A stretch of 64,000 nucleotides of DNA from a virus. The stretch is taken from positions 1-64,000 of IMG/VR virus record IMGVR_UViG_3300050821_013910; one strand, written 5' to 3'. A program made the position numbers and the translations under genes. Shown here in pieces: positions 1-64,000 of this stretch (the first letter of the stretch is position 1; every line of letters starts with the position of its first letter). Below the pieces are notes generated by a model that was not told the DNA's origin, made no database searches, and saw nothing but the letters and a program-made list of their open reading frames with translations.

Positions 1-1
1 G

Positions 2-73
2 GTCGTATGGTTCGAGGTTGCCCCCGGCGCGCGCATGCCTCAGGTCACGGTGTTCACCAAGGAGTCGAGGTAG
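2..73 (+). CDS. 3' end of an unidentified gene cut by the window edge
   Basis: Reading frame 2 is open from the window edge to a TAG at 71-73 and gives a sensible 23-residue C-terminus (VVWFEVAPGARMPQV...). It stops 5 bases before the next ATG, the same tight spacing as the rest of the operon. Too little is present to name the product. Confidence 0.5.
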   Translation, partial: VVWFEVAPGARMPQVTVFTKESR

Positions 74-78
74 CCAGC

Positions 79-426
79 ATGTCTCCCCGCCCCCGCCTCC
101 CCCGCACGATGTGGGCCGACGAGTCCTTGCGGGTCGAAGTCCAGTCCGCAGGCCTTGCTGACGAACCCGAGAACCAGAAGGTCATGGAAGCCTGCCTCAG
201 CGAACTCAACGAGGTAAAACTTCGCCTCGTACTCGGTACTTATGGACCGGGCACGGAGACTAAGCCCAAGGCTAGATATTACTGGTTGCTTGGTGAGTCC
301 GCCATGATCCACTGTCGTGACTTGGAATGTGCGAATTGGTTTCGCGAGCAGTTATTACTGTGGATCAAAGGATTAGATGGAATCCGTCTGGAAGTTGTCG
401 AGGACAGCGAGGAGACGACTCGATGA
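79..426 (+). CDS. hypothetical protein, 115 aa
   Basis: No family recognised. The frame is open from position 7, but the ATG at 79 is preferred because it follows the preceding stop directly and has a weak purine-rich stretch upstream. The protein mixes charged and aromatic residues and has no membrane segment. Its stop overlaps the next start as ATGA (423-426), so it is probably translated with the HNH gene that follows. Confidence 0.6.
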   Translation: MSPRPRLPRTMWADESLRVEVQSAGLADEPENQKVMEACLSELNEVKLRLVLGTYGPGTETKPKARYYWLLGESAMIHCRDLECANWFREQLLLWIKGLDGIRLEVVEDSEETTR

Positions 427-1262
427 GGCAGCCTGCTGCGTATAACTACCTAGTTGCCATCGTCACGAAGGTTAACACGAACATGTGTATTGTGTGGCCG
501 CTACGAATAGATAAGGGAGGATATGGACGACTTACCTTACCACTCTCTATTGGCGGAGAGAAGAAGGTTGTCTCAGCGCATCGGCTAGCCTACAAGATCA
601 AGTATGGCGAGTGGCCGATGCCGAACGGTATGCATAGCTGCGACAACCGCGCGTGTTTCAATCCGCTGCACATCTCTCCCGGAACGGCCAAGGATAACAA
701 TGCAGATATGGTCGCCAAGGGAAGACAGGCGCGGGGAGAGGGTGCGGGCCTTTCCAAGTTAACTGATGAGTTGGTGACACAGATTCGTCAGGAATATGTT
801 GGAGGTTTATCTGTTAAGCAGCTAGCTAGGAAGTACGGAATAAGCAGTTCCGGGATGATGAGTGTGATTGACGGAACGACATGGAAGCACGTACCCAATC
901 CTATCAAACAAAGACGCCCTGCTGGGTGGAATGCCGAAGCACGCAAGGGAAGAGAAGCCACTCACTGCTTCAAGGGCCATCCATTCACTCCCGATAACAC
1001 TCTCCTGTGGCGTGGATTCAGACGTTGCGCGATATGTCGTCATGCCTCGGAAAAGAAGGTCCGCCTCGTCAAGAAAATGAAGAAGCTGGCCGAGCCACCG
1101 AAACCTCGTATTAAACACCTACGAACGCATTGCCTGAAAGGGCATCTTCTTGAGGTAGACAATTGCTACATTAAGCCTGATGGACATCGGCAGTGCAGGA
1201 TATGTAAGTCTGATCGGGGAAGGCGCTATTACCAGCAGAAGAAGCAGAGAGGGACAGCGTGA
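423..1262 (+). CDS. HNH endonuclease with HTH and two zinc modules, 279 aa
   Basis: Probably a homing-type or regulatory DNA endonuclease. An HNH_3-like core lies at about residues 71-83 (His in MHSCDN, Asn, and His in NPLH). A helix-turn-helix stretch follows at about 116-158 (LSVKQLARKYGISSSG). Two repeated C-x3-H...C-x2-C modules sit at about 181-205 and 237-261 and should bind zinc and DNA. The ATG at 423 overlaps the previous stop, which favours it over an upstream in-frame start at 327. HNH genes of this kind are common freestanding mobile genes in phages; the target is unknown. Confidence 0.85.
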   Translation: MRQPAAYNYLVAIVTKVNTNMCIVWPLRIDKGGYGRLTLPLSIGGEKKVVSAHRLAYKIKYGEWPMPNGMHSCDNRACFNPLHISPGTAKDNNADMVAKGRQARGEGAGLSKLTDELVTQIRQEYVGGLSVKQLARKYGISSSGMMSVIDGTTWKHVPNPIKQRRPAGWNAEARKGREATHCFKGHPFTPDNTLLWRGFRRCAICRHASEKKVRLVKKMKKLAEPPKPRIKHLRTHCLKGHLLEVDNCYIKPDGHRQCRICKSDRGRRYYQQKKQRGTA

Positions 1263-2005
1263 CCGACTACCAACTCTCCTGGCGCGCGACCCCCCTCTGG
1301 ATCCAGAACCACGATCGCCTCGACATCGGCTTCCGGCCTCTCCTCCACTGGCTCCTCCGCGCTGGTCTAACTCAGGTCGTGGTCCTCGACTCGGGCAGCA
1401 CCTACCCGCCCCTCCTCTGCTACTACGACTCCCCCGAGTTCGCTTCCCTCCGCGTTCCCCTCGTCCGGGCCGCCAATCTCGGACCCGAGGCATTCTGGCG
1501 GCTCGACTTCCACCTCCTGCCCTCCGTGACCCACTTCGGCCGCTACATCCTGACCGACGCCGACCTGACCCCCGACCCCGCCTGCCCCCTCGACCTGGTC
1601 CGCAAGATGCACGAGGTGGCCGACCGCCCCTGCTTCCTGCCCCTCGGTGCCAAGGTCGGCCCGGCTCTCCGGATCGACGACCTCCCTGCCCACTTCGCCC
1701 AGCGCGATTACATGCGCCACTGCGAATCCGACTACTGGCAGCGCAAGTACGTCGAGGGGGACTGCTGGAACGCTGCCCTCGATACCACCATGTCCCTCTT
1801 CTCCGCCGGCTGGACCCGATGGCCCCTTGCCGACCAGGGAGGCGTTCATCATGTGCGGCTCGACTTCCCCTACGTCCTGCGACACGAGCCGTGGTACCTG
1901 CCGACCGACAACCTGCCCGAGGAGGAGCGCTTTTACCAGTCGCATGTTGCTCCGGGATTCAGTAGTTCATGCCCCCAGCCCATCCCCGAGGAGGCCACCC
2001 GGTGA
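1259..2005 (+). CDS. glycosyltransferase-like protein, 248 aa
   Basis: Starts with GTG overlapping the previous TGA. The sequence looks like a GT-A-fold glycosyltransferase: an N-terminal strand pattern (TQVVVLDSGSTYPP) and a DxD-type motif DAD at residues 100-102 (YILTDADLTPDP), the usual place for metal and nucleotide-sugar binding. It opens the sugar cassette, so transfer of a sugar made by the following enzymes is the likely role. Donor and acceptor cannot be told. Confidence 0.7.
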   Translation: MTDYQLSWRATPLWIQNHDRLDIGFRPLLHWLLRAGLTQVVVLDSGSTYPPLLCYYDSPEFASLRVPLVRAANLGPEAFWRLDFHLLPSVTHFGRYILTDADLTPDPACPLDLVRKMHEVADRPCFLPLGAKVGPALRIDDLPAHFAQRDYMRHCESDYWQRKYVEGDCWNAALDTTMSLFSAGWTRWPLADQGGVHHVRLDFPYVLRHEPWYLPTDNLPEEERFYQSHVAPGFSSSCPQPIPEEATR

Positions 2006-2454
2006 TCAGCGCCAAGCCAACCTTGATTGAGGGAGGCCTCGCCATCGACGACCGCGGTCAAGTCATCTTTGCCAATGACTGCGACTTGGCCTCATACGAG
2101 TTCCGCCGGTTCTATCTCGTCTCCAACCACCAACTCCTCCCCATCCGCGCGTGGCACGGTCACAAGCGCGAAGTCAAAGCGGTGACTATGGTTCGGGGGG
2201 CCGCAATCGTCGCAGCGGTCAAGATAGACGACTGGGACCGGCCTGATCCGCTGGCTGAGGTCAGCCGGTTCGTCCTCTCCGCCAGCAAGCCAGCGGTCCT
2301 CGTGATCCCCTCTGGTTACGCGAATGGGTTCCGGTGCCTCACCCCTGACTGTCAACTCTTGTGGTTCTCCAACCTGACGGTCGAGGAGAGCCGGGAGGAC
2401 GATTACCGATTTGGTCCGCATTACTGGGAGCCGTGGGACGTGGAGGTTAGATGA
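2002..2454 (+). CDS. RmlC/FdtA-like sugar epimerase or isomerase (cupin), 150 aa
   Basis: Resembles the dTDP-4-dehydrorhamnose 3,5-epimerase / WxcM-like cupin group, which epimerises or isomerises nucleotide-activated keto-sugars. Visible features are the RAWHGHK segment (cupin His region) and VLVIPSGYANGFRCL, matching the family's I-P-x-G-x-x-H/N-G-F pattern. The GTG at 2002 has an AGGAGG-type site just upstream and overlaps the preceding TGA; an earlier in-frame ATG at 1969 has no such site. It is followed by an RmlD-like reductase, a pairing known from rhamnose and FucNAc pathways. Confidence 0.75.
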   Translation: MISAKPTLIEGGLAIDDRGQVIFANDCDLASYEFRRFYLVSNHQLLPIRAWHGHKREVKAVTMVRGAAIVAAVKIDDWDRPDPLAEVSRFVLSASKPAVLVIPSGYANGFRCLTPDCQLLWFSNLTVEESREDDYRFGPHYWEPWDVEVR

Positions 2455-3332
2455 CAGCGAGATTCAAAGTAGCCATCCTCGGCTCGACCGGGATGCTGGG
2501 GTCGATGGTCCGGAGGTTCCTCTCCAGCCAGCCGGAGTACGACCTCAGGACCTACTCGCGCAGCGCCCTCGAAGCCGCGCTGATCAACGTCGCCGATCTC
2601 TTCCAGCTGATCTCCGGGCAGGACTACGTGATCAACTGTATCGGGGTGATCAAGCCGCGGATCGACGAGAAGAACCCAGCCTCGGTCCGCGACGCTATTC
2701 AGGTCAATGCACAATTCCCTTACACGCTGGCTCATGCAGCAGAGTGGGCGAAGGTGCGCGTCCTCCAGATCGCCACCGACTGCGTTTACTCGGGCAGGGA
2801 AGGGAACTACCGTGAAGACTCCCTGCACGACGCGACCGACATCTACGGCAAGACCAAGTCGCTGGGGGAAGTGGTCAGCCCCGCCGTCCGCCACCTGCGC
2901 TGCTCGATCATCGGACCTGAACCGGCTGGCCGACCCCGCGACTCCCTCCTCGAATGGTTCCTCGGTCAGCCGAAGGGAGCGCAGGTCAAGGGATTCACCA
3001 ACCACTACTGGAACGGGATCACTACCTTGGCCTTTGCCAAGTTGTGTCATGGGATCATGCGCGAGGGAATCGAACTCCCTCCCCTCCTCCATATCGTCCC
3101 CCAGAAAACAGCAAGCAAGGCAGGACTGTTGGACCAGTTCCGGTACTCCTTCTCCCGCATGGACATTACCGTGGACGAGGTTGCTGCGCCGACAGCCATT
3201 AACCGGACCCTCTCTACCTGCTGTCCCATCGCCAACATCCACCTTTGGAAGGCGGCAGGCTACCCCTACCAGCCTACGATCCAGCAGATGGTCCATGAAC
3301 TAGTTGCGTATGAGAAGGTGGTGGCCCGGTGA
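2451..3332 (+). CDS. RmlD-like nucleotide-sugar 4-keto reductase (SDR), 293 aa
   Basis: An extended short-chain dehydrogenase of the RmlD_sub_bind type. The NAD(P)-binding GxxGxxG is at residues 11-17 (GSTGMLG) and the catalytic Y-x3-K at 132-136 (YGKTK); IATDCVYSG precedes it as in the family. Length fits. It should reduce a 4-keto nucleotide sugar made upstream. The order cupin, reductase, 2-epimerase recalls WbjC/WbjD of L-FucNAc synthesis, where the cupin and SDR are fused. No WbjB-like dehydratase is present in the window. Confidence 0.85.
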   Translation: MTARFKVAILGSTGMLGSMVRRFLSSQPEYDLRTYSRSALEAALINVADLFQLISGQDYVINCIGVIKPRIDEKNPASVRDAIQVNAQFPYTLAHAAEWAKVRVLQIATDCVYSGREGNYREDSLHDATDIYGKTKSLGEVVSPAVRHLRCSIIGPEPAGRPRDSLLEWFLGQPKGAQVKGFTNHYWNGITTLAFAKLCHGIMREGIELPPLLHIVPQKTASKAGLLDQFRYSFSRMDITVDEVAAPTAINRTLSTCCPIANIHLWKAAGYPYQPTIQQMVHELVAYEKVVAR

Positions 3333-4444
3333 AGGTCCTCACCCTCCTCGGCACCCGCCCGGAGATCATCCGGCTCAGCCGGGTGATCCCCCGGCTCGAC
3401 CAGGCCCTCGGCCGCGACAATCACATTCTGGTCAACACGGGGCAGAATCCCGACCCCACCCTCTCGGCCAACTTCTTCGGCGAACTCGGGATCAGACAGC
3501 CTGACTACAACCTCCTCGCCTCCGGCTCGTTCGGCCAGCAACTCGGCATCTCCTTCCCGGCCATCGAGCACACCCTCCAGACCGTCCGCCCTGACCGCCT
3601 TCTCGTCCTCGGCGACACCAACTCCTCCCTGGCCGCCATCGTCGCCGCCCGCCTCCTGATCCCCATCTATCACATGGAGGCCGGCAACCGCTCCTTCTCT
3701 CCCTCCAGCCCTGAGGAAGTCAATCGCCGCCTCGTGGACCACGCCTCCACCGTCCTCCTGCCCTACACTGACCGCTCACGCCAGAACCTCCTCGCCGAAG
3801 GCATCCACTCCTCGCGCATATTCGTGGCCGGGAACCCTATCCGCGAGGTGATCGAGCACTATCGCGACCAGTGGGAGACGGGAACGAGGGACGCGCTGGT
3901 ACGGCTGGGTCTGATCGCCAACCAGTTCTTCCTCGTGACCCTGCACCGGGCGGAGAACGTGGACGCGGAAGGCCGACTGCGCCGGTTCATTGAGGCGTTC
4001 AACCAACTCCAATACACCTACCATTATCCTGTCGTCGTCAGCACCCATCCGCACCTCCAGCAGCGAATCGACGCGCTCAACCTGCGTGGGAAGGACCTTA
4101 GCCCCTCCGTGCGCTTCCTCCCCCCCTTTCCCTTCTTCGACTTCCTCCGGCTCCAGATCTCTGCCTTCTGCGTCCTGTCCGACTCCGGGACCGTGCAGGA
4201 GGAGTGCTGTCTGCTCGGGCGGCCCTCGGTGACCTTGCGCGACTCGACGGAACGACCGGAGTGCCTGGAAGCGGGTGCGGGAGTGCTGTCCGGAGCTGAC
4301 CCCGCTGACATTCTCGCTGCGGTCCGGCTGGTCACCTCTCCTGACCGCCCTGCCTGGACCCCGCCTGCTGAGTACCTCCGCCTGAACGTGGCTGAGACCG
4401 TGGTCCGCATCCTCCTCAGCCACCGGGAAGGAGGCGTGGCATGA
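3329..4444 (+). CDS. UDP-N-acetylglucosamine 2-epimerase-like enzyme, 371 aa
   Basis: Belongs to the WecB/MnaA family, which converts UDP-GlcNAc to UDP-ManNAc or acts on related UDP-amino sugars. Seen: the N-terminal GTRPE motif, VLGDTNSS, HMEAGNRSF, VNRRLVDH, LHRAENVD and the C-terminal SDSGTVQEE with STERPE. Full family length. The GTG start overlaps the previous stop as GTGA. The family and fold are clear; the exact substrate is not. Confidence 0.9.
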   Translation: MKVLTLLGTRPEIIRLSRVIPRLDQALGRDNHILVNTGQNPDPTLSANFFGELGIRQPDYNLLASGSFGQQLGISFPAIEHTLQTVRPDRLLVLGDTNSSLAAIVAARLLIPIYHMEAGNRSFSPSSPEEVNRRLVDHASTVLLPYTDRSRQNLLAEGIHSSRIFVAGNPIREVIEHYRDQWETGTRDALVRLGLIANQFFLVTLHRAENVDAEGRLRRFIEAFNQLQYTYHYPVVVSTHPHLQQRIDALNLRGKDLSPSVRFLPPFPFFDFLRLQISAFCVLSDSGTVQEECCLLGRPSVTLRDSTERPECLEAGAGVLSGADPADILAAVRLVTSPDRPAWTPPAEYLRLNVAETVVRILLSHREGGVA

Positions 4445-5409
4445 GAGTCCTCGTGGTCGGCGGCGCCGGGTACGTCGGAGGAGCGGTCACGGACCTTCTC
4501 CAGCAGCCCTTCTATCACCCTACCCCCCACTCCTTCCAGGTCTACGACTCCCTCCTCTACGAGGATCAGTTTCGCAAGCCCGTGCCCTTCTGCCGCGGCG
4601 ACGTCCGCGACCACTCGCGCCTCCTGCCCCTCCTCCACCAGTCCGACGTGGTCCTCTGGCTGGCCGCCCTGGTCGGCGACGGGGCCTGTGCGCTCGACCC
4701 CCCGGCCGCCGTCGAGGTCAACCAGGAGTCGGTCCGGTGGCTGGCGGAGAACTTCCCCGGCCGGATCATCTTCCTCTCGACCTGCTCGGTCTACGGGCAG
4801 GGGGAGGGAGAACTGACCGAGTCCTCGCCGACCAATCCCCTGTCCGTGTATGCGACGACCAAGCTGGCCGCCGAGCAGACTCTAGCCGACCATCCCAACT
4901 GCCTGATCTTCCGCCTCGGCACTCTGTTCGGACTCTCCGACCACTTCTCGCGCGTGCGGTTCGACCTCGTGGTGAACACTCTCACTCTCCGTGCGCAACG
5001 AGAAGGCAGGCTGACCGTGTTCGGCGGCGACCAGTTCCGTCCGCTCCTCCACGTCCGCGACGCCGCCGAGGCTATCGTCTCCGCCATTCCCACTCGCCAG
5101 ACTGGCATCTACAACCTGCGCTACCGCAACTACTCGATCTCGGAACTGGCTGATCTAGTGGCGGCTGAGTTCCCCGGTCTGGAGATCACCTCCACGCCCC
5201 AGCACTTCGAGGACCACCGGAACTACCGGGTCAGCTCCCTCGCCGCCGCACGGGACCTCCGCTTCTATCCGCGGCGGACCGTCAGCGAGGGCATCCGCGA
5301 GATCAAGCGCCTGCTGGACGAGGGCCGCCTTACCAACCCGGACCACGCGCGCCACGGGAACGAGCGGCACTTGGCCGCCCGGCGGATGGAGATGGAGGCG
5401 GCTAGATGA
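4441..5409 (+). CDS. NAD-dependent epimerase/dehydratase (GalE-like SDR), 322 aa
   Basis: Extended SDR acting on nucleotide sugars. The Rossmann motif GGAGYVG is at 7-13, the conserved DVRD at about 54-57, and the catalytic Y-x3-K at 137-141 (YATTK) after STCSVYG. It could be a 4-epimerase or a reductase. Starts by ATGA overlap with the epimerase gene and probably finishes the nucleotide sugar used by the glycosyltransferases on either side. Confidence 0.85.
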   Translation: MRVLVVGGAGYVGGAVTDLLQQPFYHPTPHSFQVYDSLLYEDQFRKPVPFCRGDVRDHSRLLPLLHQSDVVLWLAALVGDGACALDPPAAVEVNQESVRWLAENFPGRIIFLSTCSVYGQGEGELTESSPTNPLSVYATTKLAAEQTLADHPNCLIFRLGTLFGLSDHFSRVRFDLVVNTLTLRAQREGRLTVFGGDQFRPLLHVRDAAEAIVSAIPTRQTGIYNLRYRNYSISELADLVAAEFPGLEITSTPQHFEDHRNYRVSSLAAARDLRFYPRRTVSEGIREIKRLLDEGRLTNPDHARHGNERHLAARRMEMEAAR

Positions 5410-5975
5410 CCACTGTGACCAGCCCGGTCCGCGATCTTGCTGCCCACTATCAATTCCTGCTGACCTGCCCGGACAGTTGGCGCGCGAACCTGGACCCTGC
5501 CCTCCCCGTGGTCGACACCCTCGCCCACCTCCCCCTCTTCCACTCCCTCCCCGGGCGCATCCTCGAAATCGGCTGCGACGTCGGGAACTCCACGACGGCC
5601 TTCCTCGCGGGGGCTAGCAGTCAGGTCACGTCGATCGACATCAACCCCCGGTGCGCCGAGAACTTCCCTGACTGCGCCAAGTGGAGGTTCATCCACGGCG
5701 ATTCCCAGACCTACGAAACCTACAACAAAGTTTCCAACCAGACATACGACGTCCTCTACATCGACGGCGACCATTCTTACTCCTCGGCTTATCACGATAT
5801 CGAGATCTATTCCCAACTCGTCAAGCATCGCGGACTGATCCTTGTCCACGATGTCCTCGCCCACGATAACTTCCCGGGGGTCTGGAAGGCCTTCCGGGAC
5901 TTCCGCTATGGAGGACAGCCAGTGGATAAGTACATCCTCCCCGGGAGCTACGGACTGGGGGTCATCGAGTTATGA
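5406..5975 (+). CDS. class I SAM-dependent methyltransferase, 189 aa
   Basis: Methyltransf_24-type protein. Motif I is ILEIGCDVGNSTTAFL (about residues 54-69), followed by the acidic ribose-binding SIDINP and the post-motif stretch YIDGDHSYSSAYHDI, which is typical of small-molecule and sugar O-methyltransferases. In this setting the substrate is likely a sugar or glycan hydroxyl. ATGA-coupled on both sides. Confidence 0.8.
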   Translation: MTTVTSPVRDLAAHYQFLLTCPDSWRANLDPALPVVDTLAHLPLFHSLPGRILEIGCDVGNSTTAFLAGASSQVTSIDINPRCAENFPDCAKWRFIHGDSQTYETYNKVSNQTYDVLYIDGDHSYSSAYHDIEIYSQLVKHRGLILVHDVLAHDNFPGVWKAFRDFRYGGQPVDKYILPGSYGLGVIEL

Positions 5976-6688
5976 CCACCTCGATCGTGATTTCCACCTT
6001 CAATAGAAATGTTCAACTGGCCCAGACTTTGACCTCTATCGCCCGCCAGCAAGTCCCCGACCTTGAAGTGATCGTGGTGGACGACGGCGACCTCCGGCAC
6101 GGCCATCCCAGCGCCTCCCTCGTCTGCCAGACCTTCGGCGCTCGGTACCTCCCCTGCCGCCGTCCGGCTTCGAGCCAGTTCCGCAACCCGAGCCTTCCAA
6201 ACAATATAGGCATACGAGCAGCCACCGGCGACGTGGTGATCCTCCAGAACGCCGAGTGCCGCCACGACTCCCCAGACGCGATCCAGCAGTTGGTCAGCCA
6301 AGTCACTGCTACCAACGCCGTCTTCGCGCATGTCACCGCCCTCAATCCAGATGGCTCCTTCGCGATGGACTACTGCTCCCCCTCCGCCCCTCGCCCGTAC
6401 TTCTTCTGCGGGGCCATCCGGCGGGAGTGGCTGGTCCGGCTGCGGGGGTTTGATCAGGACTACTGGGGAGCCGGGTACGATGACGACGACCTCGCCCTCC
6501 GCCTCCACTGCGAGGGCGTGACCTTCACCTACTCGGACATCAAGGTAGCGCATCAGTGGCATTCCCCGGCTGGAGATTATTCCTCGGCTGAACAAATGAG
6601 GCAGTTGTTCGAGGAGAAATGTCAGGCCATGGTCAGCGGGAAGCTGGGGACCGTGCGCAACCCTCAGGGGTGGGGAGGGCAGCCATGA
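5972..6688 (+). CDS. family 2 glycosyltransferase, 238 aa
   Basis: GT2 fold. The N-terminus TSIVISTFNRNVQLAQTL is the standard start of the family, followed by EVIVVDDGD; the acidic GYDDDDLALRL near residue 170 resembles the ED-type C-terminal catalytic region. A lone GT-A domain with no membrane segment. Coupled by ATGA to the methyltransferase before it. Confidence 0.85.
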   Translation: MTTSIVISTFNRNVQLAQTLTSIARQQVPDLEVIVVDDGDLRHGHPSASLVCQTFGARYLPCRRPASSQFRNPSLPNNIGIRAATGDVVILQNAECRHDSPDAIQQLVSQVTATNAVFAHVTALNPDGSFAMDYCSPSAPRPYFFCGAIRREWLVRLRGFDQDYWGAGYDDDDLALRLHCEGVTFTYSDIKVAHQWHSPAGDYSSAEQMRQLFEEKCQAMVSGKLGTVRNPQGWGGQP

Positions 6689-7101
6689 CCGACTGCGGAG
6701 TCTGCATCACCAGCGACTACAGCAACTGCGAAGGCATGATCGACGAGGTTTCCATCGTCCTGAACGAGCAGGACCGCAAATGTTCCGAATGCCGAAAGGT
6801 CATCCCCGCTGGGGCCAAGATAGAAAGGGCCGACTGGTACGAGGACTGGGACGGCTGCGACGAGGACGACGAGCCGAAACTGAAGGAGCCCATCTGGACC
6901 TGCCTGATCTGCGCCGAGATTGCAGAGGCGTTCTATTGCGGAGGGGACGGGCGTGTCTACGGCGGGGAATTTTGGGAGGCAATGCAGGAGGCCGATGCCT
7001 ATCGCGATCTCAATTCATCCTGCTTCGACCGGCTGAAGACCCCTGAAGCCAAAGCCGAACTCCGCCGCCGCTGGATGGAGTGGAAAGGGTTGGCCTCGTG
7101 A
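6685..7101 (+). CDS. hypothetical zinc-ribbon-like protein, 138 aa
   Basis: No family recognised. Contains CSEC (about 36-39) paired with CLIC (about 74-77), so it probably binds one zinc ion, with an acidic stretch between them (DWDGCDEDDEP). The ATG at 6685 overlaps the previous TGA; an in-frame ATG at 6619 would lie inside the glycosyltransferase gene and is rejected. Its place inside the sugar operon does not reveal a role. Confidence 0.65.
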   Translation: MTDCGVCITSDYSNCEGMIDEVSIVLNEQDRKCSECRKVIPAGAKIERADWYEDWDGCDEDDEPKLKEPIWTCLICAEIAEAFYCGGDGRVYGGEFWEAMQEADAYRDLNSSCFDRLKTPEAKAELRRRWMEWKGLAS

Positions 7102-7913
7102 CCCTCTCCCCCTCCAACCGCCTCGTCCAAGGCTTCTGGTCCGGCCCCCTGACCACCATGGAGCGGCTCAGTATGCAGTCGTTCGTCGCGGCGGGTCATG
7201 AATTTCACTTATACGTTTATGACGGCAACCTCCTCGGAGTCCCTCCCTCGGTCCACCTGCGCAACGCCGCCGAGATCATCCCCGTGAAGGAGGCTGCGAC
7301 GTTCCGCTGCGTGCAACAACTCTCCGACCAGTTTCGCATTACCCTCCTGCTCAAGCGCGGCGGCTGGTATGTGGACCTTGACACGATCTGTCTCCAGCCC
7401 TTTGACTTCTCCTCGGACTATATCTTCTATCGCGATTACGACGAGTCCACGATTTCCTTCGCCGTCTCGAAGGCTCCAGTAGGCAGTCCACTTATGCAGC
7501 ACTGTCACGACTATCTGAGCCAACTAACCGCCGAGGACCGCCAGCGACTCTCATGGCAAGAAATAGGAACCGAATTCGTAACTGGAGCCGTGGAGTTCTT
7601 CGGACTACAGAAGTTCGCCCAGCCCGGATACACCTTCGACCCTATTCAGTGGCAGCGGGCGCGGGAGGTAGTCAACCCAGAAGCTAAGTGGGACCTCTCT
7701 CGTTCGCACGCTGTCCACTTGTTCCATGCGGTATGGAACGGAGGACCCAAGGACCGCTTAGGCAGGGGATTTGATCTCGGGCAGGACTTAGACGCGCGCC
7801 TCGACACTGACGGCGAGTATCATCCAGATTGTTTGTACGAACAACTCAAGCGCAAATTTTTGACGAACGGAGCAACTGAATGGCAGCCTTCAAACTTGCA
7901 ATCATCGTCCTGA
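7098..7913 (+). CDS. DXD-motif glycosyltransferase (Gly_transf_sug type), 271 aa
   Basis: Resembles the Och1/capsular-polysaccharide family with the signature LLKRGGWYVDLDTICLQPF, where DLD is the metal-binding DXD; the N-terminus GFWSGPLTTMERLSMQSF also fits. I prefer the GTG at 7098 because it overlaps the previous stop as GTGA; an ATG at 7080 in the same frame is possible. The next gene starts 34 bases before its end. Confidence 0.8.
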   Translation: MTLSPSNRLVQGFWSGPLTTMERLSMQSFVAAGHEFHLYVYDGNLLGVPPSVHLRNAAEIIPVKEAATFRCVQQLSDQFRITLLLKRGGWYVDLDTICLQPFDFSSDYIFYRDYDESTISFAVSKAPVGSPLMQHCHDYLSQLTAEDRQRLSWQEIGTEFVTGAVEFFGLQKFAQPGYTFDPIQWQRAREVVNPEAKWDLSRSHAVHLFHAVWNGGPKDRLGRGFDLGQDLDARLDTDGEYHPDCLYEQLKRKFLTNGATEWQPSNLQSSS

Positions 7914-8806
7914 CCGCACACCACCCATCGCGCTGGCACTACCGCCAAATCCTCCGCATCCAGTGCCTCAAGTCGTGCGGCGTGCCTTACAAGTTCGTCT
8001 TCGGCGATCCCACCCACGAATCTCAGTGGGACACCACCGGCTTGGATAAGGATGAAATCCTGCACGCTCCCGGACCCGACCTGAAGGAGAACCTGGTTAT
8101 AAAGAATCAGGCTGGGATGCGTTGGTGCTTAGATCAAGGAGCCACCCACGCACTCCGCATAATGGACGACACCTGGACCTACGTGGATCGCGTACTTAAA
8201 GCCGGTCTCTACCCCTTTGACCTCGCTGGCAACTTTCCGATGAAGTTCAAACTCGGCGGCATCTTTAACACTCCCCTCCTTCGAGTAACCTACCCGCACG
8301 GAGGATGCGGCATCTGGCTATCTCGCAAATCAATGGAGATGCTCGTGGCCGACACTTACAACCCCGACTATCTCAAATCTTGGCCTGCACGGATGGACGT
8401 GGGCTGCGGCCTGACTATCCAGACTCCCAAAACTCTCTGGGACGACATGTGGCTGGGGGAGGTCCTGCAAGGCAATCTCCCCTACGACCATCCCCTACGC
8501 GAACAGCCGTGGGGAGCCTACCAAGCAAACGGAATCCAAGTCTATGACGACGACAACTTATTCAACCAATCGGACCCCATGGTTCCTATCTGTCTGCACG
8601 ATCCGGGAGTTCACAAGGTCAACGCCGGTCACATAAACGAACTCGAACGCCAGATCCGCCACCGCAACATCGCCCAGGCCATGGCGGCGGCGCGGGTCCC
8701 GGCGGATCAGATCGCGGAGATGGTCGGCGGCGGGGCGGCAGGCAAGGTGGAGGCAGGCGTAGAGTCGGAGGAGAAGCAGAAGGAGGAGGTCCCTAGTGGC
8801 GATTGA
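7880..8806 (+). CDS. putative glycosyltransferase (galactosyltransferase/fringe-like), 308 aa
   Basis: The middle of the protein holds RIMDDTWTYVDRV (DxD-like), HGGCGIWLSRKSMEML and WDDMWLGEVLQ, an arrangement like family 31 beta-1,3-glycosyltransferases (DDD, GG-x-G-y-h-S, and E-D-V-x-x-G). The match is loose and the assignment is partly inference. The C-terminal 40 residues are charged and low in complexity. Last gene of the sugar cassette. Confidence 0.6.
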   Translation: MAAFKLAIIVLTAHHPSRWHYRQILRIQCLKSCGVPYKFVFGDPTHESQWDTTGLDKDEILHAPGPDLKENLVIKNQAGMRWCLDQGATHALRIMDDTWTYVDRVLKAGLYPFDLAGNFPMKFKLGGIFNTPLLRVTYPHGGCGIWLSRKSMEMLVADTYNPDYLKSWPARMDVGCGLTIQTPKTLWDDMWLGEVLQGNLPYDHPLREQPWGAYQANGIQVYDDDNLFNQSDPMVPICLHDPGVHKVNAGHINELERQIRHRNIAQAMAAARVPADQIAEMVGGGAAGKVEAGVESEEKQKEEVPSGD

Positions 8807-9314
8807 AACAATCCAGCGCGTAGAGGACTGGTTTGAGGAACGCCGCCAGTTTAGGAAGGCTGCTCTCTTGGCCCTCCGCAAGAGAGAAAATCTCCCCTCT
8901 CCCGTAGACGCCGACGGCAACCCCCTCGACACCCGCTTCGACGACCTCGGCAACGCACACTACTACAACGCCGCCGGGGAGATGGTCGATCATGTCCTCT
9001 GGGCCGGGGCGGGTAGGGACGGCAAGCCGGGAGCCTTCGCCACGGGCAAGCGCAAGGGGGAGGCGAGAGAGATCGCAGATGCCTCCTGGCACCGCCCCGA
9101 CGCCGAGTTCGAGATTCTGGAGGTCTCGGAAGACGGTCGCAAGTTAGAGGACGAGCTACGCGACCTCTCCCGCGACGCCGCCGGGATGGAACTGGCCGAG
9201 AGGGTCCGTCACGAGGGAGATGCGAGCGAGCAGGCCCCCGGTCTGGAACTCTCCGGTACCACGGACGGGGAAGTGGACGAGAAGCTGCAGCAGTATCTGA
9301 AGCGAGGTCAGTAG
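8796..9314 (+). CDS. hypothetical protein, 172 aa
   Basis: No family recognised. The GTG at 8796 follows an AAGGAGGAGG site ideally placed at 8780-8789 and overlaps the preceding gene by 11 bases. The protein is highly charged and lacks membrane segments and Cys pairs. The C-terminal third (ELRDLSRDAAGMELAERV) is probably helical. Confidence 0.7.
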   Translation: MAIETIQRVEDWFEERRQFRKAALLALRKRENLPSPVDADGNPLDTRFDDLGNAHYYNAAGEMVDHVLWAGAGRDGKPGAFATGKRKGEAREIADASWHRPDAEFEILEVSEDGRKLEDELRDLSRDAAGMELAERVRHEGDASEQAPGLELSGTTDGEVDEKLQQYLKRGQ

Positions 9315-9316
9315 TC

Positions 9317-9646
9317 ATGTATCAGCAATGCTCCACCTGTTCGCGCCGCTACAACGACGAATACCATTCAACTGTCTGCCCCCATCGCGGGATCGGATTC
9401 TGCGCCGTGTGTGATTACGTAGTGTGCGTGTGCAGCCCAGAGACAGCAGGGGACTGGGAGCGGAGTTCGGGCAATCACTTGTCCGAGGACGCTGACTGGC
9501 AGGCGGAACGGCTGGTCAAGCTGGACTCGGACCGTCAGGCTCAGAAGCGTCCCTTCCGCAGACTGTCCGACCTCTCCGGCGCGGAGTTCGGTGAGGCGCT
9601 GGCGGACATGGTGAAGGTGGTAGAGAGGAACAGGCGCAATGTCTGA
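9317..9646 (+). CDS. hypothetical Cys-rich protein, 109 aa
   Basis: No family recognised. The first 40 residues carry CSTC, CPHRGIGFC, CDYVVCVC, enough Cys/His for one or two zinc sites; the rest is helical and basic. Starts 2 bases after the preceding stop. Confidence 0.65.
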   Translation: MYQQCSTCSRRYNDEYHSTVCPHRGIGFCAVCDYVVCVCSPETAGDWERSSGNHLSEDADWQAERLVKLDSDRQAQKRPFRRLSDLSGAEFGEALADMVKVVERNRRNV

Positions 9647-9881
9647 CCCTCTGCCTCTGACCGGCGTCTATCAGTTCCCCCAAAACAAGTGCATCTGCGC
9701 CACGTGTGGATTCATGTGCTGGGTCGAGCAGAAAGCCTACCCTAGCACTACCTCTCCGGTGCGCGTCGTTGTTTCGCATCCTACTCACCCAACTTGTCCC
9801 TTCTCGCACCGAGCGTTTGAAGTCCCGATGACTAGATGCGAGGAGTTGCCTGTTGAATGGTTCTCGGAGCACATAGCATGA
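9639..9881 (+). CDS. hypothetical Cys-containing protein, 80 aa
   Basis: No family recognised. CICATCGFMC near residue 20 and a later Cys-x4-His (CPFSH) suggest a small zinc-binding domain. Overlaps the gene before by 8 bases and the gene after by ATGA. Confidence 0.6.
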   Translation: MSDPLPLTGVYQFPQNKCICATCGFMCWVEQKAYPSTTSPVRVVVSHPTHPTCPFSHRAFEVPMTRCEELPVEWFSEHIA

Positions 9882-10120
9882 CCCAAGAAATCGAATCCCT
9901 CACCCTCACCCTCACCCTCCGCTGGAAGCATCTCGACCGCCTGAAGAACTTCTCGATGACGGTATACATCGGAGCCTGTCCTATCTATTCCAGTCCCGAC
10001 CCAGACGAGGCGCGCATGATCGCTAAGGTCTTGGCCGACTGGAAGGGACTGGCCGGAGAGGTGCCGGAACTGGATCACTGGACGCCTGAGCCGACCGAGC
10101 AGGAGAACACACATGTCTGA
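9878..10120 (+). CDS. hypothetical protein, 80 aa
   Basis: No family recognised. The start at 9878 is set by the ATGA overlap with the preceding stop; an in-frame ATG at 9857 lies inside that gene. The N-terminus ESLTLTLTLRWKH alternates like beta strands. Overlaps the next gene by 8 bases. Confidence 0.6.
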   Translation: MTQEIESLTLTLTLRWKHLDRLKNFSMTVYIGACPIYSSPDPDEARMIAKVLADWKGLAGEVPELDHWTPEPTEQENTHV

Positions 10121-10913
10121 AATCGAATCCATCAAGCCGATCCTGACCGTAGTGGATGATGAGGGCGACTGGATTATCAACTCCACTGGCCCAGTCGGTA
10201 AGCAGGCCGCGCAGATCATCCTCCCGCTGGCTGCTGGCGCGAAGAAGGTGACCATCATCTGTGACTCTGAGATGAAGGTGATGCGGAGGAATCCGGCGGC
10301 GGAGAACCAAGCACTGCCGACGGGGAAGCCGAACGGTCAGGCAGCACCGACCCCTCCTCCTCCTCGCCGACCCTCCTCCCCCCTCGCCGACCAGCCCGCC
10401 GCCCCGGACGTGCAGGACCAGTTCGCAGCGGACCTCGCCGCCGGTCGCACCGGCGAGCAGGCCATGGGCGAGCAACCCTCTCCCACTCCCGGCCCCAACG
10501 ACCCGGTCAAGGTCCCAGCCGTCCCACCCTCCCGACGCAAACCTGTGATCTTCCAGGACGCCGCCGCCCCGCCCTCCCCCGAACTGGCCGAGGCGGAGAT
10601 GGCTCGTCTCCTCGCCGAAGCAGCCGAGGCCGAGCAGGCGGCAGCACAGGTGGCCGAGGACCAGCGCTACCAGAGGCAGCAGGCGGTGCAGGCCCAGGTT
10701 GAACCCCCCGCCGACCCCGCCGAACCTGAACCTGCCGCCGCCCAGCCCCGCCGCCGCCGCGAACCCCGTACCCTCGCCGTCGGCGGCCGGCCCTGCGGCC
10801 GCTGCGCCGGCGCCGGCCATATCGTCGGAGACTCCGGGTTCGCCGGGGCCTGCCCGGTCTGTGGGGGCGAGGGTCAGGTCAAGGCGTGGGACCGGTCGTT
10901 GAAGGTCAGGTAG
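10113..10913 (+). CDS. Pro/Ala-rich protein with C-terminal DnaJ-like Cys motif, 266 aa
   Basis: Three parts are seen: a folded N-terminus of about 65 residues, a long Pro/Ala/Glu-rich linker (about 70-225), and a C-terminal module with CGRCAGAGHI and CPVCGGEGQV, the CxxCxGxG repeats of the DnaJ zinc domain. Two repeats are enough for one zinc ion. Function unknown; it could tether a small adaptor domain. Confidence 0.65.
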   Translation: MSEIESIKPILTVVDDEGDWIINSTGPVGKQAAQIILPLAAGAKKVTIICDSEMKVMRRNPAAENQALPTGKPNGQAAPTPPPPRRPSSPLADQPAAPDVQDQFAADLAAGRTGEQAMGEQPSPTPGPNDPVKVPAVPPSRRKPVIFQDAAAPPSPELAEAEMARLLAEAAEAEQAAAQVAEDQRYQRQQAVQAQVEPPADPAEPEPAAAQPRRRREPRTLAVGGRPCGRCAGAGHIVGDSGFAGACPVCGGEGQVKAWDRSLKVR

Positions 10914-10959
10914 GGAGAGGGGCGTTGGCGCTGGCACTTGAGTACCTGAAGGGGATGAA

Positions 10960-11265
10960 ATGCTTTGGCTTGATTTCTTGATCTTTGGCAACGGCAGGGG
11001 AATGAAATCTCCCTACTCCGATGATGTGTTCTATTGGCTCAATAGACGCCTATACACATGGATTGGAGGCTTCGGAGCGCAACTGCGGAGTTTCGAGTGG
11101 TTCGCTCCAAAAGCAGGCACTCGGCGACGTCTGGCTGGTAAAGAGTTTGTTGTATTCAGCGTGAGCCGTCGCTGGCTGCGGGTCGATGTATCATGGGCGA
11201 TTTGTCAGCATCAACCCATCACCATCGAAGAGTTGCGCGAGCTTGAAAGTAGTCTCGGAAACTAA
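10960..11265 (+). CDS. hypothetical protein, 101 aa
   Basis: No family recognised. Aromatic-rich (DFLIFGNGRG, FEWFAPK, RRWLRVDVSWAI). Stands apart by 46 bases from the gene before and 74 from the one after, with AAGGGGATGAA just before the ATG. Local base composition is less GC-rich than the neighbours, so it may be a later arrival. Confidence 0.55.
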   Translation: MLWLDFLIFGNGRGMKSPYSDDVFYWLNRRLYTWIGGFGAQLRSFEWFAPKAGTRRRLAGKEFVVFSVSRRWLRVDVSWAICQHQPITIEELRELESSLGN

Positions 11266-11300
11266 CCTAGTAATAGGAACCGTGATCGGGACTAGAGTGC

Positions 11301-11309
11301 TGCTATGAT
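11301..11309 (+). promoter_or_regulatory. possible extended -10 promoter
   Basis: TGCTATGAT matches the extended -10 element (TGnTATAAT, one mismatch) in one of the few intergenic gaps of this arm, 31 bases before the ATG at 11340. No convincing -35 is visible at the right spacing. Confidence 0.35.
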
Positions 11310-11339
11310 TGCAACCAACTAACCAGAGAGGAGGCACCA

Positions 11340-11594
11340 ATGGACCCAATCCGAGACAAGTGGCTGGAATCCTCCCCGCTCGACACCCTTGGCGCGTCCT
11401 TCCTCCCTGCCAACTCGCTCGCCTTCATTCATGTCGTCACCCGGCCTATCGTCCTCGCTCCCGGCCAGTCCCTCGACGACTTGATCCTCGAACAGCAACT
11501 GGCTCAGGGGATCGACTGGGAGGCCACGGCAAGGCACTCGGCTGTCTTGACCAACTTGGCACCGCCGGAGTCGTCGGAGAAGGAGTCCCGCTGA
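11340..11594 (+). CDS. hypothetical protein, 84 aa
   Basis: No family recognised. It has a clear GAGAGGAGG ribosome site upstream of the ATG. Small acidic-to-neutral protein (LAPGQSLDDLILEQQLAQGI). The stop shares a base with the next start. Confidence 0.6.
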   Translation: MDPIRDKWLESSPLDTLGASFLPANSLAFIHVVTRPIVLAPGQSLDDLILEQQLAQGIDWEATARHSAVLTNLAPPESSEKESR

Positions 11595-11887
11595 TGGAGT
11601 GGATCAAAGAGCGCGTGCTGGAATTCTCTGAGGAAGGTTCCACCAAGCGAATCCACTGCCGGTTCCGTTCCGATGGGCGCATGTTCTATCAGCAGCTTTC
11701 GGATTATCGACACACCCTCCCCTTTGAGAATCAACGAGACAGATTGGAGAGCCACTTCGCCCGGTTCATCGACGAGCCTCCAAGCACGGAGCAATACACC
11801 CTCGCCGACTTCGATCAGGACTTCGAGGAGCGGCTGGGATTGATGAAGGCCAAGGAAGTGTTTCCGGCGGAGGAGGCGGCTGCCTGA
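11594..11887 (+). CDS. hypothetical protein, 97 aa
   Basis: No family recognised. The start at 11594 overlaps the previous TGA by one base and follows AAGGAGTCCCGCTG. Charged, helical C-terminus (DFDQDFEERLGLMKAKEVF). The same frame is open further upstream, but only as an out-of-frame shadow of the preceding gene. Confidence 0.6.
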   Translation: MEWIKERVLEFSEEGSTKRIHCRFRSDGRMFYQQLSDYRHTLPFENQRDRLESHFARFIDEPPSTEQYTLADFDQDFEERLGLMKAKEVFPAEEAAA

Positions 11888-12447
11888 TGGCGATCTTGCC
11901 CGACAGCGCGTTGCCTCTGTGCTCGAATCCTCAGCACCCAGCGGGTATGCCTCGCAAGATGATCTACCTCCAAACCAAGGACTACGCCCACGTGTTCGGC
12001 TGTCAGGCCTGCCGCGACGTCAACCATAAGCTATCGGTCCGCGTGATGACTGACTCGTTCTACCGCCGCGAGGTCCGCAAGCAACTGGCCGCCGAGGGTC
12101 GCCTCCTGACCGCCCCCCCTCCCCAGCGCCCGGTCCAGCTCTACGGTCAGACGGCTCAACAGTCGATCGGCTGGGACCCGGCCGCCCGTCGCAGCAAGGA
12201 CGGCAAGTTTGAACTGGTCGAGTACAAGGAATTGGGCAACGGCGATGTCCGCATTCAGATGGCGATTAACGGCAAGCTCTGCCCCCAGATGGATGATCAT
12301 ATTGCCTCCCGAGAAGAGTTCCGGTCGGAGGAGGAATATTGGATTAGGGTGGCCAGAGGGAGCGAGTTGATGTTGCATCTCTATGGCGATCCCCGCGCCC
12401 CTCTGACCCCCGAAGAATCGAAGCAGCGCGAACAGGAGATGTACTGA
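11887..12447 (+). CDS. hypothetical protein, 186 aa
   Basis: No family recognised. CSNPQHPAG near the start and CQACRD at about 39-44 hint at a zinc site; the rest is mixed alpha/beta with an acidic helical end. Overlaps the preceding stop by one base. Confidence 0.6.
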   Translation: MAILPDSALPLCSNPQHPAGMPRKMIYLQTKDYAHVFGCQACRDVNHKLSVRVMTDSFYRREVRKQLAAEGRLLTAPPPQRPVQLYGQTAQQSIGWDPAARRSKDGKFELVEYKELGNGDVRIQMAINGKLCPQMDDHIASREEFRSEEEYWIRVARGSELMLHLYGDPRAPLTPEESKQREQEMY

Positions 12448-12448
12448 G

Positions 12449-12628
12449 ATGATCCGCTCGACCTACACCTACGCGATCCTCGAAGTCAGCCATGCTGCTT
12501 ACTCCGAGATCAAAGCCAAACTGGAGCAGGCTGGCTACTCCGACCAGTTCCATGACGACCGCGATGGCGACGGGGTTGTTATCGACATGCACGGAATCGC
12601 CCTCAAGGATGAAGGAGAATCACATTGA
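12449..12628 (+). CDS. small conserved phage-type protein, 59 aa
   Basis: Starts 1 base after the previous TGA and ends overlapping the next TTG start. The sequence (MIRSTYTYAILEVSHAAYSE... then DMHGIALKDEG) recalls a small family seen in many phages and proteobacteria with the pattern STYTYA-LE-S-AAY-EI...V-DMHGIAL. That recollection is from memory. No function is known to me. Confidence 0.7.
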   Translation: MIRSTYTYAILEVSHAAYSEIKAKLEQAGYSDQFHDDRDGDGVVIDMHGIALKDEGESH

Positions 12629-13164
12629 GCAAATTGGCAGCAGTTCGCACCGGTCAACCAGCGCAGGGTATCGGAGCCGTTCCTGATGGCAACCCTCCTT
12701 CCTTCCCCCTCCCCCCTCCCGCCCTCGACGACGGTGACCCTCCCTCGATCAACCCTCGCTCCTACGCATCCGCCCCCCAAGCCGCGATGGCTGCCTCTTG
12801 GCTCTCGCTTAGGGCGACTGAACTGGAGGTCCGAAAATATTTCAAGTCCATCCCTGTGCCGAGCGGGCTGGAAATGTTGGCGAAAATGAGAAGGCAGTGC
12901 GACATGGCCGCCGAGACCCTCCAGCAGCGCATGGACGATGGCAATATAGAACGTTGTTCAGGTTGTGGAAAAACGCTCGAAGAAGCTCATAAGTCGGGAT
13001 GGTTGATGATGGGTTCGGATGTAGACTCTGCTACTGGTGTTCCTATGCCCTATCGCTACTGCGGTCCCCAGTGTATTCGGGAACGGAACCGCGAGAAGAT
13101 GCTCCCTCCCGAGTTACGTGACAAGAAACGTTTCGACGGCGAGGATATGGGAGACATTCGCTGA
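12625..13164 (+). CDS. hypothetical protein with zinc-like Cys pairs, 179 aa
   Basis: No family recognised. The TTG at 12625 is supported by AAGGAGAATCACA directly upstream and by overlap with the preceding TGA. A Pro-rich N-terminus is followed by a helical part (about 50-100), then CSGC (about 112-115) and YCGPQC (about 147-152), a likely zinc site. Confidence 0.6.
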   Translation: MSKLAAVRTGQPAQGIGAVPDGNPPSFPLPPPALDDGDPPSINPRSYASAPQAAMAASWLSLRATELEVRKYFKSIPVPSGLEMLAKMRRQCDMAAETLQQRMDDGNIERCSGCGKTLEEAHKSGWLMMGSDVDSATGVPMPYRYCGPQCIRERNREKMLPPELRDKKRFDGEDMGDIR

Positions 13165-13412
13165 TGGCAGACTCTATCAAGGAACCTGCTCGTGACTCCT
13201 CCCTTACCATAACCGACTGCATGATGCGCGCCATGTCGGACTTTGGTGAGAAGGACTATGTGCGCTGCGTGGTTATCGCCATGAATGACGATGGCTCCGA
13301 ACGTTCGCTTTACTCCAACGCTCGCTCCGAACCGGAAATGTTCGGCATGATCGAGATGGCGCGAGAAGGGTTCACCGATAACATCATCGACGACGAGGAG
13401 GCCGACCAGTGA
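13164..13412 (+). CDS. hypothetical protein, 82 aa
   Basis: No family recognised. Acidic small protein (TDNIIDDEEADQ end) with a beta-like centre (YVRCVVIAMNDDG). One-base overlap before, GTGA overlap after. Confidence 0.6.
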   Translation: MADSIKEPARDSSLTITDCMMRAMSDFGEKDYVRCVVIAMNDDGSERSLYSNARSEPEMFGMIEMAREGFTDNIIDDEEADQ

Positions 13413-13723
13413 GCCTCAAGTACGAATCCATCCTCCGCGACTCCATCTCCAAGCTCTCCCTCGGCCCTCGTGACCTCGTCATCGTCACCTCCCCCGAGGC
13501 CATGTCCACCTTCGTCGAGATGACTCAGGCCGGAGTGGGGTTCTCGGAGTACGCTAATCCTGTCCTCTACGTGCCGGGAGGCCTCGAAAAAGCCACCCGC
13601 GAGGACCTCCTCGACGCGCTGCGCATCCTCGACGAGCAGGCGGCGACCAGCGGGGGGAAGGCTGAGGAGCAGGTCTCGCGGATCATCACCGACCTCCACG
13701 CCCCGATCAGGAAGGTGCAGTAA
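13409..13723 (+). CDS. hypothetical protein, 104 aa
   Basis: No family recognised. GTG start overlapping the previous stop. A central GPRDLVIVTSPEAMSTF segment looks like a Rossmann-like strand-helix unit, and the C-terminus is helical. Confidence 0.6.
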   Translation: MSLKYESILRDSISKLSLGPRDLVIVTSPEAMSTFVEMTQAGVGFSEYANPVLYVPGGLEKATREDLLDALRILDEQAATSGGKAEEQVSRIITDLHAPIRKVQ

Positions 13724-14025
13724 TGGCCAACCAATCCCCGATTCACCGTCCGCTGGACGACGCCGATCCGCCAGCCAGTCTGCCCCCCGCCGCCCCACCT
13801 CCCCCTCCTGCCTCCCTCATCGCGCGCCGCGCCGCCCTCGACCAGCGCCCTCTCCACCATCGGCCCTTCTCGCTCGGCCCAGGCGGCGCCTCCTCCCTCT
13901 TCTCCCGCGCCGTCGAGCGCGCCCTGGTCGAGGAGATGGCGGGACAGCTCCGCGGCCAGGTGATCAGCGAGGGCACGGAGATCGGCAAGTGGGCCGCGGA
14001 CATCATCGCGGCGTTCAAGGAGTAA
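13723..14025 (+). CDS. hypothetical protein, 100 aa
   Basis: No family recognised. The Pro-rich first half is probably disordered; the second half (FSRAVERALVEEMAGQLRGQ, then KWAADIIAAFKE) is amphipathic helix. One-base overlap with the preceding gene. Confidence 0.55.
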   Translation: MANQSPIHRPLDDADPPASLPPAAPPPPPASLIARRAALDQRPLHHRPFSLGPGGASSLFSRAVERALVEEMAGQLRGQVISEGTEIGKWAADIIAAFKE

Positions 14026-14027
14026 GC

Positions 14028-14531
14028 GTGCTCTACTTCATCGATACCGAATTCAGCGAGAGGGGTCCCGAATACCCCCTCCTCCTGATTAGCCTCGCCT
14101 TAGTCGCCGAGGACGGGCGCGAGTTCTACGCCATCCATTCCGAGGTCTCTCCCGACGACTGCAACGACTGGGTACGTGCCAATGTCCTGCCCCATCTCGA
14201 CCTGAACGACGGCTGGGACCGGCGCTGCGCATTGGACGAGATGGCTACGCAGGTCGAGTTATTCTGTGATCCGGAGAGATATGGCAAACCGAAATTCGTT
14301 GGCTACTACTCGGACTACGACTGGGTTGTGTTCGCGCAGATATTCGGGACCATGATGGACCTTCCCAAAGGCTTTCCGATGTACTGCTTAGACATCAAGC
14401 AGTGGTGCGACCAGCTCGGCAATCCCACTCTCCCCAAGCAGACCACCACCGAGCACAACGCCCTCCATGACGCGCGCTGGAACAAGCAGGCGTGGGAGTT
14501 CCTGTCCGCGCGAGAGAAGGGAGAACGCTGA
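14028..14531 (+). CDS. DEDD-type 3'-5' exoribonuclease-like protein, 167 aa
   Basis: Resembles the Rv2179c-like exoribonuclease group of the DEDD superfamily. The catalytic residues appear in order: DTE at 6-8 (YFIDTEFS), an Asp in YYSDYDW, and the H-x4-D of EHNALHDARW. The GTG at 14028, two bases after the previous stop, gives the family's usual start (LYFIDTEF); an ATG at 13989 lies in the preceding gene. It could trim RNA or single-stranded DNA ends. Confidence 0.75.
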   Translation: MLYFIDTEFSERGPEYPLLLISLALVAEDGREFYAIHSEVSPDDCNDWVRANVLPHLDLNDGWDRRCALDEMATQVELFCDPERYGKPKFVGYYSDYDWVVFAQIFGTMMDLPKGFPMYCLDIKQWCDQLGNPTLPKQTTTEHNALHDARWNKQAWEFLSAREKGER

Positions 14532-14821
14532 TGGATTCCGTCTCTCCCGTCCTCACCGACCTCGAAATCCCCTCCGAGCAGGTCGTCGCCCTCGGTCAGA
14601 CCGCCCTCTACTACCCAATCATCGTCGCTCGCATCCGCTTCTCCGACGACTCCCCCTGCTCCCTGACCCGGTTCCGATTCAGCGACAAGGAACGCGACCT
14701 GCTCGCCGCCGGGGCTGACTTGATCCTCGGCCAGCCCCACCACGGCATGATGATGCCGGTCTCGCTGCAACTGGCGATGCCTGGAGAATATCCGTTGCCC
14801 GAGCCTGAGCCTGCGAAATGA
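14531..14821 (+). CDS. hypothetical protein, 96 aa
   Basis: No family recognised. The start at 14531 overlaps the exonuclease stop by one base. Beta-rich look (IIVARIRFSDD, RFRFSDKERD) with a Pro/Glu tail. Last gene of the left-arm operon before the homing endonuclease region. Confidence 0.6.
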   Translation: MDSVSPVLTDLEIPSEQVVALGQTALYYPIIVARIRFSDDSPCSLTRFRFSDKERDLLAAGADLILGQPHHGMMMPVSLQLAMPGEYPLPEPEPAK

Positions 14822-14910
14822 CTGGAATGGAAATGGTCTGGGAGGGTTATACTAGGGGGGTCAGGGAGTTAGCGCTCCCGGCAAGCCTAATCGTTCTCGG
14901 AGGAACGACC

Positions 14911-15207
14911 ATGACCCCACTATCAAGGTACTACAAGGACTACACAGGCAAAAGGTTCGGCCTGTGGACCGTGCTTTCTTTTCACGAGCGCACCAAACAT
15001 ACTACGGTGTGGCTGTGCAGGTGCGATTGCGGAACCGTGAAGCCGGTAAGCCGCAAATACCTGCAAGAAGGAATAAGCGAGTCGTGCGGCTGTTCATATA
15101 TCCGCAAGGGTTGGATCAAGGGTCTACTAGGCTACATTCCTCTGACCAAAGGACAGGTAGCGTATGTCAGCGCATATCGAGTAGAAGACCTGCAACGGTG
15201 GAATTGA
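14911..15207 (+). CDS. homing endonuclease, N-terminal part ended by an in-frame TGA, 98 aa
   Basis: The strong site CTCGGAGGAACGACC precedes the ATG at 14911, which is preferred over 14818. The domain YTGKRFGLWTVLSFHER with CRCDCG and SCGC is the small zinc-ribbon module often found at the N-terminus of phage HNH/AP2 endonucleases. Residues IPLTKGQVAYVSAYRVEDLQ begin the standard HNH-AP2 protein. Translation stops at TGA 15205-15207, and the same frame resumes at 15214 with the rest of that protein, so this is probably half of a broken gene. Confidence 0.7.
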   Translation: MTPLSRYYKDYTGKRFGLWTVLSFHERTKHTTVWLCRCDCGTVKPVSRKYLQEGISESCGCSYIRKGWIKGLLGYIPLTKGQVAYVSAYRVEDLQRWN

Positions 15208-15213
15208 CACGCC

Positions 15214-15633
15214 GTGAAGAAAGCTTCTGGGTGGTATGCCTGTCGGCACGGTATCCCCGGCCAAGACACCGAGAGGCGTATATACATGGCTCGCTATATC
15301 CTTGGAATGGACCCTTCAGATAAGCGGCACGCCGATCACAAAAATCGCCGGACGCTCGACAATCGGGATCGCAATCTTCGCCCTGCTACTCGTCGTCAGA
15401 GTGTAGTAAACAGAGGGGTGCGCAAGGACAGCGCAACTGGAGTCAAGGGTGTCCGCCGCTGCAAGGCGAATGGTGTTTATGTGGGAAGATATCAGGCGCG
15501 AATAATATATAAGTATAAGGAAATCTACTTAGGGACTTACGATACTCTGGAAGAGGCAAGCCGGGTGTATATGGAGGCTGCTCGAAGGTTGTTTGGAAAG
15601 TTCGCCACGACTGGTCGAAAGAAGAGGAAATAA
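15214..15633 (+). CDS. homing endonuclease, HNH-AP2 part, 139 aa
   Basis: The HNH core is HADHKNRRTLDNRDRNLR (about 39-56), followed by a link rich in Asn/Arg and an AP2 DNA-binding domain (VKGVRRCKANGVYVGRYQAR... YLGTYDTLEEASRVYMEAAR). The GTG at 15214 has no good ribosome site. It lies in the same frame as the preceding ORF after a single TGA, so either it is made from the GTG alone or the gene is a pseudogene. Its stop codon overlaps the probable terminase N-terminus. Confidence 0.75.
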   Translation: MKKASGWYACRHGIPGQDTERRIYMARYILGMDPSDKRHADHKNRRTLDNRDRNLRPATRRQSVVNRGVRKDSATGVKGVRRCKANGVYVGRYQARIIYKYKEIYLGTYDTLEEASRVYMEAARRLFGKFATTGRKKRK

Positions 15634-17444
15634 CTACGCCCCTTAATCTCCATCACGTTGAACGCTTCTTTTCCCGGCTCAACATCCGCGACCGCGACGA
15701 CGGAACTCTTCACCCATTCATTCTTCGTGAGCAGCAGCAACAGGTCTTAGAACAATTCAAGGGTCATCTTGCTCGCCGCCGCCGTCTCTTTGGCGTGTTC
15801 CTCAAAGCTAGGCGCATTGGACTATCTACTCTCGCTACCGGTCTGGGTCAAGCGCACTGCATTGCCCATCCCGGATCACTCGCTCGCTGTATCGCGCAGA
15901 ACGCTGAGGTGGCGGCGGCTAACTTTGCGATGGCCTGTAGCTTTCGTGAAGATTGTAAAGACCTCTATTCAGGCGCTCCGAAACCAACTAAGAAGACACT
16001 AATATGGCCGCATAGTGATGGCCCCGATTCTCAATTTACTCACCATACCGCTGCTACCGTGCATGGTCAGCGCGGACTTACTTCCTCGTTCCTCCACCTC
16101 ACGGAAGCAGGGTTCTATCCCTATTCGGGCGCCTTCACGTCATTACTTAATACACTTTCAAAAGACCCCAACAACGCGGTCATCATTGAAACGACCGCGA
16201 ATGGTATGGAAGGACCGGGTGAGGCTTATTATCAGTGTTGGGAGGCAGCCGTAGCCGGGGACAATGAGTTTCTTCCCATCTTCTTACCATGGTGGGATGA
16301 CCCCGCTTATAACCTCCCCGAAGAGTTCGCCCTTGATGCTCCCCGCGACGAGTACGAGAAGTATTTGATGAATGATGTTAAGCATTGGAAAACCGGCAAG
16401 AAGGTGGAGATAACTAAGAGCCAGATAGCTTGGTTCAGGGAGACTCTCTCTGCCAAGTGTGAGGGGATCATTGAGAAATGGAGGCAAGAGTACCCGGCCA
16501 CTCCAGAAGAGGCTTTTGTAGCGACGGGTAACCCCGCTTTCACCATAGAAGAAATGCAATTCGCCGAGAACTCGATCGTTAAAATCCCCTGGCAAGGCCG
16601 TTGCGTCCTGACCCTCGACCAAAAACACGGCGAACTCCAAAAGGGAACCGACGGGCCGCTGGTCCTCTACGAGACTCCCCAGAAGGGCGCTCACTATTTC
16701 GCGGGGGTGGACTCAGCCCGCGGAGAAGAATCCACCATGGCCCCCGGAGACTACGCGGCTATGGTCTGCTTCAATGCCGAAACGGGTGACTTGGCGGCAA
16801 GATATATGTCTCGTGTGTCCCCTGAGGAACTGGCCTCCGTCGCTGCCGCACTCGGTTACTACTTCAACGGGGCGATGCTGAACGTCGAACTCAACAACAT
16901 CGGCTACGTGACCATGAAACAACTGCGCGACGTTTACTACTACCCCAACCAGTATCTCTGGAAGGGTCGCGATGACCGGGCCGACAAGTCCAAACAGGGG
17001 ATGGCCTACGGATTCGAGACCAGCGACCGTTACCGCCGCATGATGTTCTCGCTATTCCGCACGGCCATCCACAGCAAGCGGGTCGTCCCCAAGGATCGCG
17101 TGCTGGTCTCACAAATGAAGAAAGCCAAGCTGGAAATGAACTGGCGCTGGAACGTTGCCGTCGGACATGACGACGTGCTGATGGCGGCGCTACTTTCGTG
17201 GATCGCTGTCGAGCAATACCACAGTGCTCCCTGTCAGCATCGCTCTCCCAAGAACGTGCTGATGACCAAGGATGAGTTAGAGAATGCTGGATTCTCTCCT
17301 ACTCGCGGCCAGATGCCAGAGTGGACCAAGGACCCAACTGTCACCGGCATGGGAGCGCTCCTGACCACCGGCAATGACCATCTCAAGAAGCTCGAACTCT
17401 ACAACAAGGCCAAGCAGAAGGTCAATCGGTTGCAATGGATCTAG
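15630..17444 (+). CDS. terL: terminase large subunit (start codon unclear), about 603 aa
   Basis: ATPase and nuclease of the DNA packaging motor. Seen: a Walker-A-like LKARRIGLST, a Walker-B-like SFLHLTEAG, coupling motif ETTANG, and nuclease acids in FAGVDSARG, LNVELNN and HDDVLMAALL. Conserved N-terminal sequence (VERFFSRLNIRDRDDGTLHP, then Q-rich helix) is encoded from about 15636, yet the frame holds no ATG, GTG or TTG from its opening at 15519 until GTG 15795. Starting at 15795 would leave the Walker motif at residue 4, which is implausible. ATA 15630 or ACG 15636, just after GAGGAA, are the nearest candidates. Confidence 0.9.
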   Translation: MTTPLNLHHVERFFSRLNIRDRDDGTLHPFILREQQQQVLEQFKGHLARRRRLFGVFLKARRIGLSTLATGLGQAHCIAHPGSLARCIAQNAEVAAANFAMACSFREDCKDLYSGAPKPTKKTLIWPHSDGPDSQFTHHTAATVHGQRGLTSSFLHLTEAGFYPYSGAFTSLLNTLSKDPNNAVIIETTANGMEGPGEAYYQCWEAAVAGDNEFLPIFLPWWDDPAYNLPEEFALDAPRDEYEKYLMNDVKHWKTGKKVEITKSQIAWFRETLSAKCEGIIEKWRQEYPATPEEAFVATGNPAFTIEEMQFAENSIVKIPWQGRCVLTLDQKHGELQKGTDGPLVLYETPQKGAHYFAGVDSARGEESTMAPGDYAAMVCFNAETGDLAARYMSRVSPEELASVAAALGYYFNGAMLNVELNNIGYVTMKQLRDVYYYPNQYLWKGRDDRADKSKQGMAYGFETSDRYRRMMFSLFRTAIHSKRVVPKDRVLVSQMKKAKLEMNWRWNVAVGHDDVLMAALLSWIAVEQYHSAPCQHRSPKNVLMTKDELENAGFSPTRGQMPEWTKDPTVTGMGALLTTGNDHLKKLELYNKAKQKVNRLQWI

Positions 17445-17462
17445 GGAGGAGGAGGAGTCAGT

Positions 17463-17765
17463 ATGTTGAAGAGTGCAGCACGTTCTCATCCAAAGGGTCC
17501 TGCTCCGACCCATACCGACGCCGAGTACCTCGCCTTCGATCCCGGTGCAGGCGACGACTTCCCCGCCGAGGTCGAATGTCGCAAGACCGCTCTGGTGGTA
17601 ACTCGGAAGGAACATACTTGCTTCGGCTGGAAGGGGGACATGCAGCATAAAATCCCGCCCGGCACCCGAGTCTATCGCGAGTCTGGAAAGTGCGAAGGCC
17701 ACTTCGGCACGGTCTATATGTGCCTGCCTTGCGTGGATATTTCACTGGAACCGGAGTGGTGGTAG
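17463..17765 (+). CDS. hypothetical protein, 100 aa
   Basis: No family recognised. Preceded by AGGGAGGAGGAGGAG. Contains CFGWKGDM, then CEGHFGTVYMCLPC, which could be a zinc site. Lies between terminase and the probable frameshift gene; a role in packaging is possible but unsupported. Confidence 0.6.
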   Translation: MLKSAARSHPKGPAPTHTDAEYLAFDPGAGDDFPAEVECRKTALVVTRKEHTCFGWKGDMQHKIPPGTRVYRESGKCEGHFGTVYMCLPCVDISLEPEWW

Positions 17766-17787
17766 GAGGTGAGCGAGGTGATTCAAG

Positions 17788-18279
17788 ATGATCGAGCAGG
17801 ATTACAACAAGCTAACTCTAACCTTTCCTTCCAAGGAGGCGGCGACTCAGGCCAAGCAGTGGATAGAGGTAGCCGTCCTGCCGTGGCTGGCGATGGTAAG
17901 CCAGCCCGCATCCGTAACCTTCGGGCCACCTTCCGAGCCGTCCCCCGCGATGGAGCCAGCGCAGGCGACGGAACCAATTCGCTCCCACCACGTAGTCCTG
18001 ACCGACGAGCGGCTGGACCAGCTCTACCAGCAGCGCCAGTCGGGCCAGACCTCCCGCCAGCGCCTCCTGCGCGCCCAGGCCACCCTGCGCGACGGGGTTC
18101 TCCCGTTCAGCCGACCGGGAGCGGAACCACCACCGCCGTCGGGTCAGGAGTCGCCCAGGATGCGGGCGGAGCGGGAGGGAGGGTTCGCGGACGGCGAGGC
18201 TCCTCAACCAAGCGCAAGAAAGGGAAGCCGACTACGGCCAGCACCACCAGCGCCGACCCCAAGCTCCCCCCGGCCATAG
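17788..18279 (+). CDS. hypothetical protein, zero-frame product of a probable frameshift gene, 163 aa
   Basis: The first 100 residues look genuine (DYNKLTLTFPSKEAATQAKQ, HHVVLTDERLDQLYQQR) with a helical, mixed composition. The overlapping frame starting at GTG 17769 gives an Arg/Pro/Gly-rich out-of-frame translation over the same stretch. After about residue 110 this frame turns Pro/Arg-rich and ends at 18279, while the -1 frame becomes convincing. I take it as the short product of a -1 frameshift pair. Confidence 0.6.
   Translation: MIEQDYNKLTLTFPSKEAATQAKQWIEVAVLPWLAMVSQPASVTFGPPSEPSPAMEPAQATEPIRSHHVVLTDERLDQLYQQRQSGQTSRQRLLRAQATLRDGVLPFSRPGAEPPPPSGQESPRMRAEREGGFADGEAPQPSARKGSRLRPAPPAPTPSSPRP
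18219..18225 (+). promoter_or_regulatory. candidate -1 ribosomal slippery site A-AAG-GGA
   Basis: The heptamer AAAGGGA fits X-XXY-YYZ and lies exactly in phase with the zero frame (codons AAG 18220, GGA 18223), 18 codons before the zero-frame stop. Slipping back by one joins the two well-formed halves. Complementary CCAGC/GCTGG segments downstream might form a stem, but the spacing is wide. Confidence 0.5.
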
Positions 18280-18743
18280 CCAAGCTGGTACCGAAGGATA
18301 CACAGACCCCTCCTACCACTCCCCGGTTGGTCCCGACTGAGGCGGAGAGGTCCGACGCTCGCCGCCTCTTCCGCGAGATCGGCCAGCGCTTCAACGAGAA
18401 CCGGAAGAGGAGTAAGACCGCCGCCTATGCCGCCTTCCGCCACGACCTGATGGACAACCTCGATACCTTGATCATGGGAGGTGCGCTGGACCTGAAAGAG
18501 GCCACCGCGATCGTGACTAACTTAGAGAGCTACACCCGCGAAACCGAAGCCGAATCGACCGAGACCCCAGCCACCATCCTCGGGCGCTGGTTGCGGATGG
18601 CGCCGGGGGAGGTGGGGGAACTGGAGCGGGGCGGGGCGGAGGGGGAGGTGTCAGGACTGATGGATGCAAACGAACAGCCGGAGGACGCGCCAGAGGATGA
18701 AGGGGAAAACGAGGAGCCTGTCGACGCCGACCAGCCTGCGTAG
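18219..18743 (+). CDS. -1 frame extension of the preceding gene
   Basis: From the slippery site this frame encodes about 172 residues: a Thr/Pro linker, then a folded helical part (ERSDARRLFREIGQRFNENR, AAYAAFRHDLMDNLDTL, LKEATAIVTNLE) and an acidic tail. No ATG, GTG or TTG lies at a suitable place to start it independently; its first internal Met is well inside the folded part. The fused product would be about 318 aa. Position between terminase and portal suggests a head or packaging role. Confidence 0.55.
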   Translation, partial: KGKPTTASTTSADPKLPPAIAKLVPKDTQTPPTTPRLVPTEAERSDARRLFREIGQRFNENRKRSKTAAYAAFRHDLMDNLDTLIMGGALDLKEATAIVTNLESYTRETEAESTETPATILGRWLRMAPGEVGELERGGAEGEVSGLMDANEQPEDAPEDEGENEEPVDADQPA

Positions 18744-18838
18744 TCCCTCGCCACTGTTATGCCTCCCCGACGCCCTCCCCCTCCCACCTCCACTATCCTT
18801 CCAGCAGAACCCGTCCGCGTCCACAGGGAGGCACCCTC

Positions 18839-19033
18839 TTGTCCGACACCCCCCGCGCGAAATACCAGTCCGGCGCCCCCTCCGAGTTCTCCTTCTCTCT
18901 GCCTCAGAACTCGCGTAAGGAGTACAACTCCCCGGCGGCCCGGCCCTCTGGTCGGTCCGGCGGTGGTCCCGCCGTCTCCACCCCCCATCGTGTGTCCGCC
19001 TCCCGCCGCCATCGCAAGGGAGCGCGCGCATGA
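18839..19033 (+). CDS. small hypothetical protein, 64 aa
   Basis: The TTG at 18839 follows the site AGGGAGGCACCCTC, and its TGA overlaps the next start as ATGA (19030-19033), both usual here. N-terminus MSDTPRAKYQSGAPSEFSFS; the C-terminal half is Arg/Ser-rich. Competing Pro-rich frames over 18664-19046 lack ribosome sites. The 95 bases before it (18744-18838) hold no other gene I can support. Confidence 0.5.
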   Translation: MSDTPRAKYQSGAPSEFSFSLPQNSRKEYNSPAARPSGRSGGGPAVSTPHRVSASRRHRKGARA

Positions 19034-19356
19034 TGGACGACCCTGAAGTAACGATCGAACCCGCCGACAACGGCTACATCGTCCGGCACTACGAGCGATC
19101 CACCAAGAAGGACGAAGGGGGCCGGACGATCCGGCGCGTGGCCTCCTCCGCCGACGAAGCCTTAGAGCATGCAGGCAAGGTGCTCGGAGGCGCTGGCAGG
19201 ATGGGCAAGAAGAGGACCTCTCGCGGCGGTGGTGGTGGCGATGGCGAGTCCGAACCAGCCTCTCCCTCTACCCTTGCCGGGCACTCCCTCCACTCCTCCT
19301 CCTCGCGCGCCCGTTCCGCCCGCCGCCGCCGTCCCCGGATCGGAGGCCGCCGGTGA
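19030..19356 (+). CDS. hypothetical protein, 108 aa
   Basis: No family recognised. The first 55 residues look folded (VTIEPADNGYIVRHYERSTK, then ASSADEALEHAGKVLGG); the rest is Gly/Ser/Arg-rich and ends in a run of Arg. ATGA overlap before, GTGA overlap after. Confidence 0.55.
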   Translation: MMDDPEVTIEPADNGYIVRHYERSTKKDEGGRTIRRVASSADEALEHAGKVLGGAGRMGKKRTSRGGGGGDGESEPASPSTLAGHSLHSSSSRARSARRRRPRIGGRR

Positions 19357-19505
19357 AACAGTCCGAGTCTCGCGGCTGCGGCATGATGGAAAAAGACGAG
19401 TCTGCGTCCTACGAGGCGAAGTCGCACCCGGTCTCGTTCCTTCGTAAAGCGGTCAGGTTGGCTGAGAAGAAATCCTCGAAGCGATCAGCTAGGAAACGAG
19501 GGTGA
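19353..19505 (+). CDS. small basic protein, 50 aa
   Basis: GTG start overlapping the preceding TGA. The C-terminal half is strongly basic (KAVRLAEKKSSKRSARKRG). First of several tiny Arg/Lys-rich ORFs around the portal gene. Confidence 0.5.
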   Translation: MKQSESRGCGMMEKDESASYEAKSHPVSFLRKAVRLAEKKSSKRSARKRG

Positions 19506-19508
19506 CAG

Positions 19509-19694
19509 ATGCCGGTCGAGCATTTCAAATCCAAAGTTGCCGAGATGCGCAACCTTGCCTACCGTCACATCCACTCGATCCCCTACACCGCCACTTCCGC
19601 CGTCGTCGCCGGCCATTCCCACAAGGTCAAGCACTCCGGTAATCCCCGCCGCAAGCGGATCAACGCTCGCCAGCGCGCTCGCAAAAGGAGTTAG
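19509..19694 (+). CDS. small basic protein, 61 aa
   Basis: Starts 3 bases after the preceding stop with GAGGGTGACAG upstream. His/Arg/Lys-rich, ending NPRRKRINARQRARKRS; likely to bind nucleic acid or acidic protein. No family recognised. Confidence 0.55.
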   Translation: MPVEHFKSKVAEMRNLAYRHIHSIPYTATSAVVAGHSHKVKHSGNPRRKRINARQRARKRS

Positions 19695-19764
19695 TGCTAC
19701 GATGGGAGGAAATCGGATGGGCAGGGTCATCGTCTAGGGGAGCAAGCCAATCGCCAACGTCTTC

Positions 19765-21525
19765 ATGATCGCCAACCCCTCGCGCAAGAGCGCGAAGCAG
19801 GAGCACATCGATCCGAGGGCGAGGCATCTAGAGGACTGGATACAAGCGTCTGACTCCGCGCGCAACAAGGCATTGGGAGAGGGCTTCGCTAAGGCTGCGG
19901 AAGATTTGTATAACCTCAGCGACGCCATGACGCCGGGGCCTGTCTACAGGCCTTCCTTAAGCATCCCCATGCTGCAAAGAATAATGCTGGAGGAGTCCAA
20001 CCAAGTCAGCAGCCTGAGTCCGCGTATGTACGTCTTCCCGTCGGCGGGCTCCTCCGATCCTTCCTACAGCGGTGCCCAGCAAGCCGACCCTTCTCTCCCC
20101 TCTACTACTTCGCGTGACTTAGCGCGTGAAGTGTCCCTCCAGGCGCAGTGGCAGATCAGCAAGATGAACTTGCACCTGCTGATGGCCGGACTAACTGCCC
20201 GGTATTGTGGAGCTGGCTGGATAGTCTCGGGGTTTGATCCTGACTTGAGTCGCGCTCGCGGGGGCATGTGGGCTCGATCTATTGATCCCCGGCTGGTGTT
20301 TTTTGATCCTGGGACCGACTACACCTGGAACCCCTCCTACGCTGGCTGGCGGACTTGGATGAACCTCGAAGACGTCCGGCTGAAATGGCCCGAGACCTCC
20401 CGCGCCGTCCAGCCCAAGCACACCTCGGGCGGGTTCCAGCCTTTCTCGGGGGACTCAGGTTATGGTATCTCGCAGCCGCCCGGCCCGATGTCGTCGATGC
20501 CCTCGGCCTCGGGCCAGAACGCCAAGACTCAGGTAAGCGAATCGCGAGTCTTAGTAACCCACTGCTTCTGTCGCGACTACACCCGCGTTCAGGTCGAGAA
20601 GCCGGATGTGCCGCAGACCTCGCTCATTGATCCAGAGGTCCGGCTGAAGTATCCCAATGGCAGGTGGATCGTGGAGGCAGAAGGCGTTATCCTCCAGGAC
20701 GGCGACAATCCCTACCCACCGCGGCGCGATCTCATGGCCCCGACCTTTCCGCTGTTCCCGAACTGGGTCCTCCCTCCCCTCTTCGGACCCTGGGGCATCC
20801 CCGTCACCCGCATGACCGAAAACCTCCAGCGCCTGGCCCAGCGCTTCTACACCCAGATCTTCGAGAACGGCCTCCGGATGAACAACGGGGTATGGTTCAT
20901 CGATGAGAACACCGGGATCGACATCGACGGGTTCGGCGGGCTGCCTGGCGAAGTCTGCACGATCAAGCCGGGGTCGCGCATTCCCTCGACCGTCACCCCT
21001 AACGCGATGGGAGCCGGAGCGCTGCAGGGGGCCGAGAAACTCCTTGCCCTCCAGAACGACTGCCTCGGGTTCTCAGCCAGCCGCCAGGGCGAGCCGGGCG
21101 CGGGGAACGTCTCGACCGACCTTTTCGACAGCGCTGTCCTCCAGTCCTCCGGTCTCCTCCAACTGGCCGGCCGGTTCCTCGCCGAGACAGCCGAGTCGAT
21201 CGGCAGTTTCATGTTCGACACCATGTGCAAGTACCAGCAGAAATCCACTCTAGCCTACAAGGGACCGGAAGGAATTTCCCTAGCCAGTTGGAACGGTCAG
21301 GTTGATCCGATGACTTATGACCTTGCACTGGACGATGCCAGCGTGCGCCCGCTGAGTGAGGCAGTTATCAGAAAAATCACGCCTGACCTGATGAAATCTG
21401 GAGTTGTAAGTCCCGAGCGCGGACTCCGCACCCTCGGCTATCCCGATCCCGAAGGTGTTTCTCGCGAGCAGGAAACTTCGCAGGCCCTAGCTGCACTAGC
21501 CAAAGTCAGATCAGGCAGGAAATGA
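19765..21525 (+). CDS. portal protein, 586 aa
   Basis: Head-tail connector ring through which DNA is packaged. Identified by position after the terminase, by size, and by features typical of podoviral portals: an N-terminal helical region, WARSIDPRLVFFDPGTDYTW in the middle, the RMTENLQRLAQRFYTQI helix, and a C-terminal helical crown (SREQETSQALAALAKVR). The upstream AGGGGAG lies rather far from the ATG. Confidence 0.8.
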   Translation: MIANPSRKSAKQEHIDPRARHLEDWIQASDSARNKALGEGFAKAAEDLYNLSDAMTPGPVYRPSLSIPMLQRIMLEESNQVSSLSPRMYVFPSAGSSDPSYSGAQQADPSLPSTTSRDLAREVSLQAQWQISKMNLHLLMAGLTARYCGAGWIVSGFDPDLSRARGGMWARSIDPRLVFFDPGTDYTWNPSYAGWRTWMNLEDVRLKWPETSRAVQPKHTSGGFQPFSGDSGYGISQPPGPMSSMPSASGQNAKTQVSESRVLVTHCFCRDYTRVQVEKPDVPQTSLIDPEVRLKYPNGRWIVEAEGVILQDGDNPYPPRRDLMAPTFPLFPNWVLPPLFGPWGIPVTRMTENLQRLAQRFYTQIFENGLRMNNGVWFIDENTGIDIDGFGGLPGEVCTIKPGSRIPSTVTPNAMGAGALQGAEKLLALQNDCLGFSASRQGEPGAGNVSTDLFDSAVLQSSGLLQLAGRFLAETAESIGSFMFDTMCKYQQKSTLAYKGPEGISLASWNGQVDPMTYDLALDDASVRPLSEAVIRKITPDLMKSGVVSPERGLRTLGYPDPEGVSREQETSQALAALAKVRSGRK

Positions 21526-21845
21526 GGAAGACAGCCATGCAGACTCCCGTCGCCGACCAACCCGCCCCCTCGCGACCCCGACCACACCCACACGTTCCTG
21601 TTCGGGAGGAGACAGAGATGGAGTCGGCCTCCGCCTTGGCTTCCCCCGCCCGCTCTGTCCCTCCTCATTCGTGGAAGGGACATTGGCTATCCGCGCGAGA
21701 ATTTGCCGGAGTAATGAACCGTAAGGAACAAACTATCTACAAATGGGCGCGGATTGGAACCTTGGCGGAATTCCAAATTTCTGTATGTAAGTTTCAAGGA
21801 CGTAAGCCGCACACGGCTAGGTTATGGATTCTTAATCCATTCTAG
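21522..21845 (+). CDS. HTH (excisionase/MerR-like) protein, 107 aa
   Basis: Starts by ATGA overlap with portal. A disordered Pro-rich first half is followed by WLSAREFAGVMNRKEQTIYK and WARIGTLAEFQI, the winged-helix pattern of excisionase-type or MerR-like domains. It could be a DNA-binding regulator or a small structural factor. Confidence 0.6.
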   Translation: MRKTAMQTPVADQPAPSRPRPHPHVPVREETEMESASALASPARSVPPHSWKGHWLSAREFAGVMNRKEQTIYKWARIGTLAEFQISVCKFQGRKPHTARLWILNPF

Positions 21846-21866
21846 CCGTGCTTGGCATCCCTACTC

Positions 21867-21898
21867 AACCGATCCTGAACCCAACCGATCCTGACCCG
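21867..21898. repeat. tandem 16-bp repeat in a non-coding gap
   Basis: Two adjacent copies of AACCGATCCTGAMCCS. The same gap (21846-22118) also has a 14-bp direct repeat ACCACTCCATGCCT at 21920-21933 and 21990-22003. I see no gene in the gap; on the minus strand it is the 3' region of the gene ending at 22119. Confidence 0.5.
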
Positions 21899-22118
21899 AC
21901 CGGACCCAACCTGACAACTACCACTCCATGCCTCCAGCGAACCTTGTCAGACCAGAGACTGCCATAGCGGACCCGTTGGACCCCACACAACCACTCCATG
22001 CCTATGCAAGCCTGACCGGCCTTTCGGCCCGTTCCACGCCTTGTCGATCCTTGACTTGCCGTATCCAGTCTCGCACCAACTCTCCGCGTTTGTCCTTGTA
22101 CAACCACGCCAAGGCGGA

Positions 22119-22757
22119 TTATTTTAACTCGACCACGTTGAACGATGTAACTTGGAAGCGTCCAAAACTAGGACGAAAATCACCTACTCCGACGATCCTT
22201 CCTGCGTAAGCAAGTGTCTCATGCAGCATTCGATGGTCGATGTACTCCGGCAGAAGAACTTGCAAACTTACTTTGCATTTCCAACCTGCAAGCATGGCCG
22301 GACGAACGCGCGTGATTCCATTGCGTTGAATAACTACACGCCGCTGGTCGAGGTAGTCAGGTTCCTTGACTCCGAGGGAGCAGAGTTCTCCGATGGTGCA
22401 AATTCCAGCTTTGAACAAGTCCATCGCTGACTTCCTTGGTGAGCGCGGGTCCTGTCGGAACTTTGACGCACCAATAATACTCATGCGGAAGTATTCAGAT
22501 GGAATCGCAAGAAGTCCCTTCACGTCGCGGTACAGATAGCTCTCGATGTTATCCGACTTCTTCGCCGCCGACCCCTTTTTGCTTGCCGCCTTCTCGGCAA
22601 CGGCCTCACAACTCCAGCGATGGAAGAGGATCGACGCCGTGCCTTCAATCTCAGCCTCGATCATGTAAGGGGACGATAGCTCGATGTCGTCCTTTGCATC
22701 GTTCGTGGTGTTACTCAGTGCTGTTGCCTTGGTTGCCATTTCTTTCTCTTGCTCCAT
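22119..22757 (-). CDS. conserved hypothetical protein, possibly RAMP/Cas7-like, 212 aa
   Basis: Encoded against the late genes. Features: IEGTASILFHRWSCE near the N-terminus, a Lys/Ser-rich loop, LLAIPSEYFRMSIIGASKF, RRVVIQRNGITRVRP, and a C-terminal IVGVGDFRPSFGRFQV. The spacing of a beta-alpha-beta core with a late G-x-G-x-x-R-P-x-x-G-R-F loop loosely recalls RAMP (RRM-fold) proteins, but no family is certain. Start is either the ATG at 22757 or the one six codons later. Probably cotranscribed with the RHH gene upstream. Confidence 0.7.
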   Translation of the reverse strand: MEQEKEMATKATALSNTTNDAKDDIELSSPYMIEAEIEGTASILFHRWSCEAVAEKAASKKGSAAKKSDNIESYLYRDVKGLLAIPSEYFRMSIIGASKFRQDPRSPRKSAMDLFKAGICTIGELCSLGVKEPDYLDQRRVVIQRNGITRVRPAMLAGWKCKVSLQVLLPEYIDHRMLHETLAYAGRIVGVGDFRPSFGRFQVTSFNVVELK

Positions 22758-22836
22758 TCCTTGATTCGTAGTGCCTTGCCCAAACTAGCCACGTCTTGTC
22801 AAAACATGCCAATCCGTACCCGGACCCGCCGAGCCA

Positions 22837-22974
22837 TTAGAGTTTGTACTTCCGTGCGAGTTCTCGAAGCGCCAGTTCAATGACCGCCGAACGCTTGAGT
22901 CCAAGCACCCTTGAGAGTTGGATCAGGAGGTTCAATCCAACTTGCCCTAGTCGGATACTTGTAGGAGAACTCAT
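22837..22974 (-). CDS. ribbon-helix-helix repressor, 45 aa
   Basis: The protein (TSIRLGQVGLNLLIQLSRVL, then GLKRSAVIELALRELARKY) has the Arc/CopG pattern: one beta strand, a helix, a G-x-x-R-S-A-V turn and a second helix. Such proteins act as dimers of dimers on short operators. No Shine-Dalgarno is seen; the ATG lies 6 bases after a -10 element, so the message is probably leaderless. It likely represses its own two-gene minus-strand unit. Confidence 0.7.
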   Translation of the reverse strand: MSSPTSIRLGQVGLNLLIQLSRVLGLKRSAVIELALRELARKYKL

Positions 22975-22980
22975 ACTGGA

Positions 22981-23009
22981 AATGTAGTGAATATGCGCTA
23001 CAAAGTCAA
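22981..23009 (-). promoter_or_regulatory. promoter TTGACT-17-TACATT for the RHH gene
   Basis: On the minus strand TTGACT (23004-23009) and TACATT (22981-22986) are exactly 17 bases apart, and the ATG begins 6 bases later. An inverted repeat TGTAG-N10-CTACA covers the spacer and -10, a plausible autoregulatory operator. Confidence 0.6.
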
Positions 23010-23132
23010 GAGTTTTTTATACAGTGTTATCCCACCCCTGCGCCCTTCTCCCTCCCCTCGCCGTACCATTGTCCTCAATCACCCCCGCCCTTCCAGCACC
23101 TCCGGTCGTGCGCGTGTGAAAGGAGAATCATC

Positions 23133-23186
23133 ATGTACGAATTCAAGGATCGTCGCAAGAAGCGGCACGAAGGCAAACGCCGGTAG
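23133..23186 (+). CDS. tiny basic peptide, 17 aa
   Basis: MYEFKDRRKKRHEGKRR, preceded by an excellent AAAGGAG site 8 bases away. Ten of 17 residues are Arg, Lys or His. Without the site and the similar neighbours it would not be called. Confidence 0.4.
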   Translation: MYEFKDRRKKRHEGKRR

Positions 23187-23256
23187 TCCGGCCTTGCCCT
23201 TCCCACCCGCCCTCTTCGTCGCCCAACCAACTTCCCCGGAAGGAGCCTGATCCCAG

Positions 23257-23385
23257 ATGGCCGGACATCCCTCGAAATCATCCGCCCGCGTCGTCAAGGA
23301 CTACCTCCAGCCCAAGAAGTTCCTGCGCGACATGCGTGCCAAGGCCGCCAAGTATTCGCACTCGCGGACTCGGAAGCGGACCTAG
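23257..23385 (+). CDS. small basic protein, 42 aa
   Basis: GGAAGGAG lies 12-20 bases before the ATG. Sequence MAGHPSKSSARVVKDYLQPK, then KKFLRDMRAKAAKYSHSRTR: an amphipathic, very basic helix. No family recognised. Confidence 0.5.
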   Translation: MAGHPSKSSARVVKDYLQPKKFLRDMRAKAAKYSHSRTRKRT

Positions 23386-23507
23386 CTCATCCCGGAGACG
23401 GTAGCGTTGCCCTTCGCACCCCGTCTTCTTAGCCAGCCCCGGCGACCAGTCCGACTAACTCTCTGACTGACTCGACCTCGGGCAACCCGGAGCGAAGGAG
23501 GTACGCC

Positions 23508-23564
23508 ATGGCGGCTCGTGGTGGTAGGCGATCCAAGCGTCGGCGCACCGCCGCTCGCAAGTAG
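23508..23564 (+). CDS. tiny Arg-rich peptide, 18 aa
   Basis: MAARGGRRSKRRRTAARK behind a strong AAGGAGG site (23495-23501). Protamine-like composition. The region 23386-23507 before it shows no other gene. Confidence 0.4.
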   Translation: MAARGGRRSKRRRTAARK

Positions 23565-23592
23565 GGCCAGACCGGATAACCAGTCTGGGCCA

Positions 23593-23646
23593 TTCGGCGG
23601 CGAGGTGGGAACTGGTGGGGGACTAGACCTCATCCCTTCCGCCGAA
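23593..23646 (+). other. predicted long hairpin between small ORFs
   Basis: TTCGGCGG (23593-23600) pairs with CCGCCGAA (23639-23646), and inside it GAGGT (23602-23606) pairs with ACCTC (23627-23631). A second hairpin, GGCCAGAC with GTCTGG-GCC, lies just upstream. No T-run follows, so it is not an intrinsic terminator. Confidence 0.4.
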
Positions 23647-23742
23647 AGTGTTCGATGCGCAAGACAGGAGTGCGGGCGGGACAGGCTGGAGCAATCCGAT
23701 CTGACCCGCCGGACTCCCAACCCAACCCGGAGGGAGACTCCT

Positions 23743-23898
23743 ATGCACGGAATGAGAATGAAGCCGCAGCCTGGCGGCACCGGCACCAAGGCCACCAGCA
23801 CCAAGCACACTATGCAGGAGCACCATCGTAACGAGGTGCCCAAGATGAAGGGCCGCGTGGACCGGCGCGTAGGCCGGAGCCGGATCGGCCGCAGGTAG
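23743..23898 (+). CDS. small basic protein, 51 aa
   Basis: GGAGGGAG precedes the ATG. Met/Gly/Thr-rich first half (MHGMRMKPQPGGTGTKATST) and a C-terminus rich in Arg and Gly (KGRVDRRVGRSRIGRR). The same frame is open upstream from 23518 but without a site. No family recognised. Confidence 0.5.
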   Translation: MHGMRMKPQPGGTGTKATSTKHTMQEHHRNEVPKMKGRVDRRVGRSRIGRR

Positions 23899-23915
23899 GC
23901 GGCAGGCAGCGAGCA

Positions 23916-23974
23916 GCAACCGAGTAGCAACCGAGTAGCAGGCAGCAACCAGCGGAACCAGCGGAACCAGCGGA
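23916..23974 (+). repeat. short tandem repeats (11 bp x2, 9 bp x3)
   Basis: GCAACCGAGTA is repeated at 23916-23926 and 23927-23937, and ACCAGCGGA three times at 23948-23974, directly before the ribosome site of the next gene. Looks like slippage-generated leader DNA. Confidence 0.7.
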
Positions 23975-23992
23975 ACCAAGGAGGAACAGCAG

Positions 23993-24190
23993 ATGGCTAG
24001 GGAAAAAGAAGGCCTAGGGGTAAATTTCGACACCGAGATTTTGAAGAGTCCATTGACAGTGGGTAGAACAGGCAACGAGCCCGGCCCCGACGTCAACAAC
24101 ACCCCGGTCGCCCGGCCCAAGGACCCCCTCGGCCTGATCCCTGAAGGCGGGGACAAGCCGTACTGGTCGGACAACAAGTACAAGCCGTAA
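23993..24190 (+). CDS. hypothetical protein, 65 aa
   Basis: Strong AAGGAGGAACAGCAG before the ATG. Charged N-terminus and a Pro/Gly-rich, probably extended remainder (GLIPEGGDKPYWSDNKYKP). No family recognised; a minor virion component is possible. Confidence 0.6.
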   Translation: MAREKEGLGVNFDTEILKSPLTVGRTGNEPGPDVNNTPVARPKDPLGLIPEGGDKPYWSDNKYKP

Positions 24191-24213
24191 GCGCGGACCA
24201 CTGACCCCCTCCG

Positions 24214-24759
24214 ATGGCCACCCCTCCCAATCCCGCTCTCGCCCAGATGATGGCCCGGCAGCTGATCCAGAAGATTGCTGGCGCTGGGGGCGGTCCTCCT
24301 GCGGGCGGTCCCCCGGCCGGCCCCGGTGGCCCTCTGCCTCCTCCGCCAGGGATGATGGGCGCGGGCGGTCCCGGTGCGGGTCCCGGAGCAGGCGGTCCAG
24401 GTGGACCCGGTGGTGGTCCTCCCGGTCCCGGCTCCCCTCCGACCACTCCCGCCGGCCTCCAGTTGTCGCAGCAACTGGCCGAACTCCAGGGCGCCGACCC
24501 CGACGCCATGGTCAAGTCCCTCACCTCGATCAAGTCCGTTGCCGTCTCCCTCTACACCCGCGCCGCCTTCACCCTCCCCGGCGTCACGCGCAACCTCGCT
24601 CAGGTGGTCAAGTACCTCGACAACTCGATCCAGGAAGCGGAGAAGGCAGCCGCTGCTACCGCTGCCGCCGGACCAATCGCCAACAACGCGGCCATCCCCA
24701 ATCCCAGCGGTCAGAACGGGTCGGCACCCGTGGCAGGGATGATGATCCAGCCCCAGTAG
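24214..24759 (+). CDS. Gly/Pro-rich head-region protein, 181 aa
   Basis: A short helix (LAQMMARQLIQKIAGAG) is followed by about 60 residues of Gly/Pro repeats, then a helical domain (LQLSQQLAELQGADPDAMVK, LAQVVKYLDNSIQEAEKAAA). Small proteins of this style lie between portal and scaffold in several podoviruses. No family recognised. Confidence 0.6.
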   Translation: MATPPNPALAQMMARQLIQKIAGAGGGPPAGGPPAGPGGPLPPPPGMMGAGGPGAGPGAGGPGGPGGGPPGPGSPPTTPAGLQLSQQLAELQGADPDAMVKSLTSIKSVAVSLYTRAAFTLPGVTRNLAQVVKYLDNSIQEAEKAAAATAAAGPIANNAAIPNPSGQNGSAPVAGMMIQPQ

Positions 24760-24778
24760 CAGCAGGAAGGAACCAGCG

Positions 24779-25042
24779 ATGCACTACAAAAACGGACGCG
24801 AGGCGAAGAACGGCGACAAGGTCGTCCTGTTCCCCTCCTATGGCCTACCAATCGTAGGTATCCTCTACGATGCGGTGGCAGGCAACGACTATTGCAACGG
24901 CCATATCGCCGTGACCTACCAGAACGATCCCTGCCCGAACCTCAAAGAGTGCCTTCACCTCGACGACGTGCTTGGCATCATTCCGCCGGATGTCCCGGAC
25001 AGGTCCGCCGCGCCAACCAGCGCTGTACCGGTCGCAAGCTAA
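24779..25042 (+). CDS. small phage protein, 87 aa
   Basis: Starts MHYKNGREAKNGDKVV, the beginning of a small beta-barrel-like (KOW/SH3-like) family seen in phages, then GILYDAVAGNDYCNGHIAV. A GGAAGGAACC site precedes it. Function unknown. Confidence 0.65.
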   Translation: MHYKNGREAKNGDKVVLFPSYGLPIVGILYDAVAGNDYCNGHIAVTYQNDPCPNLKECLHLDDVLGIIPPDVPDRSAAPTSAVPVAS

Positions 25043-25063
25043 CTCGAAAGAAGGAGTCCCCCG

Positions 25064-26050
25064 ATGGCCTTGAAAGACATCCTCTCGAACGCCAAGTACG
25101 CCGACGACATGATCCTCAATCTCCCCGACGGCTCCACCGTTCAAGTCGGCGAGATACGCGCCCTGCCCGCCGCCGAGCGCGCGGCCCTGACCTCCCAGAT
25201 CGAGCAGCGCCAGTCCACTCTGGGTCAGGCGGAACTGGCTTTCGCGGCCAAGTTTCAGGAAGCGGTCCGGGCAGGCTGGCTGGCGCAGGACGGCAGGATC
25301 GTTCCCCCTCAGTCGACCACCACGACCACCACCCCCGCCATAACCACCACTTCCACCACGGCCGACCTCCGCCGTGCCGCCGCCGCCGAGTACAACCTCG
25401 ACGAGAACGACCCTCTCCTCGGCCCGGTCGTCAAAGCGATGAAGCAGGAATTGGCCGAGCGGGACAAGACGCTGACCGAGTTGAAGACCAAGCTCGACGC
25501 CCTCCCCTCCCAGTTCGACTCCCTCAAGACCACCCTGACCGACTCCCTGAGCAAGGTCACCGGCGTCGTCAACACCTCGGTCGGCCGCTACCTGAACGAC
25601 ACCTACCAGCAGCAATTCGCCGCCGCCACCAAGGACCTCCCCGCCGCCGTCAAGGTCGACTACGAGACCGCCTTCAAATACGCCTCGGAGAGGAACCTCA
25701 AGGACAAGGACGGGTTCCTCCAGATCGACGCGGCGGTGGACCGGCTGACCTGGGACCAGCGGAAGAAGGCGGAACTGGACAAGGAACGCGCCGACCTGAT
25801 CGCCAAGACCACCCGCGAGCTGGAGGAGAAGAACAAGCTGGCTTCGCTGACCCCGCCCCAGTCGCTCTCCCTCCTCCACCAGTCGGCCAAGCCCAAGGAC
25901 GGCGATTTCGTCCCCTACAACGAGCGCACCGACTCCAAGGGGAACAAGGTCCGCGCAGTCAAGTCGTTCGAGGAAGCAATGTCCGAGGCGATGTCGGACG
26001 AGGACGTGCTGAAGTCGGCTATGGCGACGGCCTCGGGAGTGATTCAGTAG
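25064..26050 (+). CDS. putative scaffolding protein, 328 aa
   Basis: Directly upstream of the capsid gene. Very charged and helical, with long coiled-coil-like stretches (MKQELAERDKTLTELKTKLD, RKKAELDKERADLIAKTTRE) and a Thr-rich linker at about 85-100. This placement and composition are typical of phage scaffolds, which template capsid assembly and leave before packaging. No protease motif is visible. Confidence 0.65.
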   Translation: MALKDILSNAKYADDMILNLPDGSTVQVGEIRALPAAERAALTSQIEQRQSTLGQAELAFAAKFQEAVRAGWLAQDGRIVPPQSTTTTTTPAITTTSTTADLRRAAAAEYNLDENDPLLGPVVKAMKQELAERDKTLTELKTKLDALPSQFDSLKTTLTDSLSKVTGVVNTSVGRYLNDTYQQQFAAATKDLPAAVKVDYETAFKYASERNLKDKDGFLQIDAAVDRLTWDQRKKAELDKERADLIAKTTRELEEKNKLASLTPPQSLSLLHQSAKPKDGDFVPYNERTDSKGNKVRAVKSFEEAMSEAMSDEDVLKSAMATASGVIQ

Positions 26051-26173
26051 TCCGGTAGTTCGAGCAGCACCGCCAGTTTTCCCTTGAGGCCGTGACCCTT
26101 TCCGACCTCCTGACCTCCACCCACCAACCCGTCGGCGACCTCCCCCCGTTCGCTCGACCCAGGAGTGATTGAA

Positions 26174-27160
26174 ATGGCCAACAGCGTCGTAGGTCTCGGC
26201 CTGGCATCGCCGCCGGTTCAACTCTCGAATACAGTAAACGCCATCTCGCAGAAGTTTATCGTCCCGGTCCTCGGGGATAACGTCTTCAAGCCTTCCCCCG
26301 TGTTCTGGGCTCTCACCCGCGAGGGGAAGCGATTCGGGGCCGGGGAACTCATCTTCCCTGAGATCTACCAGGAAGAACTCCCAGGCGGCGCCTACTACGG
26401 CGACCAGCTCCTGGACACCTCGGTCGTCGATTCGGTCCAGCCGGCCAACCAACAGTGGAAGCCCTACCGCCAGCCGGTGGTGATCCCCATCACCGACATC
26501 ATCCTCAACCGCGGCGGCTCGAACAACCTGGACATCATCCGCGCCAAGTTCCAGACCGCCTCTGGGTCCTTCCTCCAGAAGCTCTCCCGCGCCCTCTGGC
26601 ACACCTCCCCCCAGAATACCTCTCTCGATATCGACGATCTGAACGCCTGGGTGGTGACCACCACCAACACGATCGCCGGGATCTCGCGCGCTTCCTCGGC
26701 CAATGCCTGGTGGCTCGCTGCAACCGCTGTCTCGGGAGGTTCCGCGGCCCTCACCTCCGCCGTCGCCGAACCCGGCTACCAGTCCGTCACCTGGGGCTAC
26801 GACGAGCCCGACCTGTTCGTGATGCCCCGCGCCTCCTACGCCGCGTTCAAGGGGAACTTCGTCACCAATATCCGGTTCGGGCAGGGGATGCAGGACGACG
26901 AGGCCCTGCAGGTCGGCTTCCGCAACCACTTCCTGTTCAACAATGCGGTCACGGTCGCCGACTACTTCGCCACCGCCAACCAGGCCCTCCTGCTGAACTC
27001 CAAGTACATCTTCCCGGTGTTCCACGAGGCCGACTACTTCAATGTCGATCCGTTCCTGAAGCCGAGCAACCAGCGCGTTCTGGTCTCGTGCATGTATTTG
27101 ACATGGAACCTCTCCTGTATCTCGCCCCGCATGAACGTGGCCTTCACGTCGATCACGTAG
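26174..27160 (+). CDS. major capsid protein, 328 aa
   Basis: HK97-fold candidate by position, size and sequence type: an N-terminal arm leading to FWALTREGKRFGAGELIFPE, IPITDIILNRGGSNNLDIIR, SFLQKLSRALWHTSPQ, DEPDLFVMPRASYAAFKGNF, and a C-terminal strand region. The ATG at 26174 sits behind AGGAGTGATTGAA; an in-frame GTG at 26165 is less likely. Confidence 0.8.
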   Translation: MANSVVGLGLASPPVQLSNTVNAISQKFIVPVLGDNVFKPSPVFWALTREGKRFGAGELIFPEIYQEELPGGAYYGDQLLDTSVVDSVQPANQQWKPYRQPVVIPITDIILNRGGSNNLDIIRAKFQTASGSFLQKLSRALWHTSPQNTSLDIDDLNAWVVTTTNTIAGISRASSANAWWLAATAVSGGSAALTSAVAEPGYQSVTWGYDEPDLFVMPRASYAAFKGNFVTNIRFGQGMQDDEALQVGFRNHFLFNNAVTVADYFATANQALLLNSKYIFPVFHEADYFNVDPFLKPSNQRVLVSCMYLTWNLSCISPRMNVAFTSIT

Positions 27161-27242
27161 CCCCGAGCCGGGACGAGGGGGCAGACTGGGCCTACCCAGA
27201 TTCAACCCCCTCCTCCCTCCCCTACTGAAGGAGATACTCACC

Positions 27243-27677
27243 ATGGCACTCCCGTTCAACAACCCAGTCTCCCAGTGCATGCCGGGGTTCGGCTCGCCCT
27301 CGTACTACGGATCGGCCACCTCGGGCACCTCGAACACCTCCGCCGTTACGATCATCATCGGGAACACGGCCACCACGCCCTCGACGGGCGGCACCGGCTT
27401 CAACCTCTCGGGCGGCCCCAACCCGACCTCAGGCAAGTGGCACATCCGCATGGTGAACGCGACCTCGACCTCGGTGATGTCCCTCGCTGTCCAGGTCACT
27501 GACGGCAACACCCTCGTGACCGTTGCGACCATTCCCGTCGCGGCGGCCGGAGGGTTCGTCGACTACACCGGCGAGTTCAAGACCGACGTGAGTATCACGC
27601 AGGTCTGGTTCAACGTCGGGCTGTCGACCGGGACGAGCACGCTGGTGCCGATCGACGCTGAGGTTTCGCTCGTGTAG
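27243..27677 (+). CDS. putative capsid decoration protein, 144 aa
   Basis: Small beta-rich Ser/Thr/Gly protein immediately after the capsid gene, with GAAGGAGATACTCACC as ribosome site. Repeated strand-like segments (AVTIIIGNTATTP, LAVQVTDGNTLVTVATIPV). Location suggests a head surface protein; sequence alone does not prove it. Confidence 0.5.
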   Translation: MALPFNNPVSQCMPGFGSPSYYGSATSGTSNTSAVTIIIGNTATTPSTGGTGFNLSGGPNPTSGKWHIRMVNATSTSVMSLAVQVTDGNTLVTVATIPVAAAGGFVDYTGEFKTDVSITQVWFNVGLSTGTSTLVPIDAEVSLV

Positions 27678-27731
27678 GACGGGCTGGTCCGAGCCGTCTA
27701 ACTAATCGTGCTGCGCCTACTGCCTATAATC

Positions 27732-27771
27732 GGCCAGCGTCCTGCCTGACCGGGAGACGCTGGCCATTTTT
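27732..27771 (+). terminator. rho-independent terminator after the capsid genes
   Basis: A perfect 10-bp stem GGCCAGCGTC / GACGCTGGCC (27732-27741 and 27756-27765) with a 14-base loop, followed by ATTTTT. Confidence 0.9.
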
Positions 27772-27794
27772 CGTAGGAGGAAGGAGAGTCTACT

Positions 27795-29102
27795 TTGGCA
27801 CAATGGTCCTTGGTAGGAGATGCGCTACTGGCCCTCCGCGAGATGGCCGCCGATCCCCCCTCTGCCCTCCCCGCCCCCCTTCTCACCTCCGTCACCCCCT
27901 CCCCCACCGGCTCGACCCTGCTCTGGTTCACGGTCACCCAACTGACCCCCTGGGGCGAATCCGCCGCCAGCCTTGAGCAGGCCGTCACCACCGGCGCTCT
28001 CAACTCCACTTTCACCCTCGCCGGGACCTGCTCGTTCGCCGCCACCTCGCTCCGGGTCTACTTCACTCTCGCTGCCTCCGCCGGGGAGGACCGCTACTCC
28101 GAATACCCGATCCCCTCCGGTGGCATCGGCGCCTTCTCCATCACCTTCACCCTCTCGGGCACCGGCGCGCTCGGCACGGCGGCGCAGGGGGCGATCACGC
28201 CGGGGTTCGCGCCCACGAGGTCGTCGGCGTGGCTGCCGGACACGGATGGGACAGCGTTGTCGGCGGCGGCTCTCTTCCGGTGGATCAACGAAGGCCTTGA
28301 CGCCACTACCGCCTTGGCTGAAGGTATCCGCGACGTGACTGGAATGCCCTCCACCTCCGGTCAAGCTCAGTACCAAGTCATATCTAACTGGCGCAAACTA
28401 ACCTCAGGCTTCTACGACGGCTATCCAATAACTATGGGCAGTAAGTCGGACGTGTTCCGCAGGTCCAACGTCGTGGGAATATCCGGCGTTACGGTCCTTA
28501 ATCAAGACTCGGTGGTTCAGCAAGTAGAGCTATACCCGCAGTCCTCGCGGACCTCTGGCGCTGGCACACTTACCGGATCATTATCAGCGACTGCTACCTC
28601 TATCCCCTACACGCCGGGAGCAACGGGATGGGTTCTGGGATTCGGACTGGCTCTGCTTGGTCCTTACCCCGCTGACCCCTCCGCCAACGAGCTAATCTAT
28701 TACTCAGGGAACGTATCTAACACTCTCGCTCCGTGCACCCGAGGCATGGGAGGGACAATCGCGCAGGCATGGCCCACCGGGACACTAGTCTCTGAATGTA
28801 ACATCTACTTCTCGGGCATCCGCTATCCTATCCACTATTCGCGCGGACAATCTGCTAATCAACTGAACCTTCCCCCCTCGTGGATCGACGCGCTGAAGGA
28901 TTACCTATCTGCGCGATTCAAACAGGCCGAGCAGGATGTTGAAGGAGCGAGTGCGATCTACAAGATATTTGAGCAGAAATGTATGTCGATTAAGGGCAAC
29001 CGCGAAGTTATGTCACCGAGGAGGATTCAGGTTGGCGGAAGTCAGGGACCGGAGACAATTTCCGGAGCAGGTGGGTACTTCGGGGGTGTGATCCTTCCAT
29101 GA
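27795..29102 (+). CDS. putative head-tail connector / structural protein, 435 aa
   Basis: TTG start behind AGGAGGAAGGAGAG. The N-terminal half is made of beta-rich, fibronectin-like stretches; the C-terminal 80 residues are helical (SWIDALKDYLSARFKQAEQD) and end in a Gly-rich tail. Its position after the capsid and before the tail hub suggests a head-completion or adaptor role. No family recognised. Confidence 0.5.
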   Translation: MAQWSLVGDALLALREMAADPPSALPAPLLTSVTPSPTGSTLLWFTVTQLTPWGESAASLEQAVTTGALNSTFTLAGTCSFAATSLRVYFTLAASAGEDRYSEYPIPSGGIGAFSITFTLSGTGALGTAAQGAITPGFAPTRSSAWLPDTDGTALSAAALFRWINEGLDATTALAEGIRDVTGMPSTSGQAQYQVISNWRKLTSGFYDGYPITMGSKSDVFRRSNVVGISGVTVLNQDSVVQQVELYPQSSRTSGAGTLTGSLSATATSIPYTPGATGWVLGFGLALLGPYPADPSANELIYYSGNVSNTLAPCTRGMGGTIAQAWPTGTLVSECNIYFSGIRYPIHYSRGQSANQLNLPPSWIDALKDYLSARFKQAEQDVEGASAIYKIFEQKCMSIKGNREVMSPRRIQVGGSQGPETISGAGGYFGGVILP

Positions 29103-31417
29103 GTGCGAAGATAGTGTCGCAAAGAAAGTGGGCCAAGTTAGTCGCATCGACTAACTCCCTCTCCCAACCTCCCGGCGCAGTTACTCGGCTGAGTAACCTA
29201 TTGTTCACTCAGCGTGGTGGACTCCAAATCTGTTCCGGCTCCTTCCCCATCGGCTTCCTCCCCGCCTCCTACCCGCTCCCTCTCTCCGTCGCCGTCTTCT
29301 CGAACAACCTCACCCGTCAATACCCTTACTATTCCGCCCTCTCGCAGCGATCCTCTCCCCTGTTCGCCAACGTCACTGGGTTCACCGCCGCCCCCTCCGG
29401 CGCGACCACCAACCCGGCCGGGACCTACCTCTTTGCCATTGTCGCGATTGGCTCCTCCGCTGGCACCGACCACACCGGCATCACCACCCTCGGACCCTTC
29501 GCCGAGTTCACCACCGCCTCCACTTTCGCCTCCGTCATATTCAACTGGACCGCCGTCGTCGGGGCCTATGGCTACCAGATCTGGATGATCAACGCCAATC
29601 CTCTCTTCGGGACCAACCTTCTTGGCTCGCTCATCGCTACTGTCACCCCCGGCACGACCGCCACCTACACCTTCACTGGCACCCTGCCGCTCCCCGCCGC
29701 CCTGACCACCCCTGCGCCCTTCGCCAACACGACCCAGTACCTCAACCTTTTTGTCCTCTATCAGGTCCCGAACCATCCGATCACCGACCTGCTGACCGTG
29801 GGGGTTACTGGCGGCTCCTACCCCGCGCTCCCGCCCCAGGCCGCCTCGCTCCTGCCCGGCGACCCGGCCTTCGTCCCACTGACCCCCGCGCCAGGATTCT
29901 CCCCCTACGGCGGACTGGCCGGGGTGGCCTGCCCGATCCCCCAGCAGTTGACCTTCGCCGGGTTGGAAATCCTGATCCTCGGCAATGGCCTCCCCCCGCA
30001 GTCCTACGATCCCTCCCTCCTCGGAGCCACCCCCCCGGCCGCCCTCACGAACACCTTCACCGCCGCCTATCCGACCTGGCAGCCCTCGGTCTCGTGGCTC
30101 ACTGGCTCGCAGGTCACCGACGGGGCAGGGAACTACTACACGGCCACCCAGGGAGGAGTCAGCCAGACCCCCGGGCCTCCGACCTGGGCCACTGCCAAGG
30201 GCGCCGAGACAGCGGACGGGTCGGTCATCTGGACCTCGCAAGGCCCTATCATCACCCCCCCGGCGCCCCGCGCCGCCGCCCACGCCGTGGCCTACGCCGG
30301 CTCGCTCTGGCTCGCCAACACTTCCCCGACCACCACCACCGACCAGATCGACGGCCCGACCTGTCTGAAAATGTCCGACTCCAACAACCCCAACTCCTGG
30401 AACCCGGTCAACACCGCGTTCATCGGCCGGGACGACGGGACCCAGATCACCGGGCTCCAGCCGTTCACGATCGCCGCGCTGGGGATCTCTCCGACTGGGT
30501 CCCTGTGCGTGTTCAAGGAGTTTCTGACTTTTCAGGTGATCGGGGTCTTTGGCTCATCCTCCTTTGAAATCCAACCCGCGCAGACCAACCTTGGCTGTCT
30601 GGCCGCGCGGTCGATACAATTCCTGCCCGGGTTCGGGGTGGTCCGCTACTCCCACCTCGGGTTCGCCGTGTTCGACGGGATCAACGACCGGCTGATCTCG
30701 GAGGATATTCGGCCTTACCTGTTCGGCGGAGTAGACAGCGAATCCGACCTGACCCCCGTGGACCCGGCCTTCCTCTACCTCAGCCAGTCGGCCCAGACCG
30801 CCTCCCCGCCGATGTACCTCTGTGCCATGCCGCTGGCCGCCTCTCCTGCTGGCGGCCTGGGCTCCGGCATGCTCACCCGCCTCTTCTGCTACGACCTGGT
30901 GATGAAAGCCTGGGCCATACTCGACCTCCCTTGGCCGATCACCTCCCTGAGCGCCGCCACCGGCGGGGAGGGCTATCCACTGGTTCTCGCTGGCAAGACG
31001 GACGGGACCCTCCAGCGCCTCCAGTCCGGCGACCTGGCCTGGAACGAGAACCCCAGCACCGGGGTGGGGACGGCGGTGGCGTGGTCGTTTAGGTCGCCCG
31101 ATGTCTTCGGCGAGGGATCGAGCCAGAAAATCTTCTACCAGGAGGCAATCATTCGCGGCTACGGTTCCGCCGCGATGGTCCAGTCGATCCTTGCCCAACT
31201 CTGGCTGGACGGCAAGAACCTGGGAATGCTGCAACCCATTGACATCGTCCCCCAGGCCGGAACGACACTGTTCGAGGTACGGGTCAGCATTTTCAGGTCG
31301 GGATATCGCGCGCATCTGGATGTCAGCGGGAACAACGGAGGAGCGAGCGGAGTGATCGACGCGATTGACTGGGTCGTCACCCCAAAGAACAGTCAGGCAA
31401 GGCGGGTGATTGGATGA
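29099..31417 (+). CDS. tail hub / DNA stabilisation protein (P22 gp10-like), 772 aa
   Basis: ATGA overlap with the preceding gene. After a Pro/Thr-rich, Ig-like first half it holds a segment typical of P22 gp10 and related tubular proteins: VFKEFLTFQVIG, QTNLGCLAARSIQFLPGFGV, then YSHLGFAVFDG and INDRLISEDIRPYL. These proteins close the portal and form the hub of short-tailed phages. This is the best argument for podovirus morphology. Confidence 0.7.
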   Translation: MSAKIVSQRKWAKLVASTNSLSQPPGAVTRLSNLLFTQRGGLQICSGSFPIGFLPASYPLPLSVAVFSNNLTRQYPYYSALSQRSSPLFANVTGFTAAPSGATTNPAGTYLFAIVAIGSSAGTDHTGITTLGPFAEFTTASTFASVIFNWTAVVGAYGYQIWMINANPLFGTNLLGSLIATVTPGTTATYTFTGTLPLPAALTTPAPFANTTQYLNLFVLYQVPNHPITDLLTVGVTGGSYPALPPQAASLLPGDPAFVPLTPAPGFSPYGGLAGVACPIPQQLTFAGLEILILGNGLPPQSYDPSLLGATPPAALTNTFTAAYPTWQPSVSWLTGSQVTDGAGNYYTATQGGVSQTPGPPTWATAKGAETADGSVIWTSQGPIITPPAPRAAAHAVAYAGSLWLANTSPTTTTDQIDGPTCLKMSDSNNPNSWNPVNTAFIGRDDGTQITGLQPFTIAALGISPTGSLCVFKEFLTFQVIGVFGSSSFEIQPAQTNLGCLAARSIQFLPGFGVVRYSHLGFAVFDGINDRLISEDIRPYLFGGVDSESDLTPVDPAFLYLSQSAQTASPPMYLCAMPLAASPAGGLGSGMLTRLFCYDLVMKAWAILDLPWPITSLSAATGGEGYPLVLAGKTDGTLQRLQSGDLAWNENPSTGVGTAVAWSFRSPDVFGEGSSQKIFYQEAIIRGYGSAAMVQSILAQLWLDGKNLGMLQPIDIVPQAGTTLFEVRVSIFRSGYRAHLDVSGNNGGASGVIDAIDWVVTPKNSQARRVIG

Positions 31418-31553
31418 CCCAGAGCACTGTTATGCCCTTCTCCCTCCCTCTCCTCCCTTCCTCCTCGCTCTCCACCCGCCGCCCCGCTACCATAGTCCCA
31501 GAAGCCCTCCCCCAAGCTACGCGCAGACCTGTGTCCGGAGAGGGAGGAGCCTG

Positions 31554-32081
31554 ATGATTACTGAGACCCAGACCGCTCCTGCCGCCACTCCTATCGTCCC
31601 CGACCCTTCCTCCTCGGTCCTGATCCTCCCGGTCTCCTACGCCGCGATCCTCGACGACCCTGCCGCTCCTGCCCTCCTCCAGTCCTACGCCGAGGAGTGC
31701 CTCGTCCCGGATGCCTCCCCCCAGCGCCAGTTGTACGAGACCATGGAGAGGGTGGGAGCGATCCAGTGCTTCGGGGCCTACCTAGATGGAAACCTGTCTG
31801 GCTTCATCTCCGTCTTCCGGACAATCGTCCCGCACGACGGCCACCTGATCGCCTGCATCGAGTCCTTCTTCGTCTCCGCCCCCGCCCGACCGACCGGGGC
31901 CGCCCTGCTCCTCCTCGCTGCCGCCGAGCACCACGCGACCCTCTCGGGGTGCCGCTGCCTCTTGGCCTCTGCTCGCCTCGACTCCGCGCTCGACCTTCTC
32001 CTCACTCGCCGTCCCGGTTACGCACGGACCCACTCCCAGCACACCCTCTGGCTCAACGGGTACAAAGGAGGGAGGGAATGA
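31554..32081 (+). CDS. GNAT-like acetyltransferase, 175 aa
   Basis: The ATG at 31554 follows GAGAGGGAGGAG. A GNAT-like layout is seen: QCFGAYLDGNLSGFISV, then LIACIESFFVSAPARPTGAA (acetyl-CoA loop region) and LLLLAAAEHH. Acetyltransferase-like genes are frequent in podovirus tail modules, where their role is unclear. The same frame is open from TTG 31410, which lacks a site. The 136 bases before it are C/T-rich and hold no gene I can support. Confidence 0.6.
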   Translation: MITETQTAPAATPIVPDPSSSVLILPVSYAAILDDPAAPALLQSYAEECLVPDASPQRQLYETMERVGAIQCFGAYLDGNLSGFISVFRTIVPHDGHLIACIESFFVSAPARPTGAALLLLAAAEHHATLSGCRCLLASARLDSALDLLLTRRPGYARTHSQHTLWLNGYKGGRE

Positions 32082-32566
32082 ACCAGCCAAGCCTGATCGA
32101 CCAGACTGCCCTCGCGGCCATCCCCTCTAACGCCCTCGCGCCTCCCTCGCCCGCGACCCTCGACCGGCTCCACGAGGCCGACCGACTGATCCGCTCCTGC
32201 CCCCAGGTCGAAATCCTGACCGAGCACCTCCTCCACGGCGGGATGTACGCGCGGACCATCCGGCGGGGTCCCGGCGTCGTCGCCGTCGGCTCGGTCATCC
32301 TGCGCGCCACCATCCTGATCGTCAACGGCCCGTGCTCCCTGCTGACCGACCGGGGCCGCCTCGACCTCTCCGGCTACAACGTCCTCCCCGGGCTGCCCGG
32401 CCGCAAATCCTTCTCCCTGACCCACGGCCCAGTGGAGATGACTATGATCTTCCCTACCTCGGCCAGGACGGTCGCAGAGGCGGAGGAGGAGATATTCGGG
32501 GAGGCCAGCGACCTGATGTCCAGGCAGGACGGCAACGAGAACCAAGTAACCATCACCGGTCAGTAG
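32078..32566 (+). CDS. hypothetical structural-module protein, 162 aa
   Basis: ATGA overlap with the GNAT gene and GGAGGGAGGG upstream. Mixed alpha/beta (SVILRATILIVNGPCSLL) with an acidic C-terminus. Pairs of this kind (GNAT plus small protein) occur in podovirus tail regions. No family recognised. Confidence 0.55.
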   Translation: MNQPSLIDQTALAAIPSNALAPPSPATLDRLHEADRLIRSCPQVEILTEHLLHGGMYARTIRRGPGVVAVGSVILRATILIVNGPCSLLTDRGRLDLSGYNVLPGLPGRKSFSLTHGPVEMTMIFPTSARTVAEAEEEIFGEASDLMSRQDGNENQVTITGQ

Positions 32567-32587
32567 CCCGAGAAAGGACCACGCCCA

Positions 32588-33151
32588 ATGTCCGGCACCG
32601 TTTCCGCCACCACCGCCGCCCTGATCGCCGCCGCCGTCGGCGCGGTCGGCACCGGGGCCGGAGCCTACGAGGCTTACAACTCCTCGGCCGACCAAGCCGA
32701 GGCCCAACAGAAACAGCAGCAGGCCCTCCTCCAGCAACAGCGCCAGCAGGCCACCCAGGCCGACCTGACCAAGCGGGAGGCGGTCCTCGGCGCCCAGGGT
32801 CAGGCTCAGCAGCAGACCGGGGGATCGCTCACGGACCAGGGGACGGCGGCGTTGACGGACCTTCTCGCAGGCTATCCGGGTTATCAAGCTGGGACGAGCG
32901 GCACGGGCGGCTCCGGCACCAGCACCGGCCAGGGAGTCGGCTCCAGCGGCGTTCCCGGCCAGGGCGGGGCAGGCAGCCCCGGTCCCGCGCCCGACATTGC
33001 CGCCATCCTCGCTGCTCTCCGTAACCAGGGAGGAGGCTCTCCCTTCGGCGGCCCCGGCGGCCCCTCCCCCTCCTCCCTCTCCGGCGGCAACTGGCCCTCC
33101 TCCTCCCCCACCCCCTCGACCCGTTTCGAACTCGCCAACCCTCTTCTCTGA
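32588..33151 (+). CDS. putative ejection (internal virion) protein, 187 aa
   Basis: N-terminus MSGTVSATTAALIAAAVGAV is hydrophobic and could cross a membrane. A Gln-rich helix follows (AEAQQKQQQALLQQQRQQAT), then a long Gly/Ser/Pro tail. First of four consecutive genes of this character, as in podoviruses that inject proteins with the DNA. Confidence 0.55.
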   Translation: MSGTVSATTAALIAAAVGAVGTGAGAYEAYNSSADQAEAQQKQQQALLQQQRQQATQADLTKREAVLGAQGQAQQQTGGSLTDQGTAALTDLLAGYPGYQAGTSGTGGSGTSTGQGVGSSGVPGQGGAGSPGPAPDIAAILAALRNQGGGSPFGGPGGPSPSSLSGGNWPSSSPTPSTRFELANPLL

Positions 33152-33169
33152 GGAAAGGAGTCACCCCAG

Positions 33170-33829
33170 ATGTCCGGCACCCTCTCGGCCACCACCCTCG
33201 CTTCCCTGGCTCCTTACCTCCAGGACGCTACCCAGGTCGCCCAGCTCGGCTCCACGGCCTATAACATGTATAACCAGTACCAGAACCAGCAATACCAGAA
33301 CCTCCTGCGCTCCTACGCCCAGGACCCGGCGAAAATGAACGCCTACGCCGCCAAGTTCACCCAGCCCCTGACCGCCGGGCTCCAGCGGTCGGTCGCCAAC
33401 GAGACCCAGGGCTACCTCGCCTCCCGCGGGCTCTCGGACTCGCCCCAAATCTCCGAACAGGTCGAGGCCCAGGCCATCGCCCCCTACGTCCAGCAGAACC
33501 AGCAGGCCGGGTACCAGGATGCCTTGCAAGCGCTCGGACTGGGCGGCGGGGCGATCCCCCCGGCTCTGCAGCAACAGAACTCGCTCTCTGCGCTGGCCAA
33601 GGCCTTCTCGATGTGGGGCGCGGGCGGGACGGGCGGGGCAGGCAACCTAGCCCAACTCCTCAAACTCTCCCAAGCCGCTCCTACTCCCCCCACCACCCCC
33701 TACGACCTTAGCGGCGACTCTACCATCCCCTACGAGCCGACCCAGACCTGGGACTTCAGCAACTGGCAGCCGGATTACTCGGCGTCGGCCCCAGCCTCGG
33801 CGACCGGCGACACCGGTGGAGGAGGATAA
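33170..33829 (+). CDS. putative ejection protein, 219 aa
   Basis: Starts MSGTLSATTLASLAPYLQ, sharing the MSGT-x-SATT opening with the preceding protein. Tyr/Asn/Gln-rich helical segment (AYNMYNQYQNQQYQNLL), a central folded part (SVANETQGYLASRGLSDSPQ) resembling podoviral internal proteins, then a low-complexity tail. Confidence 0.6.
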   Translation: MSGTLSATTLASLAPYLQDATQVAQLGSTAYNMYNQYQNQQYQNLLRSYAQDPAKMNAYAAKFTQPLTAGLQRSVANETQGYLASRGLSDSPQISEQVEAQAIAPYVQQNQQAGYQDALQALGLGGGAIPPALQQQNSLSALAKAFSMWGAGGTGGAGNLAQLLKLSQAAPTPPTTPYDLSGDSTIPYEPTQTWDFSNWQPDYSASAPASATGDTGGGG

Positions 33830-33833
33830 GGTT

Positions 33834-35243
33834 ATGGCTGGCTTCTGGAACGCCCTCTCGGTCCTGGCCCCCGTCGCCCCGGCCCTCTCCGACGCCCAGG
33901 ACATCCGCGCCCAGCGCCAGGCCGACGCCCAGCGCCTGGCCCAGCAGGCCGCCGCCTTCCCCAAGGAACAGGCCCTCCGGGACGCCCAGATCACCGCCGA
34001 ACGCCTCGCCGCCCAATCCGAGCAGCAACGCCTTACCCAGGGCGCCCAGCCTACCATCATCGGTGAGCCCCAGTGGAACCCGGCCACTCACTCGAACCAG
34101 GTCCTGACCTTCGACCGCAACACCGGCGCCCTAGCCCTCCGCGACGCTCCCGGCATCGACCCCTCCGCCGCCGCCTCCGCCAAGTACGCCGCCGCCAAGT
34201 CCGACTACAAAAAGATCGCCGGCCGGGACCTCTCGCCTGAGGAAGACGAGAGCCTTTTCTTCCAGGCCTACGGGTACAAGCCGACCGCCTCCAGGATCAG
34301 CCAGCTCACGGGAGACGCAGGCAAGCCATACAAGGGAAACGACGGCCAGTACTACGTCAACGCCAAGGACGCCACCGGGGCCATTATCCAGATGCCCCTC
34401 GGTCCTAACTACCAGCCTCCCGCTCCCAAGCCAGCCACCTCCCCTTCCGCCATCTTCGCCAATCTCCTGACCAAGCAAATCCTGGCCAGCAAGCGGCAGG
34501 GTCCTCCTCTGTCCGCACAGGAATCCGCCCAACTCGTCGCCACCCGCGCGGCCCTGGACGAAGCCGGAGTCGCCCGCGCCAACGCCATGGCCCAGGCCAA
34601 CGCCGCCAACCACCTCTACCTCGTGACCGACCCCAACACGGGCATGGAGACAGCGATCCCCGTGGCCGCCGGAATCGCCGCCTACAACCAGGGCACTCCC
34701 TTCCTCGCCGGCGCGGTCTCAGCCCCCACCGGTTCCGACAAGAAGAACTCCATCCTCGCCCAGTCGGCCATCCAGCAGGTCAACCGGATGCAGTCGATTC
34801 TCAAGGCTGACCCCAAGCTGACCGGCCCCGGGTCAGGTCAGCTAACCCGGCTCCAGATGTGGCTCGGGACCCAGGACCCCGATGCGCAACAATTCCTCAT
34901 TTCCTCCCTCCTGGCCTCGGAACACGGGGTGGCGGTCTTCGGCGGGAGGAATATCCACACTATCTCGGACCTTCAGAACGCGCTGGGCTCGATGAAGACC
35001 AACCCGGCCGCGCTGTCCGCCGCCCTGGACGTGGTGAAGGAGACGATGGCACCGTTTGCGACGGCGGGGGGGAGGTTGCCGGCACCGGGGACTGGAGGAG
35101 CAGGGGCAGGGGGAGCAGGAGGAACAGGTTCCACCACTCCTCCAAAAAATACAGTCACCCTCAAGGCAGGCGGCAAGGTCTATAACATCCCCCGTGATCG
35201 GGTAGCGGCGTTCAGGAAGGACCATCCCGATGCCACCCAGTGA
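33834..35243 (+). CDS. putative ejection protein, 469 aa
   Basis: The ATG at 33834 follows GGAGGAGGATAAGG; the in-frame GTG at 33816 is less likely. The N-terminus is a long Ala/Gln/Arg helix (AQDIRAQRQADAQRLAQQAA), the middle is folded, and the C-terminus is Gly-rich followed by KVYNIPRDRVAAFRKDHPDA. Overlaps the next gene by 14 bases. Confidence 0.55.
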   Translation: MAGFWNALSVLAPVAPALSDAQDIRAQRQADAQRLAQQAAAFPKEQALRDAQITAERLAAQSEQQRLTQGAQPTIIGEPQWNPATHSNQVLTFDRNTGALALRDAPGIDPSAAASAKYAAAKSDYKKIAGRDLSPEEDESLFFQAYGYKPTASRISQLTGDAGKPYKGNDGQYYVNAKDATGAIIQMPLGPNYQPPAPKPATSPSAIFANLLTKQILASKRQGPPLSAQESAQLVATRAALDEAGVARANAMAQANAANHLYLVTDPNTGMETAIPVAAGIAAYNQGTPFLAGAVSAPTGSDKKNSILAQSAIQQVNRMQSILKADPKLTGPGSGQLTRLQMWLGTQDPDAQQFLISSLLASEHGVAVFGGRNIHTISDLQNALGSMKTNPAALSAALDVVKETMAPFATAGGRLPAPGTGGAGAGGAGGTGSTTPPKNTVTLKAGGKVYNIPRDRVAAFRKDHPDATQ

Positions 35244-37395
35244 CAAGTGGGCGCAGTACGAGGTCGGGGCTCCTGCTCCTGCGGCCAAGCCAGCTGCCAA
35301 GCCCGACAAGTGGGCGCAGTACGAAGCCACGCCCGCCGCACCGACCGCTCCCACCCCCGCCGCCTCCGCCGCCCCCACCGGCGTCCTCCGCGCCCCCACC
35401 GAGCGTGAGCGCTTCCTCCAGCCCGAACTCTACCCGGTCGGGCTCAAGGGGGAAGGGGTCGGCGAGAACATCCACAACCTCTTCCAGCGCGGAGGGGTCG
35501 GGATATTCCAGCTGGCCGACGCGGCCACCCACCCGCGCCAGACCTTGGCCTCGATCCTCGCCTCCATCTCCCCGGAGCCAGCCGTCCACGCGGCCAACCG
35601 GGTGGTGGACTGGGAGAACCGCATCCCCGGTATGCACTACTTCACCACCCACCTGCCCGAGCGCACCACTAATCCCCTCCAGCAGGCCTACTCTGCCCTC
35701 CTGACCTCCCAGAACCCGGTCGAGGCCGCTGGCAAGGCGGCTCCCCTCGCCGGCCAGGCCCTCGCCACCGCCGGCCTGGGCGAGGTCCTCCCTCCCGTGG
35801 CCGCCGATATTCGCGCTGGTGTTCGCTCCGGCGCTGAGTCCCTGGCCCGCTCCGTTACCGACACCGGCACCGGCCCGGTCAAATCCCTGGTCGAGAAGAC
35901 GCAACTGGAAAACAAGGGGATCGACCTCGCTAACCAGGACCGGATCGCGGCGCACACCCGAGCCCGGACCGCCGCCGACGAAGCCAACGCCGCCGCCCTC
36001 CGCCAGTACAACCAGCGTGTAGGCCAGACCATCCAGCAGCGCCGCGCCGCCGCCGCCGCCGACCAGGCCCGCCGCACCGCCCAGGCCGACACCCAAGTCT
36101 ACGGGTCGCAACTGATCTACGGGTTGAGGCAACTAGACCGTTCCCTCCGTGACCGTGCTGCGACGATGTTCGACGGGGTGCGCGCTCGGGTTGCACAGTC
36201 CGGCCAGCCTCCTCTCCCCGGGACCGAACTCGGCTCAGCCGCCCGCACTGCTCTGGCCAAAGTCACCGGCTCCTCGGAACTCCCCAAACCCTTCCGCGAC
36301 ATCCTCGGCAAGTATCCCGACGACGCGGCTCCCGACTTCGTATACCAGGGAGGAGTGAAGTTTGGCCCCGGCACTCCCCTGTACGAATCGGTGAAGGCGG
36401 CGGGGAACCTGCCTGCTGCCGCCCCGCCCGTAACCTTCGCCGACCTTCAGGGATACTACTCCGAGACCGGGTCGGAACTCGCCAAAGGAACCCTCCCGGG
36501 CGACATCTACCAGGCCACCCGCGACCTTCACAACTCGGTGGGGGACATGATGCAGCGGATGGCGGACAAGGCAGGGGCAGGGAAGCAGTTCTGGGACTCG
36601 CGTGTTTTCTACCGCAACTACATGAACACCTTTCATGAGCCAACCGGTCCCTCGGGTTCTGGTTCCCCCGTCGCGCAGGTTCTCCTCGCCAAGGACCCGG
36701 CTGTGGCCGTGGCCCGGTTCTCCGGACCTGCCGGGGCGCGCGGAGTGGCCCTTCTGCGGCAGTACCACCAGGGGTTGGCTGACCTCGCTCAGCGCGCTGG
36801 CCGGATCAAGCAGGAGGTGGCCGCCCAGACCTCCCAAGCCGCCGCCCCCCGGACTCCCAGGTCCATCACCTCGATCCCTCCGGCCAGGACCACCACCCCT
36901 CCCGCCCTCGAACTCCGCCCCCGTGCCACCATCTCCTCGCCGGACCTGGCCGCCGCCCGCCGCGCCGCCGCCGAGGCCCGGGTGAACCGGATCGCCAGCC
37001 GCGGACAGTGGGCGGCGACCTGGCCTCTGTTCCAGGCCGCACGAGCGCTCTGGGGCGGACACATTCCATCCATCCCCACGATGGGGTTGGAGTCGGCGGG
37101 GATGCTGGCTACGGTCCGAGCCACCACTCACCTCCTCCGCTACCCTCCCCTCAGGCAATTCTTGGAGCAGGCCCGCCCGGAGGACGTCCCGCTGATTCCA
37201 CCTGAACTACGGGGGGACCTCCCTGGGCTGGTCAGTCAGGCCCAGAGGCAGGGGATCAAAGTCTCTCCGGCGCTGACGGCGGCGGTGGCGGCGGGAACAA
37301 CGGCGGCTGGGCAGGCAGGGCAGGCAGGCAGGCAGTCAGTACAGGCAGCGCCCATAGCGCAACCAACGCCTGCCCCCGCAGGAGCCGTCCAGTGA
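35230..37395 (+). CDS. putative large ejection / internal virion protein, 721 aa
   Basis: The N-terminus carries two copies of DKWAQYE (residues about 5-11 and 26-32) joined by an Ala/Pro linker. Then come long Ala/Arg-rich helices (TRARTAADEANAAALRQYNQ, RRAAAAADQARRTAQ) and C-terminal Gly/Gln/Ala runs encoded by GGCA-type microsatellite DNA near 37313. Size and composition fit the largest injected protein of a podovirus. No enzyme domain recognised. Confidence 0.55.
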   Translation: MPPSDKWAQYEVGAPAPAAKPAAKPDKWAQYEATPAAPTAPTPAASAAPTGVLRAPTERERFLQPELYPVGLKGEGVGENIHNLFQRGGVGIFQLADAATHPRQTLASILASISPEPAVHAANRVVDWENRIPGMHYFTTHLPERTTNPLQQAYSALLTSQNPVEAAGKAAPLAGQALATAGLGEVLPPVAADIRAGVRSGAESLARSVTDTGTGPVKSLVEKTQLENKGIDLANQDRIAAHTRARTAADEANAAALRQYNQRVGQTIQQRRAAAAADQARRTAQADTQVYGSQLIYGLRQLDRSLRDRAATMFDGVRARVAQSGQPPLPGTELGSAARTALAKVTGSSELPKPFRDILGKYPDDAAPDFVYQGGVKFGPGTPLYESVKAAGNLPAAAPPVTFADLQGYYSETGSELAKGTLPGDIYQATRDLHNSVGDMMQRMADKAGAGKQFWDSRVFYRNYMNTFHEPTGPSGSGSPVAQVLLAKDPAVAVARFSGPAGARGVALLRQYHQGLADLAQRAGRIKQEVAAQTSQAAAPRTPRSITSIPPARTTTPPALELRPRATISSPDLAAARRAAAEARVNRIASRGQWAATWPLFQAARALWGGHIPSIPTMGLESAGMLATVRATTHLLRYPPLRQFLEQARPEDVPLIPPELRGDLPGLVSQAQRQGIKVSPALTAAVAAGTTAAGQAGQAGRQSVQAAPIAQPTPAPAGAVQ

Positions 37396-40379
37396 GAAAG
37401 ACCCTCCGCGTCGTAGTTCTCTGCCTTCTCGGCCTCCTTGGCCTTCTCTGTCTATCCGCCTTGGCCCAAATCCCCTCCGGTTTCGTCCAGACCACGGCCA
37501 CGGTCCCCTCCCTGGCCAACGCCCAGATGACCGCCTCCTGGACCAACCTCTCCACCTCCCAGCAGCTTCCTCTCCTGGGCGGCTCGTCCACCTTCCAGAC
37601 CGCCGTCTCCTCCCGGCTCGACTCCAACGGCCACTTCTCGATCCTCCTCGCCGACACTGGGCAGATCATCCCGACTCCCTCGACCTGGACATTCAACTTC
37701 ATCTTCGCCTGTCCCTCCTCCACCACCTCCGGACCAGGCGGCTTCTTTGTCTCGGTCGCAGTCACGGGCGGCGGCGGGACCCAGGACATCTCCGCCCAAA
37801 TCACCGCCGCCCTCCCGGCCAACCCCTGCGGGACCCTCCCCACCGCCCCCGCGGCCCCTCTGACCCCTACCCAGTTCGGTGCCAAGGGGAACGCGGTGGT
37901 GGTGCTGGACGGGAACAACACAGGCGGATCAGCCGTCCTCACCACCACCTCCTCGACCCCGTTCAACTGCCCGGGTGACATTGGCAAGCCAATCGGGATC
38001 ACCGGCGCAGGCCCCTACTCGACTGCCAATCACAACCTCGCCGACCAGCTCATCCCGACCACGTTTGTCTCGACCATCCTGTCCTGCCAGTCGCCCAGTC
38101 AGGTAACCCTCGCCGCCGCCACTCCCTCGAACTCCGGAGTGGTAACCTCCCTGACCTACACTTCTGGCATCACGGCAACCGGCTCGACCAACCAGACCTG
38201 CCTACTCACCGGGTTCAACAACGGCTGGACCGGGGGGACTGGCACCATCGCCCTCACCGGCACCAACACCATCGCCTCTGGGACCCCCATCCTGATCACC
38301 CTCCAGGGTTCCCCGGCCTCCCCCGGGCCGACCTCGGCCACCGCCGGCAGCGGCACCGCCACCTGCTCCGGCACGGCCACCCTGACCTCCACTCTCGCTC
38401 CCACCTCAGTCGCCAACCAGTGGACGGCGTTCGGTACCGACGACACCGCCGCGATCCGAGCCTGCATCGCGGCCGGGACCAACCTCGGCGGCCAGTGCTA
38501 CCTCAGCGACGGCCTGACCTTCATGGCCTCCAGCACCACCACTACCATCCTCCTCTCCAGCGCCTCGGGGATCGAAGGGGGAGTGGTCGGAGGGTTCGGG
38601 AAGATCATCTTCATGCCGCAGGGGACTCTGACCGGAGGCACGAACGATCGCTTCCTCTTCCTCCTGTCCAATATCGTCAGCTCCTCCTGCACCTCGGGCG
38701 GCGGCGGCATCTACGTCAACGTCTGCGCGATCACCTCCGCCCCGCTCGCCAAGGGTGCCACCTCCTTCACTGCCTCCGCGGCCGACGGCGCCCTCCTCTC
38801 CCCGGGTCAGTGGGCCATCGTAGAGGAGGTCTACTCCCCCGGCGGCTGCTGCAACTATATCGACTGGGTGAAGGTCGCCTCGGTCAGCACGGTCGGCGGA
38901 ACGGCCACCATCACCCTCGACAAGCCTCTCGAAATGGCCTTCCCCCAAGACACCAACAACTCCATCCCCGACGTCGTGGGGTTCCGCCCGGTGACCGCCC
39001 TGGCCTCCCACCTGACCCTGCGCGATTTCACCCTCATCACGCCTCCGATGTACGACGCTGCCCAAGGCCGCCGCCCCAACTCGATCAACACCCAGGGGAC
39101 CTACGGCCTGCTGATCAAGAATGTGAAGTGTTGGAACGCGGCCAAGAACTGCCTGGCCACCGACTACGACAACGCGATGAAAGTCGAGGACAACTACTGG
39201 CATATCGAGGGGACCGGGACCGAGATCGCCAACACCGTCCACGCGATCATCACCGGGAATCACTTCGTCAAGGAGCCCTCCTCGATCAACCAGAAACAGT
39301 CAGCCTGCACCGGCGGCTCCTCCCCCTCCGGCCTGAACGTCGACCTCGCCACCGCCTTCTCCTCGATCGACAACAACCAGGTGGATGGCTGCCAGGTCGG
39401 GCAGTACTCGCTCCAGGGCGCCCACGACAACACTTACTCGCACAACCAGTACTCGTGGCTGGCGGGCTCGACGGCCGGCACCTCCTGCGTGATCGCCCAG
39501 GGCGGGTACAACAATGTCTTCGCCGAGAACAACTGCGTCGGAGCAACCGTCTCCGGGTCGAACGGATTCGATGTGACCGACGTGGCCGCCAATCCCTCTC
39601 TGAAGTCCAACAACAACCTGATCCTGTTCAACACGGTAGACCCGGCGACCTTCACCCATCCCTACGTCGTGACCGGCTCCCTCGGCACCGACTGCTACTC
39701 CTACCTCTCCGGGGGCGACGTCGTCGGCACCTGCCTGATCTCCCCCTCCGGCACCAACACTTTCTCCGGCACCAACACTTTCGCCAACAACGCCGACTCG
39801 ACCTACAACGCCATCATCCTGCAGTCCGGCAAGACGGCCACCCAGGTCACCAACCTCTACTTCTCCGACTACAACGGGACCCAGGAGTGGGACCTGGAGA
39901 AGGATGCGACCAACGGATTCCGCATCCGCAACGCCATCACCAACTTCGCCAACCTCCTCTTCAGCCAGGCGACCGGCCAGACCACGCTCAACGCCGTTGG
40001 ATCAAGCAATATCTGTTTCAACTGTGTAGCCAGTTCGGGGACCTTGGGCGCGGTGTTCGGAAACGGAACCGCCTCCTCCAACGTCGCCTCGATTGACGGC
40101 ACCGGCCTCGCCAAGTTCTCCGCCGGCATCGACCTCAGCGGCGGCACCGGAGGGATGAAGCTCAAGGATCAAGGTCAGTGCACGATGTCGACCGGGACCT
40201 GCTCCGCGCAGACTCTCGGCCACACCTACGCGACCCCTCCGCTGTGCACGGTAACCTGGACTGGGACGGGGACTCTGGCCGGGTCGACCAAGGTCGCCTC
40301 GACCACTACCACCGTCACGCCATCCAGTAGCGTCGGCACTGATACTGCGCTGGTGAACTGGCTGTGCTTCGGGAACTAG
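37392..40379 (+). CDS. tailspike/fibre-like protein with Sec signal peptide, 995 aa
   Basis: GTG start overlapping the preceding TGA. A textbook signal peptide: basic RK, then LRVVVLCLLGLLGLLCLSAL, with likely cleavage after ALA or ALAQ. A beta-rich domain of about 120 residues follows, then a pectate-lyase-like parallel beta-helix beginning TPTQFGAKGNAVVV, and a C-terminal trimer-type tail. Probably the host-binding or glycan-cutting spike. The signal peptide is odd for a virion protein. Confidence 0.7.
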   Translation: MRKTLRVVVLCLLGLLGLLCLSALAQIPSGFVQTTATVPSLANAQMTASWTNLSTSQQLPLLGGSSTFQTAVSSRLDSNGHFSILLADTGQIIPTPSTWTFNFIFACPSSTTSGPGGFFVSVAVTGGGGTQDISAQITAALPANPCGTLPTAPAAPLTPTQFGAKGNAVVVLDGNNTGGSAVLTTTSSTPFNCPGDIGKPIGITGAGPYSTANHNLADQLIPTTFVSTILSCQSPSQVTLAAATPSNSGVVTSLTYTSGITATGSTNQTCLLTGFNNGWTGGTGTIALTGTNTIASGTPILITLQGSPASPGPTSATAGSGTATCSGTATLTSTLAPTSVANQWTAFGTDDTAAIRACIAAGTNLGGQCYLSDGLTFMASSTTTTILLSSASGIEGGVVGGFGKIIFMPQGTLTGGTNDRFLFLLSNIVSSSCTSGGGGIYVNVCAITSAPLAKGATSFTASAADGALLSPGQWAIVEEVYSPGGCCNYIDWVKVASVSTVGGTATITLDKPLEMAFPQDTNNSIPDVVGFRPVTALASHLTLRDFTLITPPMYDAAQGRRPNSINTQGTYGLLIKNVKCWNAAKNCLATDYDNAMKVEDNYWHIEGTGTEIANTVHAIITGNHFVKEPSSINQKQSACTGGSSPSGLNVDLATAFSSIDNNQVDGCQVGQYSLQGAHDNTYSHNQYSWLAGSTAGTSCVIAQGGYNNVFAENNCVGATVSGSNGFDVTDVAANPSLKSNNNLILFNTVDPATFTHPYVVTGSLGTDCYSYLSGGDVVGTCLISPSGTNTFSGTNTFANNADSTYNAIILQSGKTATQVTNLYFSDYNGTQEWDLEKDATNGFRIRNAITNFANLLFSQATGQTTLNAVGSSNICFNCVASSGTLGAVFGNGTASSNVASIDGTGLAKFSAGIDLSGGTGGMKLKDQGQCTMSTGTCSAQTLGHTYATPPLCTVTWTGTGTLAGSTKVASTTTTVTPSSSVGTDTALVNWLCFGN

Positions 40380-40402
40380 GAAGAGGAGGAGGATTGCAAC
40401 TA

Positions 40403-43400
40403 ATGCGCAGACTGGCAATCTCGACAATCCCGTTCGTCCTGCTGGGCGCAGTCCTATCCCTCGCCCTCGCCCTCTCTGCCCCGGCCCAAATCCCCAAAGG
40501 CTTCGTCCAGACTACCGGGACCATCACCGCGCTGGCCAACGGGAAGTACCAGGCCTCCTGGACCAACCTCTCGTCCTCCTCCCAGCTCCCCCTCCTCGGC
40601 GGCGTCTCGACCTTCCAACAAACCGTCAGCGGGTCCCTCGACGGGAACGGCTTCTTCTCTGTTCTCCTTGCCGACACCTCCCAGGTCACCCCCTCCCCCT
40701 CGACTTGGACCTTCAGCTTCACCTACAACTGCCCTCCGACCAACACCGGATTCACGGTCCAGGTGGCGGTGGTCGGCGGCGGGGGGACCGAGGACATATC
40801 CAGTCAGGTCATCGCGGCCCTGCCTTCCAATCCCTGTAGCGGCGGAAGCGGAGGTCAGGGGACGGTCAACCCCGGTCAGCTCGCCTTGGCACAGTACCCT
40901 AAAACCTCCCAAACGGTAGTCAGCCCAGCCAACTTCACCTACGACGCGGCGACCGGAAACAACCTGACCATCCCGGCCAACACATACCTGGCCTCGTCGG
41001 TCGGCGGCGCTCAGCCCCTGCTCGACATCCGCCACCCTTCGTTCTCTGGGGGGGCGGTGTGCGACAACTCCACCGACATCGGGCCGGCACTGCAAGCGGC
41101 CATCACCGCTTTACCATCAACCGGTGGGGAGATCCTTATTCCCGGATCACCCACGCCCTGCTACTGGAACCCGGGAACTAGTCCTCTATCGGGTTTGACG
41201 AGCAAGACGGGCGCGGTAACGTTCTATGTGCAGGGGCAATTACACACCGAGACCACGATCGAAATTCCCAACACCAGCAACAAGGTGAACTTTATCGGTC
41301 GCTCGGGAGCGGCGGGGCAATCCTTCCAGGGGCCAGGACAAGCGGCGGTCATTGTGGTTCGCCCCAAGAGCAAGAACGGATACTACTCGGGAACTCTCGG
41401 AACGGCTGTCAGCACCACGCCGGGAGTCGGTTCGGTTGTGACCTTCACCCCGCCGGGCGGCATCGTCGGTCTCTACGCCAACACGACTATCACCGTTGGG
41501 GAAACCATCTCCTGCTCCTTGGCGTCCGTCTCCAGAGCTTCAGGCAAGGTCACAGCCTCCATCTCCTCGGCTTGCCATATCCCTCCCAACATGCCGGTAA
41601 CGGTGGCGGGCGTGACTGACTCCAGCTTCAATGGCGCTTTCGCCGGTGGAGGGTTCCCGCAGAACTTCGTCGTCACCGCGCAGGACTACTGCGGAGGCAG
41701 CGTGGCGACCTGCAACACCGCCACAACTCTGGTGTGGAACCAGACCGGCGCAACCGCAACATCAAGTGGCGGAACGGTGACGGGATTCAACGAAGATCTG
41801 TTCGAGAACGTGCACATTACCTCCTGCGCCACCACGACCTGCACCGCCACCTTCTACCGCTCCCACGCCTCCACTGCGCAGTGGGCAATTGACGGCATCG
41901 ATATCGATGATGTGGCAGGCGACAGCAAACTGTTTAAGGATTTCCGTGTGGTGGCTGACGGAACCGGCATTTTCGATGAAGCCGACTTCAAGACAACATT
42001 TGAGAACATCGGCATCGGCTCGACGCAGAACTGCAACGGGAATGTGGTCAACTGGCCTTTTGCCGAGGGACTGGGATCGTTCATCACCCTGCGAAACGTC
42101 GGCTTCGACACGGGCTGCAACGCATGGGGAATCAGGATGTATCAGCCCTTCCCCAACTCGGGAGGTGGCAGCGGGCCGATGACGGTTAAGGATTACTCCT
42201 ACGTCATGGGCGGAGTGAAGATGGACTCCGGAGCCGCCGGCCTGGTCCTCGACAACATGACCTGTGAGCAGTGCGGCAGAGGCGTAGTCCAGATCGACCC
42301 CACCAACTACGTGACCGGAATCCAGCAGATCGTTACGCTCAGCAACGAGGTCGGGGTGCAGGACAACGGCAACGGCACAGACGGATGCTCGATCTATCAA
42401 CTTACTCCGGTGCTGACGGGAACACAACTTGCCCGCCCGATCGTCAGCCTCAACTCGCTTGGGTCTAACTTCTGCGTCACCAATCAGTGGTTCACGGGCA
42501 AGTTGAACAATCAAAGCCCCCAGTTCACGTCCAGCTACGACACCACCACCAACCCAGGCATTCGGGGCACATTCAACGATGGGCTGACGACTGACTCCGA
42601 CGACAGAGGGAGAGCGTCGGGAATGGGGCCGTCCGTTATTCCCTACGCCACCCTGAACACCGTTACCAGCCCGGCAAGCTGGCCCACCTCCTCTTGCAGC
42701 GTGGCGACCGGGACGATGGCCCCTGACGGCACGCTGACCGCTGGAACCCTCACCAAGGCTTCTGGCTCAGGTTCAAGCATGGTCCTCTCCTACACCTTCA
42801 CTCCCGCCGTGGGAGACTACTTTATCGCCGGGGTATGGGTCTACGACAGCGCCGACACCAAGTCCGATAACGCCGGAGGCGAAGCGATGCTGGCAGACAA
42901 CGCCGGCAGCTCTCACTACGGTTGGGACGCGGGGTCTCAGGCCAACAGCAACGCCAGCGATTCCCAGCAGACGGATGACTGGTATCACCCTGTTGTCTGG
43001 GTTGCGCATGTGGCAACTTCGGACGGAACCTCCGGACAGCTAGCCAGATTCTTCCTTACCTGCGCCGCCGGATTCACCCAGAATTACTGGCAGCCTTTTG
43101 TCATCTATATCCCCGCCTCGGCCAACGTCCCGTTGCGGGAGATCAATCGCTGGCGTCAGCAGTTGATGCACGGCGCGGTTCCACCGAACTGGAACAATCC
43201 GGGCGTGGCGGTGACGGCTGAACCTCTAGTGGCGAGTTCCCTAAACGTTTTTCCTGGCCGAGGCGGAACCTTTGTCTGCACGGCCGGCGGAACGATCACC
43301 ATCGCCAACACCAACGAGCTAGCGACCTCCGATGTAATCTTCAGTCTGAACACTGCGGGAGGAACAATCACCACGCCCCCGGCAATGAAAACCGTAACCG

Positions 43401-43471
43401 CAGGGACAGGATTCGCCGTGTTGTGCGGAGCGAGCGACACGAGCACCTACAACTACGTCATTTTGAATTGA
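40403..43471 (+). CDS. second tailspike/fibre-like protein with signal peptide, 1022 aa
   Basis: The ATG at 40403 is preceded by GGAAGAGGAGGAGG. Signal peptide RRLAISTIPFVLLGAVLSLA up to SAPAQ. The next 120 residues match the same part of the preceding protein closely (both have FVQTT, ASWTNLS, QLPLLGG, STFQ, LLADT, STWTF, GGGGT, DIS and NPC). The remainder is a beta-helix-like spike with FENVHITSC and KDFRVVADGTG repeats and a distinct C-terminal region. Confidence 0.7.
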   Translation: MRRLAISTIPFVLLGAVLSLALALSAPAQIPKGFVQTTGTITALANGKYQASWTNLSSSSQLPLLGGVSTFQQTVSGSLDGNGFFSVLLADTSQVTPSPSTWTFSFTYNCPPTNTGFTVQVAVVGGGGTEDISSQVIAALPSNPCSGGSGGQGTVNPGQLALAQYPKTSQTVVSPANFTYDAATGNNLTIPANTYLASSVGGAQPLLDIRHPSFSGGAVCDNSTDIGPALQAAITALPSTGGEILIPGSPTPCYWNPGTSPLSGLTSKTGAVTFYVQGQLHTETTIEIPNTSNKVNFIGRSGAAGQSFQGPGQAAVIVVRPKSKNGYYSGTLGTAVSTTPGVGSVVTFTPPGGIVGLYANTTITVGETISCSLASVSRASGKVTASISSACHIPPNMPVTVAGVTDSSFNGAFAGGGFPQNFVVTAQDYCGGSVATCNTATTLVWNQTGATATSSGGTVTGFNEDLFENVHITSCATTTCTATFYRSHASTAQWAIDGIDIDDVAGDSKLFKDFRVVADGTGIFDEADFKTTFENIGIGSTQNCNGNVVNWPFAEGLGSFITLRNVGFDTGCNAWGIRMYQPFPNSGGGSGPMTVKDYSYVMGGVKMDSGAAGLVLDNMTCEQCGRGVVQIDPTNYVTGIQQIVTLSNEVGVQDNGNGTDGCSIYQLTPVLTGTQLARPIVSLNSLGSNFCVTNQWFTGKLNNQSPQFTSSYDTTTNPGIRGTFNDGLTTDSDDRGRASGMGPSVIPYATLNTVTSPASWPTSSCSVATGTMAPDGTLTAGTLTKASGSGSSMVLSYTFTPAVGDYFIAGVWVYDSADTKSDNAGGEAMLADNAGSSHYGWDAGSQANSNASDSQQTDDWYHPVVWVAHVATSDGTSGQLARFFLTCAAGFTQNYWQPFVIYIPASANVPLREINRWRQQLMHGAVPPNWNNPGVAVTAEPLVASSLNVFPGRGGTFVCTAGGTITIANTNELATSDVIFSLNTAGGTITTPPAMKTVTAGTGFAVLCGASDTSTYNYVILN

Positions 43472-43479
43472 GGACATCC

Positions 43480-44814
43480 ATGCGCAAGAGTTTATTCGTG
43501 CTAACGCCGCTGGCCACCCTGGTCACCCTGGCCACTGTCGCGGCTTATCCTCAGGCCCTCACCTACACCCCTCCCCAGATCAGCGCCTACAAATGGACTG
43601 GCAGCGCGTGGACGGCGGCGACCTCGACGGCGACTTCAGGCGCGATCACCTTTACTCCCCCTCCGGCGGCGCTCTACTGTTTCAATTCCAGCCTCGGAGC
43701 CTCGGGGCAGTGGGTGCCGGCGGACTCGTCCTGTTTCGGCGGTGGTGGGGGATCGGGGACGGTTACCAGCGTGGCCTTGGTGGGCAGCGGGACTCTTTTC
43801 AGCGCCACTCCCGGGACCGCCGTCACAACCTCCGGCACCCTCAATGTCGATTCCCAACTCCAGACGCAGAGCGCCAACTGCATCGTCTCCGGGCCTACTA
43901 CAGGCTCTGCTGCAACACCGACCTGCCGCGCGCTGGTCAACGCCGACTTCCCCGGCACTCTTGCGCCGACAATCAGCGCGGCCAATTTGACCGGCTTCCC
44001 AACGTTTAACCAAAACACTACAGGCAGCGCCGGCAGCGTGACCAACGCCCTGACGCTCAACAACAGCAACTCCGGAGCGGCTTCGGGCACAACCTACAAC
44101 GGAAGCGGGGCGGTGACGCTTTCGGCCAACACTCTAGGCGCAGGGTCGCTGACGAATGCTAACTCATGGTCGGCCGCACAGACCATCACCGTAGCTGGTG
44201 CTGCTTCGACACCCAATATTTTCGACACCGGCTCAGTGTTCACAGGCGGATCGACAACCACAACTGCTCCGCACTGGCTAATTCAGCCAGCCTCAGTAAC
44301 GGGAGGAGCGATCTGGAGCACATCAGGAACCGGGTTGGGAATGAACTTTGCGTCGGGGTTTGTCGGCAATACGATCGACATCCATGTAAACAACGGCGGC
44401 TCGACATTCAAAGCCGACGGAAGCGGTAACCTGACCGTTACGGGCGGATTGAACGGAGCCAGTGTCACAGCAACCGGAACGCTCAAAGGAGCGAAGCTTG
44501 CCAGCTCCACAAATTGCGCAAGCGGGGCCTCTCCTGCGGTCTGCGGATCGGCCATGTCGGGATCGGCTGCGATGCCAACCGGAACGAATCCAACTCTGGT
44601 TGTTAATACCACAGCCGTCTCCGCCGCCAGTGAGATTCTAATCACCGTAGACGATTCAGTCACGATCGGCGGGACAACATGTAATAGTACCCTGGCTACT
44701 CTCGTAGGAGGGATGGCCGTAACAGCGCGCACGGCAGCCACCAGTTTTACAGTGAGCTACAACGGAACCATTGCCGTCAATCCTGTTTGTTTTAGTTACC
44801 AGATAATCAATTAG
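43480..44814 (+). CDS. fibre-like protein with signal peptide, 444 aa
   Basis: The ATG at 43480 lies behind GAGGACATCC; in-frame upstream sequence belongs to the preceding gene. Signal peptide RKSLFVLTPLATLVTLATVA, then a Ser/Thr/Gly/Asn-rich repetitive beta region (TGSAGSVTNALTLNNSNSGA) like the shaft of phage fibres. Ends with a short folded tip. Confidence 0.65.
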   Translation: MRKSLFVLTPLATLVTLATVAAYPQALTYTPPQISAYKWTGSAWTAATSTATSGAITFTPPPAALYCFNSSLGASGQWVPADSSCFGGGGGSGTVTSVALVGSGTLFSATPGTAVTTSGTLNVDSQLQTQSANCIVSGPTTGSAATPTCRALVNADFPGTLAPTISAANLTGFPTFNQNTTGSAGSVTNALTLNNSNSGAASGTTYNGSGAVTLSANTLGAGSLTNANSWSAAQTITVAGAASTPNIFDTGSVFTGGSTTTTAPHWLIQPASVTGGAIWSTSGTGLGMNFASGFVGNTIDIHVNNGGSTFKADGSGNLTVTGGLNGASVTATGTLKGAKLASSTNCASGASPAVCGSAMSGSAAMPTGTNPTLVVNTTAVSAASEILITVDDSVTIGGTTCNSTLATLVGGMAVTARTAATSFTVSYNGTIAVNPVCFSYQIIN

Positions 44815-44981
44815 CCGTACGGAGGACAATGACCAACGGCGTTCACTGAAGGACGACAGTATTAGCGGTGCTCTCTCTCTCTCTTCGATGGTTCTGACCC
44901 TCGCCCCCGTGGGAGCACAGAAATCACCGTCCGACCATAATCGCACTACACGGTCCACGAGGAGACTAGGAGACTGGGTGA

Positions 44982-45110
44982 ATGTCCTACAAACCTCCCA
45001 ACCCGCCAAGCCGCCGACCCGCCAAGCCGCGGCGCTTCCGCTGGACCTTCTGGGCCGGCCTCGCGGTGCTGGCGGCGTGGCTGTACTTGCTGTGGTGGTT
45101 GCTGAAGTAA
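44982..45110 (+). CDS. small membrane protein, 42 aa
   Basis: GAGGAGACTAGGAG precedes the ATG at 44982. A basic, Pro-rich N-terminus and one membrane segment (WTFWAGLAVLAAWLYLLWWL). Holin-like or spanin-like by place, but not diagnosable. The gap 44815-44981 before it holds a (CT)7 run at 44871-44884 and no gene I can support. Confidence 0.5.
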   Translation: MSYKPPNPPSRRPAKPRRFRWTFWAGLAVLAAWLYLLWWLLK

Positions 45111-45178
45111 TACAAACTAAAGTGGTAGCGGCGAGTGTGTCCAATGTCACATATCCCTAGAGTCAAAGGAGGCCGATA

Positions 45179-45478
45179 ATGGATCGAGACAAGCCAACTC
45201 CCAACGCTGACGAGCTTAGTCCTATGGATAAAATGCAGTATTTTCACGACGCGAACCAGCGCCGTTTAGAAGCCTTGGAAGGGAACATGATGAAGGTGGT
45301 TGAGGGACTGGCGACGGTCGCCTCGAACACTTCCTGCATTCCCGCGCTCGTGAGCCGGATCGACTCGCTCGAATCTGACCGGGACAAGGCCAAGGGCAGG
45401 AGCGACCTGCTGCTGTGGCTGTGCACGATCAACGGCGGGGGGCTTGGGGCGTGGGTGCTGGCGCACTGGAAGTGGTAG
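45179..45478 (+). CDS. membrane-anchored small protein (XhlA/holin-like?), 99 aa
   Basis: AAAGGAGG precedes the ATG. A coiled-coil N-terminal part (ANQRRLEALEGNMMKVVEGL, ALVSRIDSLESDRDKAK) and a C-terminal membrane segment (LLLWLCTINGGGLGAWVLAH) follow the layout of haemolysin XhlA-type lysis proteins. Function inferred only. Confidence 0.55.
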   Translation: MDRDKPTPNADELSPMDKMQYFHDANQRRLEALEGNMMKVVEGLATVASNTSCIPALVSRIDSLESDRDKAKGRSDLLLWLCTINGGGLGAWVLAHWKW

Positions 45479-45537
45479 GTCAAGTGTCAAGCAGTATCAG
45501 GTAGTTAGGTAGATCAAATAGAAAGCTGGGCCAATAT

Positions 45538-46095
45538 ATGAGAAAGCTTCCCCTGTTCCTTCTTGTCGCTGTTATGGACGCTCTCTGCCTCCACGCGCAA
45601 ACCTCTTACACGGTTCTCGGAGGAACGAACTGCGGGCCAGCCACGACAACCGTGTCGTGCGTAATTCTGATTCCACCCGCGAACGCTCTGGGAATCTATC
45701 CGAATATTCAAGTGTCATTCAACCCGCTCACCGGATTAGGGACGATCGAATTCGAGACATTTCAGTTGGTAGAGAACTCACCCAATGGTCCCAATCTTGG
45801 AGCGGGCACAATAAGTCTAGCAGCGCCTGTATTCCAGACCGTCACCTCGAATGGACAGACTAGCTACCAGATCACCGATCTTACAATCTATGGATATGGC
45901 TCCTATGTGCCCGCATCGGGCATCGCTCCTTGCCCTGGGCCAGATGCGCATGGGCAGCTTGACCCTTCTCGATGCTGGGTGATCAAGCCAGCGACCCTGC
46001 ATTTTTTGTATAGATCGGTATTTCATCAAGGCGGGACGTATACGTGGGAGCGTTCATTCAGGGCTGGGGAACTTACGTTTTCAGAGATTGAGTAG
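45538..46095 (+). CDS. exported protein of unknown function, 185 aa
   Basis: Signal peptide RKLPLFLLVAVMDALCLHAQ with likely cleavage after HAQ. The mature part is beta-rich with four Cys, possibly disulfide-bonded (GGTNCGPATTTVSCV, APCPGPDAHG, SRCW). No family recognised. Less GC-rich than its neighbours. Confidence 0.6.
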   Translation: MRKLPLFLLVAVMDALCLHAQTSYTVLGGTNCGPATTTVSCVILIPPANALGIYPNIQVSFNPLTGLGTIEFETFQLVENSPNGPNLGAGTISLAAPVFQTVTSNGQTSYQITDLTIYGYGSYVPASGIAPCPGPDAHGQLDPSRCWVIKPATLHFLYRSVFHQGGTYTWERSFRAGELTFSEIE

Positions 46096-46115
46096 GTAAA
46101 CTCAGAGGACAGAGC

Positions 46116-46232
46116 ATGGGATATACGTTGGAAGTGTGGATGTACATCTTTCTGTTTCCGGCATTCTGGCCCGTATATGCAGTTGCTGGTAGGTGGATTT
46201 GCACCCGCTGGCGAGGGCGGCGGGGGCCATAA
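46116..46232 (+). CDS. small membrane protein, 38 aa
   Basis: GAGGACAGAGC precedes the ATG. One membrane segment (VWMYIFLFPAFWPVYAVAG) and a basic tail (RWRGRRGP). May belong to the lysis group. Confidence 0.4.
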   Translation: MGYTLEVWMYIFLFPAFWPVYAVAGRWICTRWRGRRGP

Positions 46233-46255
46233 CGATCAACTGAAAGGAGTAGGCC

Positions 46256-46417
46256 ATGTCGAAGGACAACCCACCAATTCAACCGGACCCGAATAACCCG
46301 TCGCCGCTGCCGCAGAAGCCTCCGCCGCAGCCAGCAGTTGAGGAGCCCGCGCAGCCCCCCCAGCCCGACCCCGAGCCCGATCCTACTGAGGACGACGCCG
46401 ATAGCCAGCCAGCCTGA
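46256..46417 (+). CDS. Pro/Glu-rich small protein, 53 aa
   Basis: AAAGGAG lies 9 bases before the ATG. Almost entirely Pro, Gln, Asp and Glu (PAQPPQPDPEPDPTEDDADS); disordered and acidic. No function suggested. Confidence 0.4.
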   Translation: MSKDNPPIQPDPNNPSPLPQKPPPQPAVEEPAQPPQPDPEPDPTEDDADSQPA

Positions 46418-46511
46418 TCTAGGAGTATCCTGTTGTCAGCAATCCTAGTTGTACCTTGCTGTAGCTGCCGTGCCTGCAACACTTTCTCCCGATCCGCAAA
46501 AGGAGTCCTGT

Positions 46512-46733
46512 GTGCTCTATTGGCGCGAGGTCGAAGTCGGGGGAAGGGTCGAGCAGCGGGCCGCGGTCGAGTGCGGCGACGGCGTGACCTACGAGGGCAG
46601 GAAGGCCGCGGTCCAGATGCTGCTGAGCCGGGAGGACCTGCAGTGGCTCCGGCAGAACGCGCTGATGACCATGGACGATGGCGCCGGTGCCGGTGGGATG
46701 CTGACCGGCAGGCGCAATCGGGGTCCCCAGTGA
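46512..46733 (+). CDS. hypothetical protein, 73 aa
   Basis: The GTG at 46512 has AAAAGGAG upstream; the frame is open from TTG 46449, which has none. Folded-looking (YWREVEVGGRVEQRAAVECG, then VQMLLSREDLQWLRQNALMT). The stop overlaps the next GTG. Confidence 0.5.
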   Translation: MLYWREVEVGGRVEQRAAVECGDGVTYEGRKAAVQMLLSREDLQWLRQNALMTMDDGAGAGGMLTGRRNRGPQ

Positions 46734-46960
46734 CGGCCACCATCTACGCGATCTACTGGTCGGCCATCGCCTCGCTGCTGATCGCCTTCTTCACCCTCTG
46801 GACGGGCAGCCAGGAACCCTACGAAAGGGACCGGAAGTACGCGCGGCAGTGGAGCTTGGGATGGCTGTTGGTGTTCTGCCTGCTGCTGGCTGCAGGGGGA
46901 GCGGTGCTGATTTTCGACCCGGGGGACGCGGCGAGAATGGGAAGCGTTCACTCGCACTAA
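46730..46960 (+). CDS. two-helix membrane protein, holin candidate, 76 aa
   Basis: GTGA overlap with the preceding gene. Two membrane segments (IYAIYWSAIASLLIAFFTLW and LGWLLVFCLLLAAGGAVLIF) separated by a charged loop, a class II holin layout. No sequence family recognised. Confidence 0.55.
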   Translation: MTATIYAIYWSAIASLLIAFFTLWTGSQEPYERDRKYARQWSLGWLLVFCLLLAAGGAVLIFDPGDAARMGSVHSH

Positions 46961-46972
46961 AGGAGAAAGAGA

Positions 46973-47209
46973 ATGGCCAATTGGAAGACAACCGTAGCTG
47001 GAATCCTATCTGCGCTGATCGGCACAGCCGGCCCGCTCACCGCCTACCTTGCGACCCAGATGAGCCCCACCGCGACCAAGATCAGCGGGGGCGTTACCCT
47101 CGCCGCCGCCATCGCCCGGGTATGGGTGGGGATGCTGGAGAATGATGCCCCGCCTAACCCACCGGCCGCGCCGCCCGCCGATCCTCAACCTGTCGTACCG
47201 AAACCGTAA
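46973..47209 (+). CDS. small membrane protein, holin-like, 78 aa
   Basis: AAAGGAGAAAGAGA precedes the ATG. Two weakly hydrophobic segments (TVAGILSALIGTAGPLTAYL and GGVTLAAAIARVWVGML) and a Pro-rich acidic-free tail. Another candidate for the phage holin. Confidence 0.55.
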   Translation: MANWKTTVAGILSALIGTAGPLTAYLATQMSPTATKISGGVTLAAAIARVWVGMLENDAPPNPPAAPPADPQPVVPKP

Positions 47210-47220
47210 GGAGAACTGAA

Positions 47221-47748
47221 ATGTGTCAGAACGCAGCTAAAACTGCCGCCTCCCTCCTAACCGCCATCGAACCCACCCTCAAGAGCCTCCTCGCCGCCAC
47301 CGGGCAACTCACGACCGACGCAGGCAAGTCGGCCATTGCTGCCTACGACGCCGCGCTGGCCGCCCTCGAAACCTGGCAACCAGGCACCGTGGCCGATACC
47401 GTCCTCCAAGTCGTCGCGGCCTTCCAGGCAGCCTTCCAGACCGTCGCTGGCCTGATCCCCCCACCCTACGGCACCCTGGTCAACATCATCCTCGCCGGGA
47501 TCGAAGCCGTGCTGGGGGTGATCAAGGCGAACAGTCCCGCGCCGGCCGCGCCAGCCGGGACCTCCGCCCACGCCGAGACCCAGGCAATGTTCCAGGCGCA
47601 TGTGGTAGCCGAAACCTCGGAGCGCGTCCAGGCCCTCGTGCCCCACTTCAAGCGCTCCATCTGGCACTCCCCGCAATACCAGTACACCAAGACTTGGAAC
47701 GATGCGGTCACGGCGGCAGGGCTGCCCCAGACCATGCACGTCGCTTGA
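47221..47748 (+). CDS. hypothetical protein, 175 aa
   Basis: AAGGAGAACTGAA precedes the ATG. Ala-rich amphipathic helices with a moderately hydrophobic centre (VNIILAGIEAVLGVIKANS). Last gene before a terminator; it may belong to the lysis module, but no enzyme motif is visible. Confidence 0.55.
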   Translation: MCQNAAKTAASLLTAIEPTLKSLLAATGQLTTDAGKSAIAAYDAALAALETWQPGTVADTVLQVVAAFQAAFQTVAGLIPPPYGTLVNIILAGIEAVLGVIKANSPAPAAPAGTSAHAETQAMFQAHVVAETSERVQALVPHFKRSIWHSPQYQYTKTWNDAVTAAGLPQTMHVA

Positions 47749-47764
47749 GACGTTGTTGCGACTT

Positions 47765-47803
47765 GAGGGCGGGGGTTCTCAGCGGCATCCGCCCTCTCTT
47801 TTT
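47765..47803 (+). terminator. rho-independent terminator ending the late genes
   Basis: GAGGGCGG (47765-47772) pairs with CCGCCCTC (47789-47796) and is followed by TCTTTTT. Confidence 0.85.
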
Positions 47804-47840
47804 GATCCAATGGACCTTAACCTTCCCCCGCTCCCCCGCG

Positions 47841-48056
47841 ATGAACCTCCCCCCACTCGATCCCGAATCCCTCCGCCAGCTTAAGGCATGGCGCCGCACC
47901 CACACTGGCTGCCGAGTCAAGGTCTTCTACGTGCGGTTCCGAAAGCACAAGGAGGATGAGCGGTGCGGGTTATGCCGGCTGGTTGATCGTATATTCTGGC
48001 AGATTGCACACGCAGACAAAGAAAGCCCGCCAGCCGAAGCCGACGGGCAGGCTTAG
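47841..48056 (+). CDS. possible small zinc-binding protein, 71 aa
   Basis: Reasonable basic protein with CGLC (about 44-47) but no ribosome site before the ATG, and it lies after a terminator. The same frame is open upstream only as a shadow. Moderate doubt. Confidence 0.35.
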   Translation: MNLPPLDPESLRQLKAWRRTHTGCRVKVFYVRFRKHKEDERCGLCRLVDRIFWQIAHADKESPPAEADGQA

Positions 48057-48167
48057 TTTAGGGAATTTACGTTCTGGATGGTTGGATGCCAAAACGGTCC
48101 AAGAAGCCCGAGAAGGCGCCGCCCAATAAGGCACCGCCCAAGACGCCCAAGAAGCGGTTGAACCCAA

Positions 48168-48225
48168 CCCCTTTGCAAGGGGGAGCTGACAGGCCACGCG
48201 AGTTCGAATCTCGCCGCTGCCTCCA
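48168..48225 (+). other. tRNA 3'-end fragment (possible att core or decayed tRNA)
   Basis: A perfect T-arm GCGAG-TTCGAAT-CTCGC (48198-48214) is followed by CGCTGCC, T and CCA (48215-48225), exactly a tRNA 3' end. CCCC-TTTGCAA-GGGG at 48168-48182 looks like an anticodon arm. The needed 5' strand GGCAGCG and a D-arm are missing upstream. Integrase attachment sites typically consist of such a 3' fragment. Confidence 0.55.
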
Positions 48226-48396
48226 ACAAAGGAGGTTAGCGATGAGACGCCCACCATAACGCTGTAACTGACCAATAGCGGTCCCTCCCCGGCGGCAACC
48301 GGGGCGGGACCAAAATCCAGAACGCGGGGCTAGCCGCACTCCAGACCCTTTTCAATTGTGCGCTTTCCCTGCCCTCACTTCAAGGGGAAAGACGCC

Positions 48397-49365
48397 ATGA
48401 ATCCTGCACCATACGAGCCTCAGACGCTCACGGATGCGGTCCGCTACTACTCCAACGAACAAACCTGCATTGACCTTCTGGCTTCGCTCCGGTGGCCCGA
48501 TGGACAGGTGATCTGCACTGCTTGTGGCGAGGTCGGAAACACGATCTGGCTTGCCAACCAGAAGCGCTGGAAGTGCCGGGGGTGCAAAAAGCAGTTCTCC
48601 ATTAAGGTCGGGACGATCATGGAAGACTCACCTATCGGCCTCGACAAATGGATGGTCGCATTCTGGATGCTAGCCAATTGTCGCAATGGGGTATCGTCTT
48701 ACGAAATCATGCGGGCGATTGGCGTCACTCAGAAATCCACATGGCACATGCTGCACCGGATTCGACTGGCCATGACAGACCTCGCCACAGGAAAGCTCGG
48801 GGCAGCGACTCCGATTGAGATTGACGAAACCTTCGTCGGCGGGAAAGTAAAAAACATGCACAAATCGCGCCGTGTAAAGAGTCTGGATTATCACGCTGGG
48901 AAGGGTAAAGCGATTGTCATGGGAATGCTGGAAAGAGGCGGTCGAGTCCGCGCTAGAGTCATCGCGGATCGCAAAGTACAAACCATGCGACCGGTACTGG
49001 AAGGCAGCGTTGAACGTGGTGCCCACGTATTCACCGACGAGCACGTGAGCTATCCCTTCCTGGCCAAGGAAAACGACTATGCGCATGAAATCATCAATCA
49101 CATCGAAGGCTACGTCAGGGGGCATATCCACACGAACGGAATTGAGAATTTCTGGTCATGCCTGAAACGCAGTTTGGGCGGAACGTACATCAGCGTGGAG
49201 CCGTTCCATCTAGAGCGTTATGTCGATGAACAAGTATTCCGGTTCAATCTCCACAAGAAAGATCATAGCGACGCAGATAGGTTCAAGGCCGCATTGAAGG
49301 ACATTGTGGGTCGTAGATTAACCTTCGCGGAATTGACGGGGAGGCTGGCCCCAGCGACCTACTAA
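48397..49365 (+). CDS. IS1595-family (ISXO2-like) transposase, 322 aa
   Basis: An N-terminal zinc ribbon, CTAC...CRGC (about 43-65), is followed by KVGTIMEDSPIGLDKWMVAF and the DDE-type catalytic region: TPIEIDETFVGGK, VFTDEHVSYPF and TNGIENFWSCLKR, all hallmarks of the family. The ATG at 48397 sits behind AAGGGGAAAGACGCC; an in-frame GTG at 48358 is possible. The frame is intact. I could not find convincing terminal inverted repeats or a target duplication. Confidence 0.9.
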   Translation: MNPAPYEPQTLTDAVRYYSNEQTCIDLLASLRWPDGQVICTACGEVGNTIWLANQKRWKCRGCKKQFSIKVGTIMEDSPIGLDKWMVAFWMLANCRNGVSSYEIMRAIGVTQKSTWHMLHRIRLAMTDLATGKLGAATPIEIDETFVGGKVKNMHKSRRVKSLDYHAGKGKAIVMGMLERGGRVRARVIADRKVQTMRPVLEGSVERGAHVFTDEHVSYPFLAKENDYAHEIINHIEGYVRGHIHTNGIENFWSCLKRSLGGTYISVEPFHLERYVDEQVFRFNLHKKDHSDADRFKAALKDIVGRRLTFAELTGRLAPATY

Positions 49366-49722
49366 CCCTTACCGGAGACAGCGTGGCCCTCGCCGCCAAT
49401 AAGTCGGCGAACCGTGCTATTGGACGAAGAACAAAACGCGAAAGTATGATAGCCTGTGAAGGTTACCCGGAGGTTTTTTGAGCAGCACAAACCCCGCCTT
49501 GAGCAAGCGGGGTCAGATGAAAATCCGAGATGTGCTAGCCCTTTGAGGGGGCCGGTCTGTTATCTTCATAATCTCCCGATCCCTCTCAAAAGTCAAGCCC
49601 TTAGTTTTGCTAGGGATATCCCTGTCTCCGAAAAGGATGCGGCAGGCTAGCCCCTCACGGCTGCGCATTCACCACGCAGCCGGAGAGGATAACCATTCAC
49701 TGTTAAACCATGGAGGCTAACA
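49366..49722. other. non-coding stretch with three hairpins
   Basis: Holds hairpins TCGCCG/CGGCGA (49390-49410), CCCCGC/GCGGGG (49492-49512) and CGGCTGC/GCAGCCG near 49666-49690. None has a clear T-run. A 64-residue ORF starting at GTG 49456 lacks support. The composition is more AT-rich than the phage genes. Confidence 0.4.
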
Positions 49723-49854
49723 ATGAAACATACACCCGTTCACGTATATCGCGACTCGAAAACCGGGCAGTTCATCCCCGAGAGAACTGCTGTGAGGCGT
49801 CCCGCCACCACCGAACGTGAAACAGTCTATCGTCCCTCACCCAAGAGGGGCTAA
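49723..49854 (+). CDS. small conserved-type protein, 43 aa
   Basis: TGGAGGCTAACA precedes the ATG. Sequence HVYRDSKTGQFIPERTAVRR, then TTERETVY, recalls small bacterial proteins with the pattern DSKTGQFV...P-TTE-E. Followed by a terminator, so it is a one-gene unit. Confidence 0.6.
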   Translation: MKHTPVHVYRDSKTGQFIPERTAVRRPATTERETVYRPSPKRG

Positions 49855-49904
49855 AGAGACTCCCAACCCAAACGCCATTTTTGTCGCATTTGACCTTTTC
49901 CGGT

Positions 49905-49931
49905 GGCCCATCTTTCAGATGGGCCGTTTTT
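49905..49931 (+). terminator. rho-independent terminator
   Basis: A perfect 9-bp stem GGCCCATCT / AGATGGGCC with loop TTC, followed by GTTTTT. Confidence 0.9.
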
Positions 49932-49972
49932 CATGGGACCGTTGGTTAGCTTAGTCAGTTATTGCCAAAAAG

Positions 49973-50125
49973 TTGTCTGAAACTCAAACCACGCTCAAGG
50001 AAGTTGAAACCAAAGTCGATGGCCGACTGACGGAACTCCTGGAGCTGACGCGCAAATCCAGCCGGGCAGAGGGGGTCAAGGAAGCAGAGAAGCGGCCTAC
50101 CGTCGCCGATGAGCCGCAGGTGTAG
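49973..50125 (+). pseudogene. C-terminal remnant of a coiled-coil protein
   Basis: The frame is open from just after a TAG at 49952-49954 and encodes KLSETQTTLKEVETKVDGRL, TELLELTRKSSRAEGVKEAE and more, a typical C-terminus of phage membrane/coiled-coil proteins. Only a TTG (49973) could start it, with no ribosome site, and it lies directly behind a terminator. Probably a 3' fragment left by a rearrangement. Confidence 0.45.
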
Positions 50126-50305
50126 TTCGGTGGATGTCCGGCTGCGTAGGGGAATGGTGGAGATGGTGGAGATGGTGACGATAATCGAGAGCATCTTGCG
50201 CCCGCTTTCCCCTCTGAATTAAGCGCCCCCTTTGTGCAAATCTGACCATCATTCCCCTCTCCAATCCCGCTAATCTCAGGCAATCCTTCAGCAGGAGGTC
50301 TGCCT

Positions 50306-50614
50306 GTGCCCCCAGTGCCCCTAGTGCCCCTAGAGTCCCTTCTCGCCCAGATCGATCGGCATCGGATGATCGCCGACAAGCTACGCATCCACGCTTCGTT
50401 AGAGATTTACCGGGAGTTCGTAAATTCCCGCAACAACCTGCTGCAGGCGATGATTCTGGTCGCGCATCTGCATGAATTGACGAGGCATGGAGAGAGGGAG
50501 AAGGGGAGCCAATCGAGTGCCAGCGCCCTCTCCTCCCCTACCACCAACTCACCGCCGCCTACCACCAACTCAACTCAATATCTGAGATCAGCCACAACCA
50601 CGCCAACCCACTAG
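50306..50614 (+). CDS. hypothetical protein, 102 aa
   Basis: AGGAGG (50293-50298) lies 7 bases before the GTG. The core is helical (QIDRHRMIADKLRIHASLEI, LLQAMILVAHLHELTRHGER); the C-terminus is Ser/Thr/Pro repeats that overlap the converging gene. No family recognised. The gap 50126-50305 before it shows nothing else. Confidence 0.45.
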   Translation: MPPVPLVPLESLLAQIDRHRMIADKLRIHASLEIYREFVNSRNNLLQAMILVAHLHELTRHGEREKGSQSSASALSSPTTNSPPPTTNSTQYLRSATTTPTH

Positions 50615-51230
50615 GCATCGACCCCTGCTGCGCCTGCACGTAGGCCCCGTCCGGCCACTCCTGCCCCGCGGGGAACGCCGTGGCGGGAACCTTCTGTAAG
50701 GTCGAGGGAACCAAAAATGCTACCCCATCGCTCACTTCGGTCACAGAGATCGTCTTTCCTACGGTGTCGATCAGGTAAGTCGCCTGCATAACCCGCTCCT
50801 GGTCCGCTACGAACTGTCCGACTTTGAATCCGGTTGGAACCCAGCCGCCTGCGGAATTGGCGATCATGTAGCCCTGTGTGGCCTGGCGCTGGACGCTGCC
50901 GTTGTACTTCATCTTGTTGATCACAAAGATCACATCGGTCTCATTCACGTTGATCGCTGACAGGTTGCCGCTCACGCACGACCTCCACGTGGCCGAGCAA
51001 TTCCCGGTGTTGGGGAGGACCGGACGGACCGCAGCCGGGTACCACATCCACGCCGGGTACTGCTTGCCTTGGGGGTCGGTGTTGCCCGAGGTGCTAAGCA
51101 AGAGGGCGTGGTCGGGGCCGGGGATGGTGAGGGCGCTATAGGAGGCGGGTGAAATTCCGCCAATCATCGAACCGTCACTTTGGGTATGTGTTTTAAAGGC
51201 AACAGTATGGATGTTTCTATCTGTGATCAT
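50559..51230 (-). CDS. hypothetical protein, 223 aa
   Basis: The ATG at 51230 has TTGGAGGATTCAA upstream and overlaps the HNH gene by 14 bases; further upstream in-frame sequence lies inside that gene. Beta-rich with Trp-rich ends (AWMWYPAAVRPVLP, GLAWLWLISDIELSWW) and two Cys (NTGNCSATWRSCVSG). Last gene of the leftward group. No family recognised. Confidence 0.6.
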   Translation of the reverse strand: MITDRNIHTVAFKTHTQSDGSMIGGISPASYSALTIPGPDHALLLSTSGNTDPQGKQYPAWMWYPAAVRPVLPNTGNCSATWRSCVSGNLSAINVNETDVIFVINKMKYNGSVQRQATQGYMIANSAGGWVPTGFKVGQFVADQERVMQATYLIDTVGKTISVTEVSDGVAFLVPSTLQKVPATAFPAGQEWPDGAYVQAQQGSMPSGLAWLWLISDIELSWW

Positions 51231-51789
51231 TTGAATCCTCCAACGAGCGCACGATCCGCCTGAAGTTTGCGCGTAGTTTGTCGTACCTGTTATGACAAGA
51301 CCGACACAGCCTACGATAGTCGTCAATATCCTCGTACCGGCCAGTCATATTGGCCCAATCATAATGCTTACCAAGAGCGTCTGTCCCGCAAAACTCACAC
51401 TTGCGCGGCTTTCCCTTGCGCCTAATCAGGCGCAAATGGAGAGCCTGATAGCCAGCTGCGTTATCCTTCCATCCCTTGTTCTTTTCTCCCCACTGGTCCC
51501 TCTTTGCAGCCACTCGTGCCTTGATTTCGAAGCGACGCATCGCATAACATACCACGGGCTGTGAGCTATGATACTTGGACGCTATCTCACACTGAGACAT
51601 TCCAGACTGGTAGTCTTTCTGTAGTTGGTCTTTAGTGAAGGGATAGGCTGGAGTTTTATTTTTCCAAACATTACGCATAATGGAGACGTAACACGTCAGA
51701 CACTTTTTTCTTCCCAAAGTGTCTATCTGCCACGAGTCGTGTCCCTGTGGACATAAAATTTTAGGGTATTCTGGATGCGGGGATGTCAT
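51217..51789 (-). CDS. HNH endonuclease, 190 aa
   Basis: The C-terminal core is CEFCGTDALGKHYDWANMTG plus YRRLCRSCHNRYDK: a zinc-supported HNH with two CxxC pairs. The N-terminus has another zinc module (CPQGHDSW... CLTC) and an HTH (MSQCEIASKYHSSQPVVCYA). Likely a mobile homing-type endonuclease inserted in the early region. AT-richer than its neighbours, which supports transfer. Confidence 0.85.
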   Translation of the reverse strand: MTSPHPEYPKILCPQGHDSWQIDTLGRKKCLTCYVSIMRNVWKNKTPAYPFTKDQLQKDYQSGMSQCEIASKYHSSQPVVCYAMRRFEIKARVAAKRDQWGEKNKGWKDNAAGYQALHLRLIRRKGKPRKCEFCGTDALGKHYDWANMTGRYEDIDDYRRLCRSCHNRYDKLRANFRRIVRSLEDSNDHR

Positions 51790-51919
51790 CTTTGGCCCTC
51801 CGCGGCCATGAGGTTAAAAGGGAGTCGCAAGCTCCCGATATCCCCATTGTATCATTCAGGCTGGCTTGACTGTGAATTTACTGGTGCACCACGGGATTAT
51901 GGCGACGGCGACGGACATC

Positions 51920-52309
51920 TCACCTCGGCGGCGGCGGTTGCAGCGAGGGCGGCCTAACCGCAGGCGCATCGGCGGGAACACCCTCTCCCAAAATGTCGAA
52001 CCGGTGAACCTGCGGCGCGTTCTGCTTCTGCGAGATCTGCTGCACCTGAGCCTTGACCGCCAGGATTTGATTGATCAGGTCGCGCTGCCTGGGCGACTCC
52101 CCCGCAGCAATACTCCTGACCACCATTTCGAGGTTGGAAATCCGGCGGTCGATCTCCTGCTCGTGCTGTTCGCGCTGGAGAGTGCGGTTGATGCTCTGGA
52201 CCTGTTCGTTGTCGATGTACTTCTTGACGGTGATCACGCCGCTCGCGACGGACCCGATGATGGTGAGCAGAGTGGCAATCGTGGCGAGGGTGATGTGTCT
52301 GGGTGTCAT
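51920..52309 (-). CDS. membrane-anchored coiled-coil protein, 129 aa
   Basis: The ATG at 52309 gives MTPRHITLATIATLLTIIGS, a single N-terminal membrane anchor, followed by a coiled coil (INRTLQREQHEQEIDRRISN, LINQILAVKAQVQQISQ) and a Pro-rich end. A spanin or secretion-like role is possible. The longer frame to 52429 lacks support. The 130 bases beyond its stop (51790-51919) hold no gene. Confidence 0.5.
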   Translation of the reverse strand: MTPRHITLATIATLLTIIGSVASGVITVKKYIDNEQVQSINRTLQREQHEQEIDRRISNLEMVVRSIAAGESPRQRDLINQILAVKAQVQQISQKQNAPQVHRFDILGEGVPADAPAVRPPSLQPPPPR

Positions 52310-52458
52310 GGGTGGGTGTCCTGCTGCGATTGTAGGCCAGTTTTGGCCAGAGGACGTTTTGGATACGGATAACATCGATACCCTTCTATCGGGTGAACAC
52401 GCATTGCCGATCCGAATAAATCGCGGCACATGGTAAACGCGAGCGCCGATTCCCAGTT

Positions 52459-52521
52459 CTAGCCGCGAGCATCGTAGAACTTGATCAACTCACGAGCCTC
52501 AATCATGAGCGGCGTATCCAT
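52459..52521 (-). CDS. possible tiny ORF, 20 aa
   Basis: MDTPLMIEARELIKFYDARG begins 2 bases after the stop of the gene upstream, with GGGAGTGAGG as ribosome site, so it could be translationally coupled. Too short for certainty. Confidence 0.3.
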   Translation of the reverse strand: MDTPLMIEARELIKFYDARG

Positions 52522-52523
52522 CC

Positions 52524-52706
52524 TCACTCCCAAGGGTTTTCGCCTGTCACGAGCACAAAGCAGCGCTTGAGTTCGGCTACAGCGTCAGGCAAGGATTCCT
52601 TCATCGCCTTGACGTGAAAATCGGCTGGCATGGGCAACACCAGCGCATGCGCAAGATTATCAACGGTATCGATTGCGCGGCCTAACGAATCCTGTGCGTC
52701 TTCCAT
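52524..52706 (-). CDS. hypothetical protein, 60 aa
   Basis: GTGAGGAGAAAAAA precedes the ATG. Helical, acidic protein (DSLGRAIDTVDNLAHALVL, SLPDAVAELKRCFVLVTGE). No family recognised. Confidence 0.6.
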   Translation of the reverse strand: MEDAQDSLGRAIDTVDNLAHALVLPMPADFHVKAMKESLPDAVAELKRCFVLVTGENPWE

Positions 52707-52779
52707 TTTTTTCTCCTCACATTGTCATGCTAGTCGAGGCAGGAACAGAGCCTCCACTGTCCCTGCCCCTGTGTGCCCT

Positions 52780-52911
52780 TTAGCTGCCGATGATCACGAT
52801 CGGCGTGTCCTTGGGAGTATGGTCCGCCTGGGCGCCGCTAATAACAACGATCGGGGTATCCTTCGGCGCTGTTTCCGCCAGGATCAGAAGAAGCATCAGC
52901 ATTGAAAACAT
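52780..52911 (-). CDS. tiny exported peptide with internal repeat, 43 aa
   Basis: A very strong AAGGGAGGTCACC site precedes the ATG, which lies inside the 3' end of the gene upstream in another frame. Signal-like MFSMLMLLLILAETA followed by PKDTPIVVISGAQ and PKDTPIVIIGS, two copies of one unit. The strong site is the main reason to call it. Confidence 0.5.
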   Translation of the reverse strand: MFSMLMLLLILAETAPKDTPIVVISGAQADHTPKDTPIVIIGS

Positions 52912-53092
52912 GGGTGACCTCCCTTGCGTGGTTCAGCGCATCCTGGATCACCTTCCCGAGTACCCTGTCGTCCCCATCGTCCACATGCTCCATCAATGCG
53001 CCAACCAGGTGCTTGTAGAACACATAAACCTGAGACCCGCGGAGATTGCGCTCAGCGTTTTCGAGCGCCCTGAGCTTGTCCCTCTGATTCAC
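52838..53092 (-). CDS. hypothetical protein, 84 aa
   Basis: The GTG at 53092 follows AAAAGGAGGTCCTGCA, better than the in-frame ATG at 53113. Helical and charged (NQRDKLRALENAERNLRGSQ, GKVIQDALNHAREVTHVF). Its 3' end overlaps the tiny exported gene by 74 bases. Confidence 0.6.
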   Translation of the reverse strand: MNQRDKLRALENAERNLRGSQVYVFYKHLVGALMEHVDDGDDRVLGKVIQDALNHAREVTHVFNADASSDPGGNSAEGYPDRCY

Positions 53093-53119
53093 TGCAGGAC
53101 CTCCTTTTCTCACTTCCGA

Positions 53120-53242
53120 CTATTCTGCTTTGACTACAAACCTCGTCCCGCAGGACACGCACACATAACCCGCTACATCCAACCGCAGGTACAGATGGCG
53201 GCAGGTCAACGGATCGATCGGCTTGAACAGGCTGACCGTCAT
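53120..53242 (-). CDS. small Cys-containing protein, 40 aa
   Basis: The start is set by ATGA overlap with the gene upstream. CRHLYLRLDVAGYVCVSCG carries C-H and C-x2-C, a likely single zinc site. No family recognised. Confidence 0.5.
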   Translation of the reverse strand: MTVSLFKPIDPLTCRHLYLRLDVAGYVCVSCGTRFVVKAE

Positions 53243-53475
53243 GGCTGGCCGCGGCGGGCGGTGAGGGTGCCGTCTCTGAGGTTCCTGTAATCGCGCAGGC
53301 ATATCTGGTACGCCGCCACGGCGTCGTCGGCGCGCAGGGTCTGGTTCTGGACCTGATACCGGAGCGCCGCCACCTCCTTCTCCAGCCGGATCACCTCGTC
53401 CACCTTGGCCTCGTACTCCGAGGTGCGCTGGGCGAGGTCGCGCTGGAGGTTGCGAATTTCTCCTTCGTAGGTCAT
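53239..53475 (-). CDS. coiled-coil hypothetical protein, 78 aa
   Basis: The ATG at 53475 follows CGGAGGCTTTGAT; an upstream ATG at 53517 is less likely. Long charged helix (LAQRTSEYEAKVDEVIRLEK). No family recognised. Confidence 0.55.
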   Translation of the reverse strand: MTYEGEIRNLQRDLAQRTSEYEAKVDEVIRLEKEVAALRYQVQNQTLRADDAVAAYQICLRDYRNLRDGTLTARRGQP

Positions 53476-53564
53476 ATCAAAGCCTCCGCTCCGATCAGGT
53501 TCATGTGGCCCTTTCATAGTTGGGGATGACTACGATGATGCCGTTATGTAGATCACGACGATGC

Positions 53565-54026
53565 CTAGAATGCAGCCCGCAAACCAAGGTCGCCCGTGTA
53601 GCCGGTTCGCATGAGACAGTCGCGCACATCTGCCTTGATCGACAGCCCTTCGGGTGTAGCTGCTCTGTAGTCAAGTGCGCGAATCAGCCCACCGTGAGCC
53701 TCTGTGAGCAGTCCCCGCGTCCGATCAAGTTCAACCTGCGCGTCAATAAGCGGGTCAGGATGATGCCCGAACTTTCCCAACTTCTCAACTGGAATCACAT
53801 CAGAAGCGGCATTCATGGGATCGTCTCCAATGGTCGCGCCCTTTGTATACACAAAGTCGTAGCCGAGCATCTTTAGGGCGCATAGAGTATCGGTTGTTCC
53901 CCTGCGGGTCCACTCGATAACGCCAGGGCGCGAGTTGTCTTGAATGTCGTGGGTTAACAACTCAGTTACTTTCTCCACGATTCGCAAGTCTTGTGCAGTG
54001 ACCAAATCCTCGTTCAGCCCCATCAT
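53565..54026 (-). CDS. hypothetical protein, 153 aa
   Basis: Starts at 54026 behind AAAAGAGGGGAA. N-terminal helices (DLRIVEKVTELLTHDIQD) and a middle DTLCALKMLGYDFVYTKGA; the C-terminus is mixed. No family recognised. Confidence 0.55.
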   Translation of the reverse strand: MMGLNEDLVTAQDLRIVEKVTELLTHDIQDNSRPGVIEWTRRGTTDTLCALKMLGYDFVYTKGATIGDDPMNAASDVIPVEKLGKFGHHPDPLIDAQVELDRTRGLLTEAHGGLIRALDYRAATPEGLSIKADVRDCLMRTGYTGDLGLRAAF

Positions 54027-54066
54027 TTCCCCTCTTTTCTCAGGCACCATAGTGCCAGCGTTGACT

Positions 54067-54279
54067 CTACCTCGGATGCCTGCAATCCCAGCACTGCCAC
54101 GGGCCTCCCCGCGACGAATACACCTGACCCACCTTGCCGCAGTCCGCGCAGCACGGTGCCACCTCGCGCGCGTCTACCTCGTCCTGCCGCGCACGCTCAT
54201 ACTCCCGATCCTCATCGCGGGGCGTAGGGAGCCATATCTCGCCGCCGAGGCGGTCGTCGATGAAATGTCCTGTGCTCAT
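54067..54279 (-). CDS. zinc-ribbon-like protein, 70 aa
   Basis: TAGGAGTTCGGC precedes the ATG. The C-terminus CCADCGKVGQV...WQCWDCRH has two CxxC pairs about 20 residues apart, a classic zinc ribbon. Shares ATGA overlap with the DUF1643 gene. Confidence 0.65.
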   Translation of the reverse strand: MSTGHFIDDRLGGEIWLPTPRDEDREYERARQDEVDAREVAPCCADCGKVGQVYSSRGGPWQCWDCRHPR

Positions 54280-54785
54280 GCCGAACTCCTAACTAACAGT
54301 GGTGTAAAAATGAATGGTTTCCTCGGAGTGGCGTAGGGCAGCATCAAGGGATGCTTTGGATGACCGTCTTTGCCAAGTCCAAGGCAGGAGAACTCTACCC
54401 ATGAATCAGATAACATTTCGCGCTGTACAGCCCGCAATCGCATGTTCTCGTTTGGAAAATGCTGTCCGCATCCCCATGCACAAACGACCTCTTGCGATTG
54501 GGTGGAGATTGTTCGGATCCAATAGTCATTCATGGGACCAATAGGGTCGGCCACGGCCCGCACGAATTTCGGATTCCGGCTCCTAATAGCATACAAGTTG
54601 ATAACGACCATTCTCCCGTATCCCCAGCGCTGCGAGAATCCAATGCACTTACGGATGGTCGCGTCGTTGTTCGTAGCGTCAGCAGTTGAGGGATTAAACA
54701 TCAGCCACGCAACCGAAGGACCGTCACTCCACAAACGGCTGAGTGTGTAGCGATAAAGGCCGTTCGGGGAAATCTCCGCGCTCAC
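54276..54785 (-). CDS. DUF1643 family protein, 169 aa
   Basis: Recognised by SVAWLMFNPSTADATNNDAT, IRKCIGFSQRWGYGRMVVIN, LYAIRSRNP and the later CAWGCG: the conserved pattern of DUF1643, found in phages and bacteria, of unknown function. GTG start overlapping the preceding stop. Confidence 0.85.
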   Translation of the reverse strand: MSAEISPNGLYRYTLSRLWSDGPSVAWLMFNPSTADATNNDATIRKCIGFSQRWGYGRMVVINLYAIRSRNPKFVRAVADPIGPMNDYWIRTISTQSQEVVCAWGCGQHFPNENMRLRAVQREMLSDSWVEFSCLGLGKDGHPKHPLMLPYATPRKPFIFTPLLVRSSA

Positions 54786-55108
54786 GCCATCACCTCCGGG
54801 CGCATCAGGTCCAGCTTGTCATACGGGCTGATCCACGCGATCCCCCGCAACCACTCGCCCTCTCTGGCCCACTCGTGGGCGTGCAGTTCCTCCCGGTCCA
54901 TCCCTGCGATCAGCCGGCCCTTGCTGGTGACGCCGATGAACTGGGTCTGGCCGCTCAGCCGAGCCCGCTGCTTGGCCCAGAGATAGAGCAGGCGGGGAAT
55001 CTCCAGACCGTCGATCTCGACCAGCGGAGGGAGCGCGGGTGCGGGCGCGGAGGTGGCGGTGGGAGTGGAGGTGCTGGCGGAGAGTTTAAGGGCGGTGAGG
55101 GTGCTCAT
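54782..55108 (-). CDS. hypothetical protein, 108 aa
   Basis: A Ser/Thr/Ala/Pro-rich N-terminus of 30 residues, then a folded part (LEIPRLLYLWAKQRARLSGQ, AHEWAREGEWLRGIAWI). One-base overlap with the gene upstream. No family recognised. Confidence 0.6.
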   Translation of the reverse strand: MSTLTALKLSASTSTPTATSAPAPALPPLVEIDGLEIPRLLYLWAKQRARLSGQTQFIGVTSKGRLIAGMDREELHAHEWAREGEWLRGIAWISPYDKLDLMRPEVMA

Positions 55109-55431
55109 TAGGATTGCTCCTTGCCGTCGGCCTTGTCGAGCGCGGCGCGAACCACATGCAGTGTGTGGCTATTTTCTTCCGGCCGCATTTTCATGCGATT
55201 CTGCTCAACGTGGTGACGCTCTATTTCCTTCAACGCCTCGTACATATCGGGCGCAGCAGCAATCAGACTCAAATCAGCTTTCTTCTGATCAAGTGGACGA
55301 TCAGCACGCCGAGGAACGCCGCAAACGGGGAGATTAGTACTGCTCCATATCTTAGCTCCATTGACTCCGTTTGGTTCGTTGTGGCGCGGCGCGACAATCT
55401 TCCAAGGCCCCGGTGTAAACTTGCTCATCAT
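55108..55431 (-). CDS. phage early-type protein, 107 aa
   Basis: Starts KFTPGPWKIV and later has DLSLIAAAPDMYEALKEIER, the FTPGPW...LIAAAPxLxEAL pattern common to many small phage early proteins of unknown function. First gene of the leftward group, behind a good promoter. Confidence 0.75.
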   Translation of the reverse strand: MMSKFTPGPWKIVAPRHNEPNGVNGAKIWSSTNLPVCGVPRRADRPLDQKKADLSLIAAAPDMYEALKEIERHHVEQNRMKMRPEENSHTLHVVRAALDKADGKEQS

Positions 55432-55470
55432 CCCTGCTCCCTCTCCCTAATCTCCCCCAGCATGAGAAGA

Positions 55471-55499
55471 ATTATGCGCCTGCCGCTTTCAGAATGCAA
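55471..55499 (-). promoter_or_regulatory. leftward promoter TTGCAT-17-CATAAT
   Basis: On the minus strand TTGCAT (55494-55499) and CATAAT (55471-55476) are 17 bases apart, about 40 bases before the ATG at 55431. Drives the leftward group 55431-50559. Confidence 0.55.
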
Positions 55500-55509
55500 G
55501 CAAAAGTGG

Positions 55510-55561
55510 CTAACGTTAGGCAATATAGTTGACGCAAAAGGGAAACCGGCGTAACGTTTAC
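55510..55561. promoter_or_regulatory. paired operator-like TAACGTT sites
   Basis: CTAACGTTAG (55510-55519) is a perfect 10-bp palindrome, and GTAACGTTTAC (55551-55561) is a near copy 41 bases away that overlaps the -10 of the rightward promoter. They lie between the two divergent promoters. Likely binding sites for the adjacent HTH protein. Confidence 0.5.
55529..55557 (+). promoter_or_regulatory. rightward promoter TTGACG-17-TAACGT, leaderless
   Basis: TTGACG (55529-55534) and TAACGT (55552-55557) are 17 bases apart; the ATG at 55564 begins 6 bases after the -10 and has no Shine-Dalgarno, so transcription probably starts at the start codon. Confidence 0.5.
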
Positions 55562-55563
55562 CC

Positions 55564-55779
55564 ATGGCCCGATACAGCAGGGAACAAGTAACCGACATGC
55601 TCATCACGCGCAAGGGCGACAAGTCCCTCCGAGGGCTCGCTCGTGAGCTTGGCGTGTCGGCACCTTACTTGTCCGACATTTTTCTCGGAAGACGAGAACC
55701 CGGTCCCAAGATTCTGGTCGCGCTCAACCTTCGTAAGATCAAGACGGTGACCTATCAGTATGTGAGGAATGGCAAATGA
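55564..55779 (+). CDS. Cro/CI-type HTH regulator, 71 aa
   Basis: A single HTH_3-like domain: REQVTDMLITRKGDKSLRGL, ARELGVSAPYLSDIFLGRRE, PGPKILVALNL. Helix 3 (SAPYLSDIFLG) is the recognition helix. There is no C-terminal oligomer domain, so it is Cro-like. Placed at the divergent promoter with palindromes overlapping its own -10, suggesting autorepression and control of the leftward genes. Confidence 0.8.
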   Translation: MARYSREQVTDMLITRKGDKSLRGLARELGVSAPYLSDIFLGRREPGPKILVALNLRKIKTVTYQYVRNGK

Positions 55780-56017
55780 CCCAAGCGCTGAGGCAGATGG
55801 GGAGGGCGACATGACCAACTGTGATGACGACGACCACATCCGCCGCCTCGAATCCCTGTCCGACGCCGAACTGGACGCCGAACTCCTCTCCTTCGGCATC
55901 GACCCCGACGAACTGAACCGCAAGATGCTCGCCCGGCTGCTGGAGGAGAGGCTGAAGGGTCACGACACGCCGATGCTCAACGAGGCCATCCGCCAGTTCG
56001 ACGAGGCGACGCGCTGA
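55769..56017 (+). CDS. hypothetical acidic protein, 82 aa
   Basis: Overlaps the regulator by 11 bases. Very acidic (DMTNCDDDDHIRRLESLSDA) with a helical rest (ELNRKMLARLLEERLKGHD). Converges on the polymerase gene 23 bases away. No family recognised. Confidence 0.55.
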   Translation: MANDPSAEADGEGDMTNCDDDDHIRRLESLSDAELDAELLSFGIDPDELNRKMLARLLEERLKGHDTPMLNEAIRQFDEATR

Positions 56018-56040
56018 GATGGGCCGTCGGCTCGCTCAGG

Positions 56041-59000
56041 TTACCCGGCATGTGCGACCTCCTCCACCCGCTCCTCCACCTGAGCCAGCGCCGGAACCTC
56101 TCGCATCTCGCCCCAGTTCTTCCCCACCGCGCAATCAACTCCTATCCACAATCCCTCCGGAGCAGCCGGGCCGATCAGGACCTTGCTGGGAGATTCGAGG
56201 ATCGGACGGACTCTGACCAGCATCTCCTCCAGCAACCGCTCGTCGAAATGAAAAACGCAGCTATCGTGAATGTTGTCACAAAGTCCGTAGCGCTCGGCCA
56301 GTCCTGCCCTATCCAATTCCTTCAACTTCTCTCGGATATGCCCGAACGCGATATTGCTCAGCCAGAAACTGATCGCCTCCTCGCCCTGATCCCCGTGCCC
56401 CCACTCCGACTTCCTCCCGTCCCACCTGAACACCTCGTAGTAGTGGCGCAAGTGTCCAAATTCAGTCTGCAAGAAAGTCTGCTCGTGGGCACGCTGCTGG
56501 ACCCACCGCTGCCAAGCGAACACCTTCGGGAAGACCTCCTCGTAGGCGGCCAGGATCGCCTTGGCCTCGGCCACCCCGGAGAAGAATTCCATGTACCTGT
56601 CGTATAACCCGTTTGCTTTCAATCCGTTACCTATACCTAAGCCCGCATGTTTAATCTTGCTGTCCCGGATGTCCTTGTACTTGTCGTTCGACTTCAGCCA
56701 TTTGCATCGGGCCTTCAGTTCCGCATCCGACTCCTTTAGAATCTCCTGCACGCGCCACAGCTTCAGGAAGTGCCCAGTCATAATGCTGTGCATGTCGATC
56801 CGGGCGAGACGGATGTAGTTAGGGTCGTTGGCGAGGTATCCCAGGGTCAGCACATGGCAGGACTTGAAATCCCACTCGGCCAGCAGCATCCCAGGTTCCG
56901 CTACAACCATCTCGCGCACGGCCTTCGCCAGCCGACCATGCTTAGGGAAGTTCTGGATGTTGGGATTCCTACTGCTCAACTGTCCAATCGCCGTCGCAAA
57001 GGTGAAAGTAGTATGCACCCTTCCGTCCGCGTGCGGCCTGAACCCCTCCACATAAGTCCCCTTGGCCTTCCTGATCTCGCGGCACTCGATCACCTTCAGA
57101 TAGAACGTATCCTTCCACCTCGCCGACAGCCTGATCAACTCCTTCTTGCCAGTGGTCTTCTTGCCGTCCTTGCTCTCGGGAATCTTGTGGCGCCGGGCGG
57201 TCATGTAAGCCATCAGTTGAGGAGAGGAATTGGGCGAGAACTCGTACACCCGACACCACTGCTGGGAGGCTCCCATCTCCCCCGCCGACGACTTCACCAA
57301 CTTCTTGCCTGACTCGTTCGGGACCAGCCACAGCCGGTCGAAGTAGTACCACTCGCCCGGTTCCTCCTCGCCCTCGTCGTTCTTGGTTGAGGCCTCCTGG
57401 AACCGACGCTGGCGGATGGCAGTCAATTCCTCCTCCGTGACCCCGACCCACCTCGCCGCCAGCGCCTCCCTCCTCAGCTTCTCCCTCGCGCCTTTCCCGA
57501 GCGGCTTCCCTTTCTCATTGACCAGATCGTCCGGAGGCATCTCGGTCGGCCTCACTTCCTCCAGCATCTCCCTCACCTGCTCGGGGACCGTCTTATAGGG
57601 ATGGATCTTTCTCGCCGCGTCCGGGAACCTCGCGTCCAGCTCCACCCTGGCCTCCTTCTCGGCTCGGTCGAACTCGACTCCCAGTTCCAGCCTCTTCTTA
57701 TCGTCGATCGGCAGGCCCCGGTCTTCCATCGCCGCGAGGATCGGCCGGACCATCTCCACCTGCGCGACGTACCCGGCTGCCTGTCTGCCGGCAACCGGGT
57801 CCCACCAGATCTTCCGATCCTCCATCGTCTTCCTGGTCGTCTGGTAGACCCGCAGCGCCGCGTCCGTGTCCACGATCCCGTAGAACTCCAGGCATTCCTC
57901 GTTGTAGTGCTTCCAGGGGAAGGGGAACGACGAGAACGAGGCCGAGAACTGGAGGTGGGCGGGGAGGTCGGGCTGCGCGAAGTGATGCTGCTGGAGGGTA
58001 TCGTGGATCGTTCCGGCGTAGTCAAGGTAATCTGGATTGCCGAAGTCTCTCTCACCTACAGCGCGAAGAACCTTCCTGTCAAACAACCAGCAGTTGCTGA
58101 CGAGACCTGCCCGTGTAAAGAACGAATGCGTGTCTTCAACAGTAATGCAATATTTGTCACGTTGCGAATACTGCTTCGGAGAAGCCAGCCGTACGCTATC
58201 CACCCATCCAAGTTGAGGCACTGGATACTCGATCCACCCGTTGTACTTCCCTCGGTATGATTCAGGCAGTTTGTATTCTACACAAGGATGCAGAAACCTA
58301 CATATTGCCTCAAAGAACTTTTTTGAAGCGCCAACTCCCAGAGCCAGCACTGCCTTGTTTTGAATTGAACACCTACCTTGGAATCTATCCTCGAACCACT
58401 TCTTAATCTGGTCGTAAGTTTCTGGCGCGAAACCATGGAGACAGACACGAGCAGTTTTGTTCTTTCTCTGTTTACTGGCCAGGAATCCATCGTCACCATA
58501 AAAGACAGCTAAGGCACGGTTCGATAGCGAAGGAAATATTCCATATGGAACACCGCACCCTGCGAACACTTTCTGCCTTCCTTCATAAAACACACTCCTC
58601 CAGCGGCGTGGCACGTAACACTGAGCCATCCAAGCTACTTCCTCGTTCTGAGTTAACGTGCTGAACGTGATCTGCTGGCTTAGCTTCGTTCCAAAGGCAG
58701 TAGCCTTCGCTTGTGCCCATGCCTTGTTCGTGTGAGCTACCTTTAGCACACCACGTGGAGATACGTAGCCATCTCCCAACAACGTTCCTATGATCAGATC
58801 AGGGTGACCTGTTCTTGGAATGGGTACTTGGTCTCCGGGCTGCAACTGATTAGCCTTGGTCTTGGTGCCGTCGTACAAGAACCACTCATGATCCGGCGTG
58901 CATATCACGCCCGGATTTCCCCACCGTCCCACCCCTCGGTTGTAGGCACCATCAACCTTGACTTCCAGCCAGCCACGATCATCCTTAGTGTGTAAGGTTC

Positions 59001-60216
59001 CACAAACCTTGGACTCTACAACCTGACCTAGCTTAAGAGACTTAACCTTCTCTCCATCCGTTACTTTCCAGATTGGCTTCCATGTACCATCAGCCATCCA
59101 CACTGATGTGTTTTGGGCGAAGCAATTATGCCCGCACTTCGGGAGAGGCAATTTATTCAACCACCTGGTCGCCGCAATCCCGTCCTGGTCCCACTGCAGG
59201 GCCACGCCCTGCCCCGGATCGATCGAGAATTGACTGAGCCGGACCTGAGTGTCAGTGAACCCGTCGGTCGCGTCCTCATCTAGGGAGGCCGACTCGAAGG
59301 TCTCGATGTCGTGCGAGAGACACAGGTAGGAGGCGGCGCGAGCGTCGGGGGAGAGGGCCAGCCAGGCGTCGCTGCGAGCCTTCACATCCCGGCAGAACCG
59401 GTCCAGGTCGCGGCGGGTCGGGTGGAGCTGGTAGCGGAGGTTGTGGCGCTGGAGCCAGGCGGCGAGGTCGGATTGGATCTGCTGCTTCCGGCGCTGCTCC
59501 CAGTCGGCATACCCCGAGTCCCAAGGGTCGGGGTTGGTCAGCGGGTCGTAGGGCTGGCCGACTCCCCTCAGCGCCAGGTCGGGCAGGTCCAGGATGAAGT
59601 TGGTGTCCCGCCCTGCCGCCACATTCACCGCCCGCGCGATATCCCTGGCCAGCACTCCGGTCAGGTGAATCGCGCCACCGCGGAGGAAGCTGGGGTGGTA
59701 GGTCGGGAGGACAAGGAGAGGGTCGGAGTCGTGGTCGCGGCCAGCGGCGGCGCAGAATTGCGGGAGAGCGCGCAGGACGTAGCCGCGGAGGTGCGATATA
59801 GTTTTTTGCGTTCCCGACATTCCAGTCAAGGTCCGCAGCGCAACATTCCCGAAAGCCAGCAGCACCTTCGGCCGGAACTTTCTCAGCGCGTCCAGCAGGT
59901 TCCCTTCGCAGTGCTGGATCGCTTCGTATTCATAAGACTGACCTTCGAGCAAATTTTGGGGCGGACGGCAGCGCAACACGTTCGTAACTGAGAAGCTATC
60001 CCGCCCCAGTCCTAACCTTCTGATAGTCCGTTCAAAGATCGCGCCGGATGGCATATAAGGGCGCAGAGGAAGTTCGTCCCGAGCTTCTCCCTCGCCGCTG
60101 GCTTCGGCGATGCACATGACCTTGTTATGACCGGAACCCTCGACGGCAGAGAAGTCGGTGCCACAGTTGACCAGGGGACAGCCTGCACAGGATGGGGGCC
60201 GCGTACGACTTACCAT
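56041..60216 (-). CDS. uracil-DNA glycosylase / 3'-5' exonuclease / family-A DNA polymerase fusion with intein, 1391 aa
   Basis: Numbering from the ATG at 60216 (site AAGGTGG). Residues 1-200: UDG family 4-like with Fe-S cysteines CAGCPLVNC and CRPP, ASGEGEARDELPLRPYMPSG and YHPSFLRGG. Exonuclease: ExoI SHDIETF (about 302-308), ExoII GHN/C-WLFD split by an intein at 365-708, ExoIII YGIVDTDAALR. Polymerase from about 830: IGQLSSRNPNIQNFP, motif A EWDFKSCHVLTLGYL (about 1114), motif B region RDSKIKHAGLGIGNG, motif C CDNIHDSCVF. Should be the replicative polymerase. SPO1-type polymerases also carry a UDG domain. A TTG at 60234 in the same frame is an alternative start. Motifs A and C are divergent. 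Confidence 0.9.
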   Translation of the reverse strand: MVSRTRPPSCAGCPLVNCGTDFSAVEGSGHNKVMCIAEASGEGEARDELPLRPYMPSGAIFERTIRRLGLGRDSFSVTNVLRCRPPQNLLEGQSYEYEAIQHCEGNLLDALRKFRPKVLLAFGNVALRTLTGMSGTQKTISHLRGYVLRALPQFCAAAGRDHDSDPLLVLPTYHPSFLRGGAIHLTGVLARDIARAVNVAAGRDTNFILDLPDLALRGVGQPYDPLTNPDPWDSGYADWEQRRKQQIQSDLAAWLQRHNLRYQLHPTRRDLDRFCRDVKARSDAWLALSPDARAASYLCLSHDIETFESASLDEDATDGFTDTQVRLSQFSIDPGQGVALQWDQDGIAATRWLNKLPLPKCGHNCFAQNTSVWMADGTWKPIWKVTDGEKVKSLKLGQVVESKVCGTLHTKDDRGWLEVKVDGAYNRGVGRWGNPGVICTPDHEWFLYDGTKTKANQLQPGDQVPIPRTGHPDLIIGTLLGDGYVSPRGVLKVAHTNKAWAQAKATAFGTKLSQQITFSTLTQNEEVAWMAQCYVPRRWRSVFYEGRQKVFAGCGVPYGIFPSLSNRALAVFYGDDGFLASKQRKNKTARVCLHGFAPETYDQIKKWFEDRFQGRCSIQNKAVLALGVGASKKFFEAICRFLHPCVEYKLPESYRGKYNGWIEYPVPQLGWVDSVRLASPKQYSQRDKYCITVEDTHSFFTRAGLVSNCWLFDRKVLRAVGERDFGNPDYLDYAGTIHDTLQQHHFAQPDLPAHLQFSASFSSFPFPWKHYNEECLEFYGIVDTDAALRVYQTTRKTMEDRKIWWDPVAGRQAAGYVAQVEMVRPILAAMEDRGLPIDDKKRLELGVEFDRAEKEARVELDARFPDAARKIHPYKTVPEQVREMLEEVRPTEMPPDDLVNEKGKPLGKGAREKLRREALAARWVGVTEEELTAIRQRRFQEASTKNDEGEEEPGEWYYFDRLWLVPNESGKKLVKSSAGEMGASQQWCRVYEFSPNSSPQLMAYMTARRHKIPESKDGKKTTGKKELIRLSARWKDTFYLKVIECREIRKAKGTYVEGFRPHADGRVHTTFTFATAIGQLSSRNPNIQNFPKHGRLAKAVREMVVAEPGMLLAEWDFKSCHVLTLGYLANDPNYIRLARIDMHSIMTGHFLKLWRVQEILKESDAELKARCKWLKSNDKYKDIRDSKIKHAGLGIGNGLKANGLYDRYMEFFSGVAEAKAILAAYEEVFPKVFAWQRWVQQRAHEQTFLQTEFGHLRHYYEVFRWDGRKSEWGHGDQGEEAISFWLSNIAFGHIREKLKELDRAGLAERYGLCDNIHDSCVFHFDERLLEEMLVRVRPILESPSKVLIGPAAPEGLWIGVDCAVGKNWGEMREVPALAQVEERVEEVAHAG
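58093..59124 (-). mobile_element. intein with LAGLIDADG endonuclease, 344 aa
   Basis: Begins with Cys (GHN|CFAQNTSVWMADGTWK) and ends ...FFTRAGLVSN|CWLFD, so splicing would rebuild GHNCWLFDRKVL, the exonuclease II motif. Splicing block B is GNPGVICTPDHEW (T-x2-H); the terminal Ser-Asn before Cys+1 and the earlier VEDTHSFFTRAG fit blocks F and G. Two dodecapeptides, LIIGTLLGDGYV and ALAVFYGDDGFL, mark a homing endonuclease. All key residues look intact except that the penultimate His is Ser. Confidence 0.9.
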
Positions 60217-60217
60217 G

Positions 60218-61795
60218 CTATAGCCACCTTGCAACTTTAGGATCGCTCTTGCACCGATCCGCGAACAACTCTGCCGTCCCGACCAGCCTCAATCCTGCCA
60301 GCGTCCGGCACCTACTCAGCGACGTGTAGACCATGGCCGGAGACTTCATCATCCAGCTCCTCAAGTCAACCTGACAGGCATCCATGGTCAGCCCCTGGGC
60401 TTTGTGCAGAGTGGTCGCGTAGGAGAGGCGCAGCGGATAGTATTCCAGCTGGCCGACCACGTAGCGCTGCTTGCTCTTTCGATAATGGGGCTGAGGAAGG
60501 AATCTGCCGTCTGAATCCTTCCCCTGTTCCTCCCACTCCACTCCACCGGCCCAGTTCGGTTTGTCCAAGTAAGCGATATCCCGGATCAGGCTCCTGACCG
60601 CCACGACCTCGCCCGTCCTGACCAACTCGACCATAATGCTCGGCGGCGACCCGGGTGCCGACTCGATCCCCCGCACCCACCCGCAGTCCCCATTCGCGTA
60701 GACCATCCTCCCCTCGTCGTACTGGTTGGCGAGGATCATCACGTAGCAGCCTTCGCGAAGGATGGTCCGCTCGGGCACGTGCTTCCACTCTGGTCTGATC
60801 TTGCCACCGGCGGCCCAGCGACGTGACGGCAGGGAGATCAACCTTCCCCTTTCCCGGTCCAACCGAAGCTGGTTGATCCGGTCCACCTCGTCGTTCTTCC
60901 CCACCACGGTCGTCCCTTTGAACTGCATATCGACCGAATCGGCGAACGCCATCCCCGCCGACCTGAGCACCGCCAGCGCATCCCTCCCCCGCCCTGCCCG
61001 AGCGAAATCCAAGGCCGCCAGAAACCTCGGGTCGGCTTGCCTCCATACCTTGGTCAGCTTGGTCTCGTTGGCGCCGAACCTGGCCTCCCAGAACTGGCTC
61101 TCGAAGCACCAAGGCGTCGGCAGTCTCTTACCTCGTCTCCCTGGCGTAGGCTGATACTCAGGCGGTCTATCGGCGATTGACGCGAGCTGACCAAAATCAC
61201 CCAGCAGTATCAGCCCCACCGGCTTCTCGCCCTTTTCCTCCCGGTGCAGGTTCACGTCGTCGAACACGCGGACCAAGAGGTCCAGGGTCTCGCGGCCGAT
61301 CATCGAGCACTCGTCGATGGCCACATTGCGGAATCCCTCGTCGGCCACCTTGCGCAGGCGGCGTTGGGCTGATCCGTGCAGGTAGGCATCTCGTAGAGAG
61401 TCAGTATCGAAGAATCCGAGGAGAGAATGAATGGTGACCGTGTTCAGGTTGATTGCAGATATCCCTGTTGATGATGACAGCGCGGCATAACTCGGATCAC
61501 CTGCGCAGCGCTCGCGAATCGCGGTCGTTTTACCGGTGCCTGCGCGGCCAGTTATAAACGCGCACGGAGTGGGTGCGTCGGGGGAGAACTGGCCTCGGGC
61601 TGCATCAGGTACCAGTCCGGCGGCTTCTTCCAGTCCGGCTTCGTCCACTCCCTGCCCGCGCTGGAAATGCCCAGTCGAGAGTTCGATCTGGTCGAGGAAG
61701 GCGTCGGGGGGGAGGGGAGGGGACGCAGAGGAGGGGACAGAGGGATCAACGGGTGCGGTGGAGGCAGGATCAGCAACCGGAATCTCTTCGGCCAC
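60218..61795 (-). CDS. SF1B helicase (Pif1/RecD2/Dda-like), 525 aa
   Basis: Motif I GRAGTGKTTAIRERC, motif II NVAIDECSMIGRETL, motif III LILLGDFGQLASIAD, then an SH3-like insert region and motif V TTLHKAQGLTMDACQVDL, motif VI YTSLSRCRTLAGLRLVG. The first 80 residues are Pro-rich and probably flexible. A 5'-3' DNA helicase partner for the polymerase downstream. GTG start 1 base after the upstream stop, with GGAAGG. Confidence 0.9.
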   Translation of the reverse strand: MAEEIPVADPASTAPVDPSVPSSASPPLPPDAFLDQIELSTGHFQRGQGVDEAGLEEAAGLVPDAARGQFSPDAPTPCAFITGRAGTGKTTAIRERCAGDPSYAALSSSTGISAINLNTVTIHSLLGFFDTDSLRDAYLHGSAQRRLRKVADEGFRNVAIDECSMIGRETLDLLVRVFDDVNLHREEKGEKPVGLILLGDFGQLASIADRPPEYQPTPGRRGKRLPTPWCFESQFWEARFGANETKLTKVWRQADPRFLAALDFARAGRGRDALAVLRSAGMAFADSVDMQFKGTTVVGKNDEVDRINQLRLDRERGRLISLPSRRWAAGGKIRPEWKHVPERTILREGCYVMILANQYDEGRMVYANGDCGWVRGIESAPGSPPSIMVELVRTGEVVAVRSLIRDIAYLDKPNWAGGVEWEEQGKDSDGRFLPQPHYRKSKQRYVVGQLEYYPLRLSYATTLHKAQGLTMDACQVDLRSWMMKSPAMVYTSLSRCRTLAGLRLVGTAELFADRCKSDPKVARWL

Positions 61796-61796
61796 G

Positions 61797-62042
61797 CTAC
61801 CTTCCCTCCATCCATCTCGCCTTGGCCGCGGGAGTAGGATGAATCCGGCCAGCCGCAGCCATCATCTCCGCCGCCTCCTCCAGCCGGTCCTTCTGCTCGG
61901 AGGTCAGAGCTAGGTCGGCGATCTCCTGCCTCTGTTCCCTGACCTGAGTCTCCAGCTGACTGACTTCCTCTTCCAGATCGTTGATCCGGTCGATCAGTTC
62001 CTCGCGCGTGGTCAGGTCGGTGATGCGGAATAGGTCGAGCAT
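61797..62042 (-). CDS. coiled-coil hypothetical protein, 81 aa
   Basis: LIDRINDLEEEVSQLETQVR plus EQRQEIADLALTSEQKDRLE forms an uninterrupted coiled coil. AGGAGGACTAACC precedes the ATG. It may bridge replication proteins; no family recognised. Confidence 0.6.
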   Translation of the reverse strand: MLDLFRITDLTTREELIDRINDLEEEVSQLETQVREQRQEIADLALTSEQKDRLEEAAEMMAAAGRIHPTPAAKARWMEGR

Positions 62043-62056
62043 GGTTAGTCCTCCTG

Positions 62057-62302
62057 CTACTGGAACTTTTCAAATAAGTCGCGAAGCCAAAATAATTGCG
62101 AGGGGGTGATGTTGAGTTGCCCGCCGAGGTCCATCTCCATCCACTTCGCCGCGATAAACCGCCTCGCCTCCCCGGTCAGCTTCCTCTCCAACTCTTCCTC
62201 CGACTCCTCCCGCAGGAGGGTCAGCAGGCGGCGGGCCTCGGCGGCCCGCTCGGCGGCGGAGAGGGTGGTGGACTGGGAGGGGGTGGGGTTGTTATAACTC
62301 AT
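62057..62302 (-). CDS. hypothetical protein, 81 aa
   Basis: The start is set by ATGA overlap with the gene upstream. Helical and charged (AERAAEARRLLTLLREESEE) with a C-terminal LNITPSQLFWLRDLFEKFQ that looks like an interaction helix. No family recognised. Confidence 0.6.
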   Translation of the reverse strand: MSYNNPTPSQSTTLSAAERAAEARRLLTLLREESEEELERKLTGEARRFIAAKWMEMDLGGQLNITPSQLFWLRDLFEKFQ

Positions 62303-62583
62303 CGGACCACCTGCAGGAATCTTCTCTCGATCAAGGTCTTCTCCATCGGGTCCTTCAAGTCGCTGTACCCACACTCAAACATCTCCCGCGTGATCGAGTC
62401 CAGCAACTCGCCGTACTTGTCATCTCCATCCAACTCAACCCAGAGGTTGTCGATGGCGGCCTGTTCCGTTGCGCCGTAGCCGTAGACTTGTTCCTCTTCG
62501 TGGCCGTCCAAGTAGGCGGTCCAGTCGAACTGAGTAGTCGGAACGGGAGGGCGGTCGTTGGTGGTTATGATCTTAGTGGTCAT
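62299..62583 (-). CDS. hypothetical protein, 94 aa
   Basis: ATGA overlap with the gene upstream. Acidic centre (VELDGDDKYGELLDSITREM) and the pattern VYGYGATEQAAIDNLW, reminiscent of small domains that pair a strand with a helix. No family recognised. Confidence 0.6.
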   Translation of the reverse strand: MTTKIITTNDRPPVPTTQFDWTAYLDGHEEEQVYGYGATEQAAIDNLWVELDGDDKYGELLDSITREMFECGYSDLKDPMEKTLIERRFLQVVR

Positions 62584-62837
62584 CGGGCTTGCTCCCTCTC
62601 CTGTTCTTGCTCCATCGCCTTCTTCAGTTCATTGAACTCCTGCATGTTGAACAGCAGCAGCAACGCGTTTGTCTTACCGGACGAGATATCGAAACACACG
62701 TTCCCCGGCACCCCCACGCTGACTACTGTGCCCTTCTTGGCCGAGTAGTTCATCTCGGTGATAGTCGAGCAGAGTTGGATGGACTTGTTTTCCTCTCCCA
62801 TCCGCTTGAGAACGTCGAAGTTGTTGATCGCCGCCAT
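62580..62837 (-). CDS. hypothetical protein, 85 aa
   Basis: GAAAGGGATAGCAGC precedes the ATG. Beta-rich core (KKGTVVSVGVPGNVCFDISS) then a C-terminal helix ending in Glu/Gln/Arg repeats. No family recognised. Confidence 0.6.
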   Translation of the reverse strand: MAAINNFDVLKRMGEENKSIQLCSTITEMNYSAKKGTVVSVGVPGNVCFDISSGKTNALLLLFNMQEFNELKKAMEQEQEREQAR

Positions 62838-62916
62838 GCTGCTATCCCTTTCCGAGGGAGAGAGTAGCCATCGTTGTGTAGACCTATTAACTCTCCCCCT
62901 CGTCGGACCCTATCGG

Positions 62917-63732
62917 CTACCTCGCCTTCGGCCCGTACTCCACTCCGCTCGCCTTCCCGCTCCCGACCGCGAAATACCCATTGATCCTGGGCCGGGCATG
63001 GAGATGGACCTTCCCCAGCTTGGTATCGACGTCCATGTCCGGGATCGGCTGGCCCTTGGAGTCCTGCGGGAAGCGATGTTGTCCGAGTACGCGGGGAAGG
63101 CGCTCCCCCGCCGACTCGAACCTCTCCTGGTCCGCCTGGTCCGGGCTGCCCTCCCACACGGTATCGACCTCCAGCTTCGGTTCCCCGGCCGTGGCCTTGA
63201 AGAACTCGTCGAGGAGGGTCCTCGCCGTTATCCGCGCTGGCAACTGGACCTTCAACTGGGCCAGAATCCAGGCCAGCGGGATCGCCCCGCCCTTGCGCGA
63301 GTCGGCGCGGGTCGAGACAAAGTAATCGGTCAGGCTGATCCCGTCCCACTTGCCACTCGGATCAATCACGGTCGCATCCAAGGCGGTGAACGCATAAGCC
63401 TGACCCGACTTGTCGGTGGCCACCTTGTACCGCGCCGGCTGGCCGTCCTGACCCTTGACGTCCCTCTGTTTGACCTTCACGAGCCAGCGACCTTCGGGGA
63501 GCGGCGGGGGGGCGGCATACGGGTCCACATCGGCGTGGGTGTCCATCTCCTGGTTCAGCAGGTTAGGATCGTCGAGGTTGAGGACGGGGATGGAGGAGGG
63601 GTCGAGGGCGCCATTGGAGGCCGCGACGCCGTTCGCCGCGCCGCCCCCGTTCGGTTCGTCCATGTAAATGGGTTGCGCAAAATCGTCCGCTGCTGCCGTT
63701 GCCGCCGGCTGACCGGGTATCGTGGTTGCCAT
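62917..63732 (-). CDS. hypothetical replication-region protein, 271 aa
   Basis: The ATG at 63732 has AAGGAGAACAATTCTT upstream; in-frame sequence to 63816 lacks a site. A disordered Ala/Gly-rich N-terminus of about 70 residues, then a beta-rich part (GRWLVKVKQRDVKGQDGQP, AYAFTALDATVIDPSGK) and a basic end. Highly expressed-looking and next to replication genes, so a single-strand DNA-binding role is conceivable but unproven. Confidence 0.6.
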   Translation of the reverse strand: MATTIPGQPAATAAADDFAQPIYMDEPNGGGAANGVAASNGALDPSSIPVLNLDDPNLLNQEMDTHADVDPYAAPPPLPEGRWLVKVKQRDVKGQDGQPARYKVATDKSGQAYAFTALDATVIDPSGKWDGISLTDYFVSTRADSRKGGAIPLAWILAQLKVQLPARITARTLLDEFFKATAGEPKLEVDTVWEGSPDQADQERFESAGERLPRVLGQHRFPQDSKGQPIPDMDVDTKLGKVHLHARPRINGYFAVGSGKASGVEYGPKAR

Positions 63733-63816
63733 AAGAATTGTTCTCCTTGGGCGGCCAGTCCGGTCGCCTTTGTTGGTTAGTTGGTATGGGTGATGATTGT
63801 AAGCGACGACAGCCAA

Positions 63817-64000
63817 CTATCGGTTGGACGCGTCGTATGCCGTCTGCTGCGCTGCGTACTGCGCGGCTGTCTGTGCGGGTTGCGCCGGTTGCGCCGCCTG
63901 CCCTATCGCCCCTCGTGCCGCCACCTGCCCCTGCCACACGTCCCGCAAGGTCCGCCGCAAGAACTGCGCCAGGGTCCGCTCGTCCTTCTCGGCCTCGGCG
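63817..64000 (-). CDS. 3' end of a gene running off the window
   Basis: The minus-strand frame is open from the edge to a TAG at 63817-63819 and encodes about 60 residues: charged helix (EAEKDERTLAQFLRRTLRDV) and an Ala/Gln-rich tail. Product unknown. Confidence 0.55.
   Translation of the reverse strand, partial: AEAEKDERTLAQFLRRTLRDVWQGQVAARGAIGQAAQPAQPAQTAAQYAAQQTAYDASNR

Follow-up and report, generated by a model that had tools for sequence, protein, structure and literature searches.

The head module and its micro-genes

The window, the whole 64,000-nucleotide (64 kb) stretch analysed here, is part of a 74,562-bp IMG/VR virus record. An earlier note on this DNA had described four tiny basic ORFs of 17, 42, 18 and 51 codons with clear ribosome sites, and all four are in place on the plus strand; they are called a to d here. 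ORF a (23133..23186; MYEFKDRRKKRHEGKRR, net charge +6) follows a Shine-Dalgarno (SD) sequence AAGGAG at 23120-23125. ORF b (23257..23385, net +11) has AAGGAG at 23240-23245, 11 nt before its ATG, which is a long spacing. ORF c (23508..23564; MAARGGRRSKRRRTAARK, net +9) is preceded by GAAGGAGG at 23494-23501, and ORF d (23743..23898, net +11), the C-terminal part of which is conserved, by GGAGGGAG at 23729-23736. Over the whole 64 kb, both strands included, 20 ORFs of 10-70 aa combine an ATG with a strong SD, and among those 20 a net charge per residue of at least 0.22 is found in a, c, d and the minus-strand ORFs 34156 and 45916; b falls outside this filter because its SD spacing is long. The conserved core of b, KFLRDxRA, belongs to a product with a predicted helix at residues 20-34 (AF2 model, mean pLDDT 67, about 85 within the helix).

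The gene order is terminase, small basic ORFs, portal, a-d, three genes, presumed scaffold and major capsid protein (MCP). The terminase (15795-17444) matches PHROG 2; directly before it, a 139-aa ORF (15214-15633) carries an AP2 domain, a weak HNH match and a basic tail. The 586-aa product of 19765..21525 (+) is a portal protein by predicted fold, its model (mean pLDDT only 61.6) matching the portals of SU10, Pan3, N4 and P22 with E values of 1e-13 to 1e-7; it also has a weak Pfam SU10_portal match. The three genes at 23993, 24214 and 24779 lie between d and the presumed scaffold, and the MCP (26165..27160, +) matches PHROG 9953 (E 1.1e-21). The earlier note had set the ORFs between portal and scaffold: the portal end of that description is borne out by fold, whereas the 328-aa scaffold (25064-26050) is named from its place, no family match to it having been found. 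A 212-aa gene of PHROG 4652 (22119-22757, minus strand) sits between the post-portal HTH-like gene and ORF a, with a tblastn match in only 2/67 loci, its own record included.

Two further basic ORFs named in the earlier note, at 19353 and 19509, are both present and basic, with ribosome sites weaker than those of a-d. The first (19353..19505, +; 50 aa, GTG start, net +8, tail KKSSKRSARKRG) has orthologues in relatives. The second (19509..19694, +; 61 aa, net +13) is mosaic, with different basic ORFs standing at its place in most relatives, and its match to FAZ1_cons (E 0.033) is below the Pfam cut-off. A 108-aa ORF (19030..19356, +) also ends in a basic tail, with +8 in its last 15 residues. 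In an ORF list made by greedy choice, which contains spurious minus-strand ORFs, tails of at least +6 over the last 15 residues occur in seven genes at 19.0-23.9 kb and in two elsewhere. Across 19030-19694 and the clade-1 pre-portal loci the ORFs form a mosaic in which the bodies differ and the basic tails (KRG, RKRS, RSRA) are shared. One clade-2 pre-portal ORF, in L088, corresponds to PHROG 2423.

Profile scans of b, d and the pre-portal ORFs against Pfam and PHROGs gave zero significant matches (the best PHROG match of b had E 0.038); a and c, at fewer than 20 residues, fall outside those scans. The cassette as a whole has no Pfam, PHROGs or Rfam match, and the NCBIfam run covered its neighbours only. 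Among sequenced isolates there are no relatives of the portal, b, e or a 362-bp piece of the DNA. In Myxococcus phage Mx9, with a capsid protein match of 26%, no such cassette was seen, and an MCP profile search of genome contigs for a host gave zero matches.

Conservation and selection in relatives

The earlier note had tied its case to conservation of the ORFs and their ribosome sites in relatives, and this conservation is extensive. A portal search of IMG/VR returned 66 related contigs at 79-88% identity, 53 extending to b and 51 to c. Among loci long enough, a is present in 53/53, b in 53/53, c in 51/51 and d in 49/49, in the same order and with strong AAGGAG-type ribosome sites. For a and b, 52 each were found by pattern and L012 by eye. 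For d, 41 were found by pattern and 8 by eye, with 2 contigs cut; a stricter d pattern recovers 34/51 only, the remainder coming from inspection or the earlier pattern. Orthologues start with ATG, and with GTG once.

The ratio dN/dS is 0.36 for a, 0.44 for b, 0.33 for c and 0.28 for d, by a simple Nei-Gojobori estimate that is near saturation. Identical sequences were collapsed ahead of the dN/dS, stem and charge counts, and L005 and L057, where the d pattern chose wrong ORFs, were left out of dN/dS. By these comparisons a-d are almost certainly translated genes, kept by purifying selection. GC-rich DNA favours arginine codons and could yield basic ORFs by chance, but conservation, dN/dS and ribosome sites together exclude such a composition artefact, to which we assign a negligible probability.

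What is conserved differs from gene to gene. Orthologues of a have 12-23 aa and mostly read MA, then K/R/H/E, then KRK; b typically reads MAGTPSKSxxRVVKDFGQPRKFLRDMRAK..., c MASRGGRRSTRRRRTAARK and d ...RMTKKVDRRVGK...K. Net charge in clade-1 relatives is +6 to +9 for a, +8 to +13 for b, +8 to +9 for c and +8 to +11 for d, and so is held within narrow bounds although the sequences of a and d vary much. Clade-1 c peptides have 17-19 residues, 44-50% of them K/R. Deeper relatives, with MCPs 72-89% identical, also have small K/R-rich ORFs between the portal and capsid genes, such as MARRKRHSKRK and MAHRGGRRRRRRMSRRY, with additional small basic ORFs before the portal and after e. This recurrence in distant phages marks K/R-rich micro-ORFs as a lasting feature of the head module. 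A search of 10 clade-2 loci turned up no d.

A probable pseudoknot over the ribosome site of c

The earlier note had missed two features of the region, a candidate pseudoknot over the SD of c and a constraint that acts on the nucleotides of c and of the spacer between c and d. Eight nucleotides past the b stop lies a hairpin, P1 (23394..23428, +), with the loop CCTTCGC at 23411-23417. In RNA this nearly invariant loop, CCUUCGC, is complementary over 7 bp to GCGAAGG (23492-23498); this complement shares bases with the SD of c (23494-23501) and lies within the partner segment GCGAAGGAGG (23492..23501, +). Loop and SD complement are both present in 52/52 clade-1 c loci, the window counted.

The stem is preserved as structure. 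Among 26 distinct hairpin versions from clades 1 and 2, stem sequence is replaced and pairing kept, and all 8 positions show three to five pair types. The stem has 7-9 bp in 24 of the 26 versions (L066 has 3 and L121 has 4) and a mean of 7.5 bp against 2.66 in shuffled sequences. Covariation extends to the loop:SD pairing. L097 carries a compensatory change on both sides (CTTTCGC with GCGAAAG), and in L123 one side is altered, giving a G-U pair. In clade 3 the loop (CUUCUCUC; CTTCTCTC-type) and the SD (GAGAGGAG) are both re-coded and complementary again, and the K/R-rich ORF after the re-coded site has mostly 11-13 codons (22 in L109).

A loose pseudoknot score was passed by 36/37 clade-1 c leaders, but also by 63% of shuffles and by 23/29 d leaders; since it discriminates poorly, a stricter version was used. 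This found the hairpin and loop:SD pairing in the window, in 13/13 clade-2 and in 9/10 clade-3 loci, with p<=0.05 in 20/24 rows (200 shuffles per row; the rows are related and p values uncorrected). L102 has no such hairpin, and the stems of L121 and L122 are weak (p 0.12 and 0.07); L095, L096, L099, L110, L111, L117 and L132 were left out of this search. MAFFT misregisters P1 (4- or 5-nt junctions in alignments A4 and A5), and A5, in which the ends of L123 are mis-set, entered no count. The case for a pseudoknot comes from covariation and from constancy rather than from the scores of individual sequences.

Among IMG/VR viral contigs the exact motif occurs in this phage group only, in 13 stretches. 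Two matches in a genome collection, neither before a basic micro-ORF, are read as chance. Rfam searches (cmscan, E<=5) gave no match in window positions 21500-25100 or in L106 6000-6500, and in L105 6000-6500 only sub-threshold matches to unrelated families.

Taken together, the comparative data make it very probable that the pseudoknot controls translation of c. Loop:SD duplex energies are -8.0 to -11.3 kcal/mol and SD:anti-SD pairing is stronger (-13.1, -15.2), so hiding of the SD may be partial. The distance from the b stop to P1 (window 23386-23393) is exactly 8 nt in 34/35 distinct clade-1 sequences; in 10 further loci (9 of clade 3, and L123) only one upstream ORF passed the filter for this check. 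Such constancy is suggestive of coupling to a ribosome terminating on b, yet P1 would stay mostly intact: with the usual ribosome footprint, a ribosome at that stop would touch only the P1 edge. The same objection bears on a different account of the spacing, and of the stable hairpin downstream of c in the clade-2 loci that were folded, in which translation of c in cis, through its arginine codons and the position of the ribosome, controls downstream genes. A leader peptide of this kind is also hard to reconcile with the free interchange of K and R in family a and across clades, and with several basic ORFs in a row; we regard it as improbable.

Nucleotide-level constraint beyond the peptides

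Codons 12-19 of c (window 23538-23561), its last eight sense codons, are invariant, synonymous sites included, in 21 distinct 19-codon clade-1 sequences. In the portal control, comprising 23 orthologues, 0/209 conserved 4- or 6-fold residues keep one codon. This points to an overlapping RNA or DNA function inside a gene of 18-19 codons. The codons of the b core KFLRDMRA are nearly invariant too, and a model of peptides alone is insufficient to explain the constraint in b and c. Between c and d, a conserved noncoding element (GGTGGGGGAC ... CGCAAGACAGGA; 23593..23669, +) is present in 51/52 clade-1 c loci. It covaries little (2/17 pairs, term -1.17), which leaves its structural support weak, and its core strings are absent from the distant loci checked, save CAAGACAGG once, in L098 and far from c. 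A conservation profile of 42 sequences has four blocks, among them 23383-23430, 23491-23562 and 23599-23670; their alternation with divergent spacers makes it less likely that the entire region was swept recently.

Blocks of this kind, with the fixed codons of c, would also be expected if RNA were the main product, with the b, P1, c and c-d blocks forming a structured RNA with a regulatory, packaging or antitermination role, and c being its protein partner or a by-product. The poor covariation of the c-d element and its missing core strings in the distant loci checked speak against this, and the reading frames of a, b and d clearly code. We consider RNA as the main product distinctly unlikely.

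Proposed roles of the basic peptides

Comparison of the relatives shows that a-d are genes under selection and that a conserved hairpin has a loop able to pair with the SD of c, with covariation in this pairing. We propose that the locus is a cassette of basic micro-genes in the head operon, with c gated by a pseudoknot, an explanation to which, as a whole, we give about even chances. The peptides would be strongly basic, probably largely unstructured and nucleic-acid-binding; that they bind nucleic acid is likely. Produced alongside the head proteins, they would work on DNA that has been packaged or within the procapsid; from gene place, action inside the head is our leading guess, at just under even chances. 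The P1 loop would base-pair with the SD of c and hide the ribosome site, so that c is kept low or timed. The gate would limit free c. In the simplest version the peptide would bind the leader of its own gene and favour the closed state for as long as DNA or capsid has not taken it up, as in T4 gp32; alternatively, control may come from ribosomes finishing the upstream gene, or from a third factor. Autogenous control of c is possible but doubtful.

The T4 gene 32 mRNA has a pseudoknot 5' of its start, and gp32, a single-strand binding protein, represses its own translation, as described in PMC535899. The c leader would resemble that operator, being a candidate phage pseudoknot at the start region of a putative nucleic-acid-binding gene. 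In T4 the pseudoknot lies upstream of the ribosome-binding site and serves for nucleation, whereas at c it is the SD that would pair with the loop. In addition, gp32 is large and folded and c-type peptides have 11-20 residues, and autogenous binding at c is put forward by analogy. The downstream-peptide (glnA-like) RNA RF01704, found in the 5' UTR of ORFs of 17-100 aa with indels in threes (per PMC2864571), is likewise a structured RNA preceding a short conserved ORF. That family is cyanobacterial/marine and linked to nitrogen, unlike the present element, and its covariance model gave no match to the c element (window 21500-25100; L106 6000-6500).

For the peptides themselves, a parallel is adenovirus Mu (pX), described in PMC7998265 as a 19-residue Arg-rich, DNA-binding virion peptide of 100-300 copies from a late gene. 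The cassette shares the short, Arg/Lys-rich, strongly basic make-up of Mu/protamine-like peptides, and the protamine-like role that the earlier note had suggested, in DNA condensation or capsid filling, is plausible. Like Mu, c is basic and has about 19 residues, c being known here from its gene; Mu is cut by a protease from a longer precursor, whereas in all 51 loci c forms a complete micro-ORF that has an SD and a start codon of its own. In the fullest form of this idea all four peptides are packaged as core peptides that neutralise or condense head DNA, the RNA element setting dosage only. The size and composition of c, the place in the head module and the conserved charge all agree with it, but a genome near 75 kb has ~150,000 phosphates and each peptide brings ~10 charges, so bulk neutralisation would need thousands of copies. 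We hold this form to be quite possible, at somewhat less than even chances. T4 internal head proteins are also basic and head-linked, but are much larger than the cassette peptides, which are known from genes, and carry N-terminal capsid-targeting sequences. In lambda N-type antiterminators an arginine-rich motif peptide binds a cognate RNA hairpin; only in composition does the cassette resemble these.

Conservation of the b helix, FLRDMRA, indicates more than charge, and unrelated neighbours have basic C-terminal tails in common. Both would fit a role as assembly cofactors: by attaching to scaffold, portal or other proteins, the peptides and basic tails would steer co-assembly or entry into the procapsid. 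Acidic partners, which the earlier note had invoked, are hard to find: the presumed scaffold is just mildly acidic, with a net charge of -6 over its 328 aa, and the portal C-terminal end is itself basic (+4 over the last 15 residues). This role is unlikely on present evidence. Phage genes under 100 aa have long been underappreciated, and small phage proteins often target the host, according to PMC11323111. Peptides binding host RNA, ribosomes or membranes would be in keeping with that, but a-d lie among head and not early genes and co-occur tightly with the portal and capsid genes; there is perhaps a small chance that they act in this way.

Small phage proteins and SD-hiding pseudoknots are each familiar; in a search of open-access papers, neither a cassette of this kind with its own RNA gate nor such an RNA element was found described. 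Genes of only 11-20 codons, below the usual gene-finder limit and kept in every relative examined, can thus be part of a phage head module, probably with a regulatory RNA of their own. Presence of the peptides in the virion would give tailed phages a protamine/Mu-like solution of a type familiar mainly from viruses of eukaryotes. Should c close the leader of its own gene, RNA and peptide would form a minimal regulatory pair that is easy to synthesise. It is somewhat unlikely that c and its leader are among the smallest self-regulating circuits, in which a poly-basic peptide of 11-20 residues condenses phage DNA and in excess closes the pseudoknot, and that this switch was kept across the phage group while pairing letters, SD and peptide were all rewritten.

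Other features of the region

Some relatives carry inserted ORFs with an IDGEGC motif (between d and e in L009 and L020, after c in L120), which we take to be probably LAGLIDADG homing endonucleases. In T4, too, a homing endonuclease lies beside the gene 32 pseudoknot (PMC535899). Elsewhere, the window holds five copies of CGCAAGNNAGG against 0.8 expected, and a 1397-aa minus-strand ORF is found at 56041-60234.

Follow-up and report, generated by a model that had tools for sequence, protein, structure and literature searches.

Predicted Sec-exported tail-spike-type proteins in a phage of short-tailed type

Three consecutive phage genes, here called A, B, and C, encode cysteine-rich proteins that combine predicted Sec signal peptides with the modular build and gene position of tail spikes. 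By a slender balance of probability they are spikes of a short-tailed-type phage that leave the cytoplasm through Sec, become oxidised in the periplasm, and are added to virions when the cell lyses or later. The window analysed here is bases 1–64000 of a virus record that totals 74,562 bases; the relatives are metagenomic contigs only, and the gene calls are simple ones. Coordinates within the window refer to the plus strand unless marked otherwise.

Genes A to D and their predicted signal peptides

Gene A (37392–40379) begins with a GTG codon and encodes a predicted exported tail-spike-type protein of 995 aa with 26 cysteines in its mature part. Its putative 25-aa signal peptide (37392–37466) has the cleavage site ALA↓Q, which gives the N-terminus MRKTLRVVVLCLLGLLGLLCLSALA↓QIPSGF. 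Gene B (40403–43471, ATG start) should likewise produce an exported tail-spike-type protein, 1022 aa long and with 20 cysteines in the mature part, whose 28-aa signal peptide (40403–40486) would be cut at APA↓Q (MRRLAISTIPFVLLGAVLSLALALSAPA↓QIPKGF). Shine-Dalgarno-like sequences lie 5′ of both genes (gcaggag and gaggaggagg, respectively), and Shine-Dalgarno use is marked in the record. Gene C (43480–44814, ATG start) encodes a predicted exported fibre-type protein of 444 aa with eight cysteines in the mature part; its 22-aa signal peptide (43480–43545; MRKSLFVLTPLATLVTLATVAA↓YPQ) is the weakest of the four, with a cleavage site less canonical than those of A, B, and D, and its counterpart in a related phage (L005:15070–17100) has a clear cleavage site, VPMFG↓Q. 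The product of gene D (45538–46095, ATG start) is a small predicted exported protein of 185 aa with a signal peptide at residues 1–20 and four cysteines in the mature part; its leader ends in LHA↓Q rather than in an Ala-x-Ala motif (MRKLPLFLLVAVMDALCLHA↓QTSY), and searches of Pfam and PHROG found no family for it.

A preliminary description of this DNA had proposed Sec-type leaders for the genes that start at 37392, 40403, and 43480, and a fourth exported protein from 45538. All four pass a home-made heuristic that scores the n-, h-, and c-regions (threshold 3.0), with values of 4.8 for A, 4.1 for B, 3.1 for C, and 3.8 for D, whereas none of the 75 other called genes in the 74,562-base record reaches 3.0. 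When the first 60 residues were shuffled, the real score was matched in 0, 8, 48, and 20 of 5000 trials for A, B, C, and D, respectively; chance was rejected as an explanation. A basic n-region, a hydrophobic h-region, and small residues at −3 and −1, as expected for Sec and signal peptidase I, are found in A, B, D, and all relatives and are weaker in C, so that the leader pattern runs past the 37392–44814 interval first described, to D and to all relatives. Inspection of the leaders found no lipobox, and lipoproteins were rejected on that ground. Sec export of A–D, with leaders predicted from sequence, is thus well supported.

Domains, cysteines, and position of the cassette

A and B are 61% identical over their N-terminal 149 alignment columns, leader included, and have no other BLASTP-detectable similarity. 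The shared N-terminal domain of ∼120 aa (37470–37829 in A and 40490–40837 in B) was found by profile scans in 17 IMG/VR contigs; with one near-duplicate contig dropped, 18 distinct copies were compared, the two of the window and 16 others from related contigs. A scan with the domain only, the leader left out, returned the same IMG/VR contigs as the scan with the leader, and the leader therefore did not select the set. In all 18 copies the signal peptide ends where the domain begins. The leaders vary from 19 to 36 aa, and their pairwise identity is 21% (18.5% for shuffled leaders) versus 66% for the domains; while the leaders have diverged, the cleavage site, Ala/Gly↓Gln, is kept, and so is the beginning of the mature domain. 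A leader whose properties are kept while its sequence is free is what is expected of a cleaved signal peptide; a virion anchor or docking peptide would keep its sequence.

The N-terminal domain has no match in Pfam, PHROG, PDB, or GenBank phages, and its profile found nothing among PDB sequences. It has no relative among 84,980 bacterial and archaeal species genomes, which were searched twice, and hence neither a prophage nor a clue to the host came from that source. A direct search of viral contigs with A gave no match, nor did searches of GenBank phages with A, B, and both tip domains. An AlphaFold2 model of the N-terminal domain is a transthyretin-like beta sandwich (pLDDT 79), and its viral matches include tail-fibre-type proteins of Rhodobacter phage RcapNL and Pseudomonas phages LIT1 and phCDa; tail-fibre and spike entries rank high for this model and for that of the C tip, though the E-values in PDB are weak. 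Between the terminal domains, A, B, and their relatives match nothing in Pfam even at a weak threshold, the central parts of A and B match nothing in PHROG or among PDB sequences, and these searches recognised no catalytic beta-helix or lyase/hydrolase domain in A or B. This weakens the case for an enzyme more than that for a fibre, since many spikes lack such matches.

The C-terminal tips are modular. That of B (43229–43468) weakly matches Pfam K1-lyase_C (PF24146, 1.3e-5, just under the curated cut-off), the C-terminal domain of a K1 capsule lyase. It occurs on 77 contigs, partly on leaderless proteins of other viral contigs, and in B itself (residues 943–1022) it shares 57% identity with the tip found on a relative's protein whose N-terminal domain is different. 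The C tip (44491–44811), which has four cysteines conserved in all 29 aligned relatives, is 59% identical to the tips of two other proteins; the first PDB matches of its model (pLDDT 83) are the Klebsiella phage K64-1 depolymerase S2-4 and the cyanophage Pam1 tailspike, with weak E-values. Judged by these alignments, tips appear to have been exchanged between proteins with different N-termini, which is the modular exchange typical of fibres, and a conserved N-terminal domain with exchangeable C-terminal modules is the build of a tail spike or fibre. The third cassette protein of one relative matches phrog_4636, a tail spike. A B-type tip is also found by itself, in L079, L080, and L082: 5886–6210, where a 108-aa open frame consists of a signal peptide and the tip domain alone and would encode a stand-alone exported tip.

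Cysteines make up 1.9–2.7% of the mature parts of A–D versus 0–1.2% of structural neighbours that lack a signal peptide, four of which have none. One cysteine pair of the N-terminal domain is invariant in the aligned copies. A second (columns 38 and 67 of alignment A6) has both members in 10 and neither in 8 of the 18 copies, with no mixed case, and at least three joint changes are placed on the tree. The B tip occurs both on proteins with a predicted leader and on leaderless ones, and its cysteine pair goes almost exclusively with the former: of the exported versions 14 of 20 have the pair, of the non-exported ones 1 of 42 (Fisher 1.8e-8, without correction for kinship). The pair turns up in at least two separate tree groups, both exported, on a tree with few well-supported branches; with so few well-supported independent events, and with kinship controlled only in part, the association of signal peptide and cysteines points to a direction rather than giving proof. 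The sole version with two cysteines and no signal peptide is in L077, and its start is uncertain, whereas a leaderless C-type protein in L061 has four cysteines nonetheless. Folding of the mature parts of A–C outside the cytoplasm, with disulfide bonds, is a well-supported prediction from these patterns.

The cassette follows genes of head and tail type. The terminase gene (15795) is followed by the major head protein gene (26165–27160; phrog_9953, 1.1e-21), a tail-type gene (29099–31417) whose conserved product is, from its position, probably a tail nozzle or stabiliser, a GNAT gene (31410), a short tail-fibre/adhesin-like gene (32078–32566; phrog_12032, 3e-9; phrog_24280), and two genes for Cys-free proteins (33816–35243 and 35230–37395) that, by position, are probably DNA-ejection or internal virion proteins; none of the products from 29099–31417 and from 32078 to 37395 has a signal peptide. 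Then come A, B, and C, and the stop codon of 35230–37395 overlaps the GTG start of A. The GNAT acetyltransferase gene and the short tail-fibre-like gene beside it (31410–32566) are kept as a pair in L004 and L005. In T7 the nozzle gene is followed by those for internal proteins and the tail fibre, and the succession of nozzle-type gene, ejection-type genes, and A-B-C appears to be this same order, the upstream roles being partly assigned from position.

The phage group was sampled with the 29099–31417 protein as the query, so that the spikes did not choose the phages. In all 12 contigs picked with this marker that run past the ejection-type genes (two of them near-identical), a signal-peptide gene follows those genes; the genes between marker and cassette lack leaders, bar two borderline calls in the 12 contigs. 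The cassette thus lies where a tail spike or fibre is expected, after the nozzle and ejection genes (roles partly assigned from position), in 12 syntenic contigs. Adjoining large genes in relatives also often have leaders (three in a row in L005, and in L006, L008, L012, L016, L018, L019, and L020). Leaders, gene position, and module exchange support the earlier view of A–C as fibre- or spike-type proteins that are exported, and the modelled folds point weakly the same way.

Export, mounting, and alternative explanations

Head-tail phage particles, fibres included, are normally assembled in the cytoplasm. Here, the host Sec system would export A, B, and C and signal peptidase I would remove the leader, with the cut falling directly before a Gln in A, in B, and in almost every relative and probably before Tyr in C; disulfide bonds would then form outside the cytoplasm, in the N-terminal domain and the C-terminal tips. 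Both of these steps are well supported by the sequence patterns described above. The mature proteins would form a pool in the periplasm during the time in which the cytoplasm produces heads and tails; periplasmic pooling is suggested because Pfam searches of A–D and the scanned relatives recognised no T9SS sorting domain, autotransporter beta barrel, or other outer-membrane secretion or anchoring domain. In the last and least certain step, lysis would join the two pools, the conserved N-terminal domain might dock on the completed tail, leaving the variable C-terminal regions to bind or cut the host surface glycan. Such two-compartment assembly, with cytoplasmic heads and tails and periplasmic disulfide-bonded spikes that meet only when lysis breaks the envelope, is a tentative proposal, very nearly evenly balanced in our judgment. 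Mounting on virions appears the most likely fate after export because both ends of the proteins resemble tail-fibre parts and the genes lie at the tail-fibre position. Late mounting is feasible, since P22 tailspikes can attach to completed particles in vitro. On the other hand, A and B have one common docking domain and would compete for one site, which counts against mounting. The phage also encodes the short tail-fibre-like protein without a signal peptide, and A–C therefore need not be its sole receptor-binding proteins.

Among known systems, A–C are most readily set beside the spikes and fibres of short-tailed phages, namely T7 gp17, the P22 and Sf6 tailspikes, and the Klebsiella phage depolymerases, which they resemble in position after nozzle- and ejection-type genes (the T7 order being general knowledge), in joining a conserved N-terminal domain to C-terminal modules that can be exchanged, and perhaps in the fold of the C tip, whose model resembles spike C-terminal domains with weak PDB E-values. 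Those spikes, however, lack a signal peptide and reach their fold inside the cytoplasm, whereas A–C look like Cys-rich Sec precursors. Inovirus coat proteins are virion proteins that pass the inner membrane by means of signal peptides, but inoviruses are filamentous and assembled at the membrane, whereas this is a head-tail phage with terminase and capsid genes. The signal-peptide proteins of Porphyromonas gingivalis phages (Nixviridae) likewise have Sec leaders and a +1 Gln, but a role on the host envelope is proposed for them (PMC10367356); here the tail-spike cassette itself appears to be exported, in a pattern that runs through the phage group. Signal-peptide and SAR endolysins such as fOg44 Lys44 also rely on host Sec ahead of lysis (reviewed in PMC6116005), but they are lysis enzymes and A–C are spike-type proteins. 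We found no precedent in the literature for Sec export with late spike mounting; for exported tail fibres, the literature searches yielded nothing beyond the P. gingivalis phages and the endolysins.

It is possible, if doubtful, that A–C are instead secreted non-virion proteins derived from tail spikes, that is, free depolymerases. The leaders would then require no special assembly route, the short tail-fibre-like protein could serve adsorption, the P. gingivalis phages offer a parallel in their Q-rule signal-peptide proteins (proposed host-envelope modifiers; PMC10367356), and this phage also has a sugar-nucleotide and glycosyltransferase cluster. A corresponding role, in which they clear exopolysaccharide or destroy or mask receptors and so aid progeny escape or block superinfection, is conceivable with the same reserve. 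Yet two large tandem genes with one common N-terminal domain and swapping tips are built like virion fibres, the modelled fold of that domain has viral tail-fibre-type proteins among its matches, the cassette lies right after the ejection-type genes in every phage of the group, and the Pfam searches turned up nothing that would take the proteins across the outer membrane or anchor them in it.

The remaining explanations fit less well. The preliminary description had offered, as an alternative to export, that the hydrophobic N-termini stay in the virion or membrane, and short anchors do resemble signal peptides; nevertheless, an uncleaved anchor, with the particle assembled at the inner membrane, is very unlikely, since leaders of widely varying length have diverged to the level of shuffled sequence and lack a lipobox while the cleavage motif, with its +1 Gln, directly precedes the mature domain in every one of the 18 copies, and the co-varying cysteine pairs of the mature domains also disfavour it. 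Uncleaved anchors were rejected on the contrast of near-random leaders with a fixed cleavage site. Capture of secreted host enzymes as cargo, with export a relic of bacterial origin, would account for signal peptides typical of bacterial envelope proteins, but is very unlikely indeed: the species genomes hold no relative of the N-terminal domain, the position of the cassette is conserved while its sequences diverge, and the B tip is widespread in leaderless proteins on viral contigs. Finally, hydrophobic stretches are common in genomes with a GC content of about 60%, such as this one, and the leaders might be a prediction artefact of Ala/Leu-rich N-termini in a high-GC genome; this is scarcely credible given the 75 other genes, the shuffles, and a property conserved without sequence, which count against it for A, B, and D, C alone being weaker.

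If spikes are indeed exported, oxidised, and mounted at lysis, this would be a new assembly route for head-tail phages, whose assembly is taught as cytoplasmic; it would explain how phages use disulfide-stabilised receptor-binding proteins, and a leader together with cysteine pairs would be a sequence rule by which to find them. If A–C are instead secreted and not part of the virion, an entire phage group devotes several kilobases to secreted proteins that act on surfaces. In either case, the annotation habit that a signal peptide means "not a virion protein" deserves a test.

The +1 glutamine, the host, and other features of the record

Gln follows the predicted cleavage site in all 18 N-terminal domain copies; it is present at +1 in A, B, and D and absent in the window's C. 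In the wider tip-domain sets (loci L036–L152), 43 of 49 phage proteins have it, against 3% Gln among residues of the mature parts. This Q-rule, a signal peptidase I site followed by Gln, has been described as exclusive to Bacteroidetes (PMC5837995, PMC10653852). The 18 copies conform to it, but the phage differs in its GC content of about 60% and marked Shine-Dalgarno use. These two traits are untypical of Bacteroidetes; hence the host may belong to another phylum, for which Acidobacteriota is a guess, and the rule may not be exclusive to Bacteroidetes.

An IS1595-type transposase gene (48358–49365; 1.9e-37) lies inside the phage record, and its best plasmid relatives are 31–38% identical. A further candidate exported protein (MKHLALLLFLSLLSPVARGEALPDAPVPSAV...) is encoded beyond the window, near the other end of the record (L003:12584–13105, minus strand), in a frame perhaps dropped by the simple gene caller; it has no family and no plasmid match. 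Neither the transposase, the search for this gene in plasmids, nor the capsid or polymerase relatives gave a useful host signal.

The sugar-nucleotide and glycan cluster occupies 1969–7913 and includes genes for dTDP-sugar isomerase-like and RmlD-like proteins, a UDP-GlcNAc 2-epimerase (8.6e-80), an NAD-dependent epimerase, a methyltransferase, and family 2 and DXD glycosyltransferases; besides apparently exporting spikes, the phage may thus remodel host or virion glycans. On the minus strand, a single open frame (56041–60234) joins uracil-DNA glycosylase-like, LAGLIDADG endonuclease (with traces of intein splicing), and family A DNA polymerase sequences, and is probably an intein-bearing fusion.
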